A stretch of 64,000 nucleotides of DNA, from the NCBI GenBank assembly GCA_013289685.1, contig JABCZL010000002.1:248001-312000 (forward strand). Reading direction: 5' to 3'. Shown here piece after piece: positions 1 to 64,000 of the stretch; positions within the stretch are counted from its first letter, which is position 1; each line of letters starts with the position of its first letter. Made by a program: the position numbers and the translations under genes. The notes below the pieces were generated by a model. The model had not been told where the DNA came from and ran no database searches. It worked only from the letters and a program-made list of their open reading frames with translations. The stretch is from Acidobacteriota bacterium (lineage in GTDB: Bacteria > Acidobacteriota > Terriglobia > Terriglobales > Acidobacteriaceae).

Positions 1-525
1 TTCCGAGGCCGGGCAGGGAATCGGCCATGGTACTGAGAGCGGCGGTGGGCGCGGCGGAATCGTTATGGTGAACCTCAAGATCGAGGTCGAGCATCTGGTC
101 GAGATCGAAGGCATCGATGCCGGTGATGGCCATGCGCAAGGAGTCGCAGACGAAATCGCAGACGTGATGATTCTTGAGGAACGCGGGATTCTTGGAAAAA
201 ACCGGGTCTTCGCGGGCTCTTCCACATCGGATTCAAGGGCCATTAAACCGTCTTTGCGGGCCTTGTTGAGCAGGTCATACATCATTTTCAAGGTATCGAT
301 GTAGCTTTGCCTGCCGAACTTGGAGCCGCCGAAGACGCCACCGATTCCACCGCCGATCTTCTTGAGGATATGGAGGGGGTTCGCGACCAGAAGTGTGCCC
401 ACGGCGGCGCCGCCGATGATGATCAATTCAGCCGGTTGCATGAGGACTCTGAGGTTGCCATGCTCCATGAGGTAGCCAGCCACCACGCAACCGAAGACGA
501 TGATGATGCCGATAATCGCAAACAT
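1..525 (-). pseudogene. motA: Flagellar motor stator protein MotA, partial and frameshifted
   Basis: MotA is the membrane proton-channel subunit of the flagellar stator. The reading starts at ATG 525 with a hydrophobic N-terminus (MFAIIGIIIVFG) followed by MotA-typical QPAELIIIGGAAVG and LVANP. It continues well to ESDVEEP near position 214. The MotA-like continuation (EDPVFSKNPAFLKNHH, then SLRMAITGIDAFDLDQML) lies in another frame of the same strand. Adding one base to the GGG run at forward 214-216 restores one continuous protein. The gene runs off the left edge, so about 175 codons are visible. The start lies two bases after the stop of the PAS/GGDEF gene, implying cotranscription. The break is either a real pseudogene or a sequencing error in a short homopolymer. 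Confidence 0.8.
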
Positions 526-527
526 TG

Positions 528-1532
528 CTAGCTCCCGGATGATCCTTTGGAGGACGAAGTGTTCGAAGACGAAGCGTCTGAAGCGGAGGCAGCATCGGCT
601 CGCCGGGCTGAAGCTGTCTCCAGTGATTTCTGTACTCGTTCGATAATGGACTCGATGGCGTCGTCAGGCTGTGCATAAGCTTCGCCCACGGAAATGGGCA
701 AGGACCGGCGCTCTCCCCACCACTGGATGCCGTCGCCGGCGAGCATGCGGCCGACCCGTTCGCGGACCGAGGGCAACGCCTCACTAGGGCAGCCATTGAG
801 GATGACGAGGAACTGATCGTCGCCCCAGTGTCCGATCACGTCGGTTCTCCACAGCGTGCGTTCCAGCGAACGAGCGACGACGGTTAGTAAGGAAGAAGCG
901 GCTTCCGGTCCCAGGCTGGCGCGGAAGTGGGGCAGTCCTTCGAGTCGCAAGCCGAGGACGGCGAAGGGAACCTTCACTTCGACGAAGTTAGCGAGCGTAC
1001 GGCCCAATTGGGACAGCATCAATGCATGGCTGGGCACGCTGGTGACTGGGTCGATGCCACCGGGAAGTTGGAGGGTCTCGTCTTGATCAATGGGAGCGGC
1101 GGTTTGTTGCAGCTCCTCGAAGGTCTCGACTGCGCCGATGATCGAACCGTGCTGGTTGTGCACGGGGACGGCGCGGATGCGGACTGGAATTTCATATCCC
1201 GTTTTGTGGTGCAGGAATCCGATGGCCTCGGTGGAGTGCGAGGTCTTGATGGCGCGGGCGACGGGACAATCCTGGTTGCAGAATTCGCATCCGGGCTGAT
1301 CGCAGTGCGACAGAGGCTCCGAGGCACAGGAATGACCGATGACTTCGTGGCGGCGGTGGCCGGTGATGCGCTCGGCTCCGTCGCTCCAGTAGACGATTTT
1401 CTTTTGCATGTCGACGACGCAGAGGCCCGTGGGCAGGCTGTCGAGGATGCTGCGGCAGATCTCAGAGTCGTGAAATGCGGACATGTGGAGGTCGGAAGAT
1501 CCCTGACTATTGGGCTCATCGGCAGAATCCAC
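528..1532 (-). CDS. PAS domain protein with degenerate GGDEF domain
   Basis: The 334-residue protein has an N-terminal PAS domain (about residues 22-140) and a C-terminal GGDEF-like domain (about 160-310). The PAS part carries a cysteine cluster (C69, C77, C82, C85, C89) of the kind seen in PAS-linked diguanylate cyclases, perhaps binding metal or sensing redox state. The signature position reads WGDDQF (236-241) instead of GGDEF/GGEEF, so cyclase activity is doubtful and a c-di-GMP or GTP-sensing role is possible. The C-terminal 25 residues are Ser-rich. The start shown is GTG; ATG 1484 (MSAFHDSE) is an alternative. The gene sits directly before motA with a two-base gap, suggesting a link to motility control. 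Confidence 0.8.
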   Translation of the reverse strand: MDSADEPNSQGSSDLHMSAFHDSEICRSILDSLPTGLCVVDMQKKIVYWSDGAERITGHRRHEVIGHSCASEPLSHCDQPGCEFCNQDCPVARAIKTSHSTEAIGFLHHKTGYEIPVRIRAVPVHNQHGSIIGAVETFEELQQTAAPIDQDETLQLPGGIDPVTSVPSHALMLSQLGRTLANFVEVKVPFAVLGLRLEGLPHFRASLGPEAASSLLTVVARSLERTLWRTDVIGHWGDDQFLVILNGCPSEALPSVRERVGRMLAGDGIQWWGERRSLPISVGEAYAQPDDAIESIIERVQKSLETASARRADAASASDASSSNTSSSKGSSGS

Positions 1533-1627
1533 AGAGACTTCAGAGGCGGCCTTGCCAGGTTTTGGCGCGCGATGGAGCGAAGGCCCTGTTTTTCAGGGGG
1601 ATAGAAAGAGGCGTTCCAAAAGCGGCC

Positions 1628-1645
1628 ATGGCACGGAAGTGCCAT
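1628..1645. repeat. Short inverted repeat, REP-like hairpin copy 1
   Basis: ATGGCAC and GTGCCAT arms of seven bases enclose a GGAA loop. Read on the minus strand, the core is TGGCACTTCCGTGCCA, differing at one base from the hairpin at 9964-9979. It lies in the gap between the PAS/GGDEF gene and the TonB-like gene. A dispersed repeat is more likely than an intrinsic terminator, since no U-tract follows on either strand. Confidence 0.6.
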
Positions 1646-1804
1646 AGGCAGGAGAATGAGGCCATTTTATTTTTGTCGGGGAGCAGTTCTGGGGGAGGGC
1701 TGCCCGGGCGTCCCGGACTCGAAAGAGTTTCGGGGCGCTCGTTATTTTTTCCGGCTCAATTTTTTCGGATTGGTTTTTCCGACCCTGAACGTTCCCGGCC
1801 TGGT

Positions 1805-2626
1805 TCAGTTGGTGGAGATGGTGAAGTTGACCGTGATCTTGGCCTGAGTCTCGACCGGTTCGGAGCCCTGGTAGTGGGGCTTGAAATGCCACTGCTTGAC
1901 GGCTTCCTGGGCGGCGCTGGCCAGGATGGGCGGACCGCTGAGCACGCGGAGATCCTGGATCAACCCATTGCGGCCGATCAGCGCCTGCAGAATCACCGAG
2001 CCCTGCACCTTCATTTGGCGCGCCAGCAGAGGATAGTCCGGCTTTATCGGCTGGCTCACGATCTCGGCTGTGTCGGAGGACATCTGCAGGTGCTCGGCGG
2101 CGTTGCTGGTCACGCTGGCGGCGGTGTCGGTTGGGTTGATGGTGGTGGGAGCATCCGCCACTTGCTGGGGAGAACTGGGCTGGAGTTCGACGTGCACCGC
2201 GTGGGTGCCGGGATGGACGATGCGATGGACGTTGCCCGCGACGACTTCGACTTCGAGCGGGGGCAGCACGGTTCTAACGGCGGTGAAGGGCGGAGGCGAT
2301 GAGTCGGCGGGTGCGTCCGCTTTCGGCTGAGTCTTCGGGCTGTGCGATTTCTTGTGGGACGTGGATCCCGGCTTGGTGCTGACCTCCGGTACGGCCTGGA
2401 CTTGGGGTTGGACTTGTTGCGGAACTTGGGGCAGGTCTTGCGCCTCCTGCGTATCGGGGAACCAGAAATCTCGATCGCGGTAAAGCACAAATCCTAAAGC
2501 GATGAGCAGGAGCGTCAGCGCGACGAGCATCATGCGCCGCTGCTTTGGTTCCTGGGGATGACGAGGGAGCGGGTCGGCTAACCGGCGACGATCGGGCTTC
2601 GCAACTGAAGTGTCGAGGTTCCCCAT
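1805..2626 (-). CDS. TonB-family energy transducer-like protein
   Basis: The protein has a short cytoplasmic N-terminus, one transmembrane segment (MLVALTLLLIALGFVL), a long Pro/Gln-rich periplasmic linker and a C-terminal TonB domain (PDYPLLARQMKVQGSV ... AVKQWHFKP). The family couples the inner-membrane proton gradient to outer-membrane transporters, or acts as a periplasmic scaffold. I chose ATG 2626 because GGGAG lies upstream of it and the residues before it lack the expected N-terminal character. An in-frame ATG at 2824 would add 66 residues. No ExbB/ExbD genes are visible nearby, so its motor partner is elsewhere. The gene follows the M16 protease on the same strand. Confidence 0.78.
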   Translation of the reverse strand: MGNLDTSVAKPDRRRLADPLPRHPQEPKQRRMMLVALTLLLIALGFVLYRDRDFWFPDTQEAQDLPQVPQQVQPQVQAVPEVSTKPGSTSHKKSHSPKTQPKADAPADSSPPPFTAVRTVLPPLEVEVVAGNVHRIVHPGTHAVHVELQPSSPQQVADAPTTINPTDTAASVTSNAAEHLQMSSDTAEIVSQPIKPDYPLLARQMKVQGSVILQALIGRNGLIQDLRVLSGPPILASAAQEAVKQWHFKPHYQGSEPVETQAKITVNFTISTN

Positions 2627-2845
2627 ACCGCGGACTGCTCCCAGGTTCTGCCGGCCTTCTGCCGACAGCAATTCTGCGAATAGTATGCCTGCAAAATCGG
2701 CGAAAGACCAGCAGGAAGCGACGATCCCTGGACTCAGAGGGCCTGGCGGCGGAAGTTGCCGAGCCGTGGAGCAATGGAGATGGCGAGCTTCATTTCGCAG
2801 TTTTTTGGGACTTTTGTTCGCCATCTGAAATGATTCGCGCTCTGG

Positions 2846-4123
2846 TCAGCAGGCCAGCTGGTCGCGCGTGATTTTCAGGCCGGGGAGGTTTCCCAGGGCG
2901 GTCACGGCTACGGACTCCGTTTTGAAGAATTCATTCGCCAGGCCGCTCAGGTCGTCGGCGGTGACGGCTTCGATCTTTTCGATCAGTTCGTCGAGGTCGT
3001 AGAAACGGTCGAAGTACATTTCCTGGCGAGCCAGGTTCGACATGCGGGCGGTGCTCGATTCGAGCGAGAGCATCAGGCTCCCCTTGAGCTGGGCTTTGGA
3101 ACGCTTGAGTTCTTCTTCGGGCACGGGCTCGGTTTTGAGCTTGCGGAATTCGCTGACCACCGACTGCACGACCTTGGAAGCGGACGCTAGAGAAGTGCCG
3201 ACATAGACGGCGAGGCATCCAGTGTCACGGTAGGGATTGAGATCGCTGTAAATGGAGTAGGCCAGGCCCTGACGCTCGCGGATGTTCTGGAACAGGCGGG
3301 AACTCATACCTCCGCCGAGCAGGGTGTTGAGAATGTAGCCGGCGTGGCGCTTCGCGTGCGCGATAGGATGCGCGGGGACGCCGAGGCAGAGCTGCACTTG
3401 CTCGAGAGCTTTCTTGTTGCGCAGGATGATGCGGGAGACGATCTTGGGTGCGGAGGAGTGGGAGCCGTTTTTCACCGGTTTCATGTGCTCGAAAGCTTTG
3501 GTGACCAGTTCAACGAAGCGGTCGTGATCGAGATTGCCGGCCGCCGAGACGATGATGTTGCCGGGTGCGAAGCGGTGAGTGTAGGCTTCGACCACTGACG
3601 GACGCTCGAAGCGCTTCACGGTTTCTTTGGTGCCCAGGATCGGCTTGCCCAGCGGATGATCTTTCCAGAAATTCTGAGTGAAGATTTCGTGGACGAGGTA
3701 GTCGGGATTATCTTCGTCCATTTTGATCTCTTCGAGGATCACGCCGCGCTCGCGGGTGATGTCGGCGGGATCAAAATTGGGATTCAGAACGAGATCGCTG
3801 AGGATGTCGAGCGCGGTCGGTATGTGCTCGTCGAGCACCTTGACGTTGAAGCAGATGCATTCCTTGGCGGTGAAGGCGTCCAGGTTGCCGCCGATGGAGT
3901 CGACCTGGCGGGCGATTTCTTCCGCCGTGCGGTGCTTGGTCCCCTTGAAAACCATGTGCTCGATGAAATGGGAGATGCCGTTCCATTCGGGGTCTTCGTC
4001 GCGCGAACCGGTCTGCAGCCAGATGCCGATAGAGGCCGAGCGGATGTGCTGCATCTGCTCGGTGATGACGGTTAAGCCGTTGGGCAGCTTTTGACGACGA
4101 ATATTGCGGACTTCTTTGACCAT
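2846..4123 (-). CDS. M16 family zinc peptidase (mitochondrial-processing-peptidase-like)
   Basis: This is a roughly 425-residue M16 metallopeptidase. The inverted zinc motif HFIEH lies at about residues 52-56, with a downstream acidic ligand in ERGVILEEI. The C-terminal half has the M16 inactive-domain pattern (GGGMSSRLFQNIRERQGLAY). Such enzymes degrade or process peptides in the cytoplasm or periplasm. No signal peptide is apparent. I use ATG 4123 because AGGA sits seven bases ahead of it; GTG 4129 is two codons upstream but lies only one base from that AGGA. It is divergent from rlmN, with a 15-bp perfect palindrome in the shared upstream region. Confidence 0.9.
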   Translation of the reverse strand: MVKEVRNIRRQKLPNGLTVITEQMQHIRSASIGIWLQTGSRDEDPEWNGISHFIEHMVFKGTKHRTAEEIARQVDSIGGNLDAFTAKECICFNVKVLDEHIPTALDILSDLVLNPNFDPADITRERGVILEEIKMDEDNPDYLVHEIFTQNFWKDHPLGKPILGTKETVKRFERPSVVEAYTHRFAPGNIIVSAAGNLDHDRFVELVTKAFEHMKPVKNGSHSSAPKIVSRIILRNKKALEQVQLCLGVPAHPIAHAKRHAGYILNTLLGGGMSSRLFQNIRERQGLAYSIYSDLNPYRDTGCLAVYVGTSLASASKVVQSVVSEFRKLKTEPVPEEELKRSKAQLKGSLMLSLESSTARMSNLARQEMYFDRFYDLDELIEKIEAVTADDLSGLANEFFKTESVAVTALGNLPGLKITRDQLAC

Positions 4124-4157
4124 TGCCACTTCCTGATTTAAATACTACTTAGTAAAT

Positions 4158-4172
4158 CCCAAGGACCTTGGG
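4158..4172. promoter_or_regulatory. Perfect 15-bp palindrome between divergent M16 and rlmN genes
   Basis: CCCAAGG and CCTTGGG arms flank a single central A. The site lies 35-49 bases upstream of the M16 start and about 140 bases upstream of rlmN. Its placement and symmetry suit a dimeric regulator, but a chance palindrome or a dispersed element is not excluded. Confidence 0.4.
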
Positions 4173-4309
4173 TATGAAAGGATCTTTACTATTCTGACAT
4201 AGGGGCGGTGGGTGTGCGAGAATAGTTTAGTTATTTAGAATCAGTGGGTTAAGTGAGTCTTGAGTCGGGAGGGGTGGGACAAGGCGACGAGCGTTTTAGG
4301 ATTGAAAGC

Positions 4310-5533
4310 ATGACGGGTGGGTCACAAAACTCGCTGCTGGGGCTGGACCGGGCAGAATTGGCTGCGCTTGTAGAGAGCGTGGGCGAGCCGGCCTATCGCG
4401 CCAAGCAATTGCTGGCGGCGGTGTACCGGCAGCGGGTGGAGTCGGTGGAAGAGATTTCCACGCTGTCGCAGAAGCTGAGAGAGAGGCTGGTGAAAAAGGG
4501 CGTCTCGATCGGGCTGCCCCAGATTGAACAGCGATTTGTGTCGCAGGATGGAACCGTGCGGTATTTGATTGCAATGGCCGACGGGCAGACCGTGGAGACG
4601 GTGTGGATGCCGGAGGGCGATGGCGGGGAAGCCGGGGATGGGAGCGAAGCAGGGGAACAGGCGGAGCGGTTCGCCGAGAGCTCCAGCTTAAGTACCTCAG
4701 GGGCTAAAGCCCTTTCAACTGGGGAGGCAACCGCAGCGCTGAAGCGCTGCGCCACCCAAAAGCAGGGGCAGAATCAGGGGCGGTCGACGATTTGTATTTC
4801 CAGCCAGGTGGGATGTGCCGTGGATTGCCAGTTTTGTCTGACGGCGCTGCTGGGGGTGAAGCGGAATCTGTCGGCAGGCGAGATTGTGGGGCAGGTTTGC
4901 GCGGTTCTGAAAGACCAGAAAGTTTCGCCGCCGGAGGATCGCATCAACCTGGTGTTCATGGGCATGGGCGAGCCGTTCCTGAACTACGAGAATTTCGTGA
5001 AGGCGGCGCGGTTGCTGGTGGAGGAAGTCGGGATTGCAGAGCGGCGGATGACGGTATCGACGGCGGGAATCGTGCCGCGCATCCATGATTTTGGAGGAGA
5101 AACGATCCGGCCCAAGCTGGCGATTTCCTTGAATGCTTCCAACGATGAGCTGCGTACGCGGCTGATGCCGCTAAATAAGAAGTGGAATCTGGAAATGCTG
5201 ATGGCAGCGGCGAGGGCGTATCCCCTGCGCACGCGGGAGTGGATCACATTCGAGTATGTGCTGCTTGGGGGTGTGAACGACGGGGCGGAGAATGCGAAGG
5301 AAGTGGCGGAATTGTTGCGCGGAATGCGTTGCAAGGTGAATCTGATTGCGCTGAATCCGGGGCCGGGAATTGAGTTTACAACTCCTGGCGCGGAGCGGGT
5401 CGCGGAGTTTCAGACGGTTCTGCGGGAGGCCGGAATTCCGGCGTTTGTGCGGCGTCCGCGAGGGCGGGACATTTATGCTGCTTGCGGACAACTCAAGCGT
5501 ACGGTTGAGATTGCCACATCACCGGAACCGTAG
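4310..5533 (+). CDS. rlmN: 23S rRNA/tRNA adenine-C2 methyltransferase RlmN (radical SAM)
   Basis: RlmN methylates A2503 of 23S rRNA and A37 of some tRNAs using radical SAM chemistry. The radical SAM cluster motif CAVDCQFC is at residues 169-176 and the C-terminal catalytic cysteine lies in IYAACGQLK. FMGMGEPFLN and the Asn-rich core also match the family. I use ATG 4310, preceded by AGGA nine bases upstream; GTG 4253 would add 19 residues. The protein is longer than usual because about 55 residues rich in Gly, Glu, Ser and Ala sit just before the radical SAM core. That insert is encoded partly by repeat-like DNA (see 4693-4768). Its last 41 bases overlap the convergent kinase gene. Confidence 0.93.
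   Translation: MTGGSQNSLLGLDRAELAALVESVGEPAYRAKQLLAAVYRQRVESVEEISTLSQKLRERLVKKGVSIGLPQIEQRFVSQDGTVRYLIAMADGQTVETVWMPEGDGGEAGDGSEAGEQAERFAESSSLSTSGAKALSTGEATAALKRCATQKQGQNQGRSTICISSQVGCAVDCQFCLTALLGVKRNLSAGEIVGQVCAVLKDQKVSPPEDRINLVFMGMGEPFLNYENFVKAARLLVEEVGIAERRMTVSTAGIVPRIHDFGGETIRPKLAISLNASNDELRTRLMPLNKKWNLEMLMAAARAYPLRTREWITFEYVLLGGVNDGAENAKEVAELLRGMRCKVNLIALNPGPGIEFTTPGAERVAEFQTVLREAGIPAFVRRPRGRDIYAACGQLKRTVEIATSPEP
4693..4768 (+). repeat. Repeat-like hairpin element carried in frame inside rlmN
   Basis: The stretch contains GGGCT-AA-AGCCC (4701-4712) and a perfect eight-base inverted repeat GCAGCGCT-GA-AGCGCTGC (4733-4750). The wording (ggggctaaagccc, gctgaagcgctgcgccaccc) resembles GC-rich dispersed intergenic repeats that I associate with Acidobacteria. 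That association is from memory, not a search. A related TGAAGCGCT occurs after 9935. It adds neutral residues without breaking the reading frame. Confidence 0.5.
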
Positions 5534-7289
5534 ATGCCTTTGGTTTGCCCAGAGGGGACTCGGTGATAGGAAGCTCCACGCGCAGCAACAGGGAGCCGTC
5601 TTCAAGGCGCTGGCGTGAAATTTGACCGCGATGTTCTTGCAGGATGCCCTGACATGCGCTCAGGCCCAGGCCGTCATCAGGCTCGACGGGAGAAGATGGC
5701 CGGGTGGACGCGGAGGACATCGGGTCGGTAACGATTTGAAGCACAGCGGTCTCCGCCTGCCGCTCGGTGCTTACGGTCAGCACACGGCCGCCCCGTTCGC
5801 TGAGCACGTGCAGGCAGTTGGCGACGAGCTGCAGGCAGACCTGAAACAACTGATTGGAATCTCCCAACACCTTGGGCAGAGTGGGATCGAACTGGGTGCG
5901 AACCTCAATTTCGAGACCTTCCCACTGGGGTTGCGCCAACTTAACGGCGGTGCGCGCCAGGGTGTTGAGATCGACAGGAGTCTTGGATGCAGGCGCCTGC
6001 CGGGCAAAACTGATGAGACTGGCGACCAGCGATTTCGTGCGGCGAACATACTGGCCGATCTTGGCGGCGATGGGCTGCTGCTCGGCGTTGAGCGGTGTGC
6101 TGAGGAGCATGTCGGAGTAGCCAAGCATGGCGGTGATGGGGTTGTTGAGTTCATGCGCCGCGCCGCCGACCAATTGTCCAATCGACGCCAGTTTTTCCGA
6201 CTGAAGGACCTGCTGCTGCAGACGGTTCAAGCTGTCGAAAGATTCGCGCGACTGATTGAGCAAGCGGATCAGTTCGCGATCGAGCAGGTGCTGGCGCAGG
6301 AAGATCATCATGCCCATCAAGAATGCGGCTGCTAAGGTCAGGGCGAGCCGAAACACCTGGATGCGAGGTGGGACATGGTTGTCGGACAGGGTCCAGGCCG
6401 CGAACAGAGGCAGGGAAAACACGGCAATCATGCCGCACCGGGCGACCCACACGCCGTAGATGGTGGAAACCTCGCGGTCCGCGGATGCCGGCTTCTCGGC
6501 TTTTGTCCGCAGGCCGATCCAGGTGAGGTAGGCCATGGGAGCAACCAGCGGAATGTCGTAGAGGCTACCACTATAGTACAGCTTGTGGTCGATGGCCCAG
6601 TTTGCCGCGGTGGAGCTGATGGCGTAACACAGGTTCACGCTGAACAGGCTGGCGAATAATTTTCTCCATTCCCCTTTGCTCGCGGTCCAGCAGGCAACCA
6701 GACATGCCAGGAATGCAACCTTCTCGGCAAGATAGACCGCGTTCAGGTTGTGGTTATACGCGGGCACGTCGGCCACGACGTATTGCCAGGGAATGACGAT
6801 CAGAACGTAAAGATAGAACCACCAGGTCAGCAAGAGAGCGAAATCAAGGCGTCCCACGCGGGCGGCATAGTCGTCCCGGGGAACATGCGGACGCATGGCC
6901 AATGCGGCCATGAAGGGAACGATGTGCATGAACAGAATGACGTCACCGGCGAAGAGGTCGGGGACATCGCGACGGAGGATCACCTCGTAGTACGTCCACA
7001 GAAGTTGATACGTGAGTTGGAACGAAATACCGAGAGAGATCAGCGACCAGAACAGGCGTATCCGTCCCTGAGAACGCAGCAGGAGCGAGACAAACGAAGC
7101 CATAGCGGAGGCTAGCAACAGACACTGGACGATATCGCTGACCGCAGTGAGCCGAAAAGAACGAGGCAGAGCCAGAGACGTGAGGACCAGGGCCGCCAAT
7201 AGGGCACCGACTGCCGCCAACCACACTCTGGATCGCTTGTTCAAGACACTCCTCTGGAGCCATTCTAGACGGGATCGTTGGCCGCGCAT
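5493..7289 (-). CDS. Multi-pass membrane sensor histidine kinase
   Basis: The 598-residue protein has about ten predicted membrane segments in residues 15-340. A HisKA dimerisation/phosphoacceptor helix (GGAAHELNNPITAMLGYSDM) and a C-terminal ATPase domain follow. The N-box Asn is present (QLVANCL) and GLGLS is intact, but the usual DxGxG box reads as VTDPMSS, so ATP binding may be altered. No receiver gene is adjacent on this strand. ATG 7289 has no Shine-Dalgarno and is one base from a perfect hairpin (7291-7306). TTG 7244, with GAGGAG four bases upstream, is a serious alternative start. It is divergent from the kinase at 7436. Confidence 0.85.
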   Translation of the reverse strand: MRGQRSRLEWLQRSVLNKRSRVWLAAVGALLAALVLTSLALPRSFRLTAVSDIVQCLLLASAMASFVSLLLRSQGRIRLFWSLISLGISFQLTYQLLWTYYEVILRRDVPDLFAGDVILFMHIVPFMAALAMRPHVPRDDYAARVGRLDFALLLTWWFYLYVLIVIPWQYVVADVPAYNHNLNAVYLAEKVAFLACLVACWTASKGEWRKLFASLFSVNLCYAISSTAANWAIDHKLYYSGSLYDIPLVAPMAYLTWIGLRTKAEKPASADREVSTIYGVWVARCGMIAVFSLPLFAAWTLSDNHVPPRIQVFRLALTLAAAFLMGMMIFLRQHLLDRELIRLLNQSRESFDSLNRLQQQVLQSEKLASIGQLVGGAAHELNNPITAMLGYSDMLLSTPLNAEQQPIAAKIGQYVRRTKSLVASLISFARQAPASKTPVDLNTLARTAVKLAQPQWEGLEIEVRTQFDPTLPKVLGDSNQLFQVCLQLVANCLHVLSERGGRVLTVSTERQAETAVLQIVTDPMSSASTRPSSPVEPDDGLGLSACQGILQEHRGQISRQRLEDGSLLLRVELPITESPLGKPKASTVPVMWQSQPYA

Positions 7290-7290
7290 T

Positions 7291-7306
7291 GGTTACTGGA
7301 GTAACC
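7291..7306. promoter_or_regulatory. Perfect inverted repeat abutting the kinase start codon
   Basis: GGTTACT-GG-AGTAACC has seven-base arms and a two-base spacer. It lies one base upstream of the annotated ATG of the minus-strand kinase and in the divergent promoter region of the plus-strand kinase. It could be an operator for either gene or an RNA hairpin that occludes initiation. Confidence 0.45.
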
Positions 7307-7435
7307 TAAGCAGCAAGTCAAGAACCCTGAAGCCAATGGGGCAGGCGGGGTGTGCTCTACAGTCTCACTTGCCGGTAAGCTTCTCTTATTCAATAATATG
7401 CAGCAAAGCCGCCACGCCCGTGGAAATGGAGCCGA

Positions 7436-9256
7436 TTGAATCCTCGCGTTGAGCGCTACCGACAATCCTGGAGACTGAGAATTGCGCCCGATCCGGGCGA
7501 AACGCGCCGGATTGAGCGCTGGCTGGCGACTGCCCGCGTGTTTCTGGCAGTTTCCACGTTAGTGGCGATCCGCATGGATCCCACCGAATTGGGGAGTTCG
7601 TGGGCGGCCTACGGGCTGTTCGTATTCTATTTGGCGAACGGCATCCTGATCATAATGTTGCTGCGGCGGAGGCAGGAGTCGACCGCCGGATTTCGTTTTC
7701 TGGTGCACGCCGGAGATGTGGCCTGGCCGGCATTGATTTCAATCTTCGCGGAAGGGCCGAGGGCGCCTTTTTACCTCTTCTTCTTTTTCGTGCTGGCAGC
7801 GGCGGCATACCGGTGGGGACTTTGGGAAACGCTGGGCACAGCCGCGGCGGAGGTCGCGCTGCTGTGGATCGAGAGTTACGTTCTGATCCACCTGTGGCTG
7901 AGACCGGGAGGATCCGCGGCGTGGCGGGGCTTGCTCGGCCTGCGAGTGAATGCGGGAACGTTTGAACCGCAACGGCTCTTCATGCTGTCGGTCTACCTGC
8001 TGGTGATGGGTTTATTGCTGGGGTATCTGGCGGAGCAGCAGAAGCATCTGCGGGCGGAAAAGGCGGTAGTGACCGGGACGCTGTCGAAAATACGTGTGGA
8101 AGCGGGCCTTACCCGGACGATTGAGCAGATCTTTCACGAAGCTATGGCGATGTATGGGGCGTCGCGCGTGGTGGTGGCATCGCAGGAGTCGCACAGCAAG
8201 CGGGTCTTCGTGGGAGAGTTGAGCCAGTCGGATGGACGTACGCCCTCCGAGTTTCACTGGCTGGAATCGGGTTCGCGAGATGCGAAAACGTATCTGGATG
8301 ATTTCCCAGGAGACGTATGTTACGCCGCGATCGACGGGGATCGGTGGAAGACTCTGGCATTGGATGATAGCGGGCATGCGGTGCCGGTGGAGAACCTCGC
8401 GCCACTTTCTCAACTGCGGGCCGTCCAGAATTTCAACTCGCTGGTTACCGTGGCGTTTCTCTTCGGGAGTGAATGGCGAGGCCGGGTATTCCTGTTCAAC
8501 CCGTCGTGGCGGGGCGAGAAGCAGGAAGAGATGCGCTTTCTGCTGGACCTGGTCCACCAGGTGGGGCCGGCGGTCTACAACGTTTATCTTCTCCACCGGT
8601 TGCGGCGCCGGGCGGGAGCAGCCGAGCGGGCGCGCTTTGCGCGGGAACTGCATGACGGCGCGGTGCAGTCGCTGATCGCGGTCGAAATGCAGGTGGACGT
8701 GATACGCCGCCAATCGGACGCAGGCAAGCCGATCGGCTCGGAATTAGGCCGTATTCAGGGGTTGCTGCGCGAGGAAGTGCTGAAGTTGCGGGAACTGATG
8801 CAGCAGATGAAAGCGATCGACGTCGACTCGCAACGTCTGCTCGGGGTTTTGAACGACACGGTCGAACGCTTTCAGCGGGAGACTGGGATCAGCGCGCGCT
8901 TCGTCACCGACCTTGAAGGTCTGGACATGCCACAGCGGGTCTGTCGCGAGATCCTGCGCATTGTGCAGGAAGGGCTTGTCAATGTGCGGAAACACAGCGG
9001 GGCGCGCCACGCGCTGGTGCGTCTGGCATCGAACCAGGAAAAATGGAACCTGACCATGGAAGACGATGGGAAAGGTTTTCCCTTCGCGGGACGTTACAAC
9101 CAGGAACAGATGGAGGAAGCAGGGAAAGGGCCGATGATCATAAAGGAACGAGTGCGTTTGATTGCGGGGCAACTCACTGTAGAATCAAATCCCGGACAGG
9201 GGACCCGTCTGGAAATCAGCGTACCTCGAAACGGGGAAGTGCCTCATGAATTTTAG
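7436..9256 (+). CDS. NarL/DegS-type sensor histidine kinase
   Basis: This is a 606-residue membrane kinase. Five to six hydrophobic segments occupy about residues 30-210, a GAF-like sensor region about 215-395, then HisKA_3 with the phosphoacceptor in RELHDGAVQSL (His406), and a C-terminal HATPase with EGLVNVRKHSGA, DDGKGF and GQGTRL. It starts at TTG 7436; no in-frame ATG fits. Its last 11 bases overlap the response regulator gene, so the pair is almost certainly translated together. The signal sensed cannot be read from the sequence. Confidence 0.9.
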   Translation: MNPRVERYRQSWRLRIAPDPGETRRIERWLATARVFLAVSTLVAIRMDPTELGSSWAAYGLFVFYLANGILIIMLLRRRQESTAGFRFLVHAGDVAWPALISIFAEGPRAPFYLFFFFVLAAAAYRWGLWETLGTAAAEVALLWIESYVLIHLWLRPGGSAAWRGLLGLRVNAGTFEPQRLFMLSVYLLVMGLLLGYLAEQQKHLRAEKAVVTGTLSKIRVEAGLTRTIEQIFHEAMAMYGASRVVVASQESHSKRVFVGELSQSDGRTPSEFHWLESGSRDAKTYLDDFPGDVCYAAIDGDRWKTLALDDSGHAVPVENLAPLSQLRAVQNFNSLVTVAFLFGSEWRGRVFLFNPSWRGEKQEEMRFLLDLVHQVGPAVYNVYLLHRLRRRAGAAERARFARELHDGAVQSLIAVEMQVDVIRRQSDAGKPIGSELGRIQGLLREEVLKLRELMQQMKAIDVDSQRLLGVLNDTVERFQRETGISARFVTDLEGLDMPQRVCREILRIVQEGLVNVRKHSGARHALVRLASNQEKWNLTMEDDGKGFPFAGRYNQEQMEEAGKGPMIIKERVRLIAGQLTVESNPGQGTRLEISVPRNGEVPHEF

Positions 9257-9935
9257 GAAAACGCAGCCGGTTCGACTTGTAATTGCCGACGACCACCCGA
9301 TCTTCCGCGATGGACTGCGGCGGTTGCTGGAAGCAGAGGCCGACTTGAAGGTTTTGGGAGAAGCAGCGGACGGCGCCGAGGCGGTGAAGCTGGCACGGCA
9401 ATTGAAGCCCGACATTCTCCTGCTCGATCTGGCGATGCCCAAACATCCAGGTCTGGAGGCGCTGCGGGAGTTGAGTATGCCTGCGAATGCGACTCCGGTG
9501 CGGGTAATTCTGCTGACGGCGGCGGCGGAAAAGAGCCAGATCGTGGAAGCCCTGCAACTCGGCGCCCGTGGTGTAGTGCTCAAGGACTCCGCTACGCAGC
9601 TCTTGCTGAAGGCGATTCATACGGTGATGGAGGGCGAATACTGGGTCGGGCGAGAAAGCGTGTCTAACCTGGTGCAGTACCTGCGCACTCTGATGCAGTC
9701 CTCCCATGACGAAGCGCGGCAGAAGAAATTCGGCCTGACACCGCGCGAACTCGAGATTGTATCGGCAGTGGTGGCCGGGTATTCCAACAAGGAAATCGCC
9801 GAATATTTCAAGATCAGTGAAGATACCGTCAAACACCACCTCAGCAACATCTTTGACAAACTTGGGGTCTCTACCCGTCTGGAACTCGCGCTGTTCGCGG
9901 TGAATCAGGCCCTGCCTCTGAAGAGCATTGCCTGA
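9246..9935 (+). CDS. NarL/FixJ-family response regulator
   Basis: The 229-residue protein has a receiver domain (IADDHPIFRDGL, phosphoacceptor Asp61 in LLLDLAMP, switch Thr and Lys in LLTAA and VLKDS) and a C-terminal LuxR-type helix-turn-helix (LTPRELEIV, SNKEIAEYF, TVKHHLSNIFDKLGV). It is the cognate partner of the overlapping upstream kinase. Target genes are unknown; the Flp pilin gene lies immediately downstream on the same strand but has its own leader. Confidence 0.93.
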   Translation: MNFRKTQPVRLVIADDHPIFRDGLRRLLEAEADLKVLGEAADGAEAVKLARQLKPDILLLDLAMPKHPGLEALRELSMPANATPVRVILLTAAAEKSQIVEALQLGARGVVLKDSATQLLLKAIHTVMEGEYWVGRESVSNLVQYLRTLMQSSHDEARQKKFGLTPRELEIVSAVVAGYSNKEIAEYFKISEDTVKHHLSNIFDKLGVSTRLELALFAVNQALPLKSIA

Positions 9936-9963
9936 AGCGCTTTAGGCCTGAAGTGGGCTGTAG

Positions 9964-9979
9964 TGGCACTTCAGTGCCA
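9964..9979. repeat. Short inverted repeat, REP-like hairpin copy 2
   Basis: TGGCACT-TC-AGTGCCA lies 29 bases after the response regulator stop. It matches the minus-strand reading of the hairpin at 1628-1645 at all but one position. The preceding bases (cctgaagcgctttagg) echo the hairpin element inside rlmN. It may serve as a transcript end, but no T-run follows. Confidence 0.55.
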
Positions 9980-10116
9980 TTGGCGGGAGCGGACGCGAAT
10001 ATTAGAATTTCATTTAATCTACGATCCTAGGAAGCTGCCGGTAGAGCAGGCCTGAGTGCGGATGCCCCTGTTTTGAGTGGGGCGAATAGTAAACGGAAGC
10101 TAGAAAAGAGGAGCCC

Positions 10117-10281
10117 GTGGCAAAACGTTTACAGCAGCTCTGGAACGATGAGCATGGTCAAGACATTGCGGAATATGCAGTGATGTTGGCTGTGATTCTG
10201 GTAATCGTTGTGGGCACCATCCGGCTCATCGGCTCCAATGCCAATAACGTATTTTCCCAAGTTGGCAGCGCCATTCAATAA
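10117..10281 (+). CDS. flp: Flp/Fap-type class IVb pilin, orphan small gene
   Basis: A GTG start preceded by AGAGGAG three bases upstream opens a 54-residue protein. It begins MAKRLQQLWNDEHGQDIAEY and continues with a hydrophobic helix (AVMLAVILVIVVGTIRLIG) and a short polar tail. The G-x-(4)-EY pattern followed by a hydrophobic stretch is diagnostic of Flp pilin precursors cleaved by a TadV-type peptidase, and the length fits the family. No tad or cpa assembly genes are visible in this window, so assembly machinery must be elsewhere. It is short and starts with GTG, so automated annotation can miss it. Confidence 0.88.
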   Translation: MAKRLQQLWNDEHGQDIAEYAVMLAVILVIVVGTIRLIGSNANNVFSQVGSAIQ

Positions 10282-10363
10282 GCAGCGATTTGGCAATTTG
10301 GGACCAGCCAAGTGGCCAATCGTAGTGTGCCCCGCCGCGTGCGCCTATCTGTTCCCCAAGCAA

Positions 10364-12178
10364 TTATTTCTGTTCAGTCTGTGAGGGCGACGACGTGGTG
10401 AGCGCGACCTTCTCTGCGCCGCCGGTCGACAACCGGGTGAGGTAGGGGAAGAAGGGCGTGATTTCAAACTCCATCTTCTCGCGCGCCGAAGTGAGCGCGA
10501 CCGGCTTGGCCTTGGAGAGTTCCGCCTGATCTGTCCAGGGATCGACTTTGATGCGGCCGCCCAGGGGTAGAGCGGCGATCTGGTCGAGGCGCTTCTCATC
10601 GAGCGCGGGAGCTGAGGCCAGCAGGCTCGCCATACGGACATTATTCTTGCCGCCCGCAAAGCTGTTTCCCAAGTGAGGGCGAATCAGATGTTGCAGTTCG
10701 GGCGCTTTCTGCTGCAGCGCCTTCAGGAACAATCCTGCATTGCCCAACTTGTCTTTATAAGGCGAGTTATTGAGAAGCTCCACGGCTTTGGTGTCGGCGG
10801 CTTCCTCATCTTTCGCAGAGCGTTTGAAGTCGAGTCGCTGGAACGATTCTTCGTCGGGGAAGAAGAGCTTGTCGTTGAAGGCGAGCTTGGTGTCGAAGTG
10901 ATGTCCCAGGACAATGTGACTGAGTTCGTGAGCCAGAACCATGGCGAGGGAAGCTTCATCGGGAAGAACGTCGAGCAAGCCGCGGCTGATGACAATGGTG
11001 TGGCCGATGGTGAACGACTCGAGCGGCGCGGTTAATAGAACGCGGCAGTGAATGTCTCCCTGCAGGTCAATGTTGTTGGTGACGAGCAAGTTGTTGACCA
11101 CGGTAGACAAGATCTTGTCGAGTTCGCCGGCGGGCGCCAGTAAACCAATCTTCTGCAGGCGGTCCACAGCGTTCTCTTCCGCCTGCTTTTCCCACATGCG
11201 CTCGGCGACGACCGGAGTTGCATCGGCGGCGGCCGCGCTTTGGTCGTTCACGTTCTGGGGCGAATCGATCAGAATCTGCGTGAATTCTTCATTCTTGTTC
11301 AGACCTTTCAGGTCATAGCCCCAGAGCCGGGTCTGCGCCTTGAAGTGCAGAGTCTTGGTGAGCCCGGTCTTGAGATTCGATTCCTCGATGTAGACGTAGG
11401 CCGGCAGCCACATTCCCGGGCGCATGTTCAGGCGCCAGCTGTCGAAGTGGAAGAAGAAATTAATCTTGGGCTGTGGGTAGTAGCTGCCGTTGAAGCGAAC
11501 GATATTGTAATCCTGATCTTCGACCCAGATCCTGCCCAGAAAGCGCGCCGTTTTTTGGCCTTCCTTAGGCTGGACGTCGATGACGAGGCAGCGGAGCTCT
11601 CCCAGAAACTCACGACGCACAAAGGTAAAGTTGTAATACTTTTTCTGAAAATCGCTGTCGAGCACCACCATCTGGGCGAAGCCCATGGGAAGGAAGCGAA
11701 GGGAGTAAACCCCGGTTAACTTCGCCAGCATGCGATGGCTGAATCCGGGCTGGCCAACGAAGGACGTGTCCTCGGGGCCGTCGACCATGTCAAGGCGACC
11801 GAGAAAGTATTGATCCTTCACGGGAGTCGTGTTGCCGTTGCTGTCGTTCTTCAGATCTTGCAGGTAGGTCTCAACCAACGGGTGCATGTGGCGCATTTGC
11901 GCCATGAAGAAATGCTCGCGCTGCACGACCCGATCAAGCACGTCGTTGAGGGTGAGGGCAGCCGGAGGGAGAGACTCAGCGCTTTGAGCTGGCGCCGTGG
12001 CCGGCGCCGCCGGTGCGGTCGTGACCGGAGCGGGCATCGTCGGAGTTACAGCCGACTGCGCCGCGGAAGGCGAAGGATTCTGCGCGGTGACAGAAAATGC
12101 GCACACCCACAAAAGAAAAATCAAAACGGAACCCGAACGAACGATTCGCATAAAAACCTTCTGGGAGTTGTCCATCAC
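10364..12178 (-). CDS. Secreted M48-family zinc metalloprotease
   Basis: The 604-residue protein has an N-terminal signal peptide (VLIFLLWVCAFSVTAQ), a Pro/Ala-rich segment and a large N-terminal domain (about residues 80-300) found ahead of some acidobacterial peptidases. An M48 core carries HELSH at residues 417-421, with a downstream acidic ligand region (KDEEAADTKAVELL). It probably acts in the periplasm on misfolded or outer-membrane proteins. It overlaps the upstream TonB-like gene by four bases and is likely cotranscribed with it. Confidence 0.87.
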   Translation of the reverse strand: MMDNSQKVFMRIVRSGSVLIFLLWVCAFSVTAQNPSPSAAQSAVTPTMPAPVTTAPAAPATAPAQSAESLPPAALTLNDVLDRVVQREHFFMAQMRHMHPLVETYLQDLKNDSNGNTTPVKDQYFLGRLDMVDGPEDTSFVGQPGFSHRMLAKLTGVYSLRFLPMGFAQMVVLDSDFQKKYYNFTFVRREFLGELRCLVIDVQPKEGQKTARFLGRIWVEDQDYNIVRFNGSYYPQPKINFFFHFDSWRLNMRPGMWLPAYVYIEESNLKTGLTKTLHFKAQTRLWGYDLKGLNKNEEFTQILIDSPQNVNDQSAAAADATPVVAERMWEKQAEENAVDRLQKIGLLAPAGELDKILSTVVNNLLVTNNIDLQGDIHCRVLLTAPLESFTIGHTIVISRGLLDVLPDEASLAMVLAHELSHIVLGHHFDTKLAFNDKLFFPDEESFQRLDFKRSAKDEEAADTKAVELLNNSPYKDKLGNAGLFLKALQQKAPELQHLIRPHLGNSFAGGKNNVRMASLLASAPALDEKRLDQIAALPLGGRIKVDPWTDQAELSKAKPVALTSAREKMEFEITPFFPYLTRLSTGGAEKVALTTSSPSQTEQK

Positions 12179-13206
12179 GCTAATTGAAAAATAACGTGCA
12201 AAACGACCGTCGAGTCTGAGGGCTGGCCATCCTGCAATGCGGGCTTGAAACGAATCTGTTCGGCAGCGTGTACCGCCGCATCGTCCAGACCGTGCCCGAG
12301 TCCGCGAACTATTCTCAACACGCGCAGCTTACCGGAGGCTTCCAGAACGACCTCGAGAAGCACTTCGCCCTCGATCCGTTTAGCGCGGGCTTCTTCAGTG
12401 TAGATGGGAGTCGGCTTGGAAAGGATTTCCGCCGGCACAATTTTCGCCGCCGCTTGCGCTGCTGGACGCGATTGAACGGTGGGCGGAGCGGGAACGTCGG
12501 CGTCGCCGAATCCCGCCTGACGCACGGTGCCTCGCGGAGCCGAGGCGTTTCCGGTGGCAACGCCGTTGCCGAATCCTGTGCTGGCGACTACGCCGCGGGC
12601 GCCGTTAGCTCCGCCGGTTCCGTTGCCGTTGCCGGGTCCGGTGGGCATGTCAAATCCTCCGGACTGCGCGATGTTAATGGCCCTGGTCTGCGTGGTTTTC
12701 GCAGGCACGCCGTTGGGATCGCCGAAGCCGCCAGTCTGCACTTTCTCCGGCGCGCGCTCAATGGTCTGTGGAGCCGAGCTTCCGGTCGAAAAGTTGTTGA
12801 GAACGACCGGTTTCGGAATCGCGCGCGCTGTTGATGGCGGCAGATCGAGCTTCTTGGTGGCGACCTTCACCTCGGGAGCCGGCGTGTCCTCGACTTTTGG
12901 TTTGGGCTGCGGTTGAGGAGCGGGCAGGCGCAAAGCCGCGGGCGGCGGATCGATTTCAGCTACCAGAACCGGCCTCGGAGCGAGTTGCCGCTGGGGCGCG
13001 TGATTCACCGGAGCAGGAGTTGGGACCAACTCGATGGCGTAGTCCTTCTTCGGGCTCTCCAGGATCTCAGGGTGGAGAACCGGAATCCAGAGAAGAATCC
13101 CAATGACGACGGCTTGCGTGCCGTAGCTCAGGACAAGTTCGCTCCAAGGCATCTTCCACTTTGGAAGCGAGGAGAACAGGGCTGGTTCGGTAGACGGCGA
13201 CGCCAT
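12175..13206 (-). CDS. TonB-family protein
   Basis: A cytoplasmic N-terminus is followed by one transmembrane helix (LVLSYGTQAVVIGILLWIPV), a long low-complexity periplasmic linker with repeated Gly-Phe-Gly/Asp-Asn blocks, and a TonB C-terminal domain (PIYTEEARAKRIEGEV ... AEQIRFKPAL). I use ATG 13206; a TTG two codons upstream is also in frame. The linker contains repeated QxGFGD/GGFD motifs that may be binding elements. It overlaps the M48 protease gene by four bases, implying joint expression. Confidence 0.82.
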   Translation of the reverse strand: MASPSTEPALFSSLPKWKMPWSELVLSYGTQAVVIGILLWIPVLHPEILESPKKDYAIELVPTPAPVNHAPQRQLAPRPVLVAEIDPPPAALRLPAPQPQPKPKVEDTPAPEVKVATKKLDLPPSTARAIPKPVVLNNFSTGSSAPQTIERAPEKVQTGGFGDPNGVPAKTTQTRAINIAQSGGFDMPTGPGNGNGTGGANGARGVVASTGFGNGVATGNASAPRGTVRQAGFGDADVPAPPTVQSRPAAQAAAKIVPAEILSKPTPIYTEEARAKRIEGEVLLEVVLEASGKLRVLRIVRGLGHGLDDAAVHAAEQIRFKPALQDGQPSDSTVVLHVIFQLA

Positions 13207-13515
13207 AATCAATCCGGTGGTTCCAATGTCTCAAACACAGGAGCTAGTGTAAAAGTTCTTTCCTGCCCATTCGAACGCCGGGAACCTGGGAAGGCAGGGT
13301 GCTAACAAAAGTGTACTATTCCCCCTTGGTTTATGCACGGCAGAGGCCATTTACCGCGTGCAAAGATGATTCGTAAATGCTTGCGGACCAATGTCTTAAG
13401 AGAAACTAGGGTAGGCCTGGGGGGCGGTTGGGGTAGGGCCATGCAAAAAACTACACCCTGCGCGGAGAGATTTCCTACTGGTGGAATAGACAGGGCTGGG
13501 AGGCTGGGGAGCGGC
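13207..13515. other. Intergenic region, no gene seen
   Basis: About 300 bases lie between the start of the TonB-family gene and the end of the nucleotide-sugar dehydrogenase gene. Reading frames here have no protein-like composition. A GC-rich run (ggcctggggggcggttgggg) occurs near 13415. No convincing promoter, terminator or repeat was recognised. Confidence 0.5.
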
Positions 13516-14874
13516 TCAGCACCGTAAAATCTTGTCGCTTGCAATCCCGCGGGTGGCATTGCGGGTGTCGACCACCAACTGAGCCTGCTGCACGATGTGG
13601 CGATAATCGTAATCAGAGTGGTCGGTCACGATGACGACGCAGTCATATTGCCCCAGATTCTTCAACTCCGCGCACTTCATTTGCAAGTCGTACTTACGGC
13701 CCTTGCCAATGAACGGGAAGTAAGGATCGTGGTAGCTGACCTGGGCCCCATCTTTCTGCAGGAGTTCGATGATGGTGAGTGCGGGCGACTCGCGCAGATC
13801 GTCGATATCTTTTTTGTAAGCCACGCCCAGGATGAGCACACGCGCGCCATTCAGCGCCTTCTTGTGGCGGTTCAGAGCGTTGCCCACCGAAGAGAGAACA
13901 TGATAGGGCATGTTGTTGTTGATCTCGCCGGCGAGCTCGATGAAGCGCGTGCGGAAATCAAATTCTTTGGCCTTCCACGAAAGATAGAAGGGATCAATGG
14001 GAATGCAGTGCCCGCCCAGACCCGGGCCGGGATAAAAGGGATGAAAGCCGAAGGGCTTGGTGGAAGCGGCGGCGATGACTTCCCAGATATCGATGTCCAT
14101 ACGCAGGCACAACAGCTTGAGTTCGTTGACCAGCGCGATGTTGACGCAGCGGTAAATATTCTCCAGCAGTTTGGTCATCTCGGCTGCGGCGGGAGACGAG
14201 ACGGGCACAGTGCGATTGAAGATGGCGCCGTACATGGCGCCGGCGAGTTCGGAAGCCTGCGCGTTTAATCCACCGACGACCTTCGGAATATCGCGGCGGG
14301 CAACGGTGGTGTTGCCGGGATCCTCGCGCTCGGGCGAGAAGGCGACAAAAAATTCTTTTCCCGTCAAAGCCCCGCTGCGGGCGGCTTTGAGACCTGCCTT
14401 GTTTTCTTTTTCCAGGATGGGGATCATCACGTCTTCGGTGGTGCCTGGGTATGTCGTACTCTCGAGCACGACCAGCTGTCCCGCACGCAGATGAGGAGCG
14501 ATGGAGTGAGTGGTGTCGGTGATGAAACTGAGGTCGGGTTCGTGGTATTCGTTCAGCGGGGTGGGGACGCAGATGATGATGGCGTCCATCGCGGTGATCT
14601 GCGAATAGTCGGCCGTGGCGGAAAAGCCGTTCGCCTTAGCGGCTTGGATTTCCTCGGCCGCGATGCGGTAAATGTACGAGCCGCCCTTGGCCAGGGTATC
14701 GACCTTGCGGGCGTCGATGTCGAAGCCGGTCACCTGGAACTTCTGTTCGCTGTACAACAAAGCCAGCGGAAGCCCGACATATCCTAGCCCGATGATTCCG
14801 ATGCGGGCCTGGCGCAGCTGGATTCTGGTCTTGAGTTGATCAAAAGACGTATCTGCGGCAGAGTAGGTCGTCAT
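13516..14874 (-). CDS. Nucleotide sugar dehydrogenase (UDP-N-acetylhexosamine 6-dehydrogenase type)
   Basis: The enzyme oxidises a UDP-sugar C6 alcohol to the uronic acid in two NAD-dependent steps. The N-terminal Rossmann motif is GLGYVGLPLALLYSE and the catalytic cysteine is Cys290 in GGHCIPIDPFY. The C-terminal UDP-binding domain includes LGVAYKKDIDDLRESPA. Length (452) and wording are closer to the WecC/WbpA/TuaD group acting on UDP-GlcNAc or UDP-ManNAc than to UDP-glucose dehydrogenase, but the substrate is inferred. Its product could be the precursor for the WlbA-like oxidoreductase at 58257. Confidence 0.9.
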   Translation of the reverse strand: MTTYSAADTSFDQLKTRIQLRQARIGIIGLGYVGLPLALLYSEQKFQVTGFDIDARKVDTLAKGGSYIYRIAAEEIQAAKANGFSATADYSQITAMDAIIICVPTPLNEYHEPDLSFITDTTHSIAPHLRAGQLVVLESTTYPGTTEDVMIPILEKENKAGLKAARSGALTGKEFFVAFSPEREDPGNTTVARRDIPKVVGGLNAQASELAGAMYGAIFNRTVPVSSPAAAEMTKLLENIYRCVNIALVNELKLLCLRMDIDIWEVIAAASTKPFGFHPFYPGPGLGGHCIPIDPFYLSWKAKEFDFRTRFIELAGEINNNMPYHVLSSVGNALNRHKKALNGARVLILGVAYKKDIDDLRESPALTIIELLQKDGAQVSYHDPYFPFIGKGRKYDLQMKCAELKNLGQYDCVVIVTDHSDYDYRHIVQQAQLVVDTRNATRGIASDKILRC

Positions 14875-15032
14875 GAATTTTTCCAGGATGAATCGTAGAT
14901 GGGCAGCATGAAGCGGCTTAATTTTAGCATGCTGGAGCGGGGCGGCTGGCTCGGCTAGTGCACGGAAGTGGTTACGGACGTGACAAGAGGCGATCCCGAG
15001 TCTTTTGGGGGGCCGAATTGACGGGGGACGGA

Positions 15033-15629
15033 TTGACGAAATATATAGGGAGAAGAGGACGTGTCTGGATCGTTGCCGTATTACTGGCTACCGCGTTGGT
15101 GGTGTTCGCGGCGAACGCAGGCAGGCTGCTGGTGGTGAATGCTCCGCAGCCGTCGGACGTGATTCTGGTTCTGGCGGGCGAGACGGATCGCCGTCCGGTG
15201 CGTGCTCTGCAATTGCTGGATCAGGGCTATGGACGGCGGGTGGTGATCGACGTTCCGGCCGCAGCCAGAGTCTACGATTCCAGCCAAGTCCAGTTGGCGC
15301 AGAAGTATGTACAGGGGCTTCCAGAAGCAGCATCGGTTCGTATCTGTCCGATTGTGGGGCTCTCGACTCGCGATGAAGCGCGCGACGCAGAAAAATGTCT
15401 GGCAGTCGAAGCGGGCAGTCGCATCTTGATTGTCACATCGGACTTCCACACTCGCCGCTCGCTGAGCATCTTCCGTCACGAAATTCGCGGGAAGTCTTTC
15501 TCGGTGGCAGCGGCGCGGGACGACACGCAGTTCGGGACGCGTTGGTGGATTCGCCGGCAGTGGGCCAAGACGTGCGTGGACGAATGGATGAAGCTGGTGT
15601 GGTGGACTGTGGTCGAGCGCTGGGGCTGA
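15033..15629 (+). CDS. DUF218 / YdcF-like membrane-anchored protein
   Basis: One N-terminal membrane anchor (VWIVAVLLATALVVFAANAG) precedes a DUF218 domain (DVILVLAGETDRRPVRALQLL, IVTSDFHTRRSLSIF). The family includes SanA, ElyC and YdcF and is linked to envelope polysaccharide metabolism. TTG 15033 is preceded by GGGGGAC; an in-frame GTG at 14958 would add 25 residues, so the start is uncertain. It is divergent from the nucleotide-sugar dehydrogenase and fits the exopolysaccharide setting. Confidence 0.75.
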   Translation: MTKYIGRRGRVWIVAVLLATALVVFAANAGRLLVVNAPQPSDVILVLAGETDRRPVRALQLLDQGYGRRVVIDVPAAARVYDSSQVQLAQKYVQGLPEAASVRICPIVGLSTRDEARDAEKCLAVEAGSRILIVTSDFHTRRSLSIFRHEIRGKSFSVAAARDDTQFGTRWWIRRQWAKTCVDEWMKLVWWTVVERWG

Positions 15630-15676
15630 GCAAGATCGCCTGTCCAGAGCGGAAATCAGCGGGAATCGACAGATAA

Positions 15677-15693
15677 GTTTTCCACTGGAAAAC
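15677..15693. repeat. Inverted repeat after the DUF218 gene
   Basis: GTTTTCC-ACT-GGAAAAC lies 48 bases after the stop of the DUF218 gene. A terminator-like hairpin is possible, but there is no following T-run. It could equally be an operator ahead of the FecR-domain gene. Confidence 0.35.
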
Positions 15694-15715
15694 CGTTTCG
15701 CAAGCACAAAAGGCA

Positions 15716-15745
15716 TTGACTGACAACAACTAAGGAGGGTACGAT
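15716..15745 (+). promoter_or_regulatory. Candidate sigma70-type promoter for the FecR-domain gene
   Basis: TTGACT (15716-15721) and TACGAT (15740-15745) are separated by 18 bases, and the start codon follows at 15788. Both boxes are near consensus in an otherwise GC-rich region. Confidence 0.5.
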
Positions 15746-15787
15746 TCGGAGCAAGGTCACCAAAACAGTTATTAACGGAGTGTGGGA

Positions 15788-16477
15788 ATGGGCAAGTCCG
15801 CGTTTCGCGGTATGGTAAGTTGCGTGCTGATGATTCTGTTCCCCGGTTCGTTGTTCGCCGCCGATTCCAATGCGGCCATGTTATATACGAACGGCGCGGC
15901 CTGGGTAAACGGCGCGCATGTTCCTCGCTCCTCTTCCGCAATTTTCATGGGCGATCTTCTGCAAACCCGTTCCGATTCGGTCGCGAACATTAACCAGTCC
16001 GGATCGAGTATCACCGTTCTATCCGATTCTCTGGTGCAGTTCGAAGGGGCGTCGGTGGACATCCAACACGGCGGAGTAACGGTTTCGACTTCGAAGGGAA
16101 TTGCGGCCACCGCTGGAGATGTAAGAGTGACGCCGGCGTCGAATGCGTGGACGGAATTCAATGTCTCCGACATTGATGGGACGGTGAGGATCCATGCGAG
16201 TAAAGGCGACCTCACCATCAGTGACGGCAAGGAAGTAGCTACGCTGCAGCAAGGTCAGGACACGACCCGCGACGAGTCTTCAGGCAATACCGATCAAAAC
16301 GGCAAGAAGAAGGGTAAGAACAAGAAGCAGGCAACCGGTGCGGTTCCTGCAGCGGGCGGGGGAATCCTCAGTTCTCCTTACGCAGTGGGAATTGGCGGGG
16401 CAGCTGTTCTGGGGATTACGACGTGGGTGCTCATTAAGAATGGCGGCGACAACCCAGCCAGCCCGGCCAAGCCCTAA
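15788..16477 (+). CDS. FecR-domain protein with signal peptide and C-terminal helix
   Basis: The 229-residue protein starts at ATG 15788, with GGAG seven bases upstream. A signal peptide (GMVSCVLMILFPGSLFAA) is followed by a FecR-like beta-rich domain (about residues 28-150: AWVNGAHVPRSSSAIFMGD, LQTRSDSVANI). After a Lys-rich linker come a hydrophobic helix (VGIGGAAVLGITTWVLI) and a short tail. This is not the classical anti-sigma FecR, since there is no cytoplasmic domain and no sigma factor gene nearby. It is more like the FecR proteins found beside exopolysaccharide export genes. Its exact role is unknown. Confidence 0.78.
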   Translation: MGKSAFRGMVSCVLMILFPGSLFAADSNAAMLYTNGAAWVNGAHVPRSSSAIFMGDLLQTRSDSVANINQSGSSITVLSDSLVQFEGASVDIQHGGVTVSTSKGIAATAGDVRVTPASNAWTEFNVSDIDGTVRIHASKGDLTISDGKEVATLQQGQDTTRDESSGNTDQNGKKKGKNKKQATGAVPAAGGGILSSPYAVGIGGAAVLGITTWVLIKNGGDNPASPAKP

Positions 16478-16670
16478 ACGGACCTGCGGAGACTGTTTGC
16501 GGCAGTCCGATCAAAGCTCACCGATCACAAGCTGAGAAAAGCTCGCGTAGGGTGTGGCGAAGTGCGCTCTCTCATCTCTTCTGTAGCATTGTCGAAACGC
16601 TAGTTTTCCGGGGACACTCTCCAGAGCAGTCGCCCTCCATCCATATTTTTTGCAGCGAACTGTGGAGTGG

Positions 16671-18041
16671 CTAGACCACTTCCGAAGCACGGAAGGTCTC
16701 TTCCTCTTCGGAGGATACGGGTCTGCGTTTGCGGGCGCGCTGCAGCAGCGGCGGGGCCGCTGCGATGGTGCAGAGTACATAGAAGAGCGCTGCATTGGCG
16801 GGAATCTGCAGGTTGAAGTCGAGCAAACTGTGGACCAGAATTCCGGCGACTCCTAAACTGCAGGCCAGTGTGACGGCGCCGGTCACATCCGACATCCAGT
16901 TGTCGATCTTGCGGCGGGCGCTGCGATAAAGCACGATCAGAAACCACACCATCATAGCGAAGCCGAGCAACCCCATCTCGCAGAGCAGTTGCAGATAATC
17001 GTTGTGGGCTTCATTGACAAAAAAATTGGTGTAGAAGCTGCGGAACTGCGGGTACACGACCGGGAAGGTTCCCAGTCCCCAGCCGAGCAACGGTTTGTGG
17101 CGGAACATGCGAAGGCCGTCGCGGTCAATGGAGACGCGCATGCCACCGGAAAGTTCGGTATGGGTCTCGGTGGCGATGCTGGAAACCCGGGACGTGAGTT
17201 CCTTGCCTCCCACCCAGGTTAGCAAGCTGATCAGCACAACCGCGAAGGCCGCGACATTGACGGCAATCCACAGCCCCCTTTTCTGGCGAAGCTGCGCCAC
17301 CCTCTGGCGAAGCAGCATGATTGCGAAAACGACCAGTTCGAGGAATATGGCGATCATGCCTCCGCGCGAACCAGACAGAAAAACTGTTCCCACCATGATG
17401 GCGGCGGCGATGCCGGCGGCGACACGCTCCTTCTCGCCCGCCAAGCGGCTCATCGACAGGACCAACGGAATGGGAATGAGCAGTTCCATGAGCCCCGCAT
17501 AATGATTGTGGTTCACATAGGGGCCGTAGATCGCTCCGCCCATGGTGGGAGTGCGAAGCCAGTACAGCTTACCGTTGGGCGCAACGCCCTGCAGCAGTGC
17601 GAAGGCGGCGACGGCGAAGCCGTAGAGAGCCAGGATCACCGCGACACGCCGCGCCTGCGAACTGCGCAACAAGCTTTGACCTGCCAGAAAGCAGAGCATG
17701 GCGTAGGCGCAGTACAGCATGGCCCCTGAGATCGTGTCGTGCCGGTAGGCGGTGGCGCCGAGAACGATCTGCAACAGGATGAGAACGCCGAACCCCGCCA
17801 TGGGAAGGAATAGTGGATTCCACTGGATGGTTAATTCCCTCTCGAGCCATTGTCTGCGGAGCCAGAGGAGGGTGAGGAGGGCGGAACCGGTTTCGAGAAT
17901 AAGAGTCGACCAGGGTTCAACCGCGCCGAAGGCTAGAGGGCCGAACATCAGCAGGCCGAAGGTTCCATAAAGCAGCAAGGAATCAATGCGCGCCGTGCGC
18001 GCTTGCTGGTAGACCTCGGTCTTTGGTTGACGGGCAGTCAT
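16671..18041 (-). CDS. O-antigen ligase / Wzy-family membrane protein
   Basis: The 456-residue protein has about ten to twelve membrane segments. The large periplasmic loop near the C-terminal third contains LGWGLGTFPVVYPQFRSF and VNEAHNDYLQLLCEMGLLG, which are Wzy_C/O-antigen ligase signatures. It would polymerise or ligate polysaccharide repeat units at the periplasmic face. It is the last gene of a minus-strand series with the TPR protein and the tyrosine autokinase, giving a compact export and assembly operon. A second Wzy-like protein is at 43220. Confidence 0.87.
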   Translation of the reverse strand: MTARQPKTEVYQQARTARIDSLLLYGTFGLLMFGPLAFGAVEPWSTLILETGSALLTLLWLRRQWLERELTIQWNPLFLPMAGFGVLILLQIVLGATAYRHDTISGAMLYCAYAMLCFLAGQSLLRSSQARRVAVILALYGFAVAAFALLQGVAPNGKLYWLRTPTMGGAIYGPYVNHNHYAGLMELLIPIPLVLSMSRLAGEKERVAAGIAAAIMVGTVFLSGSRGGMIAIFLELVVFAIMLLRQRVAQLRQKRGLWIAVNVAAFAVVLISLLTWVGGKELTSRVSSIATETHTELSGGMRVSIDRDGLRMFRHKPLLGWGLGTFPVVYPQFRSFYTNFFVNEAHNDYLQLLCEMGLLGFAMMVWFLIVLYRSARRKIDNWMSDVTGAVTLACSLGVAGILVHSLLDFNLQIPANAALFYVLCTIAAAPPLLQRARKRRPVSSEEEETFRASEVV

Positions 18042-18073
18042 GATTGCTGGCGTTGTCTCTGGCGACGCGCTCT

Positions 18074-19423
18074 CTAGGACGGTTTTCGAATGAGGTGAAA
18101 GTCGTCGACCCAGAGCTTACCACGGATCGGACTGCGCTCTGGAAGGCGCCGGACGTGCAGTACCACCAGTTTGCAATCAGAACTGGTGGTGAACTCGCCG
18201 ACCGCCGGCTTCCAGAATCCAGCGTCTTTCAGTGTATCGCTGTCGTAATAAACCGCCTGGGTATACATATCTTGAATCGTGAGATGCGGTCCGCCAGCGC
18301 CCTCCATTTCTCCGTTCTTGTAGTAGGCAGAGAAGTCGTAGGTGGTGTTGGGTTGCACAGCAATCAGTTGATAGATCCCTGCGTCAATGATTCCGGGCCC
18401 GTCAAAAGAAATCGCCAGGGACTGCCTGCCGCCATGAGAGTCGCTGTGGTCGAGTTCCAGTTTGACGCCTGTCTGCTTCTGATGTTGCCAGTCAAAGCCG
18501 GTGTTCAAGACGCCAAGACTGAAGTTGCCATTCACGATCAGATTGCGGGGCGATGGCAAATAGGCCGAAAACCCGAAGAGTTCGGCGGTCTGCTGCCAGA
18601 CCAGGACTGCCTGGTCGACTTCCTTGTGCTGGATCAGATAGCGGAAGTACTGGTCGGCGTTGCGCCGTTCGAAGGGCTGATGAGTCTGGATCAGGGCATT
18701 CCAAACCTTGAAGGTCGATTCGGTTTCGTTCTTGATCTGTGTCTTCTTGTTTTCTACTTCGTTCGGGGATGCCGGCTCGGCGTCGGCGGGTGGCGCGGCC
18801 AACTCGTAGACACGGCGGTTGACGTCGTCCTGGAGCAGCGCGAGGAACGCAACGTAAGCATCGCTGCGTGGGGGCACCACATCGCGCAGAAGAGCGTCTA
18901 CATCGGGCTCGATGCGCCAGCAGAACTGGAGAGCAGCAGGGGCGAGAGAAGGGTCGTTGGCGATGACGACCCTGAATTCGCGCAGGGCTTTCTGAGTTTC
19001 GCCCTGGACGAGGTAGAGATTTGCGGCTTCCCAGGCTACGTCGGGTGTCATGGAATCGGCCTGGATGGCGTGCTCGAGCGCCGCTGTCTGATTTGCAGCA
19101 TCTCCCAGAACCTGATAAGCGCTTGCCAAGTCGAACCAGAAGCGAGCGGCATGAGGATTGAGTTTTACGGCTGCTTTGTACTGCTCGACCGCCATGGCCG
19201 GATCACGAGCCACGAGATCATAGTAACGGCCCAAGTGATTGCGATAATCCGCATTGCCCGAATCGAGCCGCACGGCTCTTTGGAGGCTGGTTAACTCGAC
19301 GCGGCTGGCAAACCAGCCGGCAGCGACCTGGATCGAGGCGAAGCCAATGTAAGCAACCGCAAGGGTGACGGCAAGGGCCGCCACCAGCCACTTGCGAGCG
19401 GGAGTATTGAAAGGAATCTTCAT
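18074..19423 (-). CDS. TPR protein with C-terminal carbohydrate-binding-like domain
   Basis: An N-terminal membrane anchor (KWLVAALAVTLAVAYIGFAS) is followed by tetratricopeptide repeats (about residues 45-170). The C-terminal beta-rich domain begins near NLIVNGNFSLGV and resembles CBM-like jelly-roll modules (residues about 285-445). The layout suggests a periplasmic scaffold that touches nascent polysaccharide. It lies 21 bases after the tyrosine autokinase gene and 32 bases before the polymerase gene. I do not know a named counterpart. Confidence 0.72.
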   Translation of the reverse strand: MKIPFNTPARKWLVAALAVTLAVAYIGFASIQVAAGWFASRVELTSLQRAVRLDSGNADYRNHLGRYYDLVARDPAMAVEQYKAAVKLNPHAARFWFDLASAYQVLGDAANQTAALEHAIQADSMTPDVAWEAANLYLVQGETQKALREFRVVIANDPSLAPAALQFCWRIEPDVDALLRDVVPPRSDAYVAFLALLQDDVNRRVYELAAPPADAEPASPNEVENKKTQIKNETESTFKVWNALIQTHQPFERRNADQYFRYLIQHKEVDQAVLVWQQTAELFGFSAYLPSPRNLIVNGNFSLGVLNTGFDWQHQKQTGVKLELDHSDSHGGRQSLAISFDGPGIIDAGIYQLIAVQPNTTYDFSAYYKNGEMEGAGGPHLTIQDMYTQAVYYDSDTLKDAGFWKPAVGEFTTSSDCKLVVLHVRRLPERSPIRGKLWVDDFHLIRKPS

Positions 19424-19444
19424 TCGTACGGACGAAAATCCACG

Positions 19445-21805
19445 CTACGCGCTGCTCGACGAGGGCGAGCTTTCCTCCACTTCGTCGGCTTCTCCCTCGT
19501 GGTCGGAGGACTCTCCCTCCTGGTAGTAACGGGCGTATTTACCCTTGTATTCGTAATAGTAATAGTAGTCGGGCGAACTCAGGTCTACGGCATTGAGCAG
19601 AACTCCCACGACCTTGGCGTTGACCTGGGTGAGAATATCGCGCGCGCGACGGAGAGCCTGCTTGGTGGTTTGACCGGAACGAATCACGAGCACCACGGCA
19701 TCGGCGCGAGGCGAAAGAACGACAGAGTCGGTCACAGACAGCGACGGTGGCGTGTCGATCACGATATGGTCGTACTGCTCGCGCAACTCCGCCAGTTTGT
19801 CCCGCATATTGGAAGACGCCAACAGCTCGGCCGGGTTGGGCGGCGGTGTTCCCGCGGTGAGCACGAACAAGTTCGGGAGAATTGTGGAACGAGTGATCGC
19901 CTGCTCCAGCGTGGTGCTGCCCGTCAGCACATTGCTCAATCCGCTATGCGGTCCCATGCCCAGCGTCTTGTGAATGCTGGGCCGGCGCATGTCGGCGTCA
20001 ATCAAGAGGACCCGCACGCCTTTCTGGGCCAGCACCACCGCACAATTGATGCTGGTGGTGGTTTTGCCTTCCTGCGGCAAAGCACTCGTGATCATGATGA
20101 CCTTGGGCGGAGCTCCCAGGTTTGACAGAAGCAGGGAAGTGCGCAGGGCGCGATACGATTCCGCCATCTGCGACTGGGGCCGGACCTGCGTTACCAGCTC
20201 GACCGCCTCCTTGGAGGTAGCAATGACCAGGCGCTTGGGATTGGGCCCTTCACGGGCCGACTTGGAACCGAGCGGAATCATGCCCAGCGACGCCAGGCCA
20301 GAAATCATCTGGGCCTGTTCGGTGGTGCGCACGGTGTTGTCCAATCCCTCCAGCAGGAATGCGAGTCCGACGCCAGATGCCAGGCCCAGGACCAGAGCAA
20401 ACATCAGGTTGCGGGGGATGTTCGGCTCAATCGGGCCGGTCGGTGGCCGGGCAGCATCCACAATGCGGAAATTGTTGGACTTCAAACCCGCCGAGACGCC
20501 CGCCTCCTTGAGCTTCTGCAAGATGCCTTCGTAAAGCGTGCGATAGGTGTCGGCATCACGTTTGAGCATGTTGTAGCGGATGGCGCTTTCGTTGAGCTTG
20601 TTGGCCTGCTGCTTCTGCTTTTCGAAAGCGTCGCGCAGCATATTTTCGCGCTGCGAGGCGGTAGTGTATTCGCCGCGAACCTTGCTGGCGATTTTTTTCG
20701 TTTCCCCCTTAATCTGCAAGTCGATTTCCTTCAGTTGATTATTCAGTTGAGTCAACTTGGGATAGGACGGGCCGAACTGTGTGCTCAAATCGGCGGCCTG
20801 GATCTTGATGTCAGCCTGCTTGGCCCGGAGAATATCCAGCAAGCCCGAGCTCGATTGCGAGCCGCTCGTCCCGTCTTCGAGGCCGCCGGCGTTGGCGGCG
20901 ATCGCGTCAGGATCTCCGGACTCAACCACGCGATACATGGCCTCCTTGTCCATGCGCTCGCTTTCGGCGGCGGTCAGCTGCTTGTTGAGTTCGTCCAGCT
21001 TCGCCATGGTGATGTTTTGTTTCTCGTCGATCCCCAGGATTTCGTGCTCTTTTTGATAGCGCACCAGTTCTTCCTGGGAGGACTCCACCTTCATCTGCAT
21101 ATCGACGAGTTGGCCGGCCAGCCACTTCGAGGCGTCCATGGTCGCGTCGTAACGCGATCTCCGATTTTCATCGACGTAGGTTTGCATCAGGGTGTTGACG
21201 GCGAGGGCGGCCGCCTGAGGGTTCTGATCGGTGTAGCGGACCTCGATGATCCGGGTATTCGGAATGAGGGAAACCTTCAGATTCCCTTTGAAGTTGCCCA
21301 CCATGGCGGCGGCCCGAGGGGAATCGCTTTGCAGAGTGTCGGGAGCAAGATCGAGAGATGGCGACGGCGGCGCCTGACCGGATATTTCAGCGCCCCGATC
21401 GAGATGCAGTTCCTGGCTCACCTGCAGGGCTAGAGTATCGCTCTGCAGTTTCTGCATGTCCGTCTCTAACTCGGTGGGATCGAAATAGTCCAGGCTGAAG
21501 GTCGCAGAGTTCTGAAAGTTCAGACTGGCATCGGGCTTGTCGATCTCAATCTTGCCATCCGCTTGATAGACCTTCGGCATCCTCAGACTCGCAATGGCAA
21601 TGACGGAAAAGATTGTCACCACGCACCCGATGATGGTCCATTTGCGCTTGAGAAGAACCCGGATCGATTCGCGGACGGGAGATTCGTGCGAAGGCAGATC
21701 GGGATAGAGGCGCGGCCCCGCCGGCCGTCCCAGGTCGAATGATTGGGTCGGCTCGATTTCGCGAATGGCGGAGTTACTCGCCGGTATCAGGGGTCCCGAA
21801 TCCAT
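19445..21805 (-). CDS. Polysaccharide co-polymerase and tyrosine autokinase (Wzc/BY-kinase)
   Basis: This is a 786-residue fusion of a Wzz-type chain-length domain (membrane helices near residues 55-75 and about 450-470, coiled-coil periplasmic part) and a cytoplasmic BY-kinase. Walker A is SALPQEGKTTTS with Lys581, Walker A' is LLIDADMRRP and Walker B is IVIDTPPS. The C-terminus has a tyrosine cluster (DYYYYYEYKGKYARYY), the autophosphorylation tail. It controls polymer length and export. It is the first gene of the minus-strand operon and sits divergent from the pse cluster. Confidence 0.94.
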   Translation of the reverse strand: MDSGPLIPASNSAIREIEPTQSFDLGRPAGPRLYPDLPSHESPVRESIRVLLKRKWTIIGCVVTIFSVIAIASLRMPKVYQADGKIEIDKPDASLNFQNSATFSLDYFDPTELETDMQKLQSDTLALQVSQELHLDRGAEISGQAPPSPSLDLAPDTLQSDSPRAAAMVGNFKGNLKVSLIPNTRIIEVRYTDQNPQAAALAVNTLMQTYVDENRRSRYDATMDASKWLAGQLVDMQMKVESSQEELVRYQKEHEILGIDEKQNITMAKLDELNKQLTAAESERMDKEAMYRVVESGDPDAIAANAGGLEDGTSGSQSSSGLLDILRAKQADIKIQAADLSTQFGPSYPKLTQLNNQLKEIDLQIKGETKKIASKVRGEYTTASQRENMLRDAFEKQKQQANKLNESAIRYNMLKRDADTYRTLYEGILQKLKEAGVSAGLKSNNFRIVDAARPPTGPIEPNIPRNLMFALVLGLASGVGLAFLLEGLDNTVRTTEQAQMISGLASLGMIPLGSKSAREGPNPKRLVIATSKEAVELVTQVRPQSQMAESYRALRTSLLLSNLGAPPKVIMITSALPQEGKTTTSINCAVVLAQKGVRVLLIDADMRRPSIHKTLGMGPHSGLSNVLTGSTTLEQAITRSTILPNLFVLTAGTPPPNPAELLASSNMRDKLAELREQYDHIVIDTPPSLSVTDSVVLSPRADAVVLVIRSGQTTKQALRRARDILTQVNAKVVGVLLNAVDLSSPDYYYYYEYKGKYARYYQEGESSDHEGEADEVEESSPSSSSA

Positions 21806-22176
21806 GCCTGCTCCTCAACGAATGTGTCATTGCTCCAAAGGCCCGCACAGGGCTGTCGTGCATACCTAGAACGAAGTCCCGGGTCGAAGAGGCTGGTCCG
21901 TCGCGCAGGGAATTGTCTCGCACCGAGTAACTGGAGAGTTCGTGGAACATTTTAGCATTGGATCGGGTAAAAGCCGCGGCCAATTTTCTCCCAGAGGCGG
22001 CGCGATCGGGCGCCGGGTTCGGGGAAAGTCCGCTATACTAGCGGGCAACGTGAGACCCAGCCGGCGGCCGTCCACCCCAGAAGTGTTCCGGATGGCTAGC
22101 CCATGGAAATAAGAAAAGGCGGTTGCGCGGTTTCGCCGCGAGGTCGTGTGATTTCAGAGGTAACGAGGCGGATGGG
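21806..22176. other. Divergent regulatory region between autokinase and pse operons
   Basis: About 370 bases separate the two outward-facing polysaccharide operons. A TATACT box at 22034-22039 on the plus strand is the only promoter-like element I see, and its -35 region is weak and GC-rich. No gene, repeat or conserved leader motif (such as JUMPstart) was recognised. Confidence 0.5.
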
Positions 22177-23190
22177 ATGAATTGGTCGGAACAGGCAGTT
22201 CTGGTGACGGGCGGAACCGGGTCTTTCGGGAAGAAATTCGTTGAAATCATGCTGAAGGAGTACAGGCCGAAGCGCCTGGTAATCCTCAGCCGCGATGAAC
22301 TCAAGCAACATGATATGCGCGCTGCGGGGCTGGACCATCCCAGCCTGCGATATTTCCTGGGCGATGTGCGTGATGCAGGGCGTTTGGAGCGCGCTTTTGC
22401 CGGGGTTACGATCGTGGTTCACGCGGCCGCACTGAAGCAAGTTCCAGCCTGCGAGTACAACCCGTTCGAGGCCATTCAGACCAACATCATCGGCGGGCGC
22501 AACGTGATTGACGCCGCCCTGAATCAGGGTGTGCGGCGCGTTCTGGCGTTGAGTACCGATAAAGCCGTCAACCCGATCAACCTGTATGGCGCCACGAAGT
22601 TGTGCGCCGAGAAGATGTTTGTGCAGGCCAACGCCTACGCGGGCGCCCAGGAGTCACGGTTCAGTTGTGCCCGCTACGGAAATGTGGTGGGCAGCCGGGG
22701 AAGCGTGATCCCCGTGTTTCAGGAGCAAAAACTTCGCGGCCGTATCACGCTGACCGACGCGCGGATGACCCGCTTCTGGCTGACCCTGGAGCAGGGTGTG
22801 CGGTTCGTGGTCAGCAGCATCGAGCAGATGCACGGTGGAGAGATTTTCGTCCCCAAGATTCCGAGCATGCGCCTGGTGGACCTGGCGGAAACGATCGCCC
22901 CGGGATGCGAGATCGAGACTATCGGGATTCGTCCCGGAGAGAAGCTGCACGAAGTGCTGGTCTCGGAAGATGAGGCTCGGAACACGCTGGAAGTCGAAGA
23001 CCGCTACATCATTCAGCCGGCGCATTCGTGGTGGCGGCGGGAGAACTGGGTGAACGGCAAGCCTTTGCCCGAAGGATTCCGCTATGCCAGCGAGACCAAC
23101 GAACACTGGCTCACGAATCGCGAATTGCAGGAATTGATTTCTCCAGCCTCGCCTGAGGAACAACCGGTCCCGGCGCGGGTTCCAGCCTAG
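22177..23190 (+). CDS. pseB: UDP-N-acetylglucosamine 4,6-dehydratase (inverting), PseB
   Basis: PseB starts CMP-pseudaminic acid synthesis by dehydrating and C5-epimerising UDP-GlcNAc. The Rossmann motif is GGTGSFGKKFVE. The family's catalytic region shows STDKAVNP and the YGATK (YxxxK) pair. The 3' region carries GEKLHEVL, typical of PseB-like SDRs. ATG 22177 is chosen with GAGG upstream and a family-typical N-terminus (MNWSEQAVLVTGG). The first gene of a long plus-strand series, ten bases before pseC. Confidence 0.92.
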   Translation: MNWSEQAVLVTGGTGSFGKKFVEIMLKEYRPKRLVILSRDELKQHDMRAAGLDHPSLRYFLGDVRDAGRLERAFAGVTIVVHAAALKQVPACEYNPFEAIQTNIIGGRNVIDAALNQGVRRVLALSTDKAVNPINLYGATKLCAEKMFVQANAYAGAQESRFSCARYGNVVGSRGSVIPVFQEQKLRGRITLTDARMTRFWLTLEQGVRFVVSSIEQMHGGEIFVPKIPSMRLVDLAETIAPGCEIETIGIRPGEKLHEVLVSEDEARNTLEVEDRYIIQPAHSWWRRENWVNGKPLPEGFRYASETNEHWLTNRELQELISPASPEEQPVPARVPA

Positions 23191-23200
23191 GGCTTCCATC

Positions 23201-24412
23201 ATGACGACGACGTCGGCCAGTCCGCAGGTCCTTGCCATTCATGGGGGATCGCCCGTGCGCCCGACTTTTCTGCCCTACGGGCGACAGTCGGTGGACGAGG
23301 CGGATATTCAGGCGGTGGTGGAAGTTCTGCGGTCCGATTGGCTCACGACCGGACCCAAAGTTGCGGAGTTTGAGGAGGCATTCGCAGCCCGCGTAGGTGT
23401 GGCGCATGCGGTCAGTTTCAGCTCCGGCACGGCTGCGTTGCATGGGGCTGCGTTCGCGGCTGGGCTCAAGCCCGGCGACGAAGCCATTACGACACCGATG
23501 ACGTTCGCCGCGACGGCGAATTGTGTTTTGTATCAGGGCGCGACTCCGGTGTTTGCCGATGTCAGCACAGATACTCTCAACCTCGATCCCGAGGAAGTCG
23601 CGAGGAAGATTTCGCCGAAGACGCGCGCGATCCTGGCGGTGGACTACGCGGGGCATCCGGCGGACCTGACGGCGATCCTTGAGATCGCACGGCGGCGCGG
23701 ACTAGTCGTGATCGAAGACGCCTGTCACGCACTTGGGGCGGAGTACGGCGGGCAGCGCGTGGGAAGCATCGCCGACATGACCGTATTCAGCTTCCATCCG
23801 GTGAAGCACATCACGACCGGTGAAGGCGGAATGGTTGCGACCAACGATCCGCAGTTTGCCGAGACGCTGCGGCGCTTCCGCAATCACGGAATCTCAAGCG
23901 AGGCCCGCCAGCGGCAGAGCGCTGGGCAGTGGCACTACGAGATGGTTTTGCTCGGATTTAACTATCGGTTGCCTGATATCGGGTGTGCGCTGGGGATTCA
24001 GCAGTTGAGAAAGCTGGATGCGAATCTGGCGAGGCGGCGGGAGATTGCGGCGTGCTATACGGCGACATTCCGCCAGATTCCGGCGGTGATTCCACCGGCG
24101 GTGCGGGCCGATGTAAATCCGGCGTGGCACCTGTATCCCATTCGCCTGGATCTGGAAAAGCTGACGGCGGATCGCGGAGAAGTGTTCCGCGCTCTGCGGG
24201 CGGAAAACATCGGCGTCAACGTGCACTACATTCCGGTGCATCTGCACCCTTACTACCGCGAACGTTTTGGATACAAGGGTGGGGAGTTTGCGGTGGCGGA
24301 AGACGGTTATGCCCGGCTGATGAGTCTTCCCATGTTTCATGGCATGAGCGATCCGGATGTGGAAGATGTGATTCACGCGGTGACCAAGGTGATCGCGTGC
24401 TTTGCTCGTTGA
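23201..24412 (+). CDS. pseC: UDP-4-amino-4,6-dideoxy-N-acetyl-altrosamine transaminase, PseC
   Basis: PseC adds the C4 amino group using PLP and glutamate. The 403-residue protein is a DegT/DnrJ/EryC1/StrS aminotransferase with SSGTAALHGA for cofactor phosphate binding, IEDACHALGA, and the PLP lysine at Lys202 in HPVKHITTGEGG. Position directly after pseB and the LxxYR-type N-terminus (LPYGRQSVDEADIQAVVEVL) support PseC over other sugar aminotransferases of the family. Confidence 0.9.
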   Translation: MTTTSASPQVLAIHGGSPVRPTFLPYGRQSVDEADIQAVVEVLRSDWLTTGPKVAEFEEAFAARVGVAHAVSFSSGTAALHGAAFAAGLKPGDEAITTPMTFAATANCVLYQGATPVFADVSTDTLNLDPEEVARKISPKTRAILAVDYAGHPADLTAILEIARRRGLVVIEDACHALGAEYGGQRVGSIADMTVFSFHPVKHITTGEGGMVATNDPQFAETLRRFRNHGISSEARQRQSAGQWHYEMVLLGFNYRLPDIGCALGIQQLRKLDANLARRREIAACYTATFRQIPAVIPPAVRADVNPAWHLYPIRLDLEKLTADRGEVFRALRAENIGVNVHYIPVHLHPYYRERFGYKGGEFAVAEDGYARLMSLPMFHGMSDPDVEDVIHAVTKVIACFAR

Positions 24413-24427
24413 GGAATCGCCGCCAGC

Positions 24428-24475
24428 CAGGGGATAGTTGAGACAGGTGATGGTTGAGCCAGGTGATAGTTGAGA
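24428..24475 (+). repeat. Three tandem 16-bp repeats over the start of the fusion gene
   Basis: Units are CAGGGGATAGTTGAGA (24428-24443), CAGGTGATGGTTGAGC (24444-24459) and CAGGTGATAGTTGAGA (24460-24475). Each unit has an AGGTGA-like ribosome-binding sequence and a TTG. The TTG of the last copy (24470) is the probable start of the downstream gene. Sixteen is not a multiple of three, so the earlier TTGs are out of frame. Confidence 0.8.
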
Positions 24476-26137
24476 ACGGTCACGATCATGCAGGCCCGGA
24501 CCAGCAGTTCGCGCCTGCCAGCGAAAGCTCTTTTGCGGGTCGCGGGATACCCGAGCGCAGTGCTGGCCGCGCTGCGGGCCGCGAATCAGCAGCATGAGAC
24601 GATTTTCGCGACCTCGGACGATCCTTCCGACGATGAATTGGTGCGACAGGCCGGCGCGCACGGGCTCTCTGTTTTTCGCGGCCCGCTGAATGATGTTTTG
24701 AGCCGCTACTACCTAGCCAGCGCCGGATATCCGGATGACTGCGTCGTCATCCGCCTGACTGCCGATAACCTGCTTCCCGACGGACGATTTGTGGACGAGC
24801 TGGCAAACGCGTTCGTTTCGTCCGGCGCCGAATATATCTCCACGGATTCGGTTTTGAGTGGGCTGCCCTATGGTCTGTCCGGTGAGGCATTTTCGGTCGC
24901 GGCCCTGCGCGGAGCTTATCGCCAGGCCACGAGTGCGAGCGATCGCGAACATGTCGGGCCCTGGATCAAGTGGCATCGCAGTTCAGCGATTTTTCGTCCG
25001 CAGAGTTTGGAGAACTCCGATTTCAGCTACCTGCGCTGCACTATCGACGATGAGGAAGACTATCGCCGGATCCTGCGCGTTTTCGACGGCGTGGCCGACC
25101 CGGTAGGTGTGGGATGGCAGGATCTGATGCGCAAACTGGCAGGGCTTCCCGGAGAGCCCACGTTTCGCGTGCCGTGCCGCATGATTGCCGGACGGCAACA
25201 CAGCGAACTTACTCTGGGAACCGCGCAGCTGGGTATGGAGTATGGGGCCGTCAACGACCATGGTAAGCCGTCGGTCGAGCAAGCTGTCGCGATGGTGCGC
25301 AGAGCGATTGCCCACGGCGTGACTGCGATTGACACAGCTCGTGCCTATGGTACGGCGGAGGAAGTTCTGGGTAGAGCACTCAGCGGAGCGTGGGCTTCGC
25401 GCGTCGAGGTGATCACTAAGGTCGACCTTACGGGGCTGCCGGCGGATGCGTCGGCGCCGGAGGTGCGGGAGCGGGTCAACGGGAGTATTCAACGCTCCAA
25501 AAGGGCCCTCGATGGGTCGCAACTTGCGGTTGTGCTGCTCCACCGATGGCAGGACCACGATTCGTGGCAAGGCGCGGCGTGGCAAAGATTGCTGGAGCTT
25601 CGCGAAGCGGGGAGCATTGCGGTTCTCGGTGCTTCGGTGTATGACACGAAGGAAGCGTTAGAGGCGTTGCAGGATCCGGCGATTGAGCATCTTCAGATCC
25701 CGATGAATGTTCTTGATTGGCGGTGGGAGGCGGACGGGTTCGATCGGGCGGTAGCGAGCCGCCCGGAAGTTGTGGTCCATGCGCGGAGCGCGTTGCTGCA
25801 GGGAGTGTTAGCGCATCCGGCGGGCCGATGGCCGGTCGTCGAAGGCTTTCAGTCTCAAGAATATTTCCGGATGCTCGGGAGGCTCGCGGAAGAGTTCGGG
25901 CGTGAGGGTGTTGTGGATCTTTGTCTTGCCTATGTGCGGTCGCTGGCTTGGGTGACCAGCGTGGTGGTGGGCTGCGAAACCATGGATCAGCTCGAAGAGA
26001 ATTTGAGATTGTGCAGAACTCCCAAGCTCAGTCGGGAACAGTGCGAGCACTTGCGGCAGGCACTGCCGCAGGCGCCCGAAGAGTTTCTGAATCCGGCGAA
26101 ATGGAAGACTACTCATGAACACCCCGCAACTCGCTGA
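24470..26137 (+). CDS. Fusion of SpsF-type cytidylyltransferase and aldo/keto reductase
   Basis: The N-terminal domain (residues about 1-230) resembles SpsF/NeuA-like cytidylyltransferases (TIMQARTSSSRLPAKALL, VIRLTADN). The C-terminal domain (about 245-540) is an aldo/keto reductase with its tetrad visible: Asp and Tyr in IDTARAYG, Lys in ITKVD, His in LLHRW. The first domain may supply the CMP-pseudaminic acid synthetase step, because no separate pseF is seen. The reductase role is unknown. The TTG start fits the family N-terminus better than ATG 24488. The end overlaps the SDR gene by 23 bases. Confidence 0.82.
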   Translation: MRTVTIMQARTSSSRLPAKALLRVAGYPSAVLAALRAANQQHETIFATSDDPSDDELVRQAGAHGLSVFRGPLNDVLSRYYLASAGYPDDCVVIRLTADNLLPDGRFVDELANAFVSSGAEYISTDSVLSGLPYGLSGEAFSVAALRGAYRQATSASDREHVGPWIKWHRSSAIFRPQSLENSDFSYLRCTIDDEEDYRRILRVFDGVADPVGVGWQDLMRKLAGLPGEPTFRVPCRMIAGRQHSELTLGTAQLGMEYGAVNDHGKPSVEQAVAMVRRAIAHGVTAIDTARAYGTAEEVLGRALSGAWASRVEVITKVDLTGLPADASAPEVRERVNGSIQRSKRALDGSQLAVVLLHRWQDHDSWQGAAWQRLLELREAGSIAVLGASVYDTKEALEALQDPAIEHLQIPMNVLDWRWEADGFDRAVASRPEVVVHARSALLQGVLAHPAGRWPVVEGFQSQEYFRMLGRLAEEFGREGVVDLCLAYVRSLAWVTSVVVGCETMDQLEENLRLCRTPKLSREQCEHLRQALPQAPEEFLNPAKWKTTHEHPATR

Positions 26138-26942
26138 CGAAGACGTTCAGCGGCAGTTTCGCCTGGACGGACGGGTCGCGTTTCTCTCGGGCGCGACGGG
26201 TCATCTGGGGCGATTGATGGCTGATGCCTTGGCGGGAGCGGGCGCTCACGTTGTTCTGAACGCGCGTGGAGGAGACAAGCTCGACGCCCTTTGTACCGAG
26301 TTGAGATCGCGCGGCCGCAAAGTGTCAGCCGCTTGTTTCGACGTTACGGATGAGGCCGCTGTTTTGAAGAATATAGCGCTGATCCGCGAGCGGCACGGGC
26401 GACTCGACATCATTGTCAACAACGCGAGCAACGGCCGTGCCGGAACCATCGAGAGCACGACTCTGGCGGACTTCGAGCAGGCTTACCGCGTAAATGTGAT
26501 GGCAGCGTTTCAGATGATTCAGGCTGCTGTCCCTCTGTTGCGTGAATCAGCGAAATCGACGGCGGGATCGTCCGTGGTGAATATCGCGTCGATGTATGGC
26601 AGTGCCAGCCCGAATCCGTCGATCTACGGAACTAGTGGGGCGAACAATCCGCCGTCCTATGGAGCGGCCAAAGCGGCGCTCATTCAATTGACGCGCTACG
26701 CGGCTTGTCATCTGGCTTGCGAAGGGATTCGCGTGAATTGCATAAGTCCGGGTCCGTTTCCGGCGGCGGTTTATCTTGAGAAAGATCCGGGATTCCACGA
26801 CCGCCTGAAGGAAAAAGTGCCCATGCGCCGTACGGGTGAGCCGCGGGAATTGCAGGGGCCGCTGCTGTTCCTGGCCTCGGATGCTTCGTCCTATGTAACG
26901 GGCGTCGATCTGGCGGTGGATGGAGGCTGGACCGCGTGGTGA
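26115..26942 (+). CDS. SDR-family oxidoreductase of the pse locus
   Basis: This is a 275-residue classical SDR: cofactor motif SGATGHLG, NNASNG, catalytic Ser region NIASMYG, and YGAAK (YxxxK). The C-terminus (VTGVDLAVDGGW) is typical. It resembles the PtmA-like SDRs found with pseudaminic/legionaminic genes, where they may modify the nonulosonic acid or a derivative. It overlaps the preceding fusion gene, so the two are translated together. Confidence 0.85.
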   Translation: MNTPQLADEDVQRQFRLDGRVAFLSGATGHLGRLMADALAGAGAHVVLNARGGDKLDALCTELRSRGRKVSAACFDVTDEAAVLKNIALIRERHGRLDIIVNNASNGRAGTIESTTLADFEQAYRVNVMAAFQMIQAAVPLLRESAKSTAGSSVVNIASMYGSASPNPSIYGTSGANNPPSYGAAKAALIQLTRYAACHLACEGIRVNCISPGPFPAAVYLEKDPGFHDRLKEKVPMRRTGEPRELQGPLLFLASDASSYVTGVDLAVDGGWTAW

Positions 26943-27002
26943 GATTTCGCGCTGACGAGTTACCGGCAGGATTTGCAATGAGCGTCTACGACGCGGCGAG
27001 TC

Positions 27003-28034
27003 ATGTCGCTGGATAACATTCTCATTCGTGCTGATGCCAGTACCGCGATCGGCAGCGGACATGTGATGCGCTGCCTGGCCTTGGCCAAGGCCTGGAGCAA
27101 AGGTGGCCGAGTCTGCTATCTGACCGCGGAAACCATTGCCGCGCTGGACGAGCGGTTCGTGGAAGAAAAGATCCGGCACGAGCGGATCAGCGTGCAACCC
27201 GGTAGCCCGGAAGATGCCGAGCAGACGGTGGCGTGGGCGCGCAGGTTGCAAGCGCAGTGGGTTGTCGTGGACGGATACCGCTTCAAACCGGATTACATCC
27301 ACGCCCTCAAGATGGCAAGGCTACGCGTGCTGATGTTGGACGATGACGCGCGCTTCGATTTCTACGAAGCCGATGTTGTGCTGAATCAGAACATCGACGC
27401 GAGCGTGGAAAGTTATAAGCGTGCAGTTTCTACGCATCTCTTATTGGGGGCGAACTATGTGCTTCTTCGCCCGGAATTTCTGGTGTCGGGACCGCGGAGT
27501 GAGATTGCCGGAGTCGCACGCAAATTTCTGGTGACCATGGGAGGGAGCGACTCGGAGAATGTGACGGCTAAGGTGGTCCGTGCGCTGCCGCGACTGGGGA
27601 ATGATTTTGAGGCTACCGTGGTGGTGGGGGGTGGAAGCCCTCACTATGAGGCATTGCAGGCGCTGGTGAAAACGCTGCCGGTCAAGGCTCGTCTGGAGAG
27701 AAGTCCTGCGAACATGGCTCCCATCATGCGCTGGACGGACGTGGCGATCGCGGCGGCGGGTGGGACTTGCTGGGAACTGGCTTTTCTCGGTGTCCCGATG
27801 ATTCTAATTACGCTTTCGCGGGATCAGGAGCGGAACGCGGCGGCGATCTCCAGGACCGGCGCTGCGTTGAGCCTGGGATGGCATGCTAACCTTTCCGAAC
27901 AGGAGATCGGCGACGCGATCAAAAGCGTGATAAACAGTGCGGATAGGCGTCGCGCGATGAGCGAACGCGGTAAGGCGTTGATTGATGGTCAGGGCGCCGC
28001 CCGCGTGGTGGAGTTTCTGCAGAATTGCGTATGA
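27003..28034 (+). CDS. pseG: UDP-2,4-diacetamido-2,4,6-trideoxy-altropyranose hydrolase, PseG
   Basis: PseG removes UDP to release the 2,4-diacetamido-6-deoxyaltrose used by PseI. The GT-B fold protein has the N-terminal motif IRADASTAIGSGHVMRCLAL with the conserved His, and a C-terminal nucleotide-binding part (AIAAAGGTCWELAFLGVPMI). Length of 343 matches the family. Its stop overlaps the pseI start as ATGA. Confidence 0.9.
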   Translation: MSLDNILIRADASTAIGSGHVMRCLALAKAWSKGGRVCYLTAETIAALDERFVEEKIRHERISVQPGSPEDAEQTVAWARRLQAQWVVVDGYRFKPDYIHALKMARLRVLMLDDDARFDFYEADVVLNQNIDASVESYKRAVSTHLLLGANYVLLRPEFLVSGPRSEIAGVARKFLVTMGGSDSENVTAKVVRALPRLGNDFEATVVVGGGSPHYEALQALVKTLPVKARLERSPANMAPIMRWTDVAIAAAGGTCWELAFLGVPMILITLSRDQERNAAAISRTGAALSLGWHANLSEQEIGDAIKSVINSADRRRAMSERGKALIDGQGAARVVEFLQNCV

Positions 28035-29080
28035 GAGTCGTGCGAATCGGTAAACGATTAGTGGGCGAGAGTCAGCCCTGCTTTCTGGCGGCTGAGGTTG
28101 GCATCAACCACAACGGAGACATGGAACTGGCCCATCAGTCTATTGACGCTGCGGCTGATACGGGAGCCGATGCAGTTAAATTCCAGAACTACCGCACCGA
28201 AGATTTTCTTTCCGATCGCACGTTGACGCATGAGTATTTGTCGCAAGGGAAGACAGTCGTCGAGTCGCAATATGACATGTTCAAGCGCTGCGAACTGGCC
28301 CCGGCGAAGCTGCGAGAACTGCGCGAACACTGCGACCGGCGAGGCGTGATTTTTTTCAGCACACCGACTTCTGAAACAGGCATTCAGGAACTGATCGAGA
28401 TCGGCGTGCCATTGCTGAAGAACGGATCAGATTACCTGGTCAATCTTCCGCTGATTGGTGGAATGGCGCGAACGGGGCTGCCGACGGTGATTTCCACCGG
28501 AATGGCAACCTTGGATGATGTGTCGGACGCCGTCGCGGCGTTTCGCGGCGCAGGCGGGAAAGACCTGATCCTTTTGCACTGCACGTCTTCGTACCCGACT
28601 CCCGCGGAAGATGTACACCTGCGCAAGATCGGTACACTGAGAGCCACGTTCGATTGCCCAGTCGGATTGAGCGATCATACCGACGGCACTGTGGCGGCCA
28701 TCGGTGCAGTGGCGCTGGGGGCGTGCATGATCGAGAAGCACTTCACGCTCGACAAAAATCTTCCCGGCCCGGACCATCGGTTCTCGGCCGATCCCGGGGA
28801 GTTCCGCGCACTAGTGGAATCGGTTCGCAATATGGAAAAGAGCCTGGGGAGCGCGGAATTGAAACCCGCCGCGTCTGAGCAACTGGGACGCAGCGACTAC
28901 CGGCTATCGTGCGTGGCGGCACGGGAGCTTCCTGCCGGACGCCGATTGGTTGCTTCGGACATCGCATTTCGGCGGCCCGGCTTCGGTTTTCCTCCGAAGG
29001 AACTGGAGGGCCTGATCGCGCGCGAGTTGGTGAAGGCGGTTCCATCGGGGCATGTTTTTTCGCCGGAGGACTTTGCTTGA
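28031..29080 (+). CDS. pseI: Pseudaminic acid synthase, PseI (NeuB family)
   Basis: PseI condenses 2,4-diacetamido-altrose with phosphoenolpyruvate. The NeuB TIM barrel shows EVGINHNGDMELA, ADAVKFQNY, LLHCTSSYPTP and the metal/PEP-binding DHTDG. A C-terminal SAF (antifreeze-like) domain starts near RDYRL and contains RRPGFGFPP. The ATG at 28031 overlaps the pseG stop. The gene context points to pseudaminic rather than sialic acid. Confidence 0.92.
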   Translation: MRVVRIGKRLVGESQPCFLAAEVGINHNGDMELAHQSIDAAADTGADAVKFQNYRTEDFLSDRTLTHEYLSQGKTVVESQYDMFKRCELAPAKLRELREHCDRRGVIFFSTPTSETGIQELIEIGVPLLKNGSDYLVNLPLIGGMARTGLPTVISTGMATLDDVSDAVAAFRGAGGKDLILLHCTSSYPTPAEDVHLRKIGTLRATFDCPVGLSDHTDGTVAAIGAVALGACMIEKHFTLDKNLPGPDHRFSADPGEFRALVESVRNMEKSLGSAELKPAASEQLGRSDYRLSCVAARELPAGRRLVASDIAFRRPGFGFPPKELEGLIARELVKAVPSGHVFSPEDFA

Positions 29081-29589
29081 GCGCGATGGAGAATGCGGTC
29101 ACGCTGCGGCCTGCGACTATGGAGGATGCCAAAATGGTATTCTGCTGGCGCAATGATCCGTTCATTGTGTCGCGGGGCACTTCGCAGAGAACAGTAGCCT
29201 GGGACGAACATTTGCAGTGGTTTTATGAAACGGTAAGCGGAAGCGAGCGGAAGATGTGGATCGTGCTGGTGAACGGAGAACCTGCCGGGCAAGTGCGGTT
29301 CGATCGAGTGCACCAGGACAGGTGCACGATCTCTGCTTACCTCCTCCGAGAGTTCACGGGTCACGGCTGGGGCGTGGAAGCGATCAGGGGAGGCTGCGAC
29401 ACCTTGTTTAGTGAGTGGCCGGGTGAAGAGATCGTGGCTTGTGTGCGGGAGGACAACGCCTCGGCGCGCGTTGGGTTCCGCAAGGCCGGATTCGTGGAAA
29501 TGGACCCGGCTGGCCGATGCGATGCGAGGCACTTTGCACTGGTACTGAAACGGAGCTTCTGCTGCGCGACGGAGACCGCAAAGCTGTGA
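29077..29589 (+). CDS. pseH: GNAT N-acetyltransferase, PseH-like
   Basis: PseH acetylates the 4-amino group in pseudaminic acid synthesis. The protein is a RimI-like GNAT (LRPATMEDAKMVFCWRNDP, RGHG-equivalent GHGWGVEAI, EDNASARVGFRKAGF). It is unusual in starting at TTG 29077, which overlaps the TGA of pseI and has GGAGGA six bases upstream; ATG 29086 is the alternative. Its stop overlaps the next start as GTGA. The gene order pseG-pseI-pseH supports the assignment. Confidence 0.85.
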   Translation: MSAMENAVTLRPATMEDAKMVFCWRNDPFIVSRGTSQRTVAWDEHLQWFYETVSGSERKMWIVLVNGEPAGQVRFDRVHQDRCTISAYLLREFTGHGWGVEAIRGGCDTLFSEWPGEEIVACVREDNASARVGFRKAGFVEMDPAGRCDARHFALVLKRSFCCATETAKL

Positions 29590-30212
29590 GCGAGCATCGC
29601 TGGCGCAAGGACAACGACCGCAATGTTCGTCTTTACAGCGAACGCATCGCCCAGCATGGCTATGACGTGAGAGCTCTGGGCTGGGGCAGCCGAGAGTCAC
29701 AGGCCCGGCGCTTCGCGGTCTTGGGCGAGGTGGGGAAACTCACTGGCCGCAGCGTCCTGGATGTGGGATGCGGCCTGGGCGACTTGTACGCATGGATGAG
29801 ACGGAAGAGGCTTCGCGTGCGCTACACGGGAGTGGACATCACGCCGGGAATGGTGGACAAGGCGCGCGCGCGTTTTCCCAGGACGCAATTCCGCGTTTGT
29901 GACGTGCTCGACCACTCGCAACCGGTTGCGGCGCATGATTACGTACTGAGCAGCGGAATTTTCACGCACCATAGCGCATCTGCGTCGGAGTTTCTGGAGG
30001 CCATGGTGCGTCGCATGTTCGATCTGTCGAAACAGGGGCTGGCCTTTAACTGCCTGAGCGGATGGGCGGAACGGAAAGAACGCGGGGAATACCACGCGGA
30101 TCCACTGAAAGTAGTTTCATTGTGCCGGAAGCTGACAACGCGCGTGGTGCTGCGCCACGACTACCATCCGCGCGATTTTACGGTCTATCTGTACAAGAAT
30201 GTCAGGACATGA
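29586..30212 (+). CDS. Class I SAM-dependent methyltransferase, copy 1
   Basis: The 208-residue Rossmann methyltransferase has motif I LDVGCGLGDLYAWM, motif II GVDITPGMVDKA and YVLSSGIF. The GTG start overlaps the pseH stop. It is clearly paralogous to the protein at 51524-52198: both have LGWG, SVLDVGCG, YTGxDI, SSG and RRVxLRHDY/TTRVVLRHDY near the C-terminus. It may methylate a sugar hydroxyl or amine of the polysaccharide. The substrate is unknown. Confidence 0.8.
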   Translation: MSEHRWRKDNDRNVRLYSERIAQHGYDVRALGWGSRESQARRFAVLGEVGKLTGRSVLDVGCGLGDLYAWMRRKRLRVRYTGVDITPGMVDKARARFPRTQFRVCDVLDHSQPVAAHDYVLSSGIFTHHSASASEFLEAMVRRMFDLSKQGLAFNCLSGWAERKERGEYHADPLKVVSLCRKLTTRVVLRHDYHPRDFTVYLYKNVRT

Positions 30213-30913
30213 TCGTTTCCATCAATCAGCCGGCATACCTGCCTTGGCTGGGATACTTCCATCGCATTGCGGTTTCGGATGCGCACATTGTGCTGGACCA
30301 GGTGCAGTTCGAGAAAAACAGCTTCACCAATCGCAACAAAGTCCGCACTCCGGAAGGCTGGTGCTGGCTGACCGTTCCAGTCAAGACCGCCGGCAGATTT
30401 GGCGATCTATGCATCCACGAAATCGAGATTGCTAACGAAAGACAATGGGCTGCCAAACACTGGCAGACTCTGCGGCTTAATTATTCCAAGGCTCCGTTCT
30501 TTGCCCAGCATGCGCCTTTCTTAGAAGGTATTTACGCCCGTCCGTGGGGAAAGCTTGCAGATCTCACCCGCGAGATTACGGCGTACCTGCTGGACGCGTT
30601 CGGGATCAAAACGAAGTTATATTTCGGCTCGATGATGAGAGCTCCCGGGAAGAAGGATGAATTAGTTTTGAACCTGTGCCGCGAACTAGCAGCGACGGTC
30701 TATCTTTCTGGTCCGCTGGGGCGAAACTATCTTCGAGAGGAACTGTTCCGCGAACACCAGATTGCAGTCCGGTATGATGACTACCATCACCCGGAGTACC
30801 GGCAGGTATATCCCGGATTTGAGCCGTACATGACGGCGCTGGATCTTTTGTTCAACGCGGGTCCTGCGAGCCTGGAGATCATCTTGAAGAATCAGGAGCC
30901 CATTCGATTATGA
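30209..30913 (+). CDS. WbqC-like family protein
   Basis: The 234-residue protein matches the WbqC family by its N-terminus (IVSINQPAYLPWLGYFHRI) and central FEKNSFTNRNKV, TVPVKT and LNLC motifs. WbqC proteins are common in O-antigen and capsule clusters. Their chemistry is not firmly known to me and they have been suggested to be acyl- or aminotransferases. The ATG overlaps the methyltransferase stop (ATGA), so it belongs to the same operon. Confidence 0.85.
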   Translation: MIVSINQPAYLPWLGYFHRIAVSDAHIVLDQVQFEKNSFTNRNKVRTPEGWCWLTVPVKTAGRFGDLCIHEIEIANERQWAAKHWQTLRLNYSKAPFFAQHAPFLEGIYARPWGKLADLTREITAYLLDAFGIKTKLYFGSMMRAPGKKDELVLNLCRELAATVYLSGPLGRNYLREELFREHQIAVRYDDYHHPEYRQVYPGFEPYMTALDLLFNAGPASLEIILKNQEPIRL

Positions 30914-31590
30914 ATGTTCTGGTCGTCGCCGCGCACCCGGATGATGAACTTCTTGGATGCGGCGGAACCGCGGCCCGGCTGGCGCGCGAAGGGCATTCGG
31001 TCTACATGGCGATTCTGGGGGAGGGATTGACCTCGCGCACTGCGCAGCGAGCGGACGTTGCCCAGGCGGCTTTGAAAAATTTAAGCAGCTGCAGCCAGCG
31101 CGTCGCAGATCTGCTGGGAGTGAAGGAACTCTCATTGCATGGGTTGCCCGACAACCGGTTCGACACGCTGCCCTTGCTGGAAGTCATCAAGATCGTGGAG
31201 GGGCTGATCGAGCGCTGGCGTCCGACCGCTATCTATACCCATCACGGCAGCGACTTGAATGTGGATCACCAGGTGGTGAGCCGCGCGGTGCTAACGGCGA
31301 CGCGCCCTACGGAGAACCATCCCGTGCGTGAGTTGTACATGTTTGAGATCGCTTCCTCCACGGAATGGGCGTTTCAACAACTCTCTCCGGTATTCAAGCC
31401 AAATGTATTCGTCGACATCGAAGACACGCTTGCGCTGAAACTCGAAGGCATGCGACTGTACGAGAGCGAAGCCCGGAAATATCCCCATCCCCGGTCCACC
31501 GAAGCGTTGACCGCCATCGCACAGCGGTGGGGTAGCGTGGTTGGCCGAAAGGCTGCCGAGGCCTTCGAGGCAGTACGTGTGATCCGGTAG
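30910..31590 (+). CDS. PIG-L family N-deacetylase
   Basis: The 226-residue PIG-L/LmbE protein has the zinc motif AAHPDDELLGCGGTAA and the second ligand region THHGSDLNVDHQVV. The family removes N-acetyl groups from GlcNAc-type sugars. In this context it may free an amine for the WbqC or GNAT proteins to reacylate. Start ATG overlaps the WbqC stop by four bases. Confidence 0.9.
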   Translation: MNVLVVAAHPDDELLGCGGTAARLAREGHSVYMAILGEGLTSRTAQRADVAQAALKNLSSCSQRVADLLGVKELSLHGLPDNRFDTLPLLEVIKIVEGLIERWRPTAIYTHHGSDLNVDHQVVSRAVLTATRPTENHPVRELYMFEIASSTEWAFQQLSPVFKPNVFVDIEDTLALKLEGMRLYESEARKYPHPRSTEALTAIAQRWGSVVGRKAAEAFEAVRVIR

Positions 31591-31631
31591 GAAGGAACGT
31601 CAACCATTCTGGAAACACACGCTGGCGCCTG

Positions 31632-33386
31632 ATGAGAGTTCTACTGCTGCATCCCGAGGATGTTCCTTTGCAAGGCGAGTGCACCGGTTCACGGTGGGAC
31701 CTGATCGTTGATCTGGGCTTTGCCGGCGCGAGCGTCTACGAGGAGTGGTCCCGGCGAACTGGCTCCCGAGTCATCACTCTCCATCAGTTCGGAAGTCAGG
31801 AGAGCTACCGGTGGGTGAAACAAGGTCTGGCGCTCGGCCACGGCAGATTGCTGGACCGGATGGGGCTGGATTGGTGGGAGATTCTTGCGCCCTGCAGTTA
31901 CCAGGAGCAGCAGGCTGTCTTTCTAGTTGAGCAGCTGCGGCGGGAACTTGGGTCTGGTCCGGTCGAACTGGTTGCCACGCGCGCTCACTCGCATGTGCAA
32001 CTTCTTAGTCTTGTGACTGGATGGCCGGTGCGGTGTCTGGTTGAGACGCCTTCGACCAGGCCACGGCTTGTCTCGCGGCTTCTTGCGGCTACCCAAGACT
32101 TGCGTCCTGCACAGATGATCGAGATCGCATTCGACAAGTGGGATCCCAGTTACCACCTCAGGAGCCGGGTAACGAAGCATCGGCGAGCGCAGTTGAAAGA
32201 GCCGGTCATGTTGTTGCCGTCTGCCTATTCCAACGTTACGCGCACGCAACTCGCCTACGCAGCTCAGTTGCAGGATCGACGTTTTCTGCTGGCTACAACC
32301 CGGCGCAGTGGAGAGTCCGACGATTTGCCTGCCAACGTGGATTCGGTTCCTCTTTCTGCGTATGCTGAGGCCTCAGCCGAGACGAAGATTGAAACCGCGG
32401 AGCTGATTGCTGCCTGGAATGCGATGGAGGCAGAGCTAGGTCAGGTGGAGGAGCTTCACCATCGGATTCAAGCGTGCCTCTGGGATTACATTCCGTCTCA
32501 GTTGGAAACTGGATTGCGCCTGCGGGATGCCTGGCGCGTCCTGATGTCGTCCGAGCCGGTAAAAGGAGTTCTTTGTGGGGACGATCTGAACTACCACACG
32601 CGCCTGCCGTTGATCATGGCGAAGACAATGGGCTGCCGCGCGGTCTATTGCTCTCACGGAGCTCTCGACGGTGGGCTGTTGTTCAAGAAATCTTATGCCG
32701 AACTCAACCTGGTAAAAGGCGAAATGGAACGGGACTACATGCTTCAAGTCAGCGATATCGAGCCGGAGCGAGTCGAGATTGCGGCACCAGCTGAGGACCG
32801 CGAGATGGAGCGCGCAAATGCCGCTGATATCCAATCCAGCGCGATCGTTATGTTTTCTCAGCCTTACGAGGTTGTGGGCGGACGCGCTGGCGAGATCTTC
32901 CGCGAAATTCTTCCCCCCCTGGTCGCGATCGCGCGTCAACTGAACCGCAGACTCATTGTGAAACTCCATCCCTTTGAGAGCGGTCGAGGCCGCGCGCGGC
33001 TGCTGAGATCTGTATTGTCACCAGAGGAATTTGACCATGTGGAGATCAGTCGAGCCCCGGCATCCGAGATTCTGCCGCGTACGTTTCTGGGTATCGGATT
33101 GGACTCGAGTGTCGCGGTGGAGTGCGCGCAACGCGAGATCCCGTACTTTATGTGTGGTTGGCTTGACTTCAACGGGTTCGGCTACATGCGGCAGTTTGCT
33201 AAATTTGGAGTTGGCATCTTGCTGGATACGCCCGATCAGATTCTTTCCATCCCGCACAGGCTCGTCGAATTCAAGCCCGATCTGTCGAGGATTCAGCGGT
33301 TTTCGCAGCCTGCCGATGATCGGCGTCTGGATCAACTCCTATTCGGGACGAGTGAAGTTCTGGCCGCAAACAAATGCGCCTCGTAA
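31632..33386 (+). CDS. Large GT-B-like protein, candidate nonulosonic acid or glycerol-phosphate transferase
   Basis: The 584-residue protein is not one I can name. Its C-terminal half has a GT-B-like layout: GDDLNYHTRLPLIMAKTMG, YCSHGALDGGLL, IVKLHPFESGRGRA, and GLDSSVAVECAQREIPYF, reminiscent of KpsC/KpsS, polysialyltransferase or CDP-glycerol transferase folds (KLHP plus a Ser and acidic residue). The N-terminal half is divergent. It sits after the pse genes with a 41-base gap. It overlaps the polysaccharide deacetylase by 13 bases, so it may be the pseudaminic acid transferase of the locus. Confidence 0.6.
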   Translation: MRVLLLHPEDVPLQGECTGSRWDLIVDLGFAGASVYEEWSRRTGSRVITLHQFGSQESYRWVKQGLALGHGRLLDRMGLDWWEILAPCSYQEQQAVFLVEQLRRELGSGPVELVATRAHSHVQLLSLVTGWPVRCLVETPSTRPRLVSRLLAATQDLRPAQMIEIAFDKWDPSYHLRSRVTKHRRAQLKEPVMLLPSAYSNVTRTQLAYAAQLQDRRFLLATTRRSGESDDLPANVDSVPLSAYAEASAETKIETAELIAAWNAMEAELGQVEELHHRIQACLWDYIPSQLETGLRLRDAWRVLMSSEPVKGVLCGDDLNYHTRLPLIMAKTMGCRAVYCSHGALDGGLLFKKSYAELNLVKGEMERDYMLQVSDIEPERVEIAAPAEDREMERANAADIQSSAIVMFSQPYEVVGGRAGEIFREILPPLVAIARQLNRRLIVKLHPFESGRGRARLLRSVLSPEEFDHVEISRAPASEILPRTFLGIGLDSSVAVECAQREIPYFMCGWLDFNGFGYMRQFAKFGVGILLDTPDQILSIPHRLVEFKPDLSRIQRFSQPADDRRLDQLLFGTSEVLAANKCAS

Positions 33387-34435
33387 GTCCCATACTTCAT
33401 CGCGTGATTTATCCGTTGCTCGGATCGATGGGGTACTTCCATTCCCGCGCACCGGCTCCCGTTACCGTGATCACCTATCACGGCGTTCTGCCATCCGGAT
33501 ACACGACCGAAGACGCGTTTCTGGACAATACGCTGGTGACCGAGGAATCATTCCGCTCGCAACTGCGACTGCTGAAGAAGCATTACAACGTGGTATCACC
33601 GGACGAGTTTTTGCTCTGGCTACGCAAAAGTCAAGAGTTGCCCGAGAAGGCCATTTTGCTGACCTGCGACGACGGATTGCTGAATCATCTCAGCGTGATG
33701 GTCCCGATTTTGCAGCAAGAAAAATTAAAGTGCCTGCTTTTTGTGACGGGGTCGTCCCTGGGGAATACTCGCGAAATGCTTTGGTACGTGGAGCTGTATC
33801 TGTTGCTGATGCAGGCACAGGCGCAGGATGAGCCACTTCTTGTTCAAGGGATCGTTGTTCCGAAGATTTCAGATGGCGCGGGGCAGCGCCGGTCGGTCTG
33901 GCTCTCGCTGTTGAAGAGTCTTTCTCACTGCGATGTTGCTGCTCGGAGCTGTTTCCTGGAAGATGCGGCGGCTCGATTTGGCCTGCAGCCATCATGGAAG
34001 ATGCGTTACCTGGATGATCCTTTGCTGCGGGACCGTTTCCAATTGTTGCGACTGCCGGAATTGAAGCAGCTTGCGGACGCAGGGATGACCATAGGCGCGC
34101 ACACCCTGAGTCATCCTGTGCTGGCTGCGCAATCCCTGGAGTTGGCGAGCGCTGAAATTACGGAATGCCGCAAAGGTCTGGAGCAGTCCCTGGGGCGGGA
34201 GGTGTGGGCCATCGCATATCCTTTCGGCGATCCCGGTTCGGTCGGTGCGCGCGAGTTCAAGCTGGCGGAAGAATCTGGATATGAGTGCGGTTTCGTGAAC
34301 GTCGGAGGAGTCCTGAATGCGGCGGCGGCCCGATTTACGCTCCCACGCGTTCATGTAACTGCGGAGATGTCGCCGTCGGTGTACGAGGCACATGTTTCGG
34401 GATTTCACGATGCTCTTCGCAGCCGGTTCGCCTAG
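33374..34435 (+). CDS. Polysaccharide deacetylase (NodB homology domain)
   Basis: The 353-residue CE4 protein shows motif 1 as TCDDGLLNHLSV (usually TFDDG), motif 2 as GAHTLSHPVLA (HxxxHP), and a Pro-Phe-Gly element (AIAYPFGDPG). It likely de-N-acetylates a polysaccharide or lipid-linked sugar. No signal peptide is obvious, so a cytoplasmic or membrane-side site is possible. It follows the GT-B-like gene with a 13-base overlap. Confidence 0.87.
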   Translation: MRLVSPILHRVIYPLLGSMGYFHSRAPAPVTVITYHGVLPSGYTTEDAFLDNTLVTEESFRSQLRLLKKHYNVVSPDEFLLWLRKSQELPEKAILLTCDDGLLNHLSVMVPILQQEKLKCLLFVTGSSLGNTREMLWYVELYLLLMQAQAQDEPLLVQGIVVPKISDGAGQRRSVWLSLLKSLSHCDVAARSCFLEDAAARFGLQPSWKMRYLDDPLLRDRFQLLRLPELKQLADAGMTIGAHTLSHPVLAAQSLELASAEITECRKGLEQSLGREVWAIAYPFGDPGSVGAREFKLAEESGYECGFVNVGGVLNAAAARFTLPRVHVTAEMSPSVYEAHVSGFHDALRSRFA

Positions 34436-34584
34436 TCATGCGGCCGCTGAAACTCAGAATCAAAGCTTGCAGATGAGAGCGCAGGGCGATGCACCACGCA
34501 TCATTCCGGGGCGGCGATGAGTGCGACTCCGGCTGGTATTACTATGTACTCTCCTGGTCAAATTCTGTGGGAGAACGGTGAAGC

Positions 34585-36354
34585 GTGCGGATAGTGGTGC
34601 GGGAGGACATTCCGGAAGACTCAGAACTGCGACGTGCATGGAATGAATTGGCTTTGCGGATGGATCGTCCCGAGGTCTTTTACACGTATGAATGGGCAGT
34701 TGCGGTGCAACGTTCCTACAGCGGTACCCAGAAGCCGCTTTTGTTTCTTGCCTATGAGGGCGAGTCGCTGGTCGGTGTGGTTACGTTGGTCTGGCAGAGA
34801 CCCGGGTCGAGCCTTGCCTTTCTTACGGCAAATACCGGGGACTACTGTGATTTCATCAGTGAGCCCGGCAAGCGGCGCGAGTTTGTTGGCGCCGTTTTGT
34901 CTGAGTTAAGCCAGCGAAACATCGGAAACATTGTGTTAACGAATCTGCCGGCAGATTCATCTTCGGTTGCTGCGATTTCCGACGCAGTTTCGCGCGGCCA
35001 GTTCTATCTGCATTCGCGTTCCGCCTATCTTTGCGCCCGTGTGGTTCCCGGGTCGGCAGAGGAACGTTCCACACTGAAACAAGCGGTGGCCAGCAAGAAG
35101 AGGCTGCGACGGAACATGCGCGAACTAGAAAAGCAGGGTCGCGTGTACGTCCGGCACGACACGCAGTGGGACCAGATCGCGCCGATATTACAGTCTTTCA
35201 TACGGGCCCACATTGCTCGCTTTCTCACGACGGGTCGAATCAGCAACCTGATTCGAGCCGAACGGCGCGCTTTTCTGTCCGAGTTGGCCCGCGAATTGTC
35301 GCAATCGGGATGGGTGACGGTGAGCCGCCTGCTCGTCGGTGAAATTCCCGCTGCGTGGAATTATGGATTCCAGTTTGCCGGGAGTTGGTTTTGGTATCAA
35401 CCAACGGTGAATAGCAGCTTCGAAGAGCTTTCTCCAGGCTACTGTCTGCTCGCCAAAATAGTGCAACTGGCGTGCGACAGCCCTGACATCGATGTCGTCG
35501 ATCTTGGGTTGGGAGCGGAAGACTACAAGGATCGCTTCGCGACCGCGAACCGCCAGACTCTGTACCTGGTATTACACAAGTCATTTTTTGATCATTTGCG
35601 AGCTGTCGCGCGGGACGGAGCCGCTTCAGTCGCAAAGGCGTCGCCGCGGATCGAGAGTTGGATCCGATGGACCCTTTCATCCGTCGTCAAGTTGAGGACG
35701 CGTCTTCAAGAATCTGGACTCGCGGGTCTAATAGACTGGATATCCCGACGGACTTGGAGTTCACTTTTCGGCTTCGATGAGGTGCTTTTCTTTGACTGGC
35801 CGGCGGGGGAGGAGAAGTGCAAAGGGCCATCCCGGTTGAAGCTGAGGCGTCTCGATTCCGATATTCTGGGGGCGGCGGCTATCCATTATGGGGACGACCC
35901 GCTCACCCTCGACTACTTGATGCGCTGTGCCCAAAGGCTGCGGTCGGAGGAAGATGGCGGGTTTGCGCTACTTACCGTCGAGGGGACGCCGCTGCATTTC
36001 TGCTGGGCGAAGGATTTCGAAGGTTTTGAAATGGCGGAACTGAGGCGTACTTTGAAGGCGCCTTGCGCGAATGCCGTGATGATCTTTGATTGTTTTACTC
36101 CACCCTCAGAGCGAGGCCACGGATTCTTTGCCGATGCGATCGCGGCACTGGCGCGTCGGCTGCATTCTGAGGGCAAAGCACCCTGGATCTTCGGCGCCGC
36201 AACCAACCAGGCGTCGCTGCGTGGTATAGAGGAATCCGGTTTCACGCACCAGTTCACTTTGGGGCGCAAAAGGATCCTTTTTCTTGAGAGGGCGAAGGAC
36301 TCGATCCCTTCTCCCGAGGCTGCGAATATTTCCAGGTCGGTGCCGGCTCGTTAG
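34585..36354 (+). CDS. Tandem GNAT acetyltransferase fusion (CelD-like plus GNAT)
   Basis: The 589-residue protein has an N-terminal CelD/FemAB-like acyltransferase domain (about residues 15-330, with LAYEGESLVGVVTLVW, RRNMRELEKQGR and DVVDLGLGAEDYKDRFA) and a second GNAT-like domain near the C-terminus (about 410-580, with MIFDCFTPPSERGHG and ATNQASLRGIEESGF). It probably acylates polysaccharide building units. It starts at GTG 34585, after a 149-base gap in which I saw no other gene. Confidence 0.78.
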   Translation: MRIVVREDIPEDSELRRAWNELALRMDRPEVFYTYEWAVAVQRSYSGTQKPLLFLAYEGESLVGVVTLVWQRPGSSLAFLTANTGDYCDFISEPGKRREFVGAVLSELSQRNIGNIVLTNLPADSSSVAAISDAVSRGQFYLHSRSAYLCARVVPGSAEERSTLKQAVASKKRLRRNMRELEKQGRVYVRHDTQWDQIAPILQSFIRAHIARFLTTGRISNLIRAERRAFLSELARELSQSGWVTVSRLLVGEIPAAWNYGFQFAGSWFWYQPTVNSSFEELSPGYCLLAKIVQLACDSPDIDVVDLGLGAEDYKDRFATANRQTLYLVLHKSFFDHLRAVARDGAASVAKASPRIESWIRWTLSSVVKLRTRLQESGLAGLIDWISRRTWSSLFGFDEVLFFDWPAGEEKCKGPSRLKLRRLDSDILGAAAIHYGDDPLTLDYLMRCAQRLRSEEDGGFALLTVEGTPLHFCWAKDFEGFEMAELRRTLKAPCANAVMIFDCFTPPSERGHGFFADAIAALARRLHSEGKAPWIFGAATNQASLRGIEESGFTHQFTLGRKRILFLERAKDSIPSPEAANISRSVPAR

Positions 36355-36390
36355 CTGGGCGTTGCCAGCACCGCAAGCAAGCAGAAATTC

Positions 36391-37998
36391 ATGACAGCTC
36401 CGTTGAACGAAGCCGCTGCGCTGCCGCCGACTGCCTCTCCTGAGGCGGCGCAGGGAGCACTTGGCGCGGAATTCAGCCGAAACCTTGGTCAGATATCGCG
36501 CCAGTCCGCGGTGTTTTTTCTCGGCACCTTGTTCACGATGGGGGCCGGCTATCTGGTCAAGGTTTACGTGGCTCGCGTACTGGGCGCGGAGCAGTTAGGA
36601 ATCTATGCACTCGGCATGACGATGGTGAGCTTTGTCCAAATGGCAGGGATGTTAGGGCTGCAGGGAACCGCTCCACGTTTTGTCGCGGTGTACAACGCTA
36701 CCGGGAAGTTTGACGAGTTGCGCGGGTTCCTGTCGCGCAGCACCCGTGCAATCGTGTTCCTGAACGTCGTGTTGTCTGTGGGATTGGTATTGAGCGGGCG
36801 CTGGATTGCCCGGAATTTATACCATGCTCCTGACCTGGCGCAGTACGTTCCTGTGTTTGCGGTACTGGCCGTTCTGGGAGCCATCAATGTTTTCTACTGC
36901 CAGGTTCTCGCAGGGTTCAAAGACATAGCGAAACGTACAGTGATCACCAACTTCGTGGGGAGTCCATTGGTGATCGCTCTCACGGTCGTGCTGCTGGCTT
37001 TGGGAACGGGTATGTGGGGCTATCTGAGCGCGCAGATCGCGAGTTCAGTCGTCGTGGTGACGCTGCTGGTGGCGGCCACATGGAAGCTGACTCCGCGGGA
37101 AGCTCGGTTTTCTTGGGCGGCTCTGCCCGCGCTCGATCCCGCGGTCAAGTCGCTGGCCCTGGCTTTCCTGGGAATGAACGTTCTCGATTTTCTGGTGAGC
37201 CAAGCGGATAAGATTCTGCTGGGGCTCTACCTGAATCCCCGCATCGTGGGAGTGTATGTTCTAGCCTCCACGTTGTCGGCGTTTATCCCGATCATTCTGC
37301 AATCGGTGAATCAGATCTTTGCTCCCGTGATCGCCGATCTGCACGCGCAGGGGCGAAAAGAAGTGTTGCAGAAGTTGTTTCAGACTCTCACTAAGTGGGT
37401 TCTGGGACTCTCGTTTCCGCTGGCGAGCGTGATGATAGTGTTTGCTCCGCGGCTGATGCGCATTTTCGGGCCCGACTTTGAAAGCGGCTGGCCGGTTCTG
37501 GTGATCGGAGCCGTGGGGCAGCTGGTGAACTGCGGGGTGGGCTCGGTCGGATTTCTTCTGTTGATGTCGGGAAACCAGAAACGGCTGATCAAGGTGCAGT
37601 TCGCGATGACAGTGGTTTCCGTGGTGACGAACCTCTCTCTGATTCCCACTCTCGGTATGGTGGGAGCGGCCCTGGCCTCGGCTTGCGTGAATGCTGGGGG
37701 GAATTTGTGGAATTTATACGAAGTACGCAAAGCACTGGGAATTTCCCCCTATAATCGAAATTACTTCGCGCTTTGGATTCCGAGCGCGTCCGCAGTATCG
37801 GCAGTGCTGCTGATGCGATTCTCAACGGGATCGGCCGCGCATCCATGGCTCGTGATAGGGCTATCGCTTCTGCTGGCGTATACGGTTTTCGTGGGATTGG
37901 CCGCCGCATTCGCGCTCGATCAGGATGATCGAATGATTGCCCGAAGTGCCTGGTCACAATTGCGTGTGGGTGTACAAACATTTGGAGTGAAACCTTGA
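36391..37998 (+). CDS. Lipid-linked oligosaccharide flippase, Wzx/RfbX type
   Basis: This is a 535-residue polysaccharide transporter with about 12-14 membrane segments (Polysacc_synt family). Typical pieces are GYLVKVYVARVLGAEQLG, LFSFLG-like ALAFLGMNVLDFLVSQADKILLG and GVYVLASTLSAF. It would flip lipid-linked repeat units across the inner membrane. The next small gene starts in the stop codon (TGATG). Confidence 0.9.
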   Translation: MTAPLNEAAALPPTASPEAAQGALGAEFSRNLGQISRQSAVFFLGTLFTMGAGYLVKVYVARVLGAEQLGIYALGMTMVSFVQMAGMLGLQGTAPRFVAVYNATGKFDELRGFLSRSTRAIVFLNVVLSVGLVLSGRWIARNLYHAPDLAQYVPVFAVLAVLGAINVFYCQVLAGFKDIAKRTVITNFVGSPLVIALTVVLLALGTGMWGYLSAQIASSVVVVTLLVAATWKLTPREARFSWAALPALDPAVKSLALAFLGMNVLDFLVSQADKILLGLYLNPRIVGVYVLASTLSAFIPIILQSVNQIFAPVIADLHAQGRKEVLQKLFQTLTKWVLGLSFPLASVMIVFAPRLMRIFGPDFESGWPVLVIGAVGQLVNCGVGSVGFLLLMSGNQKRLIKVQFAMTVVSVVTNLSLIPTLGMVGAALASACVNAGGNLWNLYEVRKALGISPYNRNYFALWIPSASAVSAVLLMRFSTGSAAHPWLVIGLSLLLAYTVFVGLAAAFALDQDDRMIARSAWSQLRVGVQTFGVKP

Positions 37999-38195
37999 TG
38001 ACCCAGTACCGGACGGTTCATTTGCCGGAGGAGTTGTGTGGAGCGGCAGAGAAATTGCTGGCGGGTCGATTCGAGAACCTTGAAGCATTGTTGAGTTTTT
38101 TGTTACAGGAAATAGTCAAAGATGACGCCGCCAAATTCGACCGGGCGGAAGAGCAGATGATCGAGCAGCGGCTCAAAGATCTGGGCTACATTTGA
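37998..38195 (+). CDS. Small conserved-looking protein, ribbon-helix-helix-like N-terminus
   Basis: The 65-residue protein starts TQYRTVHLPEELC and ends EQRLKDLGYI. The N-terminal beta-strand plus helices suggest a ribbon-helix-helix or coiled-coil dimer. The C-terminal RLKDLGYI resembles short proteins I recall beside phosphodiesterase/sulfatase genes, and a sulfatase-family gene does follow 89 bases on. It overlaps the flippase stop by one base. Function unknown. Confidence 0.6.
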   Translation: MTQYRTVHLPEELCGAAEKLLAGRFENLEALLSFLLQEIVKDDAAKFDRAEEQMIEQRLKDLGYI

Positions 38196-38284
38196 ATGTG
38201 TCCGATTGTGACGGCCAGGTCATTATCTTTAGTCTTTAAGAGAAATGGCGCAAAGGTCGTTTTCTTAATCCACGTCGCAAGGCA

Positions 38285-39826
38285 ATGAAGAAACGTTCGC
38301 TGGTGCTGGTTACGGTGGATTGTCTGCGGGCCGATCACGTCGGTTTTCTGGGATACTCCCGCCCCGTGACCCCAAACCTGGACGCACTGGCGGAAAACAG
38401 CGCCATCTTTTCGGACGCGATTGTGGCGGGCGCTCCGACGTATTTTTCTTTTCCGGGCATCCTCGCATCGCGTTACCCACTCGCCCTGGGACGCGATGTA
38501 CTCGGTATCGCGCCGCACGAACCGACGCTGCCCACAGTCTTGCAAGACGCTGGTTATGCGACCGCGGCCTTTCTGGCGGCCAATCCGTACCTTAGCCGTC
38601 GCTTTGGCTATGACCAGGGTTTCGACACCTTTCACGATTTTCTGGATTCAGAAATCGGCCGGGAGCCGGTGAGCGCTGACCCCGCAGCAGTGGGACGGCT
38701 GTCGAAGCTCAATCGCTTGATGCGGAACGCTGCGCGCCGCAATGGCCTGGCGACCAAGGGATACGATGAACTTTACTTTTGGTACTGCCAGTGGGTATCG
38801 GCTCGCGAAAGCGTTCCAATGGACAAGCTGCGGCGATATCCCGCTGCCAATGTCATGGTGGATCAGGCTGCGTCGTGGCTGAGCACGGTGGGAGAGCAGC
38901 CGTTCTTGTTGTGGCTACACCTGATGGATCCCCATCACCCTTACTATCCCCCCGAAGAATCTTTAGCCGCGCTGGGCTTGCCTCACATTACGGCCCGCCG
39001 GGCACGCATGCTCAACTCTTTCTGGAACCGGTGGGACATTGGGCCTCGGCGATTCGAGCGGTACCGGAACGAGATTATTTCGCTCTACGACGCCGGTGTG
39101 CACTGGGTGGACAAGCAAATTTCACGGCTGATTGGGATCTTGCAGCGTTTACAGCGGTGGGATGAAACGGTTTTCGTTGTAACCGCGGACCACGGGGAAG
39201 CATTCCTCGAACATGGCGATCGTTATCACTCTCCCACCAGCTTGCCGGAATATCTGATTCGCGTGCCACTACTCCTGCGCGCACCCGGGCTCTCGGCCCG
39301 CCGTTTTTCGCAGGGGCCCTTTAGCCTGATTCACCTGGCGCCGACTCTGCTGGAGGCTGTCGGTATTTCCTCACCCGATGGTTTTCAGGGGCGGAGTTGT
39401 TGGGAGCAGATCTCGGCGGGGAACTGGAGAGGTGAACCGGCGATTACGGAGTGCATTGATGGGTGTTGCAATCCCATGCGACCGGATGACCGGATGCGTC
39501 CAAGATTGATGGCGGTTCGCGACCAGGAGCTCAAGCTGGTCATCAACTTTAGCGAGAAACGGGATTGTCTCTACGACCTGAAAAATGATCCGCGAGAATG
39601 TTCGCCGCTGCCGGCCGGCGTTCGAACCCGGGAGCGCGCAGGCCTTTTCCAAGTGGCGCAGAGGCATCTCCAGACGAGCGCTAGTGCAGAGAGAACGGAT
39701 CTGCGCCTAAGCGCGCTTCTTCGCGAACTTCAGCAATCGGCGAAAATGACGGGCGCCACGACAGCCTCTCCCATGGCGGGCGAGGAGCGCTGGGCGTCGA
39801 TTTCTTCCGGTGGAGCGCAGAGCTGA
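38285..39826 (+). CDS. Alkaline phosphatase superfamily (sulfatase-like) enzyme
   Basis: The 513-residue protein has the metal-binding start VTVDCLRADHVGFLGY and a C-terminal VTADHGEAFLEHGD. The position of the formylglycine nucleophile motif (C/S-x-P-x-R) reads GAPTYFSFPGILASRYP instead. That suggests a phosphotransferase or phosphodiesterase of the phosphoglycerol/phosphoethanolamine transferase type rather than a true sulfatase. It could add a charged phosphate group to the polysaccharide. Confidence 0.82.
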   Translation: MKKRSLVLVTVDCLRADHVGFLGYSRPVTPNLDALAENSAIFSDAIVAGAPTYFSFPGILASRYPLALGRDVLGIAPHEPTLPTVLQDAGYATAAFLAANPYLSRRFGYDQGFDTFHDFLDSEIGREPVSADPAAVGRLSKLNRLMRNAARRNGLATKGYDELYFWYCQWVSARESVPMDKLRRYPAANVMVDQAASWLSTVGEQPFLLWLHLMDPHHPYYPPEESLAALGLPHITARRARMLNSFWNRWDIGPRRFERYRNEIISLYDAGVHWVDKQISRLIGILQRLQRWDETVFVVTADHGEAFLEHGDRYHSPTSLPEYLIRVPLLLRAPGLSARRFSQGPFSLIHLAPTLLEAVGISSPDGFQGRSCWEQISAGNWRGEPAITECIDGCCNPMRPDDRMRPRLMAVRDQELKLVINFSEKRDCLYDLKNDPRECSPLPAGVRTRERAGLFQVAQRHLQTSASAERTDLRLSALLRELQQSAKMTGATTASPMAGEERWASISSGGAQS

Positions 39827-39846
39827 TCTCTCGGACTCCCAAGCCT

Positions 39847-40908
39847 ATGAAGAAAGTTCGAGTATTGTTCCTGCCAGATGTGGATGCGAACAATACCAAT
39901 GCTCAGAGCCTCAACGTTCGAGAAATTGCGCTGCGCCTTGATCCCGAAAGATTCTACAGCACGCTGTGGTACGAACATGAGCCGGATCCGCGGTTGCGGA
40001 ATCTTCCGGGGATCCGCCTGCAACCGTTGCCGACCCGCGGCAAGACTCTGCGCCTCTTGAGGGAGATGCTAGGAGACTATGACATTGTTGCGTACATGGA
40101 CTACAGCCCGGCCAGTTACATGTTTGTTCATCTGCCCCGTGTGCTCCGGGGGGCGAAAGCTGTGCTACACGTAGAAGCTCCCTCATCCCAGTTGACCAAT
40201 CCATCACGTCTACTGCGATTCCTCTATGCAGGAGTTCAGTCGCGTTGTGACATTTACACGGCAATAACGGAGTTCATTGCCGGGGAGTTACAAAGTAGCG
40301 CGAAGAAGAAGGCGAGCTACATTCTGCCGGTGGGAGTCGATACCAATCTGTTCAGTCCGCCCGCAGAGCGAACCAATCCGGTACCTGGAGTGCTGTTTGC
40401 GGGGACGTTGATTGAGCGTAAGGGGCCGCAACATGTACTCGATGCCGCGGCTCAGTTTCCAAACGCAGTCTTCCGGATAGTGGGAGCGGGCCGGGAAGGG
40501 TTCGAAGAGGTTTTGCGTCGGAAAATCGCGCAATCGAATCTGAAGAACCTCACTCTGGAGGGTCCAAGAACGCAGCTGCAGATGCTCGAAATCATGCGAC
40601 AGAGCGACATCTTTCTTCTGCCGTCGCGTCTGGAAGGAATCCCCAAGGTCACGCTGGAAGCCGCGGCTACGGGCTTGCCGTGCGTCGTGTTTCGAGACTA
40701 CGAAACGCCGTCGGTCGTAGATGGTATCACCGGTTTTCAGGTGGCAACCCTCGAAGAGATGATGCAAGCCCTGGCAAGACTGATCAGCGATCGTTCCCTG
40801 CGGGAGCGATTGGGTGCAGCAGGTCGCGAGCACGTGAAAAATTTTGACTGGGATTCGGTGAGCAGGCAGTGGCAGAGTGCGTACCTGGAAATCGCGGAGG
40901 CGCGCTAA
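39847..40908 (+). CDS. Glycosyltransferase family 4 (first of four)
   Basis: The 353-residue GT-B enzyme has the GT4 acceptor/donor patterns IERKGPQHVLDAAAQF and PSRLEGIPKVTLEAAATGLP. It follows the sulfatase-like gene closely. It is one of four GT4 proteins here that probably assemble the repeat unit. Specificity cannot be read. Confidence 0.86.
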   Translation: MKKVRVLFLPDVDANNTNAQSLNVREIALRLDPERFYSTLWYEHEPDPRLRNLPGIRLQPLPTRGKTLRLLREMLGDYDIVAYMDYSPASYMFVHLPRVLRGAKAVLHVEAPSSQLTNPSRLLRFLYAGVQSRCDIYTAITEFIAGELQSSAKKKASYILPVGVDTNLFSPPAERTNPVPGVLFAGTLIERKGPQHVLDAAAQFPNAVFRIVGAGREGFEEVLRRKIAQSNLKNLTLEGPRTQLQMLEIMRQSDIFLLPSRLEGIPKVTLEAAATGLPCVVFRDYETPSVVDGITGFQVATLEEMMQALARLISDRSLRERLGAAGREHVKNFDWDSVSRQWQSAYLEIAEAR

Positions 40909-40909
40909 C

Positions 40910-42076
40910 GTGGGGAATGGCGGCGGGGATCTTCGCGTTCTGACTCTCACGCCCTTTTATCCGACCCACCGTGATCCGGCCTTTGGATGTTTCGTTTCCG
41001 AGCCACTGGATTGGCTGGCGAAAGCGGGAGTGCGGAATACGGTGTTCGCAGTTCAGCCGCTCTATCGCGGAAAATCTCGTATCGACAATTCTGCAGTACA
41101 TGCCGAGTGGCTTCGTTACTTCGCGTTGCCGGGAGGCTTCGGACTTCCGACGGCAGGGGCGTTCCTGTTTGCCCGCATCGTTGGAAGAGTGCGGGAGCTC
41201 CACCGCTCAAAGCAGATTGACTTGATCCACGCCCACGCACCTTTGCCCTGCGGACACGCTGCCATGTTATTGAGCGCAGAACTTGGACTCCCCTACGTGG
41301 TCTCGGTGCACGGTCTCGATGCCTACTCAACAGAACAGGTCAGCGGACGGTTGGGGGAATGGTGCCGCCGTATTTCGCAGCGCGTGTATCGATCCTCGCG
41401 GCGGGTGATCTGCATTAGCGAGCGCGTCCGCGAACAAGTGTTAGAAGGTACGGGGACCGGTTGCCGGACGTCGGTGGTGTACAACGGGGTGGATCCTGAG
41501 TTATTTTCACCGGGCAACGATCCCTCCACTGGCGGGCCGATCGTCCTTAGCGTGGGGAACCTGATCCCAATCAAAGGACACGAACTCCTCATCCGTGCCG
41601 TGGCCGCGCTCGGTCCCGACCTTCCGGCGCTGACGATGGACGTCATCGGACGCGGGCCGGAACAATCCCGACTGCAGGCCCTGGCCGAGCAACTGGGGAT
41701 CGGCAATCGGGTGCGCTTTCTTGGAGTTCAGTCACGCCAGCAGGTTGCAGCAGCCATGCGCCGATGCACGGTGTTCGCGCTGCCCAGCCGGTACGAAGGT
41801 TTAGGCTGTGTTTACCTGGAAGCGATGTCCGCGGGCAAGCCGGTGATTGGCTGCCGCGGACAGGGAATTGCCGAGATCATTCAGCACGGTTCCAACGGAT
41901 TTCTGGTGGGGCCCGACAACGAGAAAGAATTGACGCTGGCGCTCGCGATGCTTCTGCGCGACGAACCCCGCCGCCACAATCTGGGTGCTGCCGCACGCGA
42001 CACGATTCTGGAGAGACTGACGTTAGCGCATCAAGCGGAGAGCCTGGCGAGAATTTTTCGGGAGTCGGTGCGATGA
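40910..42076 (+). CDS. Glycosyltransferase family 4 (second)
   Basis: The GT4 protein starts at GTG 40910 with GGAGG nine bases upstream, right after the previous stop. Key features are PFYPTHRDPAFGCFV, HAHAPLPCGHAA, GNLIPIKGHELLI and PSRYEGLGCVYLEAMSAGKPVI. Its stop overlaps the next start (ATGA at 42073). Confidence 0.88.
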   Translation: MGNGGGDLRVLTLTPFYPTHRDPAFGCFVSEPLDWLAKAGVRNTVFAVQPLYRGKSRIDNSAVHAEWLRYFALPGGFGLPTAGAFLFARIVGRVRELHRSKQIDLIHAHAPLPCGHAAMLLSAELGLPYVVSVHGLDAYSTEQVSGRLGEWCRRISQRVYRSSRRVICISERVREQVLEGTGTGCRTSVVYNGVDPELFSPGNDPSTGGPIVLSVGNLIPIKGHELLIRAVAALGPDLPALTMDVIGRGPEQSRLQALAEQLGIGNRVRFLGVQSRQQVAAAMRRCTVFALPSRYEGLGCVYLEAMSAGKPVIGCRGQGIAEIIQHGSNGFLVGPDNEKELTLALAMLLRDEPRRHNLGAAARDTILERLTLAHQAESLARIFRESVR

Positions 42077-43227
42077 GGCGGCGTCTGGTGATTCTGACGG
42101 AGATCATCTCGCCGTATCGCATTCCGTTGTTTAATGCTCTTGCGACACATGCGGACGTGGATTTGCATGTGATCTTCCTGGCTGAGACTGACCCGGGCCT
42201 GCGGCAATGGCAGATCTATAAGGAAGAGATCCGATTCTCGTACCAGATCCTTCCGTCGTGGCGAAAGCGAATCGGCAGGTATAACGTGCTGTTGAACCGC
42301 GGTGTGGGCAGAGCGCTCGCAGCGGCCGCACCCGATGTGATTTTGTGCGGAGGCTACAGCTATGTCGCCTCCTGGCAATCGCTGATCTGGGCGCGGAGTC
42401 ACCAGGTCCCCTTTTTCCTCTGGTCCGAGAGCAATCTGCAGGATCAGCGTCGCGGGCTCGCTCTGGTGGAATTCCTGAAAGCCGAGTTTCTACGCAAGTG
42501 TACCGGATTCGTCGTGCCAGGGCCGGCGGCACAGGAGTACCTTTGCGCCGGGAAAAAAATTCGAGAAGACATCATCTTTACCGCGCCGAACGCTGTTGAC
42601 AATGAACTTTTCGCTACCGCCTCCGCCGCCGCTCGCCGAGATGCGACCGCGGCGCGCCGGGAGTTTCATTTGCCCGAGCGCTACTTTCTGTTTGTAGGAC
42701 GCCTGGTGCGGGAAAAAGGAGTGTTTGAATTGCTATCTGCTTATGCCAAACTGGAGGAGTCGATGCGCCGGCAAGTCGGTTTGGTGTTCGTGGGCGACGG
42801 GTCGTCGCGACTGCGATTGCAGGAGCAGGCGTCCACTATCTCGCCGGGATCGATAAGATTCGCGGGCTTTGCGCAGCGGGAACAACTGGCGGCTTATTAC
42901 GCTCTCGCCGAAATGCTGATTCTGCCAACGTATACTGATACCTGGGGACTGGTCGTGAATGAAGCCATGGCGTGCGGCTTGCCTGTGATTCTCAGCCGGG
43001 CCGCGGGATGCGCTGTGGACCTGATAAGGGAAGATTGGAACGGGTTGTTGGTGCCGCCCGAGGATGTCTCGTCTCTAACTTTCGCGATGCGAAGGGTTGC
43101 CAGTCAACCCGATCTCCGCGCCATCATGGGCCCGAACAGCGCCCAACATATTTCCCACTACTCGCCAATGGCATGGGCCAGCGGGATCGCGACGATGGTC
43201 GGAGCCGCGGGAGGAATGCATGACTGA
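42073..43227 (+). CDS. Glycosyltransferase family 4 (third)
   Basis: The 384-residue GT4 has LTEIISPYRIPLFNAL, VGRLVREKGVFELLSA and LPTYTDTWGLVVNEAMACGLPVI. The ATG start overlaps the previous stop, and the following Wzy-like gene starts eight bases before this stop, a sign of translational coupling. Confidence 0.88.
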   Translation: MRRRLVILTEIISPYRIPLFNALATHADVDLHVIFLAETDPGLRQWQIYKEEIRFSYQILPSWRKRIGRYNVLLNRGVGRALAAAAPDVILCGGYSYVASWQSLIWARSHQVPFFLWSESNLQDQRRGLALVEFLKAEFLRKCTGFVVPGPAAQEYLCAGKKIREDIIFTAPNAVDNELFATASAAARRDATAARREFHLPERYFLFVGRLVREKGVFELLSAYAKLEESMRRQVGLVFVGDGSSRLRLQEQASTISPGSIRFAGFAQREQLAAYYALAEMLILPTYTDTWGLVVNEAMACGLPVILSRAAGCAVDLIREDWNGLLVPPEDVSSLTFAMRRVASQPDLRAIMGPNSAQHISHYSPMAWASGIATMVGAAGGMHD

Positions 43228-44623
43228 GCGCATTCCCAAAGCCCTATGGGTTGCAGCAGCCGCGCTGGGCCTGCTTGTACTCGCGTATCTCGCCTATTCT
43301 CGTCCTGGCTATTTCACGAGCCAAACCTACCTGGGAGGCCTGCTGCTTCTCGAGTTTCTGGCCGCGGCCGTGTGGATGTATCGCCGAGTTTTCTTCCCAC
43401 TCGTTGTTTTGGCGTTCCTGCTCGCGGGCGTAGACCTGCCGGTGGGTTCAATTTGGACAGCTTTGCGATGGGTGTTTCTTTGCGTCGGAGCTTTGGCTGG
43501 CGCGTTCATCATGCTTAAGGAACGTCGTCATCACTTCGGCCTGTTTCACGTATTGGCATTGTTCGGCGTCTTGGCAACGCTGGTTTCGGCAGCCGTTTCC
43601 CAATATCCCGCCGTTACGCTCTTGAAGGCCTTCAGCCTGCTTTTGTTGTTCGTCTATGCAAGCACGGGAGCCAGACTGGCGGTGACCGGCCGCGAAGATC
43701 GATTTTTCGCTGGATTACTGACTGGCTGTGAGGTGTTTGTTGGGGCGGTCGCGGCCTTTCACGCGATTGGCATCGACGCCATGGGGAATCCCAACTCGCT
43801 GGGGGCAGTGATGGGTATGTTCGGTGCCCCGATTCTGCTGTGGGGGACGCTGGTGAGCGACAAACCTTTCGATCGCGGGAGGCGGATGGTGTTGTACGGA
43901 ATCTCCATGTACCTGACTTACGCCAGTCACGCGCGGGCCGGGATGGTGGCAGCGTTGATCTCCTCGGGATTGCTTTGTCTGGCTTTGCGCAAGTATCGGC
44001 TGCTTGCCAGGGGGGTCATTGTGGTCGCGGTTCTTGTTGCGTTGAGTGCGATTCTGCAGCCCGACAATTTCTCGAATACGGTTACGACGGTCTTATACAA
44101 AGGAGATCCCGAGCACGTTCTTCTGAGTTCGCGCCAATCTCCCTGGCAGTCGGCGATGAAGCGGATTAACGACCACTTCTGGTTTGGGACCGGACTCGGC
44201 ACCATTGAAACCGCCGAGAGCACAAATGTTCGCGCAGTGTTTTCTTCTAACAACAAAGTGACGACGGAAAACGGAAGCAGCTATCTAACGATCCTCTCCG
44301 GAGTGGGGTTCCTGGGTGCGTTACCCTTCGCTTTGTTATTGCTTCTGCTCTCAGGCAAGATTTTTCGCACGATCGCAGGGCTGCGAAAGACGGGGAACGC
44401 TTGCCATCTCGCTACCCCCCTGGCGATGGTAATGCTCGCTGGCCTGATTCACGCTGGTTTTGAGGACTGGCTATTTGCTCCGGGCAATTACCTATGCCTG
44501 TTCTTCTGGAGTCTAGCGTTTATCTTCGTCGATGCGGCTCCGTCATCGCTTCCGCAGGTTGCGTTGACGTGGCGCCTAAGAACAGCGCGGCGGGGCTTTG
44601 GCGAAGTTGCGCCGAGCCGATGA
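43220..44623 (+). CDS. Wzy-like polysaccharide polymerase / O-antigen ligase-like membrane protein
   Basis: The 467-residue protein has about ten membrane segments, with a large loop (QSPWQSAMKRINDHFWFGTGLGTIET) followed by further helices and a Wzy-type FWFGTGLG pattern. Polymerisation or ligation of repeat units is inferred from the topology and the neighbouring flippase and glycosyltransferases. ATG 43220 overlaps the previous gene and its stop overlaps the next start. The other Wzy-like protein at 16671 suggests two polymers or a polymerase/ligase split. Confidence 0.82.
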   Translation: MTERIPKALWVAAAALGLLVLAYLAYSRPGYFTSQTYLGGLLLLEFLAAAVWMYRRVFFPLVVLAFLLAGVDLPVGSIWTALRWVFLCVGALAGAFIMLKERRHHFGLFHVLALFGVLATLVSAAVSQYPAVTLLKAFSLLLLFVYASTGARLAVTGREDRFFAGLLTGCEVFVGAVAAFHAIGIDAMGNPNSLGAVMGMFGAPILLWGTLVSDKPFDRGRRMVLYGISMYLTYASHARAGMVAALISSGLLCLALRKYRLLARGVIVVAVLVALSAILQPDNFSNTVTTVLYKGDPEHVLLSSRQSPWQSAMKRINDHFWFGTGLGTIETAESTNVRAVFSSNNKVTTENGSSYLTILSGVGFLGALPFALLLLLLSGKIFRTIAGLRKTGNACHLATPLAMVMLAGLIHAGFEDWLFAPGNYLCLFFWSLAFIFVDAAPSSLPQVALTWRLRTARRGFGEVAPSR

Positions 44624-45825
44624 TGCACTTGTTCATCAATTCCCTCGCGGCGTCAGCGGGCGGAGGACTCACCTACATTCGCAACGTAATTCCGCATCTG
44701 GCGGCCACGCAGGATTTGCGAGTGACGGTTGCGCTCGGCCCATCTCTGCGGCAAGAATTCCCCAGCGCGAGCAACATTGAATTCGTCGAACTGGAGACTT
44801 CTGCGGCAAAACGGTTCTGGTTCGAGCAGTCGAAGTTGCCGGAAATGATTCGCCGTCGTGGCGCGGACGTTCTGCTATCGACGGGAAACTTTGCGCTGCG
44901 AAAATCCCCCATTCCTCAGATTCTGCTTTCGCGCAATTCACTGTACACTTCCGCGGATTTCTATCGAGACCTGATTAGCCGCGGTGAGTATCGCACGTGG
45001 TTGGACACGCGCTTCCGGGCAATGCTGGCGAGACGGTCCATATTCTGGGCGGATTGCACGGTAGCGCCCAGTGAGGCGTTTGCCGCGGAACTGCGGCAAT
45101 GGACCGGCAGGACTGTTCGAGCCATTCACCACGGATTCGATCGGGAAGCTTTTTTCAGCGAGTCAGGTCCACTGGGCGCGACGGTTGAGGCGAAATTGAA
45201 GCGTGCGGATGAAAACGTCCGGCTGCTTTTCGTCAGTCACTACAACTACTACCGCAACTTCGAAACGCTGATTCGCGCGCTGCCCTTGCTGCGACAGCTC
45301 TTGCCCAATCGATCCGTCACCCTGTTCCTGACCTGCAAATTGAGCCCCGGGGAGAATCCCGGCGAGTATCGTCCGAACGCAGCGGCGAAGCTGGTGAAGG
45401 ACCTGGGTGTCGAAAATATGGTGGTCGAGCTGGGATCGATCCCGTACCGCCAACTTCATCGGTTGTATGAGCGGGCCAATCTTTACGTAACCCCGGCTTA
45501 CACGGAAACTTTCGCGCATCCCCTCGTTGAGGCGATGGCGAGCGGGTTGCCCGTGGTCGCCTCCGATCTGGCGGTACATCGAGAAATTTGCGGAGAGGCT
45601 GCCGCCTACTTCCCGCGATTCTCGGCCGAGGAGCTCGCTGAAACTGTGGCGCAAGTCACGCGCTCGCCGGAGATGTTGAAAAGCATGGCCGACACCGGCT
45701 CAGAGCGGGCGCGTCAGTTTTCCTGGAAGACGCACGTGGAAAAGATTCTCGAGTTGTGCCGTATGCTGATTGGCTCCAAGCGGCGGGAACGGTTTAGCGG
45801 CGAGGAACGGCGGAGAGAATTCTGA
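44620..45825 (+). CDS. Glycosyltransferase family 4 (fourth)
   Basis: The 401-residue GT4 protein has NSLAASAGGGLTYIRNVIPHL, FVSHYNYYRNFETLIRAL, and YVTPAYTETFAHPLVEAMASGLPVV. ATG 44620 overlaps the polymerase stop. It is the last gene of the plus-strand series and converges on the minus-strand operon five bases later. Confidence 0.87.
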   Translation: MMHLFINSLAASAGGGLTYIRNVIPHLAATQDLRVTVALGPSLRQEFPSASNIEFVELETSAAKRFWFEQSKLPEMIRRRGADVLLSTGNFALRKSPIPQILLSRNSLYTSADFYRDLISRGEYRTWLDTRFRAMLARRSIFWADCTVAPSEAFAAELRQWTGRTVRAIHHGFDREAFFSESGPLGATVEAKLKRADENVRLLFVSHYNYYRNFETLIRALPLLRQLLPNRSVTLFLTCKLSPGENPGEYRPNAAAKLVKDLGVENMVVELGSIPYRQLHRLYERANLYVTPAYTETFAHPLVEAMASGLPVVASDLAVHREICGEAAAYFPRFSAEELAETVAQVTRSPEMLKSMADTGSERARQFSWKTHVEKILELCRMLIGSKRRERFSGEERRREF

Positions 45826-45830
45826 TGCGG

Positions 45831-47168
45831 TCAGGCGTTCTCTTCTTCGCGCGGACCCGATGCAACCAGCTTGATTTCGTACAGCAAGACCAAGCATAGC
45901 AATAGCAGTGTCCAGGTTTCTTGGGGCATCACAACGCAGTTCCACCACCAGGAATCTTTGACGGCATCAGAAATTTGTCCGTGTAGGGCGAGTTGCTGAA
46001 GAAATGCCGTGCCGGGGACCAAAAAGGCTGCCATCAGTAGCAGTGCGATCTTGACGGTGGTCCTTAGTCGTCCAGGCGACTGGGTCATGCACCAGGTCAT
46101 TCCCCAGCACAGCGGCACGACCAGGAGCGCGGCATCATAGAACCGGTGATAGACGGGCAGGAGGGCGATGATCGAGATGGCTCCGAGCGACAGCAATTCT
46201 GGCACGTGGCCGTTGCCGCGGGCTACCCAATAAATCCAGGTGCAAACCAACAGGCCGCCCACGGCAAACGCCAGCAGATTGGCTGATGGGGATTGCCCGG
46301 TAATCGCAAAAAAAGGAACTTGCAGATTGATTAGAGTGAAGCGAATGGGGTTGGCGGAGGAGAAATCGTCAATGTGATTCGCCGTGACGAATCCCCGGGC
46401 GTTGTGTAAATAGTCCTGAAGCCAGGAAGTACCCCAGAACCACAGATACAGCGCGGCAAAGAAGGCCAATCCCAGGGTGCTGGCGACCGCGGTTGCGAAC
46501 AGTTGCCAGCGTCGCCGCACAAGATAGTAGAGGACCAGAAAGGCTCCGATTTGCGGCTTCAGGCTGCACGCCACTCCGAACAGGACGCCGGCCGCAACAT
46601 CGTGGCGGTTCCGTGCTGCCCAGATTGCCACCGCGCACGCTCCAATCACGAGGATGGTCGTGTTTCCAGCGGCAAGTCCGGTGTGGAACGGGGCCAGCGC
46701 CAGGCAGGCGGCGATGAAAGCCAAAGTGCGAAGTTCGTCCCACCGAAATCCGCCAACCAGTGCCAGCGCCCATACCGTTGCCACGAACGAGATCAACAAG
46801 ATCACCAGCCAAAGAATCCTGGCGATTTTCCACGGAAATGCGGCCACCGGCGCCAGCACTACCAGGCCACCCAGGGGCGGGGCCAGATGAGTCCTTATGT
46901 CGTTGAGTTCCAGGCGGCTGCGGCCCTCATGCTTCCACAGCGCGACGAAATTCTTGGGAGCGGAGGGATTCTGCCCTTTCAGCCAAAGTCTCGACGCGGT
47001 GTAGTTCTGCGACAGATCGTTCCAGTTCGTGGGATTGCGCAGGAACCTTAACGGGCCGCGGGCGACAAACTCGGTACCGGCTAACAAAAGTAAGATCCAA
47101 AGCAGGATTCTTAGATTTCGGATGGTGGAAGGCTTGTAATCCTGGCGCTGGCTCGTAGTGGTTTCCAT
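45831..47168 (-). CDS. GT87 / DUF2029 mannosyltransferase-like membrane protein
   Basis: The 445-residue multi-pass membrane protein begins with a membrane segment and has the GT87 features NWNDLSQNYTASRLWLKGQNP (acidic residue in the first loop) and several GAxWA-type helices. The family transfers mannose or related sugars from polyprenol phosphate in the periplasm. It overlaps the preceding aminotransferase (ATGA). It is the end of the minus-strand operon. Confidence 0.8.
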   Translation of the reverse strand: METTTSQRQDYKPSTIRNLRILLWILLLLAGTEFVARGPLRFLRNPTNWNDLSQNYTASRLWLKGQNPSAPKNFVALWKHEGRSRLELNDIRTHLAPPLGGLVVLAPVAAFPWKIARILWLVILLISFVATVWALALVGGFRWDELRTLAFIAACLALAPFHTGLAAGNTTILVIGACAVAIWAARNRHDVAAGVLFGVACSLKPQIGAFLVLYYLVRRRWQLFATAVASTLGLAFFAALYLWFWGTSWLQDYLHNARGFVTANHIDDFSSANPIRFTLINLQVPFFAITGQSPSANLLAFAVGGLLVCTWIYWVARGNGHVPELLSLGAISIIALLPVYHRFYDAALLVVPLCWGMTWCMTQSPGRLRTTVKIALLLMAAFLVPGTAFLQQLALHGQISDAVKDSWWWNCVVMPQETWTLLLLCLVLLYEIKLVASGPREEENA

Positions 47169-48370
47169 CAGCCTTGGATCCGGATAGAGCAGGCTTGGCG
47201 AAGTGCCCTTGCAACCCGGTCTTGCTGTTCTTCCGTTATTTGGGAGAAGAGTGGCAGGATCACGCCTCTGCTTTGCGCTCGTTCACTCTCGGCCAGGTTT
47301 GGACAACTTCCATCGGGTTTGCATTCAATTTGCGCGCAACGCCAAGTCGCGGGGGCGCTGTAAGCAGGCTCAAGGTGCGCGCACATAATGCCCCTGCGGG
47401 TTGCGATGCCCTCGTCGAGCATGTGCTGCATAACCTGGCGCTGGTTAGTGGCTTCGGGCAGGCGCACGCAGTAGCTTTGCCAGTTGGTGCGGGCCCATTC
47501 GGGTTCCGCGGGTAGAACGAGCCCGGGAATGTCGGCGAGCAGTTGCCGGTAGCGTGCGGCCATCTGCCGGCGCTGCGCGATCGCTTCGGGAAGGCGCTTC
47601 AGTTGTTCGCGTCCCACCGCAGCTTGAATGTCGGTCAACCGATAGTTGAATCCCAGTTCCGGATACGATTCAAAGACCACTTCCCGCGATGAGTGCCGCA
47701 CCGTGTCGGGCACGCTCATGCCGTGCTGCCGCCAGAGACGGAGTTTGTGATCGATTTCAGCGTCTGCTGTGGTCAACATGCCGCCGTCCCCGGTGGTCAG
47801 CAGTTTGCGGGGATGGAACGAAAAGCACGCAACATCTCCATGCGGTCTGCCGATTCTTTCCCACCGGTCTTGCCATGAAATCTCGCTTCCGATCGCACAG
47901 GCGGCATCTTCCACGACGGGAAGCTGGTGCTTGCGCGCCACCTCGAGGATTGCTTTCAGGTCGCAAGGCATCCCCATCTGGTGAACGCACAGAATCGCTC
48001 GCGTGCGTTTGCTGAGGGCCGGCTCGATCTTTCGCGGGTCGATGTTGAATGTTGCCGGATCAATATCAACGAAGACTGGCTTGGCGCCGCAGTAGCGAAT
48101 GCTGTTGGCCGTGGCGATGTAGGAATGACTGACGGTGATCACTTCATCGCCGGGGCGCACGCCTACTGCCAGCAAGGCGAGGTGAAGGGCGGTCGTGCCG
48201 CTGGAGACCGCACAGGCATGCGGCGCACCCACGAACTCGGCAAACTCGCGTTCGAAGGCCGCGACCTCGGGGCCCTGCGTGACCCACCCTGACAGAATCG
48301 CCCGCCCGGCAGCCGAGACTTCTTCCTGCCCGAGATGCGGACGCGCTACTGGAACAAAATCATTAGGCAT
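47168..48370 (-). CDS. DegT/DnrJ/EryC1/StrS sugar aminotransferase
   Basis: This is a 400-residue PLP enzyme for amino-sugar synthesis. PLP lysine is Lys189 in [27 protein letters not shown] and VEDAACAIGSE complete the family pattern. It starts at ATG 48370, which is itself the next copy of a 13-bp repeat (48371-48435). It could act on the product of the upstream epimerase/dehydratase (48428). Confidence 0.9.
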   Translation of the reverse strand: MPNDFVPVARPHLGQEEVSAAGRAILSGWVTQGPEVAAFEREFAEFVGAPHACAVSSGTTALHLALLAVGVRPGDEVITVSHSYIATANSIRYCGAKPVFVDIDPATFNIDPRKIEPALSKRTRAILCVHQMGMPCDLKAILEVARKHQLPVVEDAACAIGSEISWQDRWERIGRPHGDVACFSFHPRKLLTTGDGGMLTTADAEIDHKLRLWRQHGMSVPDTVRHSSREVVFESYPELGFNYRLTDIQAAVGREQLKRLPEAIAQRRQMAARYRQLLADIPGLVLPAEPEWARTNWQSYCVRLPEATNQRQVMQHMLDEGIATRRGIMCAHLEPAYSAPATWRCAQIECKPDGSCPNLAESERAQSRGVILPLFSQITEEQQDRVARALRQACSIRIQG

Positions 48371-48435
48371 GATCTTTAGGGATGATTTCTAAGCACGATC
48401 TTTAAGCGTGATCTTTAAGCATGATGTTTAGGCAT
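48371..48435 (-). repeat. Five tandem 13-bp repeats between epimerase stop and aminotransferase start
   Basis: Read on the minus strand the units are ATGCCTAAACATC, ATGCTTAAAGATC, ACGCTTAAAGATC, GTGCTTAGAAATC and ATCCCTAAAGATC. The sequence then continues ATGCCTAATG, the start of the aminotransferase. The first unit contains the TAA stop of the epimerase. ATG or GTG start-like codons and TAA-containing stems recur in most units. There is no obvious Shine-Dalgarno. Confidence 0.85.
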
Positions 48436-49444
48436 GGCTGGGCACGTCCCGAGGCTGCCAGTTCCGCACGACTTCCTGCTCCAATAATTTCTCCGGCGAT
48501 TTGCCCTGGCCCACGTACCAATCGCGAAGACGTGCCAGCCCATCCCGCAGGGTGACAGTAGGTTCGAAGCGTAGCAACTTTTTCGCCTTGGAACTGTCAG
48601 CCAGAAGTCGTAGCAAGTCTCCCGGCCGAGCCTCAACGTGGGTGACCTCTGCGTGAGGGCGGTCCAGAACTTGGGCAATCGTGTTCGCGAGTTCGCGAAC
48701 CTGGATTTCCTTGCCGCTCCCGAGATTAATAGTCTGACCGACAGAAGCTTCAGAAAGTCCGGCCGCGAGAATTCCGCCGGCGGTATCGCCCACGAAGGTA
48801 AAATCGCGGGTCTGCGTTCCATCTCCAAAGATGACCATAGGCTTTCCTGCCAGGCAGCGCAGCAAAAACTTGGGAATCACTTCTCCGCTATCGCCTTCGT
48901 GATGGCAACGCGGGCCATAGGCATTGAAAGGCCGCAACACGACCGTAGGGTAGTGATACGTCTCCCAGAACGCGCGAGTGTAAGCCTCTCCAGCAAGCTT
49001 GGAGGCGCCGTATACGGTCATCGGCAGCGTGGGATGCTCCTCTGTGATCGGCGCGGTTCGGGCCGTTCCGTAGACTTCAGAACTGGAGACGTAAACGAAA
49101 CGTTGGACTCCATTGCTCCGCGCTGTGTTGAGAAGTCCGAGCGTCGCAGAGGCGTTGACTTCGTGATTCTCCACTGGCGAGTGAATGGAATGCCGCACAC
49201 CGAGGCAGGCCAGATGGAAAACGATATTCACATCTCGAAGCAGCGGCGCCATCGACTTCGCGTCGCGGACATCGACTACCACGAGTTCGACGTTTTCACT
49301 CAGCACACCGTCGAGATTCTCCCTCCGGCCGTTCACCAGGTTATCGACCACGCGCACGCCAAATCCGCGTCCAGCCAGTTGTCGTACTAATTCCGACCCA
49401 ATGAATCCGGCGCCACCTGTTACTAGCACACGCTGGTTCTGCAC
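48428..49444 (-). CDS. NAD-dependent epimerase/dehydratase
   Basis: The 338-residue extended SDR has the motifs GGAGFIGSELVRQL, SSEVYG and VYGASKLAGE (YxxxK). It resembles UDP-glucose 4-epimerase or GDP/dTDP-sugar 4,6-dehydratase relatives, and the exact activity cannot be fixed. It starts with GTG. It likely provides a keto sugar for the adjacent aminotransferase. Confidence 0.85.
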   Translation of the reverse strand: MQNQRVLVTGGAGFIGSELVRQLAGRGFGVRVVDNLVNGRRENLDGVLSENVELVVVDVRDAKSMAPLLRDVNIVFHLACLGVRHSIHSPVENHEVNASATLGLLNTARSNGVQRFVYVSSSEVYGTARTAPITEEHPTLPMTVYGASKLAGEAYTRAFWETYHYPTVVLRPFNAYGPRCHHEGDSGEVIPKFLLRCLAGKPMVIFGDGTQTRDFTFVGDTAGGILAAGLSEASVGQTINLGSGKEIQVRELANTIAQVLDRPHAEVTHVEARPGDLLRLLADSSKAKKLLRFEPTVTLRDGLARLRDWYVGQGKSPEKLLEQEVVRNWQPRDVPSHA

Positions 49445-49504
49445 TGTTACCCCCGCGGAGAAGATCGAAAAATGGGAATGATGATTCTATCAAGACGGGC
49501 GGGC

Positions 49505-50536
49505 TTAGCTGGATGGTTGAGCCGTCGATTCTGCGCCGGGCTCGACCTCCAGCCGACGCTTAAGTTGTGCCAGGCTGATGCCTTTGACCGCGAGCAGGCA
49601 CATCCCGGCAACGATGTTCGCAACAAACACCCAAGCGTGGATGACCACGGTTAACGCCAGTGCGCTGCCGGCGGCAATCCCGGCTAGTTTGAAGGCCTCC
49701 GTCCCGAACAGCTCATAGGTGCCCAGGCCACCGGGTGCCGCGGGAATCATCAGGCCCAAACCCAGAACGGCCGAGGCCACCACGGCCGACTTTAAGGACA
49801 CGGCCAGCCCCAGAGCCCGGGCCAGTCCCCAGATTGTTCCGGCTTCCGTGGACCAGATGGCTGCGGTAATCAGCAGTAAAGTCAGCATCTGTCCGGCGGA
49901 ACTGACGGCGCTCAGTCCATCCGCAAACGAAGTGAGTAGGCCGTCGAACTTTTTCTCCAGTGAAGGGAGATGCACGAGGCGGAATGCGCGGCGCACCGAG
50001 TCAATCAGGACGCGCGTTCGATAGCGCAGAGCCACCAGCAGAACCAGCGCTCCACCAAAGATCAAAATCGACACCCGCAACAGATCGAGAACCCAATGGG
50101 GAGGATGCAAAGCCCAAACGGCGAACAGAACCATTCCAACCAGAGCCAGCCCATCCATGACTTTTTCGACCGCGAGCGTTGCCAGCGTGCGGCTGCTTTC
50201 GGTGAGCGAGCCCGCGCGCCCCACCAGAACGCAACGAGCCACATCGCCCGCGCGCCCCGGCAACAGAAAATTCGCCATGTTCCCGATGCCCAGAACGGTC
50301 AGGCACGCTCCAAGGCTAGGACGGGAGGACGAAGGGAAAATCAGTTGCCAGCGCCACGCGCGCAACGGCAGGTTCAGGAACAACACCGCAAGAGGAATTA
50401 GCAGGAACGGACCGTTCAGCCGCCCCAGCGCATTCCACGATTGTTTGAGGTCTACCTGCCGCAGGAGAATGGCAATACATCCGAGGCCGATGAGAACGCC
50501 CACCACGGCCGACTGGACGCGGAACCTACGTCCCAA
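49505..50536 (-). CDS. Lysylphosphatidylglycerol synthetase/UPF0104 flippase-like membrane protein
   Basis: The 343-residue protein has about eight membrane segments and the UPF0104/AglD patterns LPLRAWRWQLIFP, FLLPGRAGDVARC, and PGGLGTYELFGTEAF. Members of this family occur beside GT2 enzymes in polysaccharide loci and may move lipid-linked sugars. It starts at TTG and overlaps the GT2 gene by 11 bases. Confidence 0.82.
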   Translation of the reverse strand: MGRRFRVQSAVVGVLIGLGCIAILLRQVDLKQSWNALGRLNGPFLLIPLAVLFLNLPLRAWRWQLIFPSSSRPSLGACLTVLGIGNMANFLLPGRAGDVARCVLVGRAGSLTESSRTLATLAVEKVMDGLALVGMVLFAVWALHPPHWVLDLLRVSILIFGGALVLLVALRYRTRVLIDSVRRAFRLVHLPSLEKKFDGLLTSFADGLSAVSSAGQMLTLLLITAAIWSTEAGTIWGLARALGLAVSLKSAVVASAVLGLGLMIPAAPGGLGTYELFGTEAFKLAGIAAGSALALTVVIHAWVFVANIVAGMCLLAVKGISLAQLKRRLEVEPGAESTAQPSS

Positions 50537-51524
50537 AGCGCCGTCCCAGTTCTCGCGGTTGCTTATCGGCGGCGGCGGTGTCCACCTCCGAAGTATCTTC
50601 CAGGAAATATATCGGGCGCTGCCGTGCCGCCTCCAGCGTCCTCCACAGGTATTCCCCGAGGACTCCCAGCATCATCATTTGAACCCCGCCGAGCACGAGC
50701 ACCACGACGATCAGCGACGACCATCCCTGCACCGGCGTGCGCGTCATCAGCCGCAGAACCGCCACGACCAGCGCATACATGAAACCTAAAAGGCTGAACA
50801 GCATTCCCAGGTAGGACATTGCACGCAACGGAGCGTAGGAGAAGGAGACGAATGCATCCGCGAAGGCCGTCAGTTTTTTCTTGAGTGTCCACTTGGATCC
50901 GCCTGCGGCCCGTTTTTCCTTGGTATAGGTGATTTGCGCCGACGAGAATCCCAGCCTAGCGATCTCACCGCCCACGCTGGGATGACTTCCCGCCGACTTC
51001 AGCAAAGCGTCGACGACCTTTCGGTCCAGCAGGGCAAAGTCCGAGCCTCGGGGGGGCAGGTTCACTTCACCGAGAAGATTCAGCACGCGGTAGAAGGTGT
51101 TGGCCAGGAACAGATCGGCCTTCGAGATCCCCGCGCGTTCTTCTCTCACCGCCCACACCACGTGATGGCCCGACCGCCACAAATCGAGCATCTGCAAAAT
51201 GAGTTCCGGCGGGTCCTGCAGGTCAGCGGCAAGAAACACCGCGCATTCTCCGCGCGCCTGCGCCAGACCGGCGAGGATGGCCACGTGGCTTCCGCTGTTC
51301 TTGGCCAGCCGGGCATAGCGGAATCGCGCATCGCTCCGGCAGATGTTTTTTAGCAATTCTGGAGACCGGTCGGAAGAATGATCGTCGGCCAAGATGATCT
51401 CCGCATCCAGCGGAGAGAGCCGGTCCATAAACGAGCGCAAACGCTCCACCAGAGCGGGAAGTACGGCTTCTTCGTTGTAGAGCGGGATGACGATGGACAG
51501 ATCGGGTCGTGGTTTCATTTCCAT
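50526..51524 (-). CDS. Glycosyltransferase family 2 with C-terminal membrane helices
   Basis: The 332-residue protein has a GT2 domain (LSIVIPLYNEEAVLP, DADI-like LADDHSSDRSPELL, FLAADLQDPPELI, DFALLDRKVVDALL) and two C-terminal membrane helices, the DPM1/GtrB-like layout. It probably makes polyprenyl-phosphate sugar for the GT87 enzyme. ATG 51524 overlaps the methyltransferase stop; a GTG one codon upstream is also possible. Confidence 0.88.
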   Translation of the reverse strand: MEMKPRPDLSIVIPLYNEEAVLPALVERLRSFMDRLSPLDAEIILADDHSSDRSPELLKNICRSDARFRYARLAKNSGSHVAILAGLAQARGECAVFLAADLQDPPELILQMLDLWRSGHHVVWAVREERAGISKADLFLANTFYRVLNLLGEVNLPPRGSDFALLDRKVVDALLKSAGSHPSVGGEIARLGFSSAQITYTKEKRAAGGSKWTLKKKLTAFADAFVSFSYAPLRAMSYLGMLFSLLGFMYALVVAVLRLMTRTPVQGWSSLIVVVLVLGGVQMMMLGVLGEYLWRTLEAARQRPIYFLEDTSEVDTAAADKQPRELGRRFGT

Positions 51525-52198
51525 CACATCCCTGCCTTCAACTCGCCCTCGAAAGCCCGAAAGACTCTGCGCTCCGAAGTGGTGTCGTCGCGAAAGAGAA
51601 AAATAGAAAACTCGTATGGCATGTAGTCATGGCGGAGAAGCACGCGTCGGGTCAGTCGTTTGGCGACAGCCAGCGCCCAGCCGGGATCAGTATGATGAGC
51701 GCCCGGCTTCTGGAAGTCGACGTAGCTGCTGAGAAAATCCACGCACGTCGCACAGCGGCACCGCTGATACATGCTGTGCAGCGCCGCCTCGATATGGGTC
51801 TCATTATTGCCACTCGGCAAGGCTGCATTCAGGGCTCCCGATGAGATCACGAAGTCGTATTCACCCACCGGCATCGAGTCGTCAGTGATGTCGAGCTCCC
51901 GCACATCGAGATCCGGATGACGCCGCCGAGCAACGTCCAGCAGTCCCGGCACAATGTCCATACCTGTGTAACGGCCTCGCCACCCGTGCTGACCCAGGAA
52001 ATCGTATAGATCGCAGAAGCCACAACCTACATCCAGCACCGACGACTCGGGCATGCGCAACGCCGGCTCGGCGAGCACTGAGAAGCGCACCTCCTGGCGG
52101 CCCTGAGCGCCCCATCCTAGCGTTGCAGGGGAGTACCCAAATTCCTCAAGCCGCTTTTCATAACGCTGAACGTAATCCAGACGGTCTTCGGTTTTCAC
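51524..52198 (-). CDS. Class I SAM-dependent methyltransferase, copy 2
   Basis: The 224-residue protein has SVLDVGCGFCDLYDFL, YTGMDIVPGLLDVA and VISSGALN. It starts at GTG 52198 overlapping the amidohydrolase stop. It is a paralogue of the protein at 29586-30212, from the YSERIAQHGY/RYEKRLEEFGY start through to the LRHDYxPxxF ending. A C-terminal extension of about 20 residues is unique. Substrate unknown; possibly the acyl group or sugar made by this operon. Confidence 0.8.
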   Translation of the reverse strand: MKTEDRLDYVQRYEKRLEEFGYSPATLGWGAQGRQEVRFSVLAEPALRMPESSVLDVGCGFCDLYDFLGQHGWRGRYTGMDIVPGLLDVARRRHPDLDVRELDITDDSMPVGEYDFVISSGALNAALPSGNNETHIEAALHSMYQRCRCATCVDFLSSYVDFQKPGAHHTDPGWALAVAKRLTRRVLLRHDYMPYEFSIFLFRDDTTSERRVFRAFEGELKAGM

Positions 52199-52986
52199 GG
52201 CTGCTCCAGGCCCAGAATCCTGCTCAGATTTCCACCCAACACATTGGCACACTTTTCCGGCGCGATTCCGTGGGCGATCTCGCGAACGCCCTCCAACGCA
52301 GTGCCGATGCCGACTTCAGGGAAGTCGGATCCGAAGACAATTCGCCGGTCGAAGCTATCTAGAAGATACCGCAAATCGGCTGCAATGGAACTGGACCGAT
52401 ACCGTTGCAGTGTAAACGAGATATCCAGAAACGCGTTAGGGCAATCTCGAATGGCCTCAGCCACCTGCAGAATCCAGCTTCCGCCGCCATGTAACAGTAC
52501 GAACGTGAGAGCGGGGAACCGTCCCACGAGTTCGTGAATCGTGTCTACCGGAGGTTTTCTCAGCTTTCCGCCGCGGTAATAGAAAAGAGTATCCAGCCAT
52601 ATTGGGAGAGGCAGCTCACGAGACGCCATTTCTTCCAACACCGCCAGGCAGCGAGGATCAAGGGGATCATAGCAATTCAGACGGGGATGGAGCTTTAAAG
52701 CCTTGTAGCCATCTTTCTCGATCTGCGTTCGCAGACCGGCCTTTACCTCTTCGACGCTTCGACAGGCCGCCGGATTGAATGAAGCACAAGGTACGAGGCG
52801 ATCGGGATGCCGCTGACAAACCTCCAGCACAAAACGATTCTCAATGTGTCCCGCAAGGGCGACCACCACGGCCCGCTGTGTCCCGGATTCATCGAGTTGC
52901 CGCAACAACTCCTGCTCGCTGGCGTCACACTTGGTGTCAAACCAGCGTCCATCCGGCGTTACATGCGTAAGCGAATCAAAGACCAT
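52195..52986 (-). CDS. Amidohydrolase-2 family protein (TIM barrel)
   Basis: The 263-residue protein has KALKLHPRLNCYD, LLHGGGSWILQ and FGSDFPEVG, the Amidohydro_2 pattern also seen in pyrone and lactone hydrolases and ACMS decarboxylase. The N-terminal HxH pair of the family is reduced (MVFDSLTHVTPDG keeps one His). It may hydrolyse a lactone or amide or act as a decarboxylase. Its partners are an aldolase, an RraA protein and an ATP-grasp enzyme. Confidence 0.82.
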   Translation of the reverse strand: MVFDSLTHVTPDGRWFDTKCDASEQELLRQLDESGTQRAVVVALAGHIENRFVLEVCQRHPDRLVPCASFNPAACRSVEEVKAGLRTQIEKDGYKALKLHPRLNCYDPLDPRCLAVLEEMASRELPLPIWLDTLFYYRGGKLRKPPVDTIHELVGRFPALTFVLLHGGGSWILQVAEAIRDCPNAFLDISFTLQRYRSSSIAADLRYLLDSFDRRIVFGSDFPEVGIGTALEGVREIAHGIAPEKCANVLGGNLSRILGLEQP

Positions 52987-53007
52987 GATTATGAATAACG
53001 AGAAATC

Positions 53008-54201
53008 CTAGTTCATCACATACCGGATTGATGCAATCGCGCGATCGGCGTACTCAATAGCCTGCTCGCGGGTGTCACCGGTCGTGACGGCGTATCCTGG
53101 CCGATCAGCATCTCCGGCGATCGCGGACACGACAGTTCCAGGATTCATGTGGAAGCCGAAATCGAGAATCCCAGGAAGTCGCGAGGCCTCGGCGACTCCC
53201 AACGCCTGCTGGAATACGCCAGATGGCGGCGCAAAGAACTTATAGCATGCTCCGCGAGCCTGCACGGGCCGAATATCAGGGTCATCCCCCAGCAGGAGCC
53301 GAGCCAACGCCTGGGGCATGCAAACCCCGCTCGCCGCCTCCACAATCTGTCCGAAAATATGCCCTCCTCCCGGCCGCCCTCCCATCTCGAGCAGAAAAAC
53401 ATCCGTGTCGTTGACCATGCATTCGCAATGGAAGGCTCCGTTTTCAATTCCCAGGGCCTGGGCCGCTCGGGTTACCACTTCCGAAGCGCGCAGTAACTGC
53501 CAGTCCGCAAACCGTGCAGGATAGTTAAGGGCCATGGCTACGCGGTATTTAGGATGCTCCTGCGGTTCCTTATCGGACCAGGCAAGAATCTGAGCCTCAC
53601 CCCGCTTGACCAGGCCTTCGATTGTCATCTCAGTACCGGAAATGCATTCTTCAACGATAAACTCGCCGTCTCTGCAATTGGCGCGAGCATAGTCAATTGC
53701 CCAAGGCAGGTCTCCCGCTTCGGCGATGCGGCTGACGCCGCGGCTTCCCCAGTTCACGGCTGGTTTCAGAATCAGAGGGTAGCCAAGCGAGGAGGCTGCT
53801 GCGGAGATCGCGTCCGCCGAGTCGGCCCTGTGGAAGGCTGGCTGCGGAAGGCGTGCCTTTTGCCACGCTTCGCGCATGAGTCCCTTGTGCAAGCAACGGA
53901 GAGCCACGTCCGGAGGCAGGTTGGGAAGCCCGAGTTGGTGGCTGGCCTCGGCTGCGGCCAATACTCCCGCTTCATTCACCGCCAGAATTAGATCGACGCC
54001 CTGACTCCGTGCATATGCCGCGACGTTTTCGGTATCGCGGATATCAATGACGGCGTGATCCGCGACCAGCGCGAAGCCGGGAGCGTCAGGGGAACCGTCT
54101 GCCGCCAAGACGCGCACGCCAATCTGTTGCAGCTTGCGAATGGAGTGGCACATCAAGCGTCCAGCGCCCAACTGCAGCACAGATCTGTGGCGGGTCCCCA
54201 T
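53008..54201 (-). CDS. ATP-grasp carboxylate-amine ligase
   Basis: The 397-residue ATP-grasp enzyme has a preATP-grasp domain (LQLGAGRLMCHSIRKL), a lysine in YPLILKPAVNWGSRGV, the FIVEECISGTEM segment and HCECMVNDTDVFLLEMGGRPGGG with metal-binding acidic residues. It would activate a carboxylate as acyl phosphate and join it to an amine. In this operon it is the natural candidate to attach a custom acid to the amino sugar made by the aminotransferases. Confidence 0.87.
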   Translation of the reverse strand: MGTRHRSVLQLGAGRLMCHSIRKLQQIGVRVLAADGSPDAPGFALVADHAVIDIRDTENVAAYARSQGVDLILAVNEAGVLAAAEASHQLGLPNLPPDVALRCLHKGLMREAWQKARLPQPAFHRADSADAISAAASSLGYPLILKPAVNWGSRGVSRIAEAGDLPWAIDYARANCRDGEFIVEECISGTEMTIEGLVKRGEAQILAWSDKEPQEHPKYRVAMALNYPARFADWQLLRASEVVTRAAQALGIENGAFHCECMVNDTDVFLLEMGGRPGGGHIFGQIVEAASGVCMPQALARLLLGDDPDIRPVQARGACYKFFAPPSGVFQQALGVAEASRLPGILDFGFHMNPGTVVSAIAGDADRPGYAVTTGDTREQAIEYADRAIASIRYVMN

Positions 54202-54204
54202 AGC

Positions 54205-54852
54205 CTAGAGAGGTTTCAATCCCAGAAGGCTGACCGTGCTTTCGCCCGCCTGCAACCGCCGATACCAATCTTTCTCCGTTGCCATGCGCTTGCCGCTTTC
54301 CTCCAGGACCTGGATGGCGCGGCTGGCGGGCACGACTACGACGCCATCGTCGTCTCCAACGACAATGTCGCCCGGGAGAACTGCAACGCCAGCGCAACTG
54401 ACAGGGACGTTGAGGTTGCAAGGCCAGCCCTTGTGAGGTCCGGCTGGGCAAATTCCGCGAGCGAAGATCGGCAGGGTGTCCGAGCGGTTCTCGGCCGAAT
54501 CGCGCATGCATCCATCAATGACTACGCCAGCCAATCCGCGGTTCTTGGCCGCCTGCGTCATTACATGGCCCCACACCGCGCTTTGCATGCCACCTCGTGC
54601 TGCCAGGACAAGGACATCGCCGGCTTTGGCCAAAACCAGAGCCTGATGAGCGCCCCAGTTGTTGGATTCAACCGACTGAACGGTAAACGCGGCTCCACAA
54701 ATCTTCAAGCCGGGCGCGATTGGGCGAATGCCTGCATCCAGCGATTGCATACGATTCATGCAGTCGCTCAACATCCCAGTGGGCACGCTTCCCAACTGAT
54801 TAACCAGTTCTTGAGGTGGCCGATCGAAGTCTCGAATTACCCACTGGCTCAT
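54205..54852 (-). CDS. RraA-family lyase (HMG/CHA aldolase or oxaloacetate decarboxylase type)
   Basis: The 215-residue protein has GMLSDCMNRM, WGAHQALVLAKAGDVLVL and the Arg/Asp motif VIDGCMRDSAEN, followed by IFARG, which match the metal-dependent class II pyruvate aldolases of the RraA family (for example 4-hydroxy-4-methyl-2-oxoglutarate aldolase) rather than the RNase E inhibitor alone. It lies three bases before the ATP-grasp gene and nine after the aldolase fusion. Confidence 0.85.
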   Translation of the reverse strand: MSQWVIRDFDRPPQELVNQLGSVPTGMLSDCMNRMQSLDAGIRPIAPGLKICGAAFTVQSVESNNWGAHQALVLAKAGDVLVLAARGGMQSAVWGHVMTQAAKNRGLAGVVIDGCMRDSAENRSDTLPIFARGICPAGPHKGWPCNLNVPVSCAGVAVLPGDIVVGDDDGVVVVPASRAIQVLEESGKRMATEKDWYRRLQAGESTVSLLGLKPL

Positions 54853-54861
54853 TTCATGACC

Positions 54862-56997
54862 CTATGAGATGGTGCCCGTCAGTTGTGGCGCGACCAGACG
54901 CCGGTTGATCTCCGTCTGCACTCGCCGCACTCGCTCTGTCTCTTCGTCGCAGAAGCGGAAGCGGACGCCACCTTGACCGTCACACACACCAATGATCCGG
55001 GTGGGATGATGCACGCTGTCGACGATCACGTCGCCCGATTTTCCCATAGCGCCGCCGGCGACCACAGGGATGCCGTCCAGCGTTTCCCATCCCAGGGCGC
55101 CGGTTGTTTCCATCAGCGACTCATGGGCCGCGGAGAGGCTTCCCGTCAAGGCCGGCCAGATGTTGACTCGCAGTAGAAGGCATCCACGGCGCTGTGCCTC
55201 AGTAATTCCGTCCGGCAGGATCGTTCCGATGCCTGCGTCGAGCACGTACGTTTTCCCAGACAGGTGCTTTGCGAAGCGTTGGTTAAACCATGGCGCCCCG
55301 GAGGGCCACACCACAACCGTATTCGCTTTCGAAAGTGCTTCGAACCCGCAACCAGCGTCTGCTTTCATGTATGAGAGCTTCAATTCCTCTCCCTCGAGCG
55401 ACAGCATTCGCATCGGGGCAATCGGAGCCGCCGTGGGCGGCTGTCCCGGGTCTTGCAGCAGAGTTACGCGCGCCCCGCGCTCGGCAAACCGCAACGCCAG
55501 AAAACGGCTGCGGGGATGGTCGCCGGCAATCACAATTTCCGAGTCATTCAAAACTTCGCTCAAAAGGCGGACGACCTGGTCTTCGACGGCCTCGACCCAC
55601 ACGCGGCTGTCAAGGTAGGTGAGCAAGGCAGTTTTCTTCAAGGTTGCTGCGGCTGTTTCCGCCGGCCTCGTTGGACCGAAGGGCTTTCGGTCTACGTCGA
55701 GCAACACCACATCGACCTTGCCATCGACGGCATGCAGCACCGCGTGCAGATGCTGGTCGCTGGTCAGCGCCACCGATCCCACCACGTGCGACTGCGTCGA
55801 ATGGATGTTGCCCGAGACAACGAAATCGGCCAGCGCCTTCTCTGCGGCGACCACGTTCAGGGCCGAAAATTTTCCCGCCTTCACCGCACGGGCACGAAGT
55901 TCCTTCAGCAGCAGGTCCAAAGATTCGCCCGAGGTCTTGTCTTTGCCGGTTTCGACGCGGAATGCGGGGATCGACAGCACTCGCGGCATCTTGAGCGTTG
56001 CCAACTCGTGACTCAGACGCTCCAGCAATTCGTCGGGGGCTGAAACTTGATCTTCCTGACAAAGGCGCACGATCAGGTCGCGCACGTCGATGTCGTGCTT
56101 GTGCGCATAACCCTGCACCTTTCCGGTAAACGACGAATGAAATTTGGCGAGCCCGCCGGTGACGGCCATGGGGTCGACGCCTCGTTTGCCCAGCAGCGGC
56201 TGAATCAGGCCCTGGCCCACGTCCATCGCGGCCTTGAGATCGATGTGTGGCAAGGTGCCGCGTCGCTGCAGAATCGCAACCAGCACTTCGGTGACTGTAT
56301 TGCCGGCCGAGCGCCCCATGCCTTGCAGGGAGGAGTCGACCAGGACTGCGCCCTCTTCAATCGCCCGCAGCGTGTTGGCCATGGCCAGCGAAAGATTGTC
56401 GTGACCGTGGTAGCCGAGAGGAGACGCGCTTTCCGCTTTCGCCGCTCGCAAGTATTCCGCGACCGAATCGGGATCCATGCTGCCTGCGGAATCGACTAGA
56501 CACGCAATATCCGCGCCCCACTTGTGCACTTGCGCCACGACCGCACCAAACTCCGACGGCGAAACCGCATACGACTTCATCGCGTTATACGAGACGATCA
56601 GCCCCAACTCTTTGGCCAGTGCGATGTAGGGCTCGGCCTGCGCCGTCTCGGTTACATTCGTGCCGATGCGGAGGAACGACATTCCATAGCGAGCCGCGAG
56701 ACGAATATCTTCCTCGCGTCCGATGCCGGGGATAAAAAACATGCCCCACTTGGCGTGCTTGAGCGCCTGGGCCGCGGCTCCCATGTATTCTTCATCAGTG
56801 GCCGCCGCGAGTCCTTTTCCCGATTGCGAGGCGTTGAGCCCCAGGCCGTGTCCAACTTCGATCCAGCGAAATCCGATGCCTTCGAGCGCGGCGGCAATCG
56901 TCGCCGTGTCCTCCGCCGTGAACTGGAAGTCGATGAGGTAGGACCCATCGCGCAGCGTAACTTCGAGAATGTCGGGAATGATATCGAATGTGGCCAT
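54862..56997 (-). CDS. Two-domain protein: HOA/DmpG-type aldolase plus unassigned Rossmann-like domain
   Basis: The 711-residue protein has an N-terminal DRE-TIM barrel (about 1-300) like 4-hydroxy-2-oxovalerate aldolase. The metal/arginine motif is VTLRDGSYLIDFQ and the His-x-His ligands are in GYHGHDNLSLAMAN; ACLVDSAGSM and GMGRSAGNT also match. The C-terminal part (about 400-700) contains a glycine-poor Rossmann-like segment (IVIAGDHPRSRFLALRFAERGARV) and GVCDGQGGVRF. I cannot assign it. It is not a recognisable acetaldehyde dehydrogenase, the usual partner of this aldolase. ATG 56997; the stop is ten bases before the RraA gene. Confidence 0.75.
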   Translation of the reverse strand: MATFDIIPDILEVTLRDGSYLIDFQFTAEDTATIAAALEGIGFRWIEVGHGLGLNASQSGKGLAAATDEEYMGAAAQALKHAKWGMFFIPGIGREEDIRLAARYGMSFLRIGTNVTETAQAEPYIALAKELGLIVSYNAMKSYAVSPSEFGAVVAQVHKWGADIACLVDSAGSMDPDSVAEYLRAAKAESASPLGYHGHDNLSLAMANTLRAIEEGAVLVDSSLQGMGRSAGNTVTEVLVAILQRRGTLPHIDLKAAMDVGQGLIQPLLGKRGVDPMAVTGGLAKFHSSFTGKVQGYAHKHDIDVRDLIVRLCQEDQVSAPDELLERLSHELATLKMPRVLSIPAFRVETGKDKTSGESLDLLLKELRARAVKAGKFSALNVVAAEKALADFVVSGNIHSTQSHVVGSVALTSDQHLHAVLHAVDGKVDVVLLDVDRKPFGPTRPAETAAATLKKTALLTYLDSRVWVEAVEDQVVRLLSEVLNDSEIVIAGDHPRSRFLALRFAERGARVTLLQDPGQPPTAAPIAPMRMLSLEGEELKLSYMKADAGCGFEALSKANTVVVWPSGAPWFNQRFAKHLSGKTYVLDAGIGTILPDGITEAQRRGCLLLRVNIWPALTGSLSAAHESLMETTGALGWETLDGIPVVAGGAMGKSGDVIVDSVHHPTRIIGVCDGQGGVRFRFCDEETERVRRVQTEINRRLVAPQLTGTIS

Positions 56998-57003
56998 GAT
57001 GCT

Positions 57004-57055
57004 TCAGCGCGATGCTCTATCTCGACACTTTATCTCGATACTTTATCTCGATACT
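57004..57055 (-). repeat. Four tandem 13-bp repeats, each carrying a stop codon
   Basis: On the minus strand the units are AGTATCGAGATAA (twice), AGTGTCGAGATAG and AGCATCGCGCTGA, each ending TAA, TAA, TAG or TGA. The first TAA is the stop codon of the aminotransferase (57043). The array bridges directly to the aldolase start at 56997, with a partial fifth copy (AGCATCATGG) that contains its ATG. Confidence 0.85.
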
Positions 57056-58185
57056 GCGGTCTGCGTCCTGTTGGCAACCGCTTTCTTCACCGCCCTGGCA
57101 ACTTCCGCGACGGCCTGCGACGAAAGTTCAGGGTACAGTGGGAGCGAGAGAACCTGCTCGGCCGCCGCCTCTGCGTGCGGAAATGCGCCGTGGCCATAAC
57201 CGAGATCAGCATAGGCCGGCTGCAGATGCGCGGGGACGGGGTAATGAATGCCGGTCTGGATTCCTTCCGCCAGCAGAAAAGCCTGCAGTCCGTCGCGCTC
57301 GTCCGTCCGCAGCGTGTAGACGTGATAGACATGCCGGCCCCACGGCATTTCGGTGGGCGACTCGACTCCGGAGTCGGCTAGGAGATCGTTGTATAGGTTC
57401 ACAACCTTACGGCGCGCCTCGGTCCAGCGCTCGAGATGGCGCAGCTTCACGCGTAAGATCGCGCCCTGAAAACCTTCCATCCGGTAGTTGAATCCACGCA
57501 GCAGGTGATGATACTTGCGGTCCTGTCCCCAGTCGCGCAGCATGCGAATCGTGCGTGCATACTCAGGGTTGCTGGTGGTGACCGCGCCGCCTTCGCCGTA
57601 GGCTCCCAGATTCTTGCCGGGATAAAAACTGAAGCACGCCATATCGCCGATGCTGCCCACTGGGCGGGTTTTGTATTTTGCTCCGTGCGCTTGCGCGGCG
57701 TCTTCGATCACAACCAGTCCGTGCCGCCGCGCTATCTCCATGATCGGGTCCATGTCGGCCGACTGGCCGTAGAGATGAACGGGCAGGATCGCTTTGGTGC
57801 GCGGAGTGATCGCAGCCTCAACCGCCGCCGGATCCATGGTGAATGATCGTGGGTCGATATCGACCAGCACGGGCCGCGCTCCGGTGTAAGTAACTGCGGC
57901 AACGCTCGCCACAAACGTAAACGGGACCGTGATAACCTCGTCGCCTGGGCCAACTCCTGCAGCCAGCAGTGCCAGATGCAAAGCGCTGGTACCGGAATTC
58001 AGCGCGATGCACTCGGCTGCGCCGCAATAGGCCGCGAAGTCCTGTTCAAACCCTGCCACCTCGGGGCCGAGGACGAATTGGCAACTTTCCAGAACTCGCG
58101 CGATGGCGGCATCAATCTCAGGCTTGATGCTCTGGTACTGCGCTTTCAAATCGAGGTACGGAACTTTAACCTTAATGTCTGACAT
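57043..58185 (-). CDS. DegT/DnrJ/EryC1/StrS sugar aminotransferase (WlbE-like)
   Basis: The 380-residue PLP enzyme has the PLP lysine at Lys191 in [29 protein letters not shown] and [11 protein letters not shown]. Together with the oxidoreductase at 58257 and the acyltransferase at 59310 it forms a 3-oxo, 3-amino, 3-acyl sugar module like WlbA-WlbE/C-WlbB or the dTDP-3-amino-sugar enzymes. ATG 58185 is preceded by 14-bp repeats. Confidence 0.88.
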
Positions 58186-58213
58186 GGGATGCTTGCCATC
58201 GGATGCTTGCCAT
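58186..58213 (-). repeat. Two tandem 14-bp repeats duplicating the start codon region
   Basis: On the minus strand the units are ATGGCAAGCATCCG and ATGGCAAGCATCCC. The aminotransferase start ATGTCAGACATT forms the next, diverged, copy. Each unit begins with an ATG in a different frame. It sits between the oxidoreductase stop and the aminotransferase start. Confidence 0.75.
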
Positions 58214-58256
58214 GAAATGTCTGCGAGTTCGAATTTCTATTTTCTCACCACCGAGG

Positions 58257-59297
58257 CTACGCGGTCGCCTCAAGCGTGGTCAGGCGTAACTCCACCGGAC
58301 GCCCGCGCTGCGCCATCGACTGCGATGCAGCCTGCAAAATCTCCACCACGCGAAGTCCAGCCCCGCCCCCAGTGACAGGTTCCTCCTGCTGCTCAATGCA
58401 GCGCAGGAAGTGGTCAATTTCGCGGCGCAGCGCCTCCGTGCCGTCGACCTGCGGCGCCAGCATGTCTCCAGTGCGGTAGCCCACCAGCATCTGGTAAAGC
58501 TTTTCCGGGTTCTGATGACTATTCAGCGTGATGCCCTTATCGTAGACCTTAATCTTCTCGCCCTGATCCAGATCATCGTAGACAATCATTTTGCGGCTGG
58601 CACCAATCAGCGTGCGCCGCAGCTTCACCGGGGCCAGCCAGTTGGCGTGTATGTGTGCGATCTGGCTGCCTTCGAAGAACAGGGTGAGATAGGCGATGTT
58701 CTCAGTACCCCCGGGCACATGGCTAAGCCCGGTGGCGGAGACGGCACACGGCCGGAACGGTAATACGTAGTCCATGATCGACAGATCGTGCACCGCCAGA
58801 TCCCACAGCACGTTGACGTCGTGTTGAAACAGGCCGAGATTGACGCGCACCGAGTCATAGTAATAAATCTCGCCCAAGTTACCGCTATCCACGAGTTCGC
58901 GGATTTTGCGGACCGCGCCGGTGTATACGAACGTGTGATCGACCATCAGCACGCGGTTTCGTTTCTGCGCGAGGTCCATGAGATGCTGCACTTGGTCCGT
59001 GTTCGACGCCAACGGCTTCTCGACGAGCACATGCTTGCCTTCCTGCAAGGCTCGCAGAGCCAACTCGTAATGAGTAGAGACCGGAGTCGCAATCGCCACC
59101 GCGTCGATGGAAGGGTCTTCGATCAACTCACGAAAATTCTGTGTCGTCTTGATCGTGGGATAACGGCTGCCCACGAGCGCCAGGCGGTCCACTCGCAAAT
59201 CACTGACCGAGGCCACTTGCGCGCCCGCAGCCTCAAAGAAATTCCGCACCAGGTTAGGCCCCCAGTAGCCGTAGCCGATCGCACCAATCCGAATCAA
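58257..59297 (-). CDS. Gfo/Idh/MocA-family sugar oxidoreductase (WlbA-like)
   Basis: The 346-residue protein has the Rossmann motif IGAIGYGYWGPNLVRNFFE and VEKPLASNTDQVQHLM with the catalytic Lys region EKP, plus AVHDLSIMDYVL. It would oxidise the C3 hydroxyl of a UDP- or dTDP-sugar. It starts at TTG with GGGAGGA upstream. It is 13 bases after the acyltransferase gene, in the same operon. Confidence 0.88.
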   Translation of the reverse strand: MIRIGAIGYGYWGPNLVRNFFEAAGAQVASVSDLRVDRLALVGSRYPTIKTTQNFRELIEDPSIDAVAIATPVSTHYELALRALQEGKHVLVEKPLASNTDQVQHLMDLAQKRNRVLMVDHTFVYTGAVRKIRELVDSGNLGEIYYYDSVRVNLGLFQHDVNVLWDLAVHDLSIMDYVLPFRPCAVSATGLSHVPGGTENIAYLTLFFEGSQIAHIHANWLAPVKLRRTLIGASRKMIVYDDLDQGEKIKVYDKGITLNSHQNPEKLYQMLVGYRTGDMLAPQVDGTEALRREIDHFLRCIEQQEEPVTGGGAGLRVVEILQAASQSMAQRGRPVELRLTTLEATA

Positions 59298-59309
59298 GAT
59301 TCCTCCCTC

Positions 59310-59804
59310 TCAACTTGCCGATTTCGTTGTCTGCTTGCGCGGGACAGCGCGTCCCAGCCGTGCCGGAACACCCTTCACGATCTGCTGATCGGGCACATCA
59401 TGAGTCACAACCGCACCTGCGCCGATCAGCGCTCCTTCTCCGATGCTCACGCCCGCGAGAATGACGGCCCCGCTCCCGATCGACGCGCCGCGCTTCACTC
59501 GGGTGGGAATCACTTGCCAGTCCGCCTCGGTTTGCAGCCGGCCATCCTCGGTTGCCCGCGGGTACAGGTCGTTGATGAACATGACTCCGTGGCCGACGAA
59601 CACGTCGTCTTCGATGGTGACTCCTTCGCAAATAAAAGTGTGCGAAGAGATCTTGCAGCGGCTGCCGACAATTGCGTTTTTTTGAATTTCGACAAACGCT
59701 CCGATCCTGGTCTCATCGCCCACCGTGCAGCCATAGAGGTTGACCAGATCAGGCTGGAAGATCTTCACTCCGTGGCCCAGGACAACGTTGGCAGAAATTG
59801 GCAT
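59310..59804 (-). CDS. Left-handed beta-helix acyltransferase (WlbB-like)
   Basis: The hexapeptide-repeat protein (VVLGHGVKIFQPDLVNLYGC, RIGAFVEIQKNAIVGSRCKIS, IGSGAVILAGVSIGEGALIGAGAVV) fits sugar N-acyltransferases of the WlbB type. The conserved His-bearing GHGVMFINDLYPRA loop matches the family's substrate site. ATG 59804 is preferred; an in-frame ATG at 59885 would add 27 residues without family likeness. It is the first gene of the minus-strand operon. Confidence 0.83.
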   Translation of the reverse strand: MPISANVVLGHGVKIFQPDLVNLYGCTVGDETRIGAFVEIQKNAIVGSRCKISSHTFICEGVTIEDDVFVGHGVMFINDLYPRATEDGRLQTEADWQVIPTRVKRGASIGSGAVILAGVSIGEGALIGAGAVVTHDVPDQQIVKGVPARLGRAVPRKQTTKSAS

Positions 59805-60137
59805 GAAGACCGTTTGTTCGGTTCTCCCCTGGGAACGGGAAGCACTGGAGGCGCGCGTGTTCCGCCGCGTCTCAAAATGGAGCAAATCGAACGATACAAC
59901 AGAATCAGGGTCGCATCAACTGCCGCTCCAATGGCCATTACGCTGCTGTCTTGCCGGTGGCTTGCTTCGGCAAGCTCGACGAGGGCAAAAACCGTAGCAT
60001 CCTATCGAAGATCGCGGCATCCAAGCGGTATGCCTGGATTATGCCGAACTTGATTGTGCCGAACTTGGATTTTGCCGAGCAGTCTATGAGTTCGCGCAGA
60101 CTTGGCAAGCTCACTTGCGAAACCAGGAGGTTTCTCT
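59805..60137. other. Divergent intergenic region with tandem repeats
   Basis: About 330 bases lie between the polysaccharide operon and the Dps-like gene. I see a tandem repeat at 60037-60080 and a good Shine-Dalgarno (AGGAGG) for the Dps-like gene, but no further gene. The minus-strand operon promoter should lie here. Confidence 0.5.
60037..60080 (+). repeat. Three tandem 13-16-bp repeats
   Basis: Units are GATTATGCCGAACTT (60037-60051), GATTGTGCCGAACTT (60052-60066) and a diverged GATTTTGCCGAGC (60068-60080). Like the arrays inside the polysaccharide locus, the unit is short and lies at a gene junction. Confidence 0.75.
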
Positions 60138-60761
60138 ATGGCGAAGAAGGAAATCGCCCCCGCCCGTCAAACCACCATCAACGCCCAGCCCAGGATTCAC
60201 CAGCGTGCCGCTGAGATTCAAGCTTATGGTACGGTCTCGCACGGCCTGCCGCTAGAGTTGGAAGAACCGGTGCGCCTGGAAATGACCGAGCGGCTGAATC
60301 TGTTGCTCGCCGATACCATGACGTTACGCGATCTCTATAAGAAGTCACATTGGCAGGTCGCAGGGCCCACGTTCTACCAGTTGCATCTGCTATTCGACAA
60401 GCACTATGGCGAGCAGGTGGAGATCGTCGACGAGATTGCCGAGCGGATCCAGTTGCTTGGAGGCATTTCGTTGGCCATGGCCGCCGACGTTGCCGAGACC
60501 ACGCGCATCGAGCGTCCGCCGCGCGGCCGGGAAGAGGTGCCTGTCCAGATATCCCGCCTCCTCGACGCACACCAGATTATTATTGGTCACTGCCGGAAAC
60601 TCTCGCGCCGCGCTTCCGAGCTGGGCGATGATGGCACGAGCGATTTGGTCATCAGCGATGTCCTGCGCGCCAATGAACTGCAGGTGTGGTTCCTGAGCGA
60701 ACATCTGGTCGATGTTCCGCTGGTGCATGCGCAGGACCCGGGCGTGAGAAGAGCCGGATAA
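60138..60761 (+). CDS. dps: Dps-family ferritin-like DNA-protection protein
   Basis: The 207-residue protein has the Dps ferroxidase signature: His in KKSHWQV, His/Asp in HLLFDKHYG, and Asp/Glu in EIVDEIAERIQ. The N-terminus is basic (MAKKEIAPARQ), as in DNA-binding members. It stores iron and protects DNA in oxidative or stationary stress. It starts at ATG 60138 with AGGAGG seven bases upstream. An unrelated gene beside the polysaccharide operon. Confidence 0.9.
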   Translation: MAKKEIAPARQTTINAQPRIHQRAAEIQAYGTVSHGLPLELEEPVRLEMTERLNLLLADTMTLRDLYKKSHWQVAGPTFYQLHLLFDKHYGEQVEIVDEIAERIQLLGGISLAMAADVAETTRIERPPRGREEVPVQISRLLDAHQIIIGHCRKLSRRASELGDDGTSDLVISDVLRANELQVWFLSEHLVDVPLVHAQDPGVRRAG

Positions 60762-60846
60762 CTGCTGATCGAACGGCAAGGACGCGGGCCTTGGCCTACG
60801 GCAAAGGCCCGCACAGAATCGGACCGCGGCGCCACCGGACGGAGCG

Positions 60847-61836
60847 TTACGCCTTCATGTTGTCGTGGTCGTAATATTCGTACCCTGACATCGGTTTCTC
60901 GCCGTCCTTCTTCCAGATTCGGGAATCTTCGGGCAGCTTGTTGAGGACGCGCGCCATTTCGCGAATATGCATGGCGACCGTCCCGCAACACGCGCCGATG
61001 TAATTGATTCCGAGATCACGAGCCTGCACAGCATAGTCGGCCATCTCCTTCCGCGTGAGTTGCAGAGGATCGAGCGCGTAGGGAAATTCCGGGAGGCTGG
61101 TGAAGTCCGGCTTATCTTTCGGGGTGCGATACGCCACCGGCTGACACGCGAGATATCCGGAGACGGCTCTGCGCATCTGCTCCATTGGTCCCAGGATGTG
61201 CTGCGGCGGACGCAGGCAGTTCATGCCCACAATGTCGGCGCCCGCGTCGAACAGCGTTTTCGCGGCGTCGGCGGCGTTGGCGCCCTCGGCGGTCTCATCT
61301 TTATTCTCAAAGCAGATCGTGACCATCGCCGGCAGGCCTGTGGTCCTGGCGCGCTCCACCGCGATCACGGCTTCGCCAAGCCAGGAGAAAGTCTCTCCGA
61401 TGATGAAATCGACGCCTTCGTCGACCTGCACGGCAAGCTGTTCGTCGAAAGTCTTTCGGACGCGATCGGCGGCGGAAGGACTGCCCGGCTCATACATCCA
61501 GGTAAGACTGAGGTTGCCCGCTACCAGGCATTGGTCGCCCGCGACCTCGCGAGCCACGCGAACTGCGGCGCGATTAAGTTCCTCCAGTCGGTTCTCCAGG
61601 CCCACGGTGGCCAGTTTGTCGCGGCTGGCGTAAAACGTGAGCGCTTGCAGAACTTCGGAGCCCGCTTCGCGAAACTCCACATGCAATTCGCGCAGAGCGG
61701 CGGGATAGGTCAGGGCCACCTCCGGGGTGAACGGACCCGCGCGCACCCATCCCCGCTTTTCGAGTTCCAGTAAATAGCCGCCGTCGCCCAGCACGGGGCC
61801 GTCCTGCAGGCGTTCGAGAATGCCTTTCTTCTTCAT
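60847..61836 (-). CDS. Homocysteine S-methyltransferase family protein (BHMT-like)
   Basis: The 329-residue TIM-barrel protein has the zinc cysteines in GMNCLRPP and GACCGTVA, and VLGDGGYLLELEKRG at the start. It resembles betaine- or S-methylmethionine-homocysteine methyltransferases. It would transfer a methyl group to homocysteine in the cytoplasm. The methyl donor is not evident. Confidence 0.85.
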   Translation of the reverse strand: MKKKGILERLQDGPVLGDGGYLLELEKRGWVRAGPFTPEVALTYPAALRELHVEFREAGSEVLQALTFYASRDKLATVGLENRLEELNRAAVRVAREVAGDQCLVAGNLSLTWMYEPGSPSAADRVRKTFDEQLAVQVDEGVDFIIGETFSWLGEAVIAVERARTTGLPAMVTICFENKDETAEGANAADAAKTLFDAGADIVGMNCLRPPQHILGPMEQMRRAVSGYLACQPVAYRTPKDKPDFTSLPEFPYALDPLQLTRKEMADYAVQARDLGINYIGACCGTVAMHIREMARVLNKLPEDSRIWKKDGEKPMSGYEYYDHDNMKA

Positions 61837-61877
61837 GCTGGCTCCTGAGATCGCTTAGTCGTTAACCGTATTCGAAT

Positions 61878-63512
61878 TTATGCCGCTTCCCGCAATCGTC
61901 CCTTCTTCCAGTCCCGCAGCGCTTGATGGGCGGCATTGCGTCCGGGTGCACCAGTCACGCCGCCGCCCGGATGAGCGCCCGCTCCGCACAAATAGAGCCC
62001 GTCAACCGGCGTTCGATACTGCGACCATCCCGGCACGGGACGCATAAAGAAGAGTTGCTCCAGCCGCAGATCGCCGTGGAAAATGTTGCCTTCGGTCAAT
62101 CCGTAGGTGCGCTCCAGATCGAGTGGAGTCAGCACTTGCCGCGCAACGATTGCGCCGGGAACATTCGGAGCATATTCGGCAATCTTCCTTACGACGCGAT
62201 CGCCCAGCAGTTCGCGCTTCTCGTCCCAGTTGCCTTCCCGCAGGTGGTAGGGCACGTACTGCACGAAGCACGTGAGAATGTGTTTGCCGGGCGGAGCCAG
62301 CGAATCATCCGCATTCGAGGAGACCACGCAGTCGACCCACAACTCTTCGGGAATCTCTCCGAACTTGGCGATGTCATAGCAGCGTTCGGCGAATGCAAGT
62401 GAGGGAACGAGCGTGTAGAAGGTGCGTTCGAGCGCGCTTGCCTGGGTCGAGGTGCCGGTGAACCGGGGTTCCTCGCCCAGGACTAGGTTCACTTTGGCGC
62501 ACGGACCCTGCATCTTGATGCCTTGCACGGCGAACCGGAAATCTTCTGGAAGTTCCTTGGCGTCCACCATTCTCAAAAATGTCCGCTTGGGGTCGGCGTT
62601 GGAAAGTACCATGCGGGCGCGAAGTTCAGTTCCGTCTTCCAGCACGACACTGCGCGCCCGGCCATTGCGCACAGCGATGCGAGCGACTGGGGCCGAAGTG
62701 CGAATCTCAACCCCGAGCTTTTTGCCTGCGGCCGCCAGTGCCTGGGTAATCGATCCCATGCCGCCCATCACGTGTCCGTAAAAGCCTTGCAGTTCATGCT
62801 CCCCGCCGCTGAGCAGGTGAAACAACAATCCGATCGCGGTCCCCGGCTGGTATGGCCCGCCGTGCTTGCCGTAGACGTTGTTCGCGAGAAACATGGTCTT
62901 CATTTTCTCGGACTCGTAGTTGTGATCGAGAAATTCCCCGAGACTGCCGGTGAGGAACGATACGAGTTGCGAAATCTCAGCGCTGGAGATGCCGCGAAGG
63001 CGTTTGCCAACGCGGAACAGATGCGACCAGCCTTTCATGGTCGAGGTGTCGACTTCCGGCGGTGGTTCCATGAAGAACGGCTGCAAGTAACGTGCCAGCT
63101 TTTTCAGCTGATCGTCGACTTGCACAAATCGCGCTGCATCTTTTGCGGAAATCTTGGAAAATTCTTGTCGCGCTCGCTCACGATCCACCCACCACGGCAC
63201 CACATGGCCGTCGGGGAAGGGAACCTGGATCGCCGGATCGCAGGGAATCATACGCAGGCCGTGACTCCCCAGATCCAATTCGGAGACCACTTCCGGGCGG
63301 AGCATGCTCGCAATATAAGAAGTCGTGGACACGCGGCAACCGGGCGCGATTTCTTCCGTCACACAGCATCCACCAACAATTCCCCGGCGTTCGAGAACGA
63401 GAGTCGAGAGTCCCGATCGCGCCAGATAGGCCGCCGCAGTGAGGCCGTTATGACCTGCGCCGATCACGATAGCGTCGTAAATGAAGCCGGGACGGTTTTG
63501 ACTTGAAGTCAC
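61878..63512 (-). CDS. FAD-dependent oxidoreductase of the phytoene desaturase/PYROXD2 type
   Basis: The FAD-binding motif is VIGAGHNGLTAAAYLARSG, and the C-terminus has CGAGAHPGGGVTGAPGRNAA. The N-terminus VTEEIAPGCRVSTTSY and the low-similarity middle fit the CrtI-like amine oxidase superfamily. GTG 63512 gives the family-typical start; a longer reading from GTG 63611 would run over the operator. It is divergent from the TetR gene and is its probable target. Confidence 0.82.
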   Translation of the reverse strand: MTSSQNRPGFIYDAIVIGAGHNGLTAAAYLARSGLSTLVLERRGIVGGCCVTEEIAPGCRVSTTSYIASMLRPEVVSELDLGSHGLRMIPCDPAIQVPFPDGHVVPWWVDRERARQEFSKISAKDAARFVQVDDQLKKLARYLQPFFMEPPPEVDTSTMKGWSHLFRVGKRLRGISSAEISQLVSFLTGSLGEFLDHNYESEKMKTMFLANNVYGKHGGPYQPGTAIGLLFHLLSGGEHELQGFYGHVMGGMGSITQALAAAGKKLGVEIRTSAPVARIAVRNGRARSVVLEDGTELRARMVLSNADPKRTFLRMVDAKELPEDFRFAVQGIKMQGPCAKVNLVLGEEPRFTGTSTQASALERTFYTLVPSLAFAERCYDIAKFGEIPEELWVDCVVSSNADDSLAPPGKHILTCFVQYVPYHLREGNWDEKRELLGDRVVRKIAEYAPNVPGAIVARQVLTPLDLERTYGLTEGNIFHGDLRLEQLFFMRPVPGWSQYRTPVDGLYLCGAGAHPGGGVTGAPGRNAAHQALRDWKKGRLREAA

Positions 63513-63564
63513 GGAAGGCAATCTGAATCGGACTAGACTACCGCAGATAGCAGCAAAAATGAAG

Positions 63565-63593
63565 TTGAAATCGCTATAACCCTCCTGTATGCT
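63565..63593 (+). promoter_or_regulatory. Candidate sigma70 promoter of the TetR gene
   Basis: TTGAAA (63565-63570) and TATGCT (63588-63593) are spaced by exactly 17 bases and lie about 40 bases before the TetR start. The palindrome 63597-63611 begins just after the -10 box. Confidence 0.65.
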
Positions 63594-63596
63594 GTC

Positions 63597-63611
63597 GTGA
63601 CTTACAGTCAC
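63597..63611. promoter_or_regulatory. Candidate TetR operator
   Basis: GTGACT-TAC-AGTCAC is a perfect six-base inverted repeat with a three-base centre. It overlaps the transcription start region of the TetR gene and lies between it and the divergent oxidoreductase. This arrangement is typical of autoregulating TetR repressors. Confidence 0.65.
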
Positions 63612-63629
63612 TATTTTTATCTTTTACCT

Positions 63630-64000
63630 ATGCCTGGAATTGCCAGCAATCGCGCTACTCCACCGCTCTACCAACGCCAGGCTCCAGCGCGTCCGCGCTC
63701 GGAGGCGAAACGCAGCCGCATCGTCGAGGCCGCCACGCAACATTTTGCCGAGCATGGGTATCACGCGGCTCGGGTGGGCGACATCGCCAATGCGCTGGGC
63801 ATCGCCAAGGGATCCATCTTCCAACACTTTGGCAGCAAGGATGGGCTATTCTTCGAAGTCTATAAACGTTCCGTGCGCTCGTTCGCCAAGTACCTCGACG
63901 CGCCGGCGGACATCCGCGCGGCAGGTTTCTTCGAGGTGCTGCGCTACTGGCTGGTGCGCACCGAACACCTCGTGCACGAGGATTGGATTCCCTACCGGAT
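63630..64000 (+). CDS. TetR/AcrR-family transcriptional regulator, partial
   Basis: The N-terminus carries the TetR helix-turn-helix (RSRIVEAATQHFAEHGYHAARVG-like, IANALGIAKGSIFQHFGSKDGLF). The gene runs off the right edge after about 123 residues, so the ligand-binding domain is mostly missing. A good promoter and palindrome lie directly upstream, and the divergent FAD oxidoreductase is the likely target. Confidence 0.9.
   Translation, partial: MPGIASNRATPPLYQRQAPARPRSEAKRSRIVEAATQHFAEHGYHAARVGDIANALGIAKGSIFQHFGSKDGLFFEVYKRSVRSFAKYLDAPADIRAAGFFEVLRYWLVRTEHLVHEDWIPYR

Follow-up and report, generated by a model that had tools for sequence, protein, structure and literature searches.

The question raised by this locus is whether genes for an amino sugar, two aldolases, an amidohydrolase and an ATP-grasp ligase, which stand side by side in the window (the whole stretch of 64,000 nucleotides analysed here), form a single pathway. 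The original prediction had placed them in one polar operon, and they are indeed present there as intact ORFs, all on the minus strand, between 51524 and 59885. The upstream end is 59885 rather than 59804, which is an internal ATG at residue 28 of the acyltransferase ORF and likely the start of that protein. Neighbouring genes are spaced by −58 to +71 bp in a run of 13 genes from 59885 down to 45831, whose downstream continuation consists of a GT2, a flippase-like protein, an epimerase, a second DegT and a GT87 (Table 1). Pfam profile searches assign the genes upstream of this continuation to the hexapeptide acyltransferase, GFO_IDH_MocA, DegT, HMGL-like, RraA-like, ATP-grasp_4 plus LAL_C2, Amidohydro_2 and methyltransferase families.

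Table 1. Features of the operon, in order of transcription, with the profile scores on which each assignment is based.
Feature	Position	Strand	Basis
Hexapeptide acyltransferase, WlbB-like	59310..59885	-	Hexapep 69.5 bits
Gfo/Idh/MocA dehydrogenase, WlbA/GnnA-like	58257..59297	-	GFO_IDH_MocA 90 bits
DegT aminotransferase, probably C3 type	57043..58185	-	PF01041 433 bits
711-aa fusion: DmpG-like aldolase domain (1-335) and C-terminal half (340-711)	54862..56997	-	HMGL-like 129 bits
Exchanged segment	51507..54873	.	blastn shows similarity to G574 in both flanks but none here
Cassette gene 1: RraA-family aldolase (LigK/HMG-aldolase type)	54205..54852	-	PF03737 147.7 bits (above cut-off 24.5)
Cassette gene 2: ATP-grasp ligase with LAL_C2 domain	53008..54201	-	PF13535, PF18603; ATP-grasp_4 64.8 bits (above cut-off 27), LAL_C2 61.6 bits (above cut-off 29.4)
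Cassette gene 3: Amidohydro_2 protein	52195..52986	-	PF04909 79 bits
Cassette gene 4: class I SAM methyltransferase	51524..52252	-	Methyltransf_25 42 bits
GT2, polyprenyl-phosphate (ArnC/PgfS-like) glycosyltransferase	50526..51527	-	PgfS 206, ArnC 142 bits, both below cut-off
Flippase-like (LPG_synthase_TM) protein	49505..50536	-	PF03706 153 bits; TIGR00374 above cut-off
NAD-dependent epimerase/dehydratase	48428..49444	-	LegB/RmlB-like, below cut-offs
Second DegT aminotransferase (PseC/ArnB-like)	47168..48370	-	PseC 312 bits, below cut-off
GT87 glycosyltransferase	45831..47168	-	PF09594 72 bits

The first three genes resemble the WlbA/WlbE/WlbB and QdtA/B/C pathways, which likewise have a dehydrogenase, a DegT aminotransferase and a hexapeptide acyltransferase in a row. 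The nearest solved relative of the acyltransferase is the N-acetyltransferase 7s3u, with 3mqg (WlbB) lower in the list; those of the first DegT are 7b0d (named as a scyllo-inositol transaminase) and 2oga (DesV), followed by QdtB and WbpE, and these enzymes act at C3. The solved relatives of both proteins agree with the prediction that WlbA/WlbE/WlbB-like enzymes would make a 3-amino sugar. A difference from these pathways is that the dehydrogenase scores under the UDP-GlcNAc 3-dehydrogenase cut-off (NF040723, its best NCBIfam match: 172 bits, cut-off 450). Because the operon has its own acyltransferase for the 3-amine, this amine may already be acetylated; the second aminotransferase may be the source of another acceptor amine.

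The WlbB-, WlbA- and WlbE-like genes and the fusion occur in the same order in three sister loci (L035, L036 and G574), with 83–91% identity to the window: 90–91% for the dehydrogenase, 88–90% for the DegT and 84–90% for the fusion in all three, and 83–84% for the acyltransferase in L035 and G574, the two loci in which it was compared. Because the core genes keep their order and identity in these three loci, they have not come together in the operon by chance. Directly downstream of the core the similarity is interrupted. The blastn blocks shared by the window and G574 (L042) are 54874–59932 and 49483–51506, so that DNA similarity ends at 54874 and returns at 51506, both of them gene ends. The genes flanking this slot in G574 are 82–90% identical to those of the window, but the slot holds a different cassette: its ATP-grasp and methyltransferase are only 32–34% identical to ours (34% for the methyltransferase), and RraA and the amidohydrolase are missing. 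G574 is the only sister locus readable right through, and the comparison across the whole slot is with this single genome. In L035 the ATP-grasp directly follows the fusion and the contig stops inside the slot; in L036 the contig stops at the beginning of the ATP-grasp. ATP-grasp identity to the window falls to 32–35% in L035 and G574. Because the fusion of L035 is the one closest to that of the window (90%), yet L035 shares its ATP-grasp type with G574 (79%), these data are better explained by replacement than by gradual divergence. At third codon positions G+C is 0.60–0.65 in the cassette genes, against 0.69–0.75 in the core and 0.70–0.73 in the next two genes; the cassette does not stand out by the G+C of whole genes (0.56–0.61, against 0.58–0.61 in the remaining operon). 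Further downstream the GT2 (85%), the flippase-like protein (82%), the second DegT (83% over 394 aa) and the GT87 (66%) have counterparts in G574, and the epimerase, only 37% identical to that of G574, lies in a second non-conserved segment.

Judged by these sequence comparisons, the genes fall into two evolutionary units and do not make up one pathway. The original prediction named unlinked genes in relatives as evidence against it, and this is partly what is seen: linkage holds for the core in three sister loci, but RraA and the amidohydrolase are not kept in the slot of G574. The fusion is conserved alongside the sugar genes, and a single pathway for the entire set is not supported. Since the G574 cassette is without RraA, the acid need not come from this enzyme.

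The fusion is an unusual member of the core unit. Its aldolase domain matches PRK08195 over residues 10–333 with 275 bits (above the subfamily cut-off of 229) and TIGR03217 with 252.6 bits (below the equivalog cut-off of 286). All four fusions have R16, D17, H197 and H199, equivalent to DmpG Arg17, Asp18 and the metal ligands His200 and His202. All four also have Y20 and H287 where DmpG has His21, the base, and Tyr291: the pair is reciprocally swapped. In BphI, Tyr290 (Tyr291 of DmpG) exerts stereocontrol (PMC3962088). From F87 and H287, to be compared with BphI L87W/Y290F in that study, the fusion is predicted to have altered or (4R) stereochemistry. The C-terminal half is present in 4 of 45 genomes of the genus. 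Its window copy matches nothing in Pfam even at E values of up to 10 and nothing significantly in a PDB sequence search, where the best hit, an acetyl-xylan esterase (E 0.026), was taken as chance. The same was concluded for BTH_I2711-like (best E 0.094, two members of a three-row alignment of residues 340–711), iPGM_N (E 0.39, one member) and FerA (E 1.8, the G574 copy). Relatives were found neither in plasmids (at E 0.01) nor in viral contigs. A loose profile search of 61 genomes gave matches at E up to 10 in 12, with the four true loci far ahead and the remainder at E 0.02 or worse; two weak matches, by eye SDR proteins aligned over a presumed Rossmann strand, were too weak to use. A structure model of the entire half was discarded (pLDDT 37), and a low-confidence model of 244 residues, with a mean pLDDT of only 48, is similar to Rossmann domains that bind NAD(P) (DpaA, FolD, 2-hydroxyacid dehydrogenases). 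On this model, the C-terminal half is probably NAD(P)-dehydrogenase-like. DmpFG and BphIJ also combine a class II pyruvate aldolase with an NAD-dependent enzyme, and the fusion keeps their metal ligands and Arg/Asp; it differs from them in being a single chain, in the sequence of its C-terminal half and in the swapped His/Tyr pair, and a family match to a DmpF-type acylating aldehyde dehydrogenase was not found among the operon genes. Two candidate relatives were set aside: E. coli DmpG matches, of which the one opened belongs to the mhp catabolic operon, and G261, where the DmpG gene stands after one that looks DmpF-like by eye, in an apparently non-glycan region. The fusion represents a new partner domain for the DmpG aldolase family.

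The second unit is a 3.4 kb cassette of four genes. RraA scores 155.8 bits with the PRK09262 CHA aldolase equivalog (cut-off 179), and its best solved relative is 3noj. The ATP-grasp, whose best solved relative is the L-amino acid ligase 3vot, is predicted to be of L-amino-acid-ligase type. In the window amidohydrolase the HxH motif, read from an alignment with the L085 and L128 copies, is L-T-H, while L085 and G008 have H-T-H in their copies; because the first His is missing, the role of this protein may have been lost.

All four families recur in G008, from a distant family, where RraA (24% identical to that of the window), ATP-grasp, amidohydrolase and methyltransferase (36%) are contiguous on a single strand and adjoin genes like NeuB/PseI, PseG, PseF, PseB, Maf, flagellin and FliD. 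This part of the original prediction is supported: an enzyme of an aldolase family does travel with this ATP-grasp, an amidohydrolase and a methyltransferase beside amino-sugar genes. In 247 genomes there are 59 other ATP-grasp places and 35 other amidohydrolase places; 14 genomes are common to both lists, and one contig, G008 C38, which is also the best non-own match in each. In G510, drawn from another genome sample, ATP-grasp, amidohydrolase and methyltransferase are contiguous and adjoin a class I aminotransferase and a GT2. Ten ATP-grasp contexts were opened beyond our own and the sister loci, and amidohydrolase plus methyltransferase were seen in G510 and G008 only; further cassettes among the ten could have been overlooked because longer false ORFs may hide genes, as happened with the G008 methyltransferase. 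Gene order, families, conservation, the cassette difference between sister genomes and this recurrence elsewhere are direct observations.

Related systems have been described. Pyl, of the Bacillus cereus UDP-Yelosamine pathway (2014), likewise involves an ATP-grasp and UDP-amino sugars, to which it ligates an oxo acid; the likeness is taken from the title, which mentions none of the acid-making aldolase, amidohydrolase and methyltransferase of the cassette (PMC8987622). Given this precedent the kind of reaction is already known, and the new part is the fusion and the cassette exchange. The Shewanella oneidensis sfmABCDE flagellin operon resembles the cassette in having a predicted ATP-grasp_4 (sfmE) and a predicted SAM methyltransferase (sfmD), and differs in its TPP enzyme and reductase, with no RraA or amidohydrolase in the parts of the paper describing it; its flagellin carries a putative nonulosonic acid with a 236-Da moiety and extra methyls, and deletion of sfmE shifts the flagellin mass slightly less than other deletions do (PMC3765264). 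In the Clostridium acetobutylicum CA_C2195 neighbourhood there is likewise an ATP-grasp amino acyl ligase, of predicted function, near a sugar-acid synthase, a nucleotidyltransferase, a glycosyltransferase and a methyltransferase, but neither RraA nor a DmpG-like aldolase is described in the relevant part of that source (PMC4000134). In the open-access literature searched, no paper on a DmpG-type aldolase with an ATP-grasp in an O-antigen or nikkomycin setting was found, nor, in the portions retrieved, a description of the gene set of the window.

We infer each reaction, the acid, the acceptor amine and the surface location from the genes. Our reading, to which we give about an even chance, is that the operon consists of two separable units and makes a surface-glycan amino sugar to which a small acid is attached through an amide bond. 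In the first (59885–54862), dehydrogenase, aminotransferase and acyltransferase would yield a 3-amino nucleotide sugar, probably 3-acetamido, and the fusion would probably condense pyruvate with an aldehyde and then oxidise or reduce the product. In the second, the exchangeable cassette (54852–51524), RraA would provide a pyruvate-derived acid, the ATP-grasp would activate a carboxylate with ATP and couple it to one of the sugar's amines, the amidohydrolase would trim or dehydrate an intermediate, and the methyltransferase would cap the product. The ArnC-like GT2 would then load the sugar onto polyprenyl phosphate, and the flippase-like protein and GT87 would export and add it.

Alternatively, the fusion, RraA and amidohydrolase could jointly make one hydroxy-oxo acid, which the ATP-grasp couples to the 3-amine. 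All the genes do lie in one operon with small gaps, and in the window and the three sisters an ATP-grasp gene (only its start in L036) comes next after the fusion or is separated from it by RraA alone; G574, however, retains the fusion with a slot lacking RraA and amidohydrolase, no fusion-type aldolase was recognised among the ORFs listed in 17 kb around the four-family G008 cassette (eight scanned), and the WlbB-like acyltransferase competes for the 3-amine. We regard this alternative as unlikely. Uronamide formation is similarly improbable; here the ATP-grasp would couple an amine to a carboxylate of the sugar, as Cj1438C does in the Campylobacter jejuni capsule. Such a reaction is on record, in the part of the source concerned, for a TupA-like ATP-grasp domain acting on the C6 carboxylate of glucuronic acid (PMC11800379). 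The cassette enzyme, however, belongs to the LAL_C2 type and has an L-amino acid ligase as its nearest relative, and Pfam and NCBIfam profiles give no UDP-sugar 6-dehydrogenase family match among the 13 genes. Moreover, sugars of the pseudaminic type, as expected in the G008 neighbourhood, carry amines.

The cassette could also make a diffusible peptide-like metabolite, as nikkomycin-type pathways do, its place in a glycan operon being incidental. LAL_C2 ATP-grasps can make dipeptides, and 12 of the 22 plasmid records with a relative of the ATP-grasp are from Streptomyces; but both plasmid relatives opened sit in loci of capsule type, which also contain DegT and sugar transferase genes, G008 and G510 also have glycan-type surroundings, and the cassette contains neither transporter nor resistance gene, which makes this very unlikely. 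A bolder extension of the two-unit reading, which we put forward tentatively and consider somewhat doubtful, is a combinatorial acyl code: a conserved amino-sugar module, with the aldolase-dehydrogenase fusion at its end, would feed a slot in which different acid-making and ligating cassettes are exchanged between sister species, and the same cassettes would also serve flagellar nonulosonic acids. The swapped active-site pair of the fusion would then perhaps give the 4-stereochemistry opposite to that of DmpG.

To our knowledge, many odd N-acyl groups are without assigned biosynthetic genes. Those on bacterial amino sugars include, among the examples in one source, amino acids, 5-oxoproline derivatives, hydroxy acids, and malonic and malic acids (PMC10609480). 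A portable cassette of aldolase, ATP-grasp, hydrolase and methyltransferase, found in both O-antigen-like (the window) and flagellar (G008) settings, would offer a search handle for such groups. In this soil bacterium the probable task of the cassette is to produce a small acid and attach it to an amino sugar, and swapping cassettes at a constant position would be an easy route to an altered surface antigen.

The observation behind the original prediction is correct. Its genes are the first eight in a run of 13 on the minus strand, with intergenic gaps of −58 to +71 bp. The host genome is 6.85 Mb in size, and the nearest named relatives found for it are Acidobacteriaceae/Acidobacteria MAGs. 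The best solved relatives of the DegT protein are 7b0d, 2oga, QdtB and WbpE, and 7s3u and 3mqg are among those of the acyltransferase; judging from the roles of these relatives, a fair reading is that the operon would make a 3-amino, probably a 3-acetamido, sugar. A GT2 gene downstream of the cassette is similar to ArnC and PgfS, with both scores below the cut-off.

The core genes (WlbB-like acyltransferase, WlbA-like dehydrogenase, WlbE-like DegT protein, and the fusion of a DmpG-like aldolase with an extra C-terminal half) are 83–91% identical to those of the window in the three sister loci, L035, L036 and that of genome G574 (L042); for the acyltransferase the comparison covers L035 and G574, a complete copy being absent from L036. 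Just 5′ of the operon, the DNA similarity of the window to L035 and to G574 stops at the same point, beyond which the genes are unlike among the three. This shared end and the differing genes beyond it give the impression that the block moved as one.

The content of the slot that follows the fusion is a different matter. The ATP-grasp genes found directly after the fusion in L035 and G574 are 79% alike, but only 32–35% identical to that of the window; the 3′ end of L036 carries the start of an ATP-grasp gene that, by eye, is of the same type. Four genes occupy the slot in G574, namely, in order, ATP-grasp, methyltransferase (34% identical to the window's), a deacetylase-like protein and another DegT protein, with neither RraA nor amidohydrolase among them. 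L035, which covers only the start of the slot, has the ATP-grasp gene and then the deacetylase-like gene before the contig ends. The deacetylase-like proteins of the two loci are 69% alike over 244 aa and gave no match in Pfam and NCBIfam, while by eye their sequences appear to resemble polysaccharide deacetylases. At the DNA level, the window and G574 share two similar segments with none in between. Replacement of the slot content is the simplest account, because L035 is the nearest relative of the window in the fusion (90%) and yet carries the other type of ATP-grasp. Third-position G+C is 0.60–0.65 in the four cassette genes, versus 0.69–0.75 in the core and 0.70–0.73 in the next two genes; total G+C is nearly the same in the cassette and in the rest. 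The epimerase, which lies in a second exchanged segment, is 37% identical to its G574 counterpart.

Positions of the features discussed, in the window and in other loci
Locus	Positions	Strand	Feature
Window	59885 to 45831	−	13-gene operon
Window	59932–59934		End of DNA similarity to L035 and to G574
Window	54874–59932		DNA similarity to G574
Window	49483–51506		DNA similarity to G574
L042 (G574)	6091–7056		Deacetylase-like protein of the alternative cassette
L035	10552–11331		Deacetylase-like protein of the alternative cassette
L064 (G292)	10196–12090		DmpG-like aldolase and DmpF-like dehydrogenase
L067 (G670)	2293–5737		ATP-grasp ligase, cysteine-synthase-like and threonine-aldolase-like genes
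L086	4630–8264		LAL_C2-type ATP-grasp ligase near radical SAM protein
L087	6549–9281		LAL_C2-type ATP-grasp ligase near radical SAM protein

The four cassette families also occur together in G008, a genome from another family of the same phylum, where ATP-grasp, amidohydrolase, methyltransferase and RraA (35, 27, 36 and 24% identical to the window's, respectively) are contiguous on one strand. They adjoin a PseB gene scoring above the cut-off, genes with NeuB/PseI, PseG, PseF, flagellin and FliD scores all below it, and a Maf-like gene. In G510, a GT2 and a class I aminotransferase gene come first; behind them lie ATP-grasp and amidohydrolase genes, then two methyltransferase genes in succession. 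None of the eight further ATP-grasp relatives inspected (G369, G265, G441, G110, G219, G021, G037 and G670) showed the amidohydrolase. Among plasmid records, both of the ATP-grasp relatives inspected (2 of 22) are in polysaccharide loci, with DegT and sugar transferase genes adjoining; for each of the six methyltransferase relatives inspected (of nine), a WbqC-family gene lies no more than about 3.5 kb away, and genes for sugar transfer, sugar nucleotides or polysaccharides are close by.

Judged by eye from the translations, L064 has its DmpG-like aldolase and DmpF-like dehydrogenase inside a cluster of O-antigen type, along with nucleotidyltransferase, CDP-glucose-dehydratase-like, RfbH-like, epimerase and TPP-enzyme genes; this would be a second case of a DmpG-like aldolase in a glycan locus, here unfused. 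The genes adjoining the ligase in L067, also named by eye, perhaps belong to a small-peptide or amino-acid pathway. In L087 the ligase lies directly beside the radical SAM gene; in L086 a single ORF separates the pair. These loci come from two other genomes.

The pairing of RraA with the amidohydrolase is reminiscent of meta-cleavage, with its LigK and LigI/LigJ steps. The acid could be joined to the 3-amine, to the amine that the second DegT enzyme would supply, or to a different one, and the data favour none of these. A precedent for a methyltransferase and an ATP-grasp enzyme working with a nonulosonic acid is offered by Shewanella sfmD/sfmE, whose products are predicted to be of these two kinds and whose nonulosonic acid is putative (PMC3765264). 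The original prediction was of one pathway, in which the fusion, RraA and amidohydrolase build an acid that the ATP-grasp enzyme attaches to the amino sugar. For the ATP-grasp cassette this interpretation holds in kind; the fusion, RraA and amidohydrolase are not one conserved set, as the slot of G574 is without the latter two. What is worth pursuing is the fusion and the exchange of cassettes.
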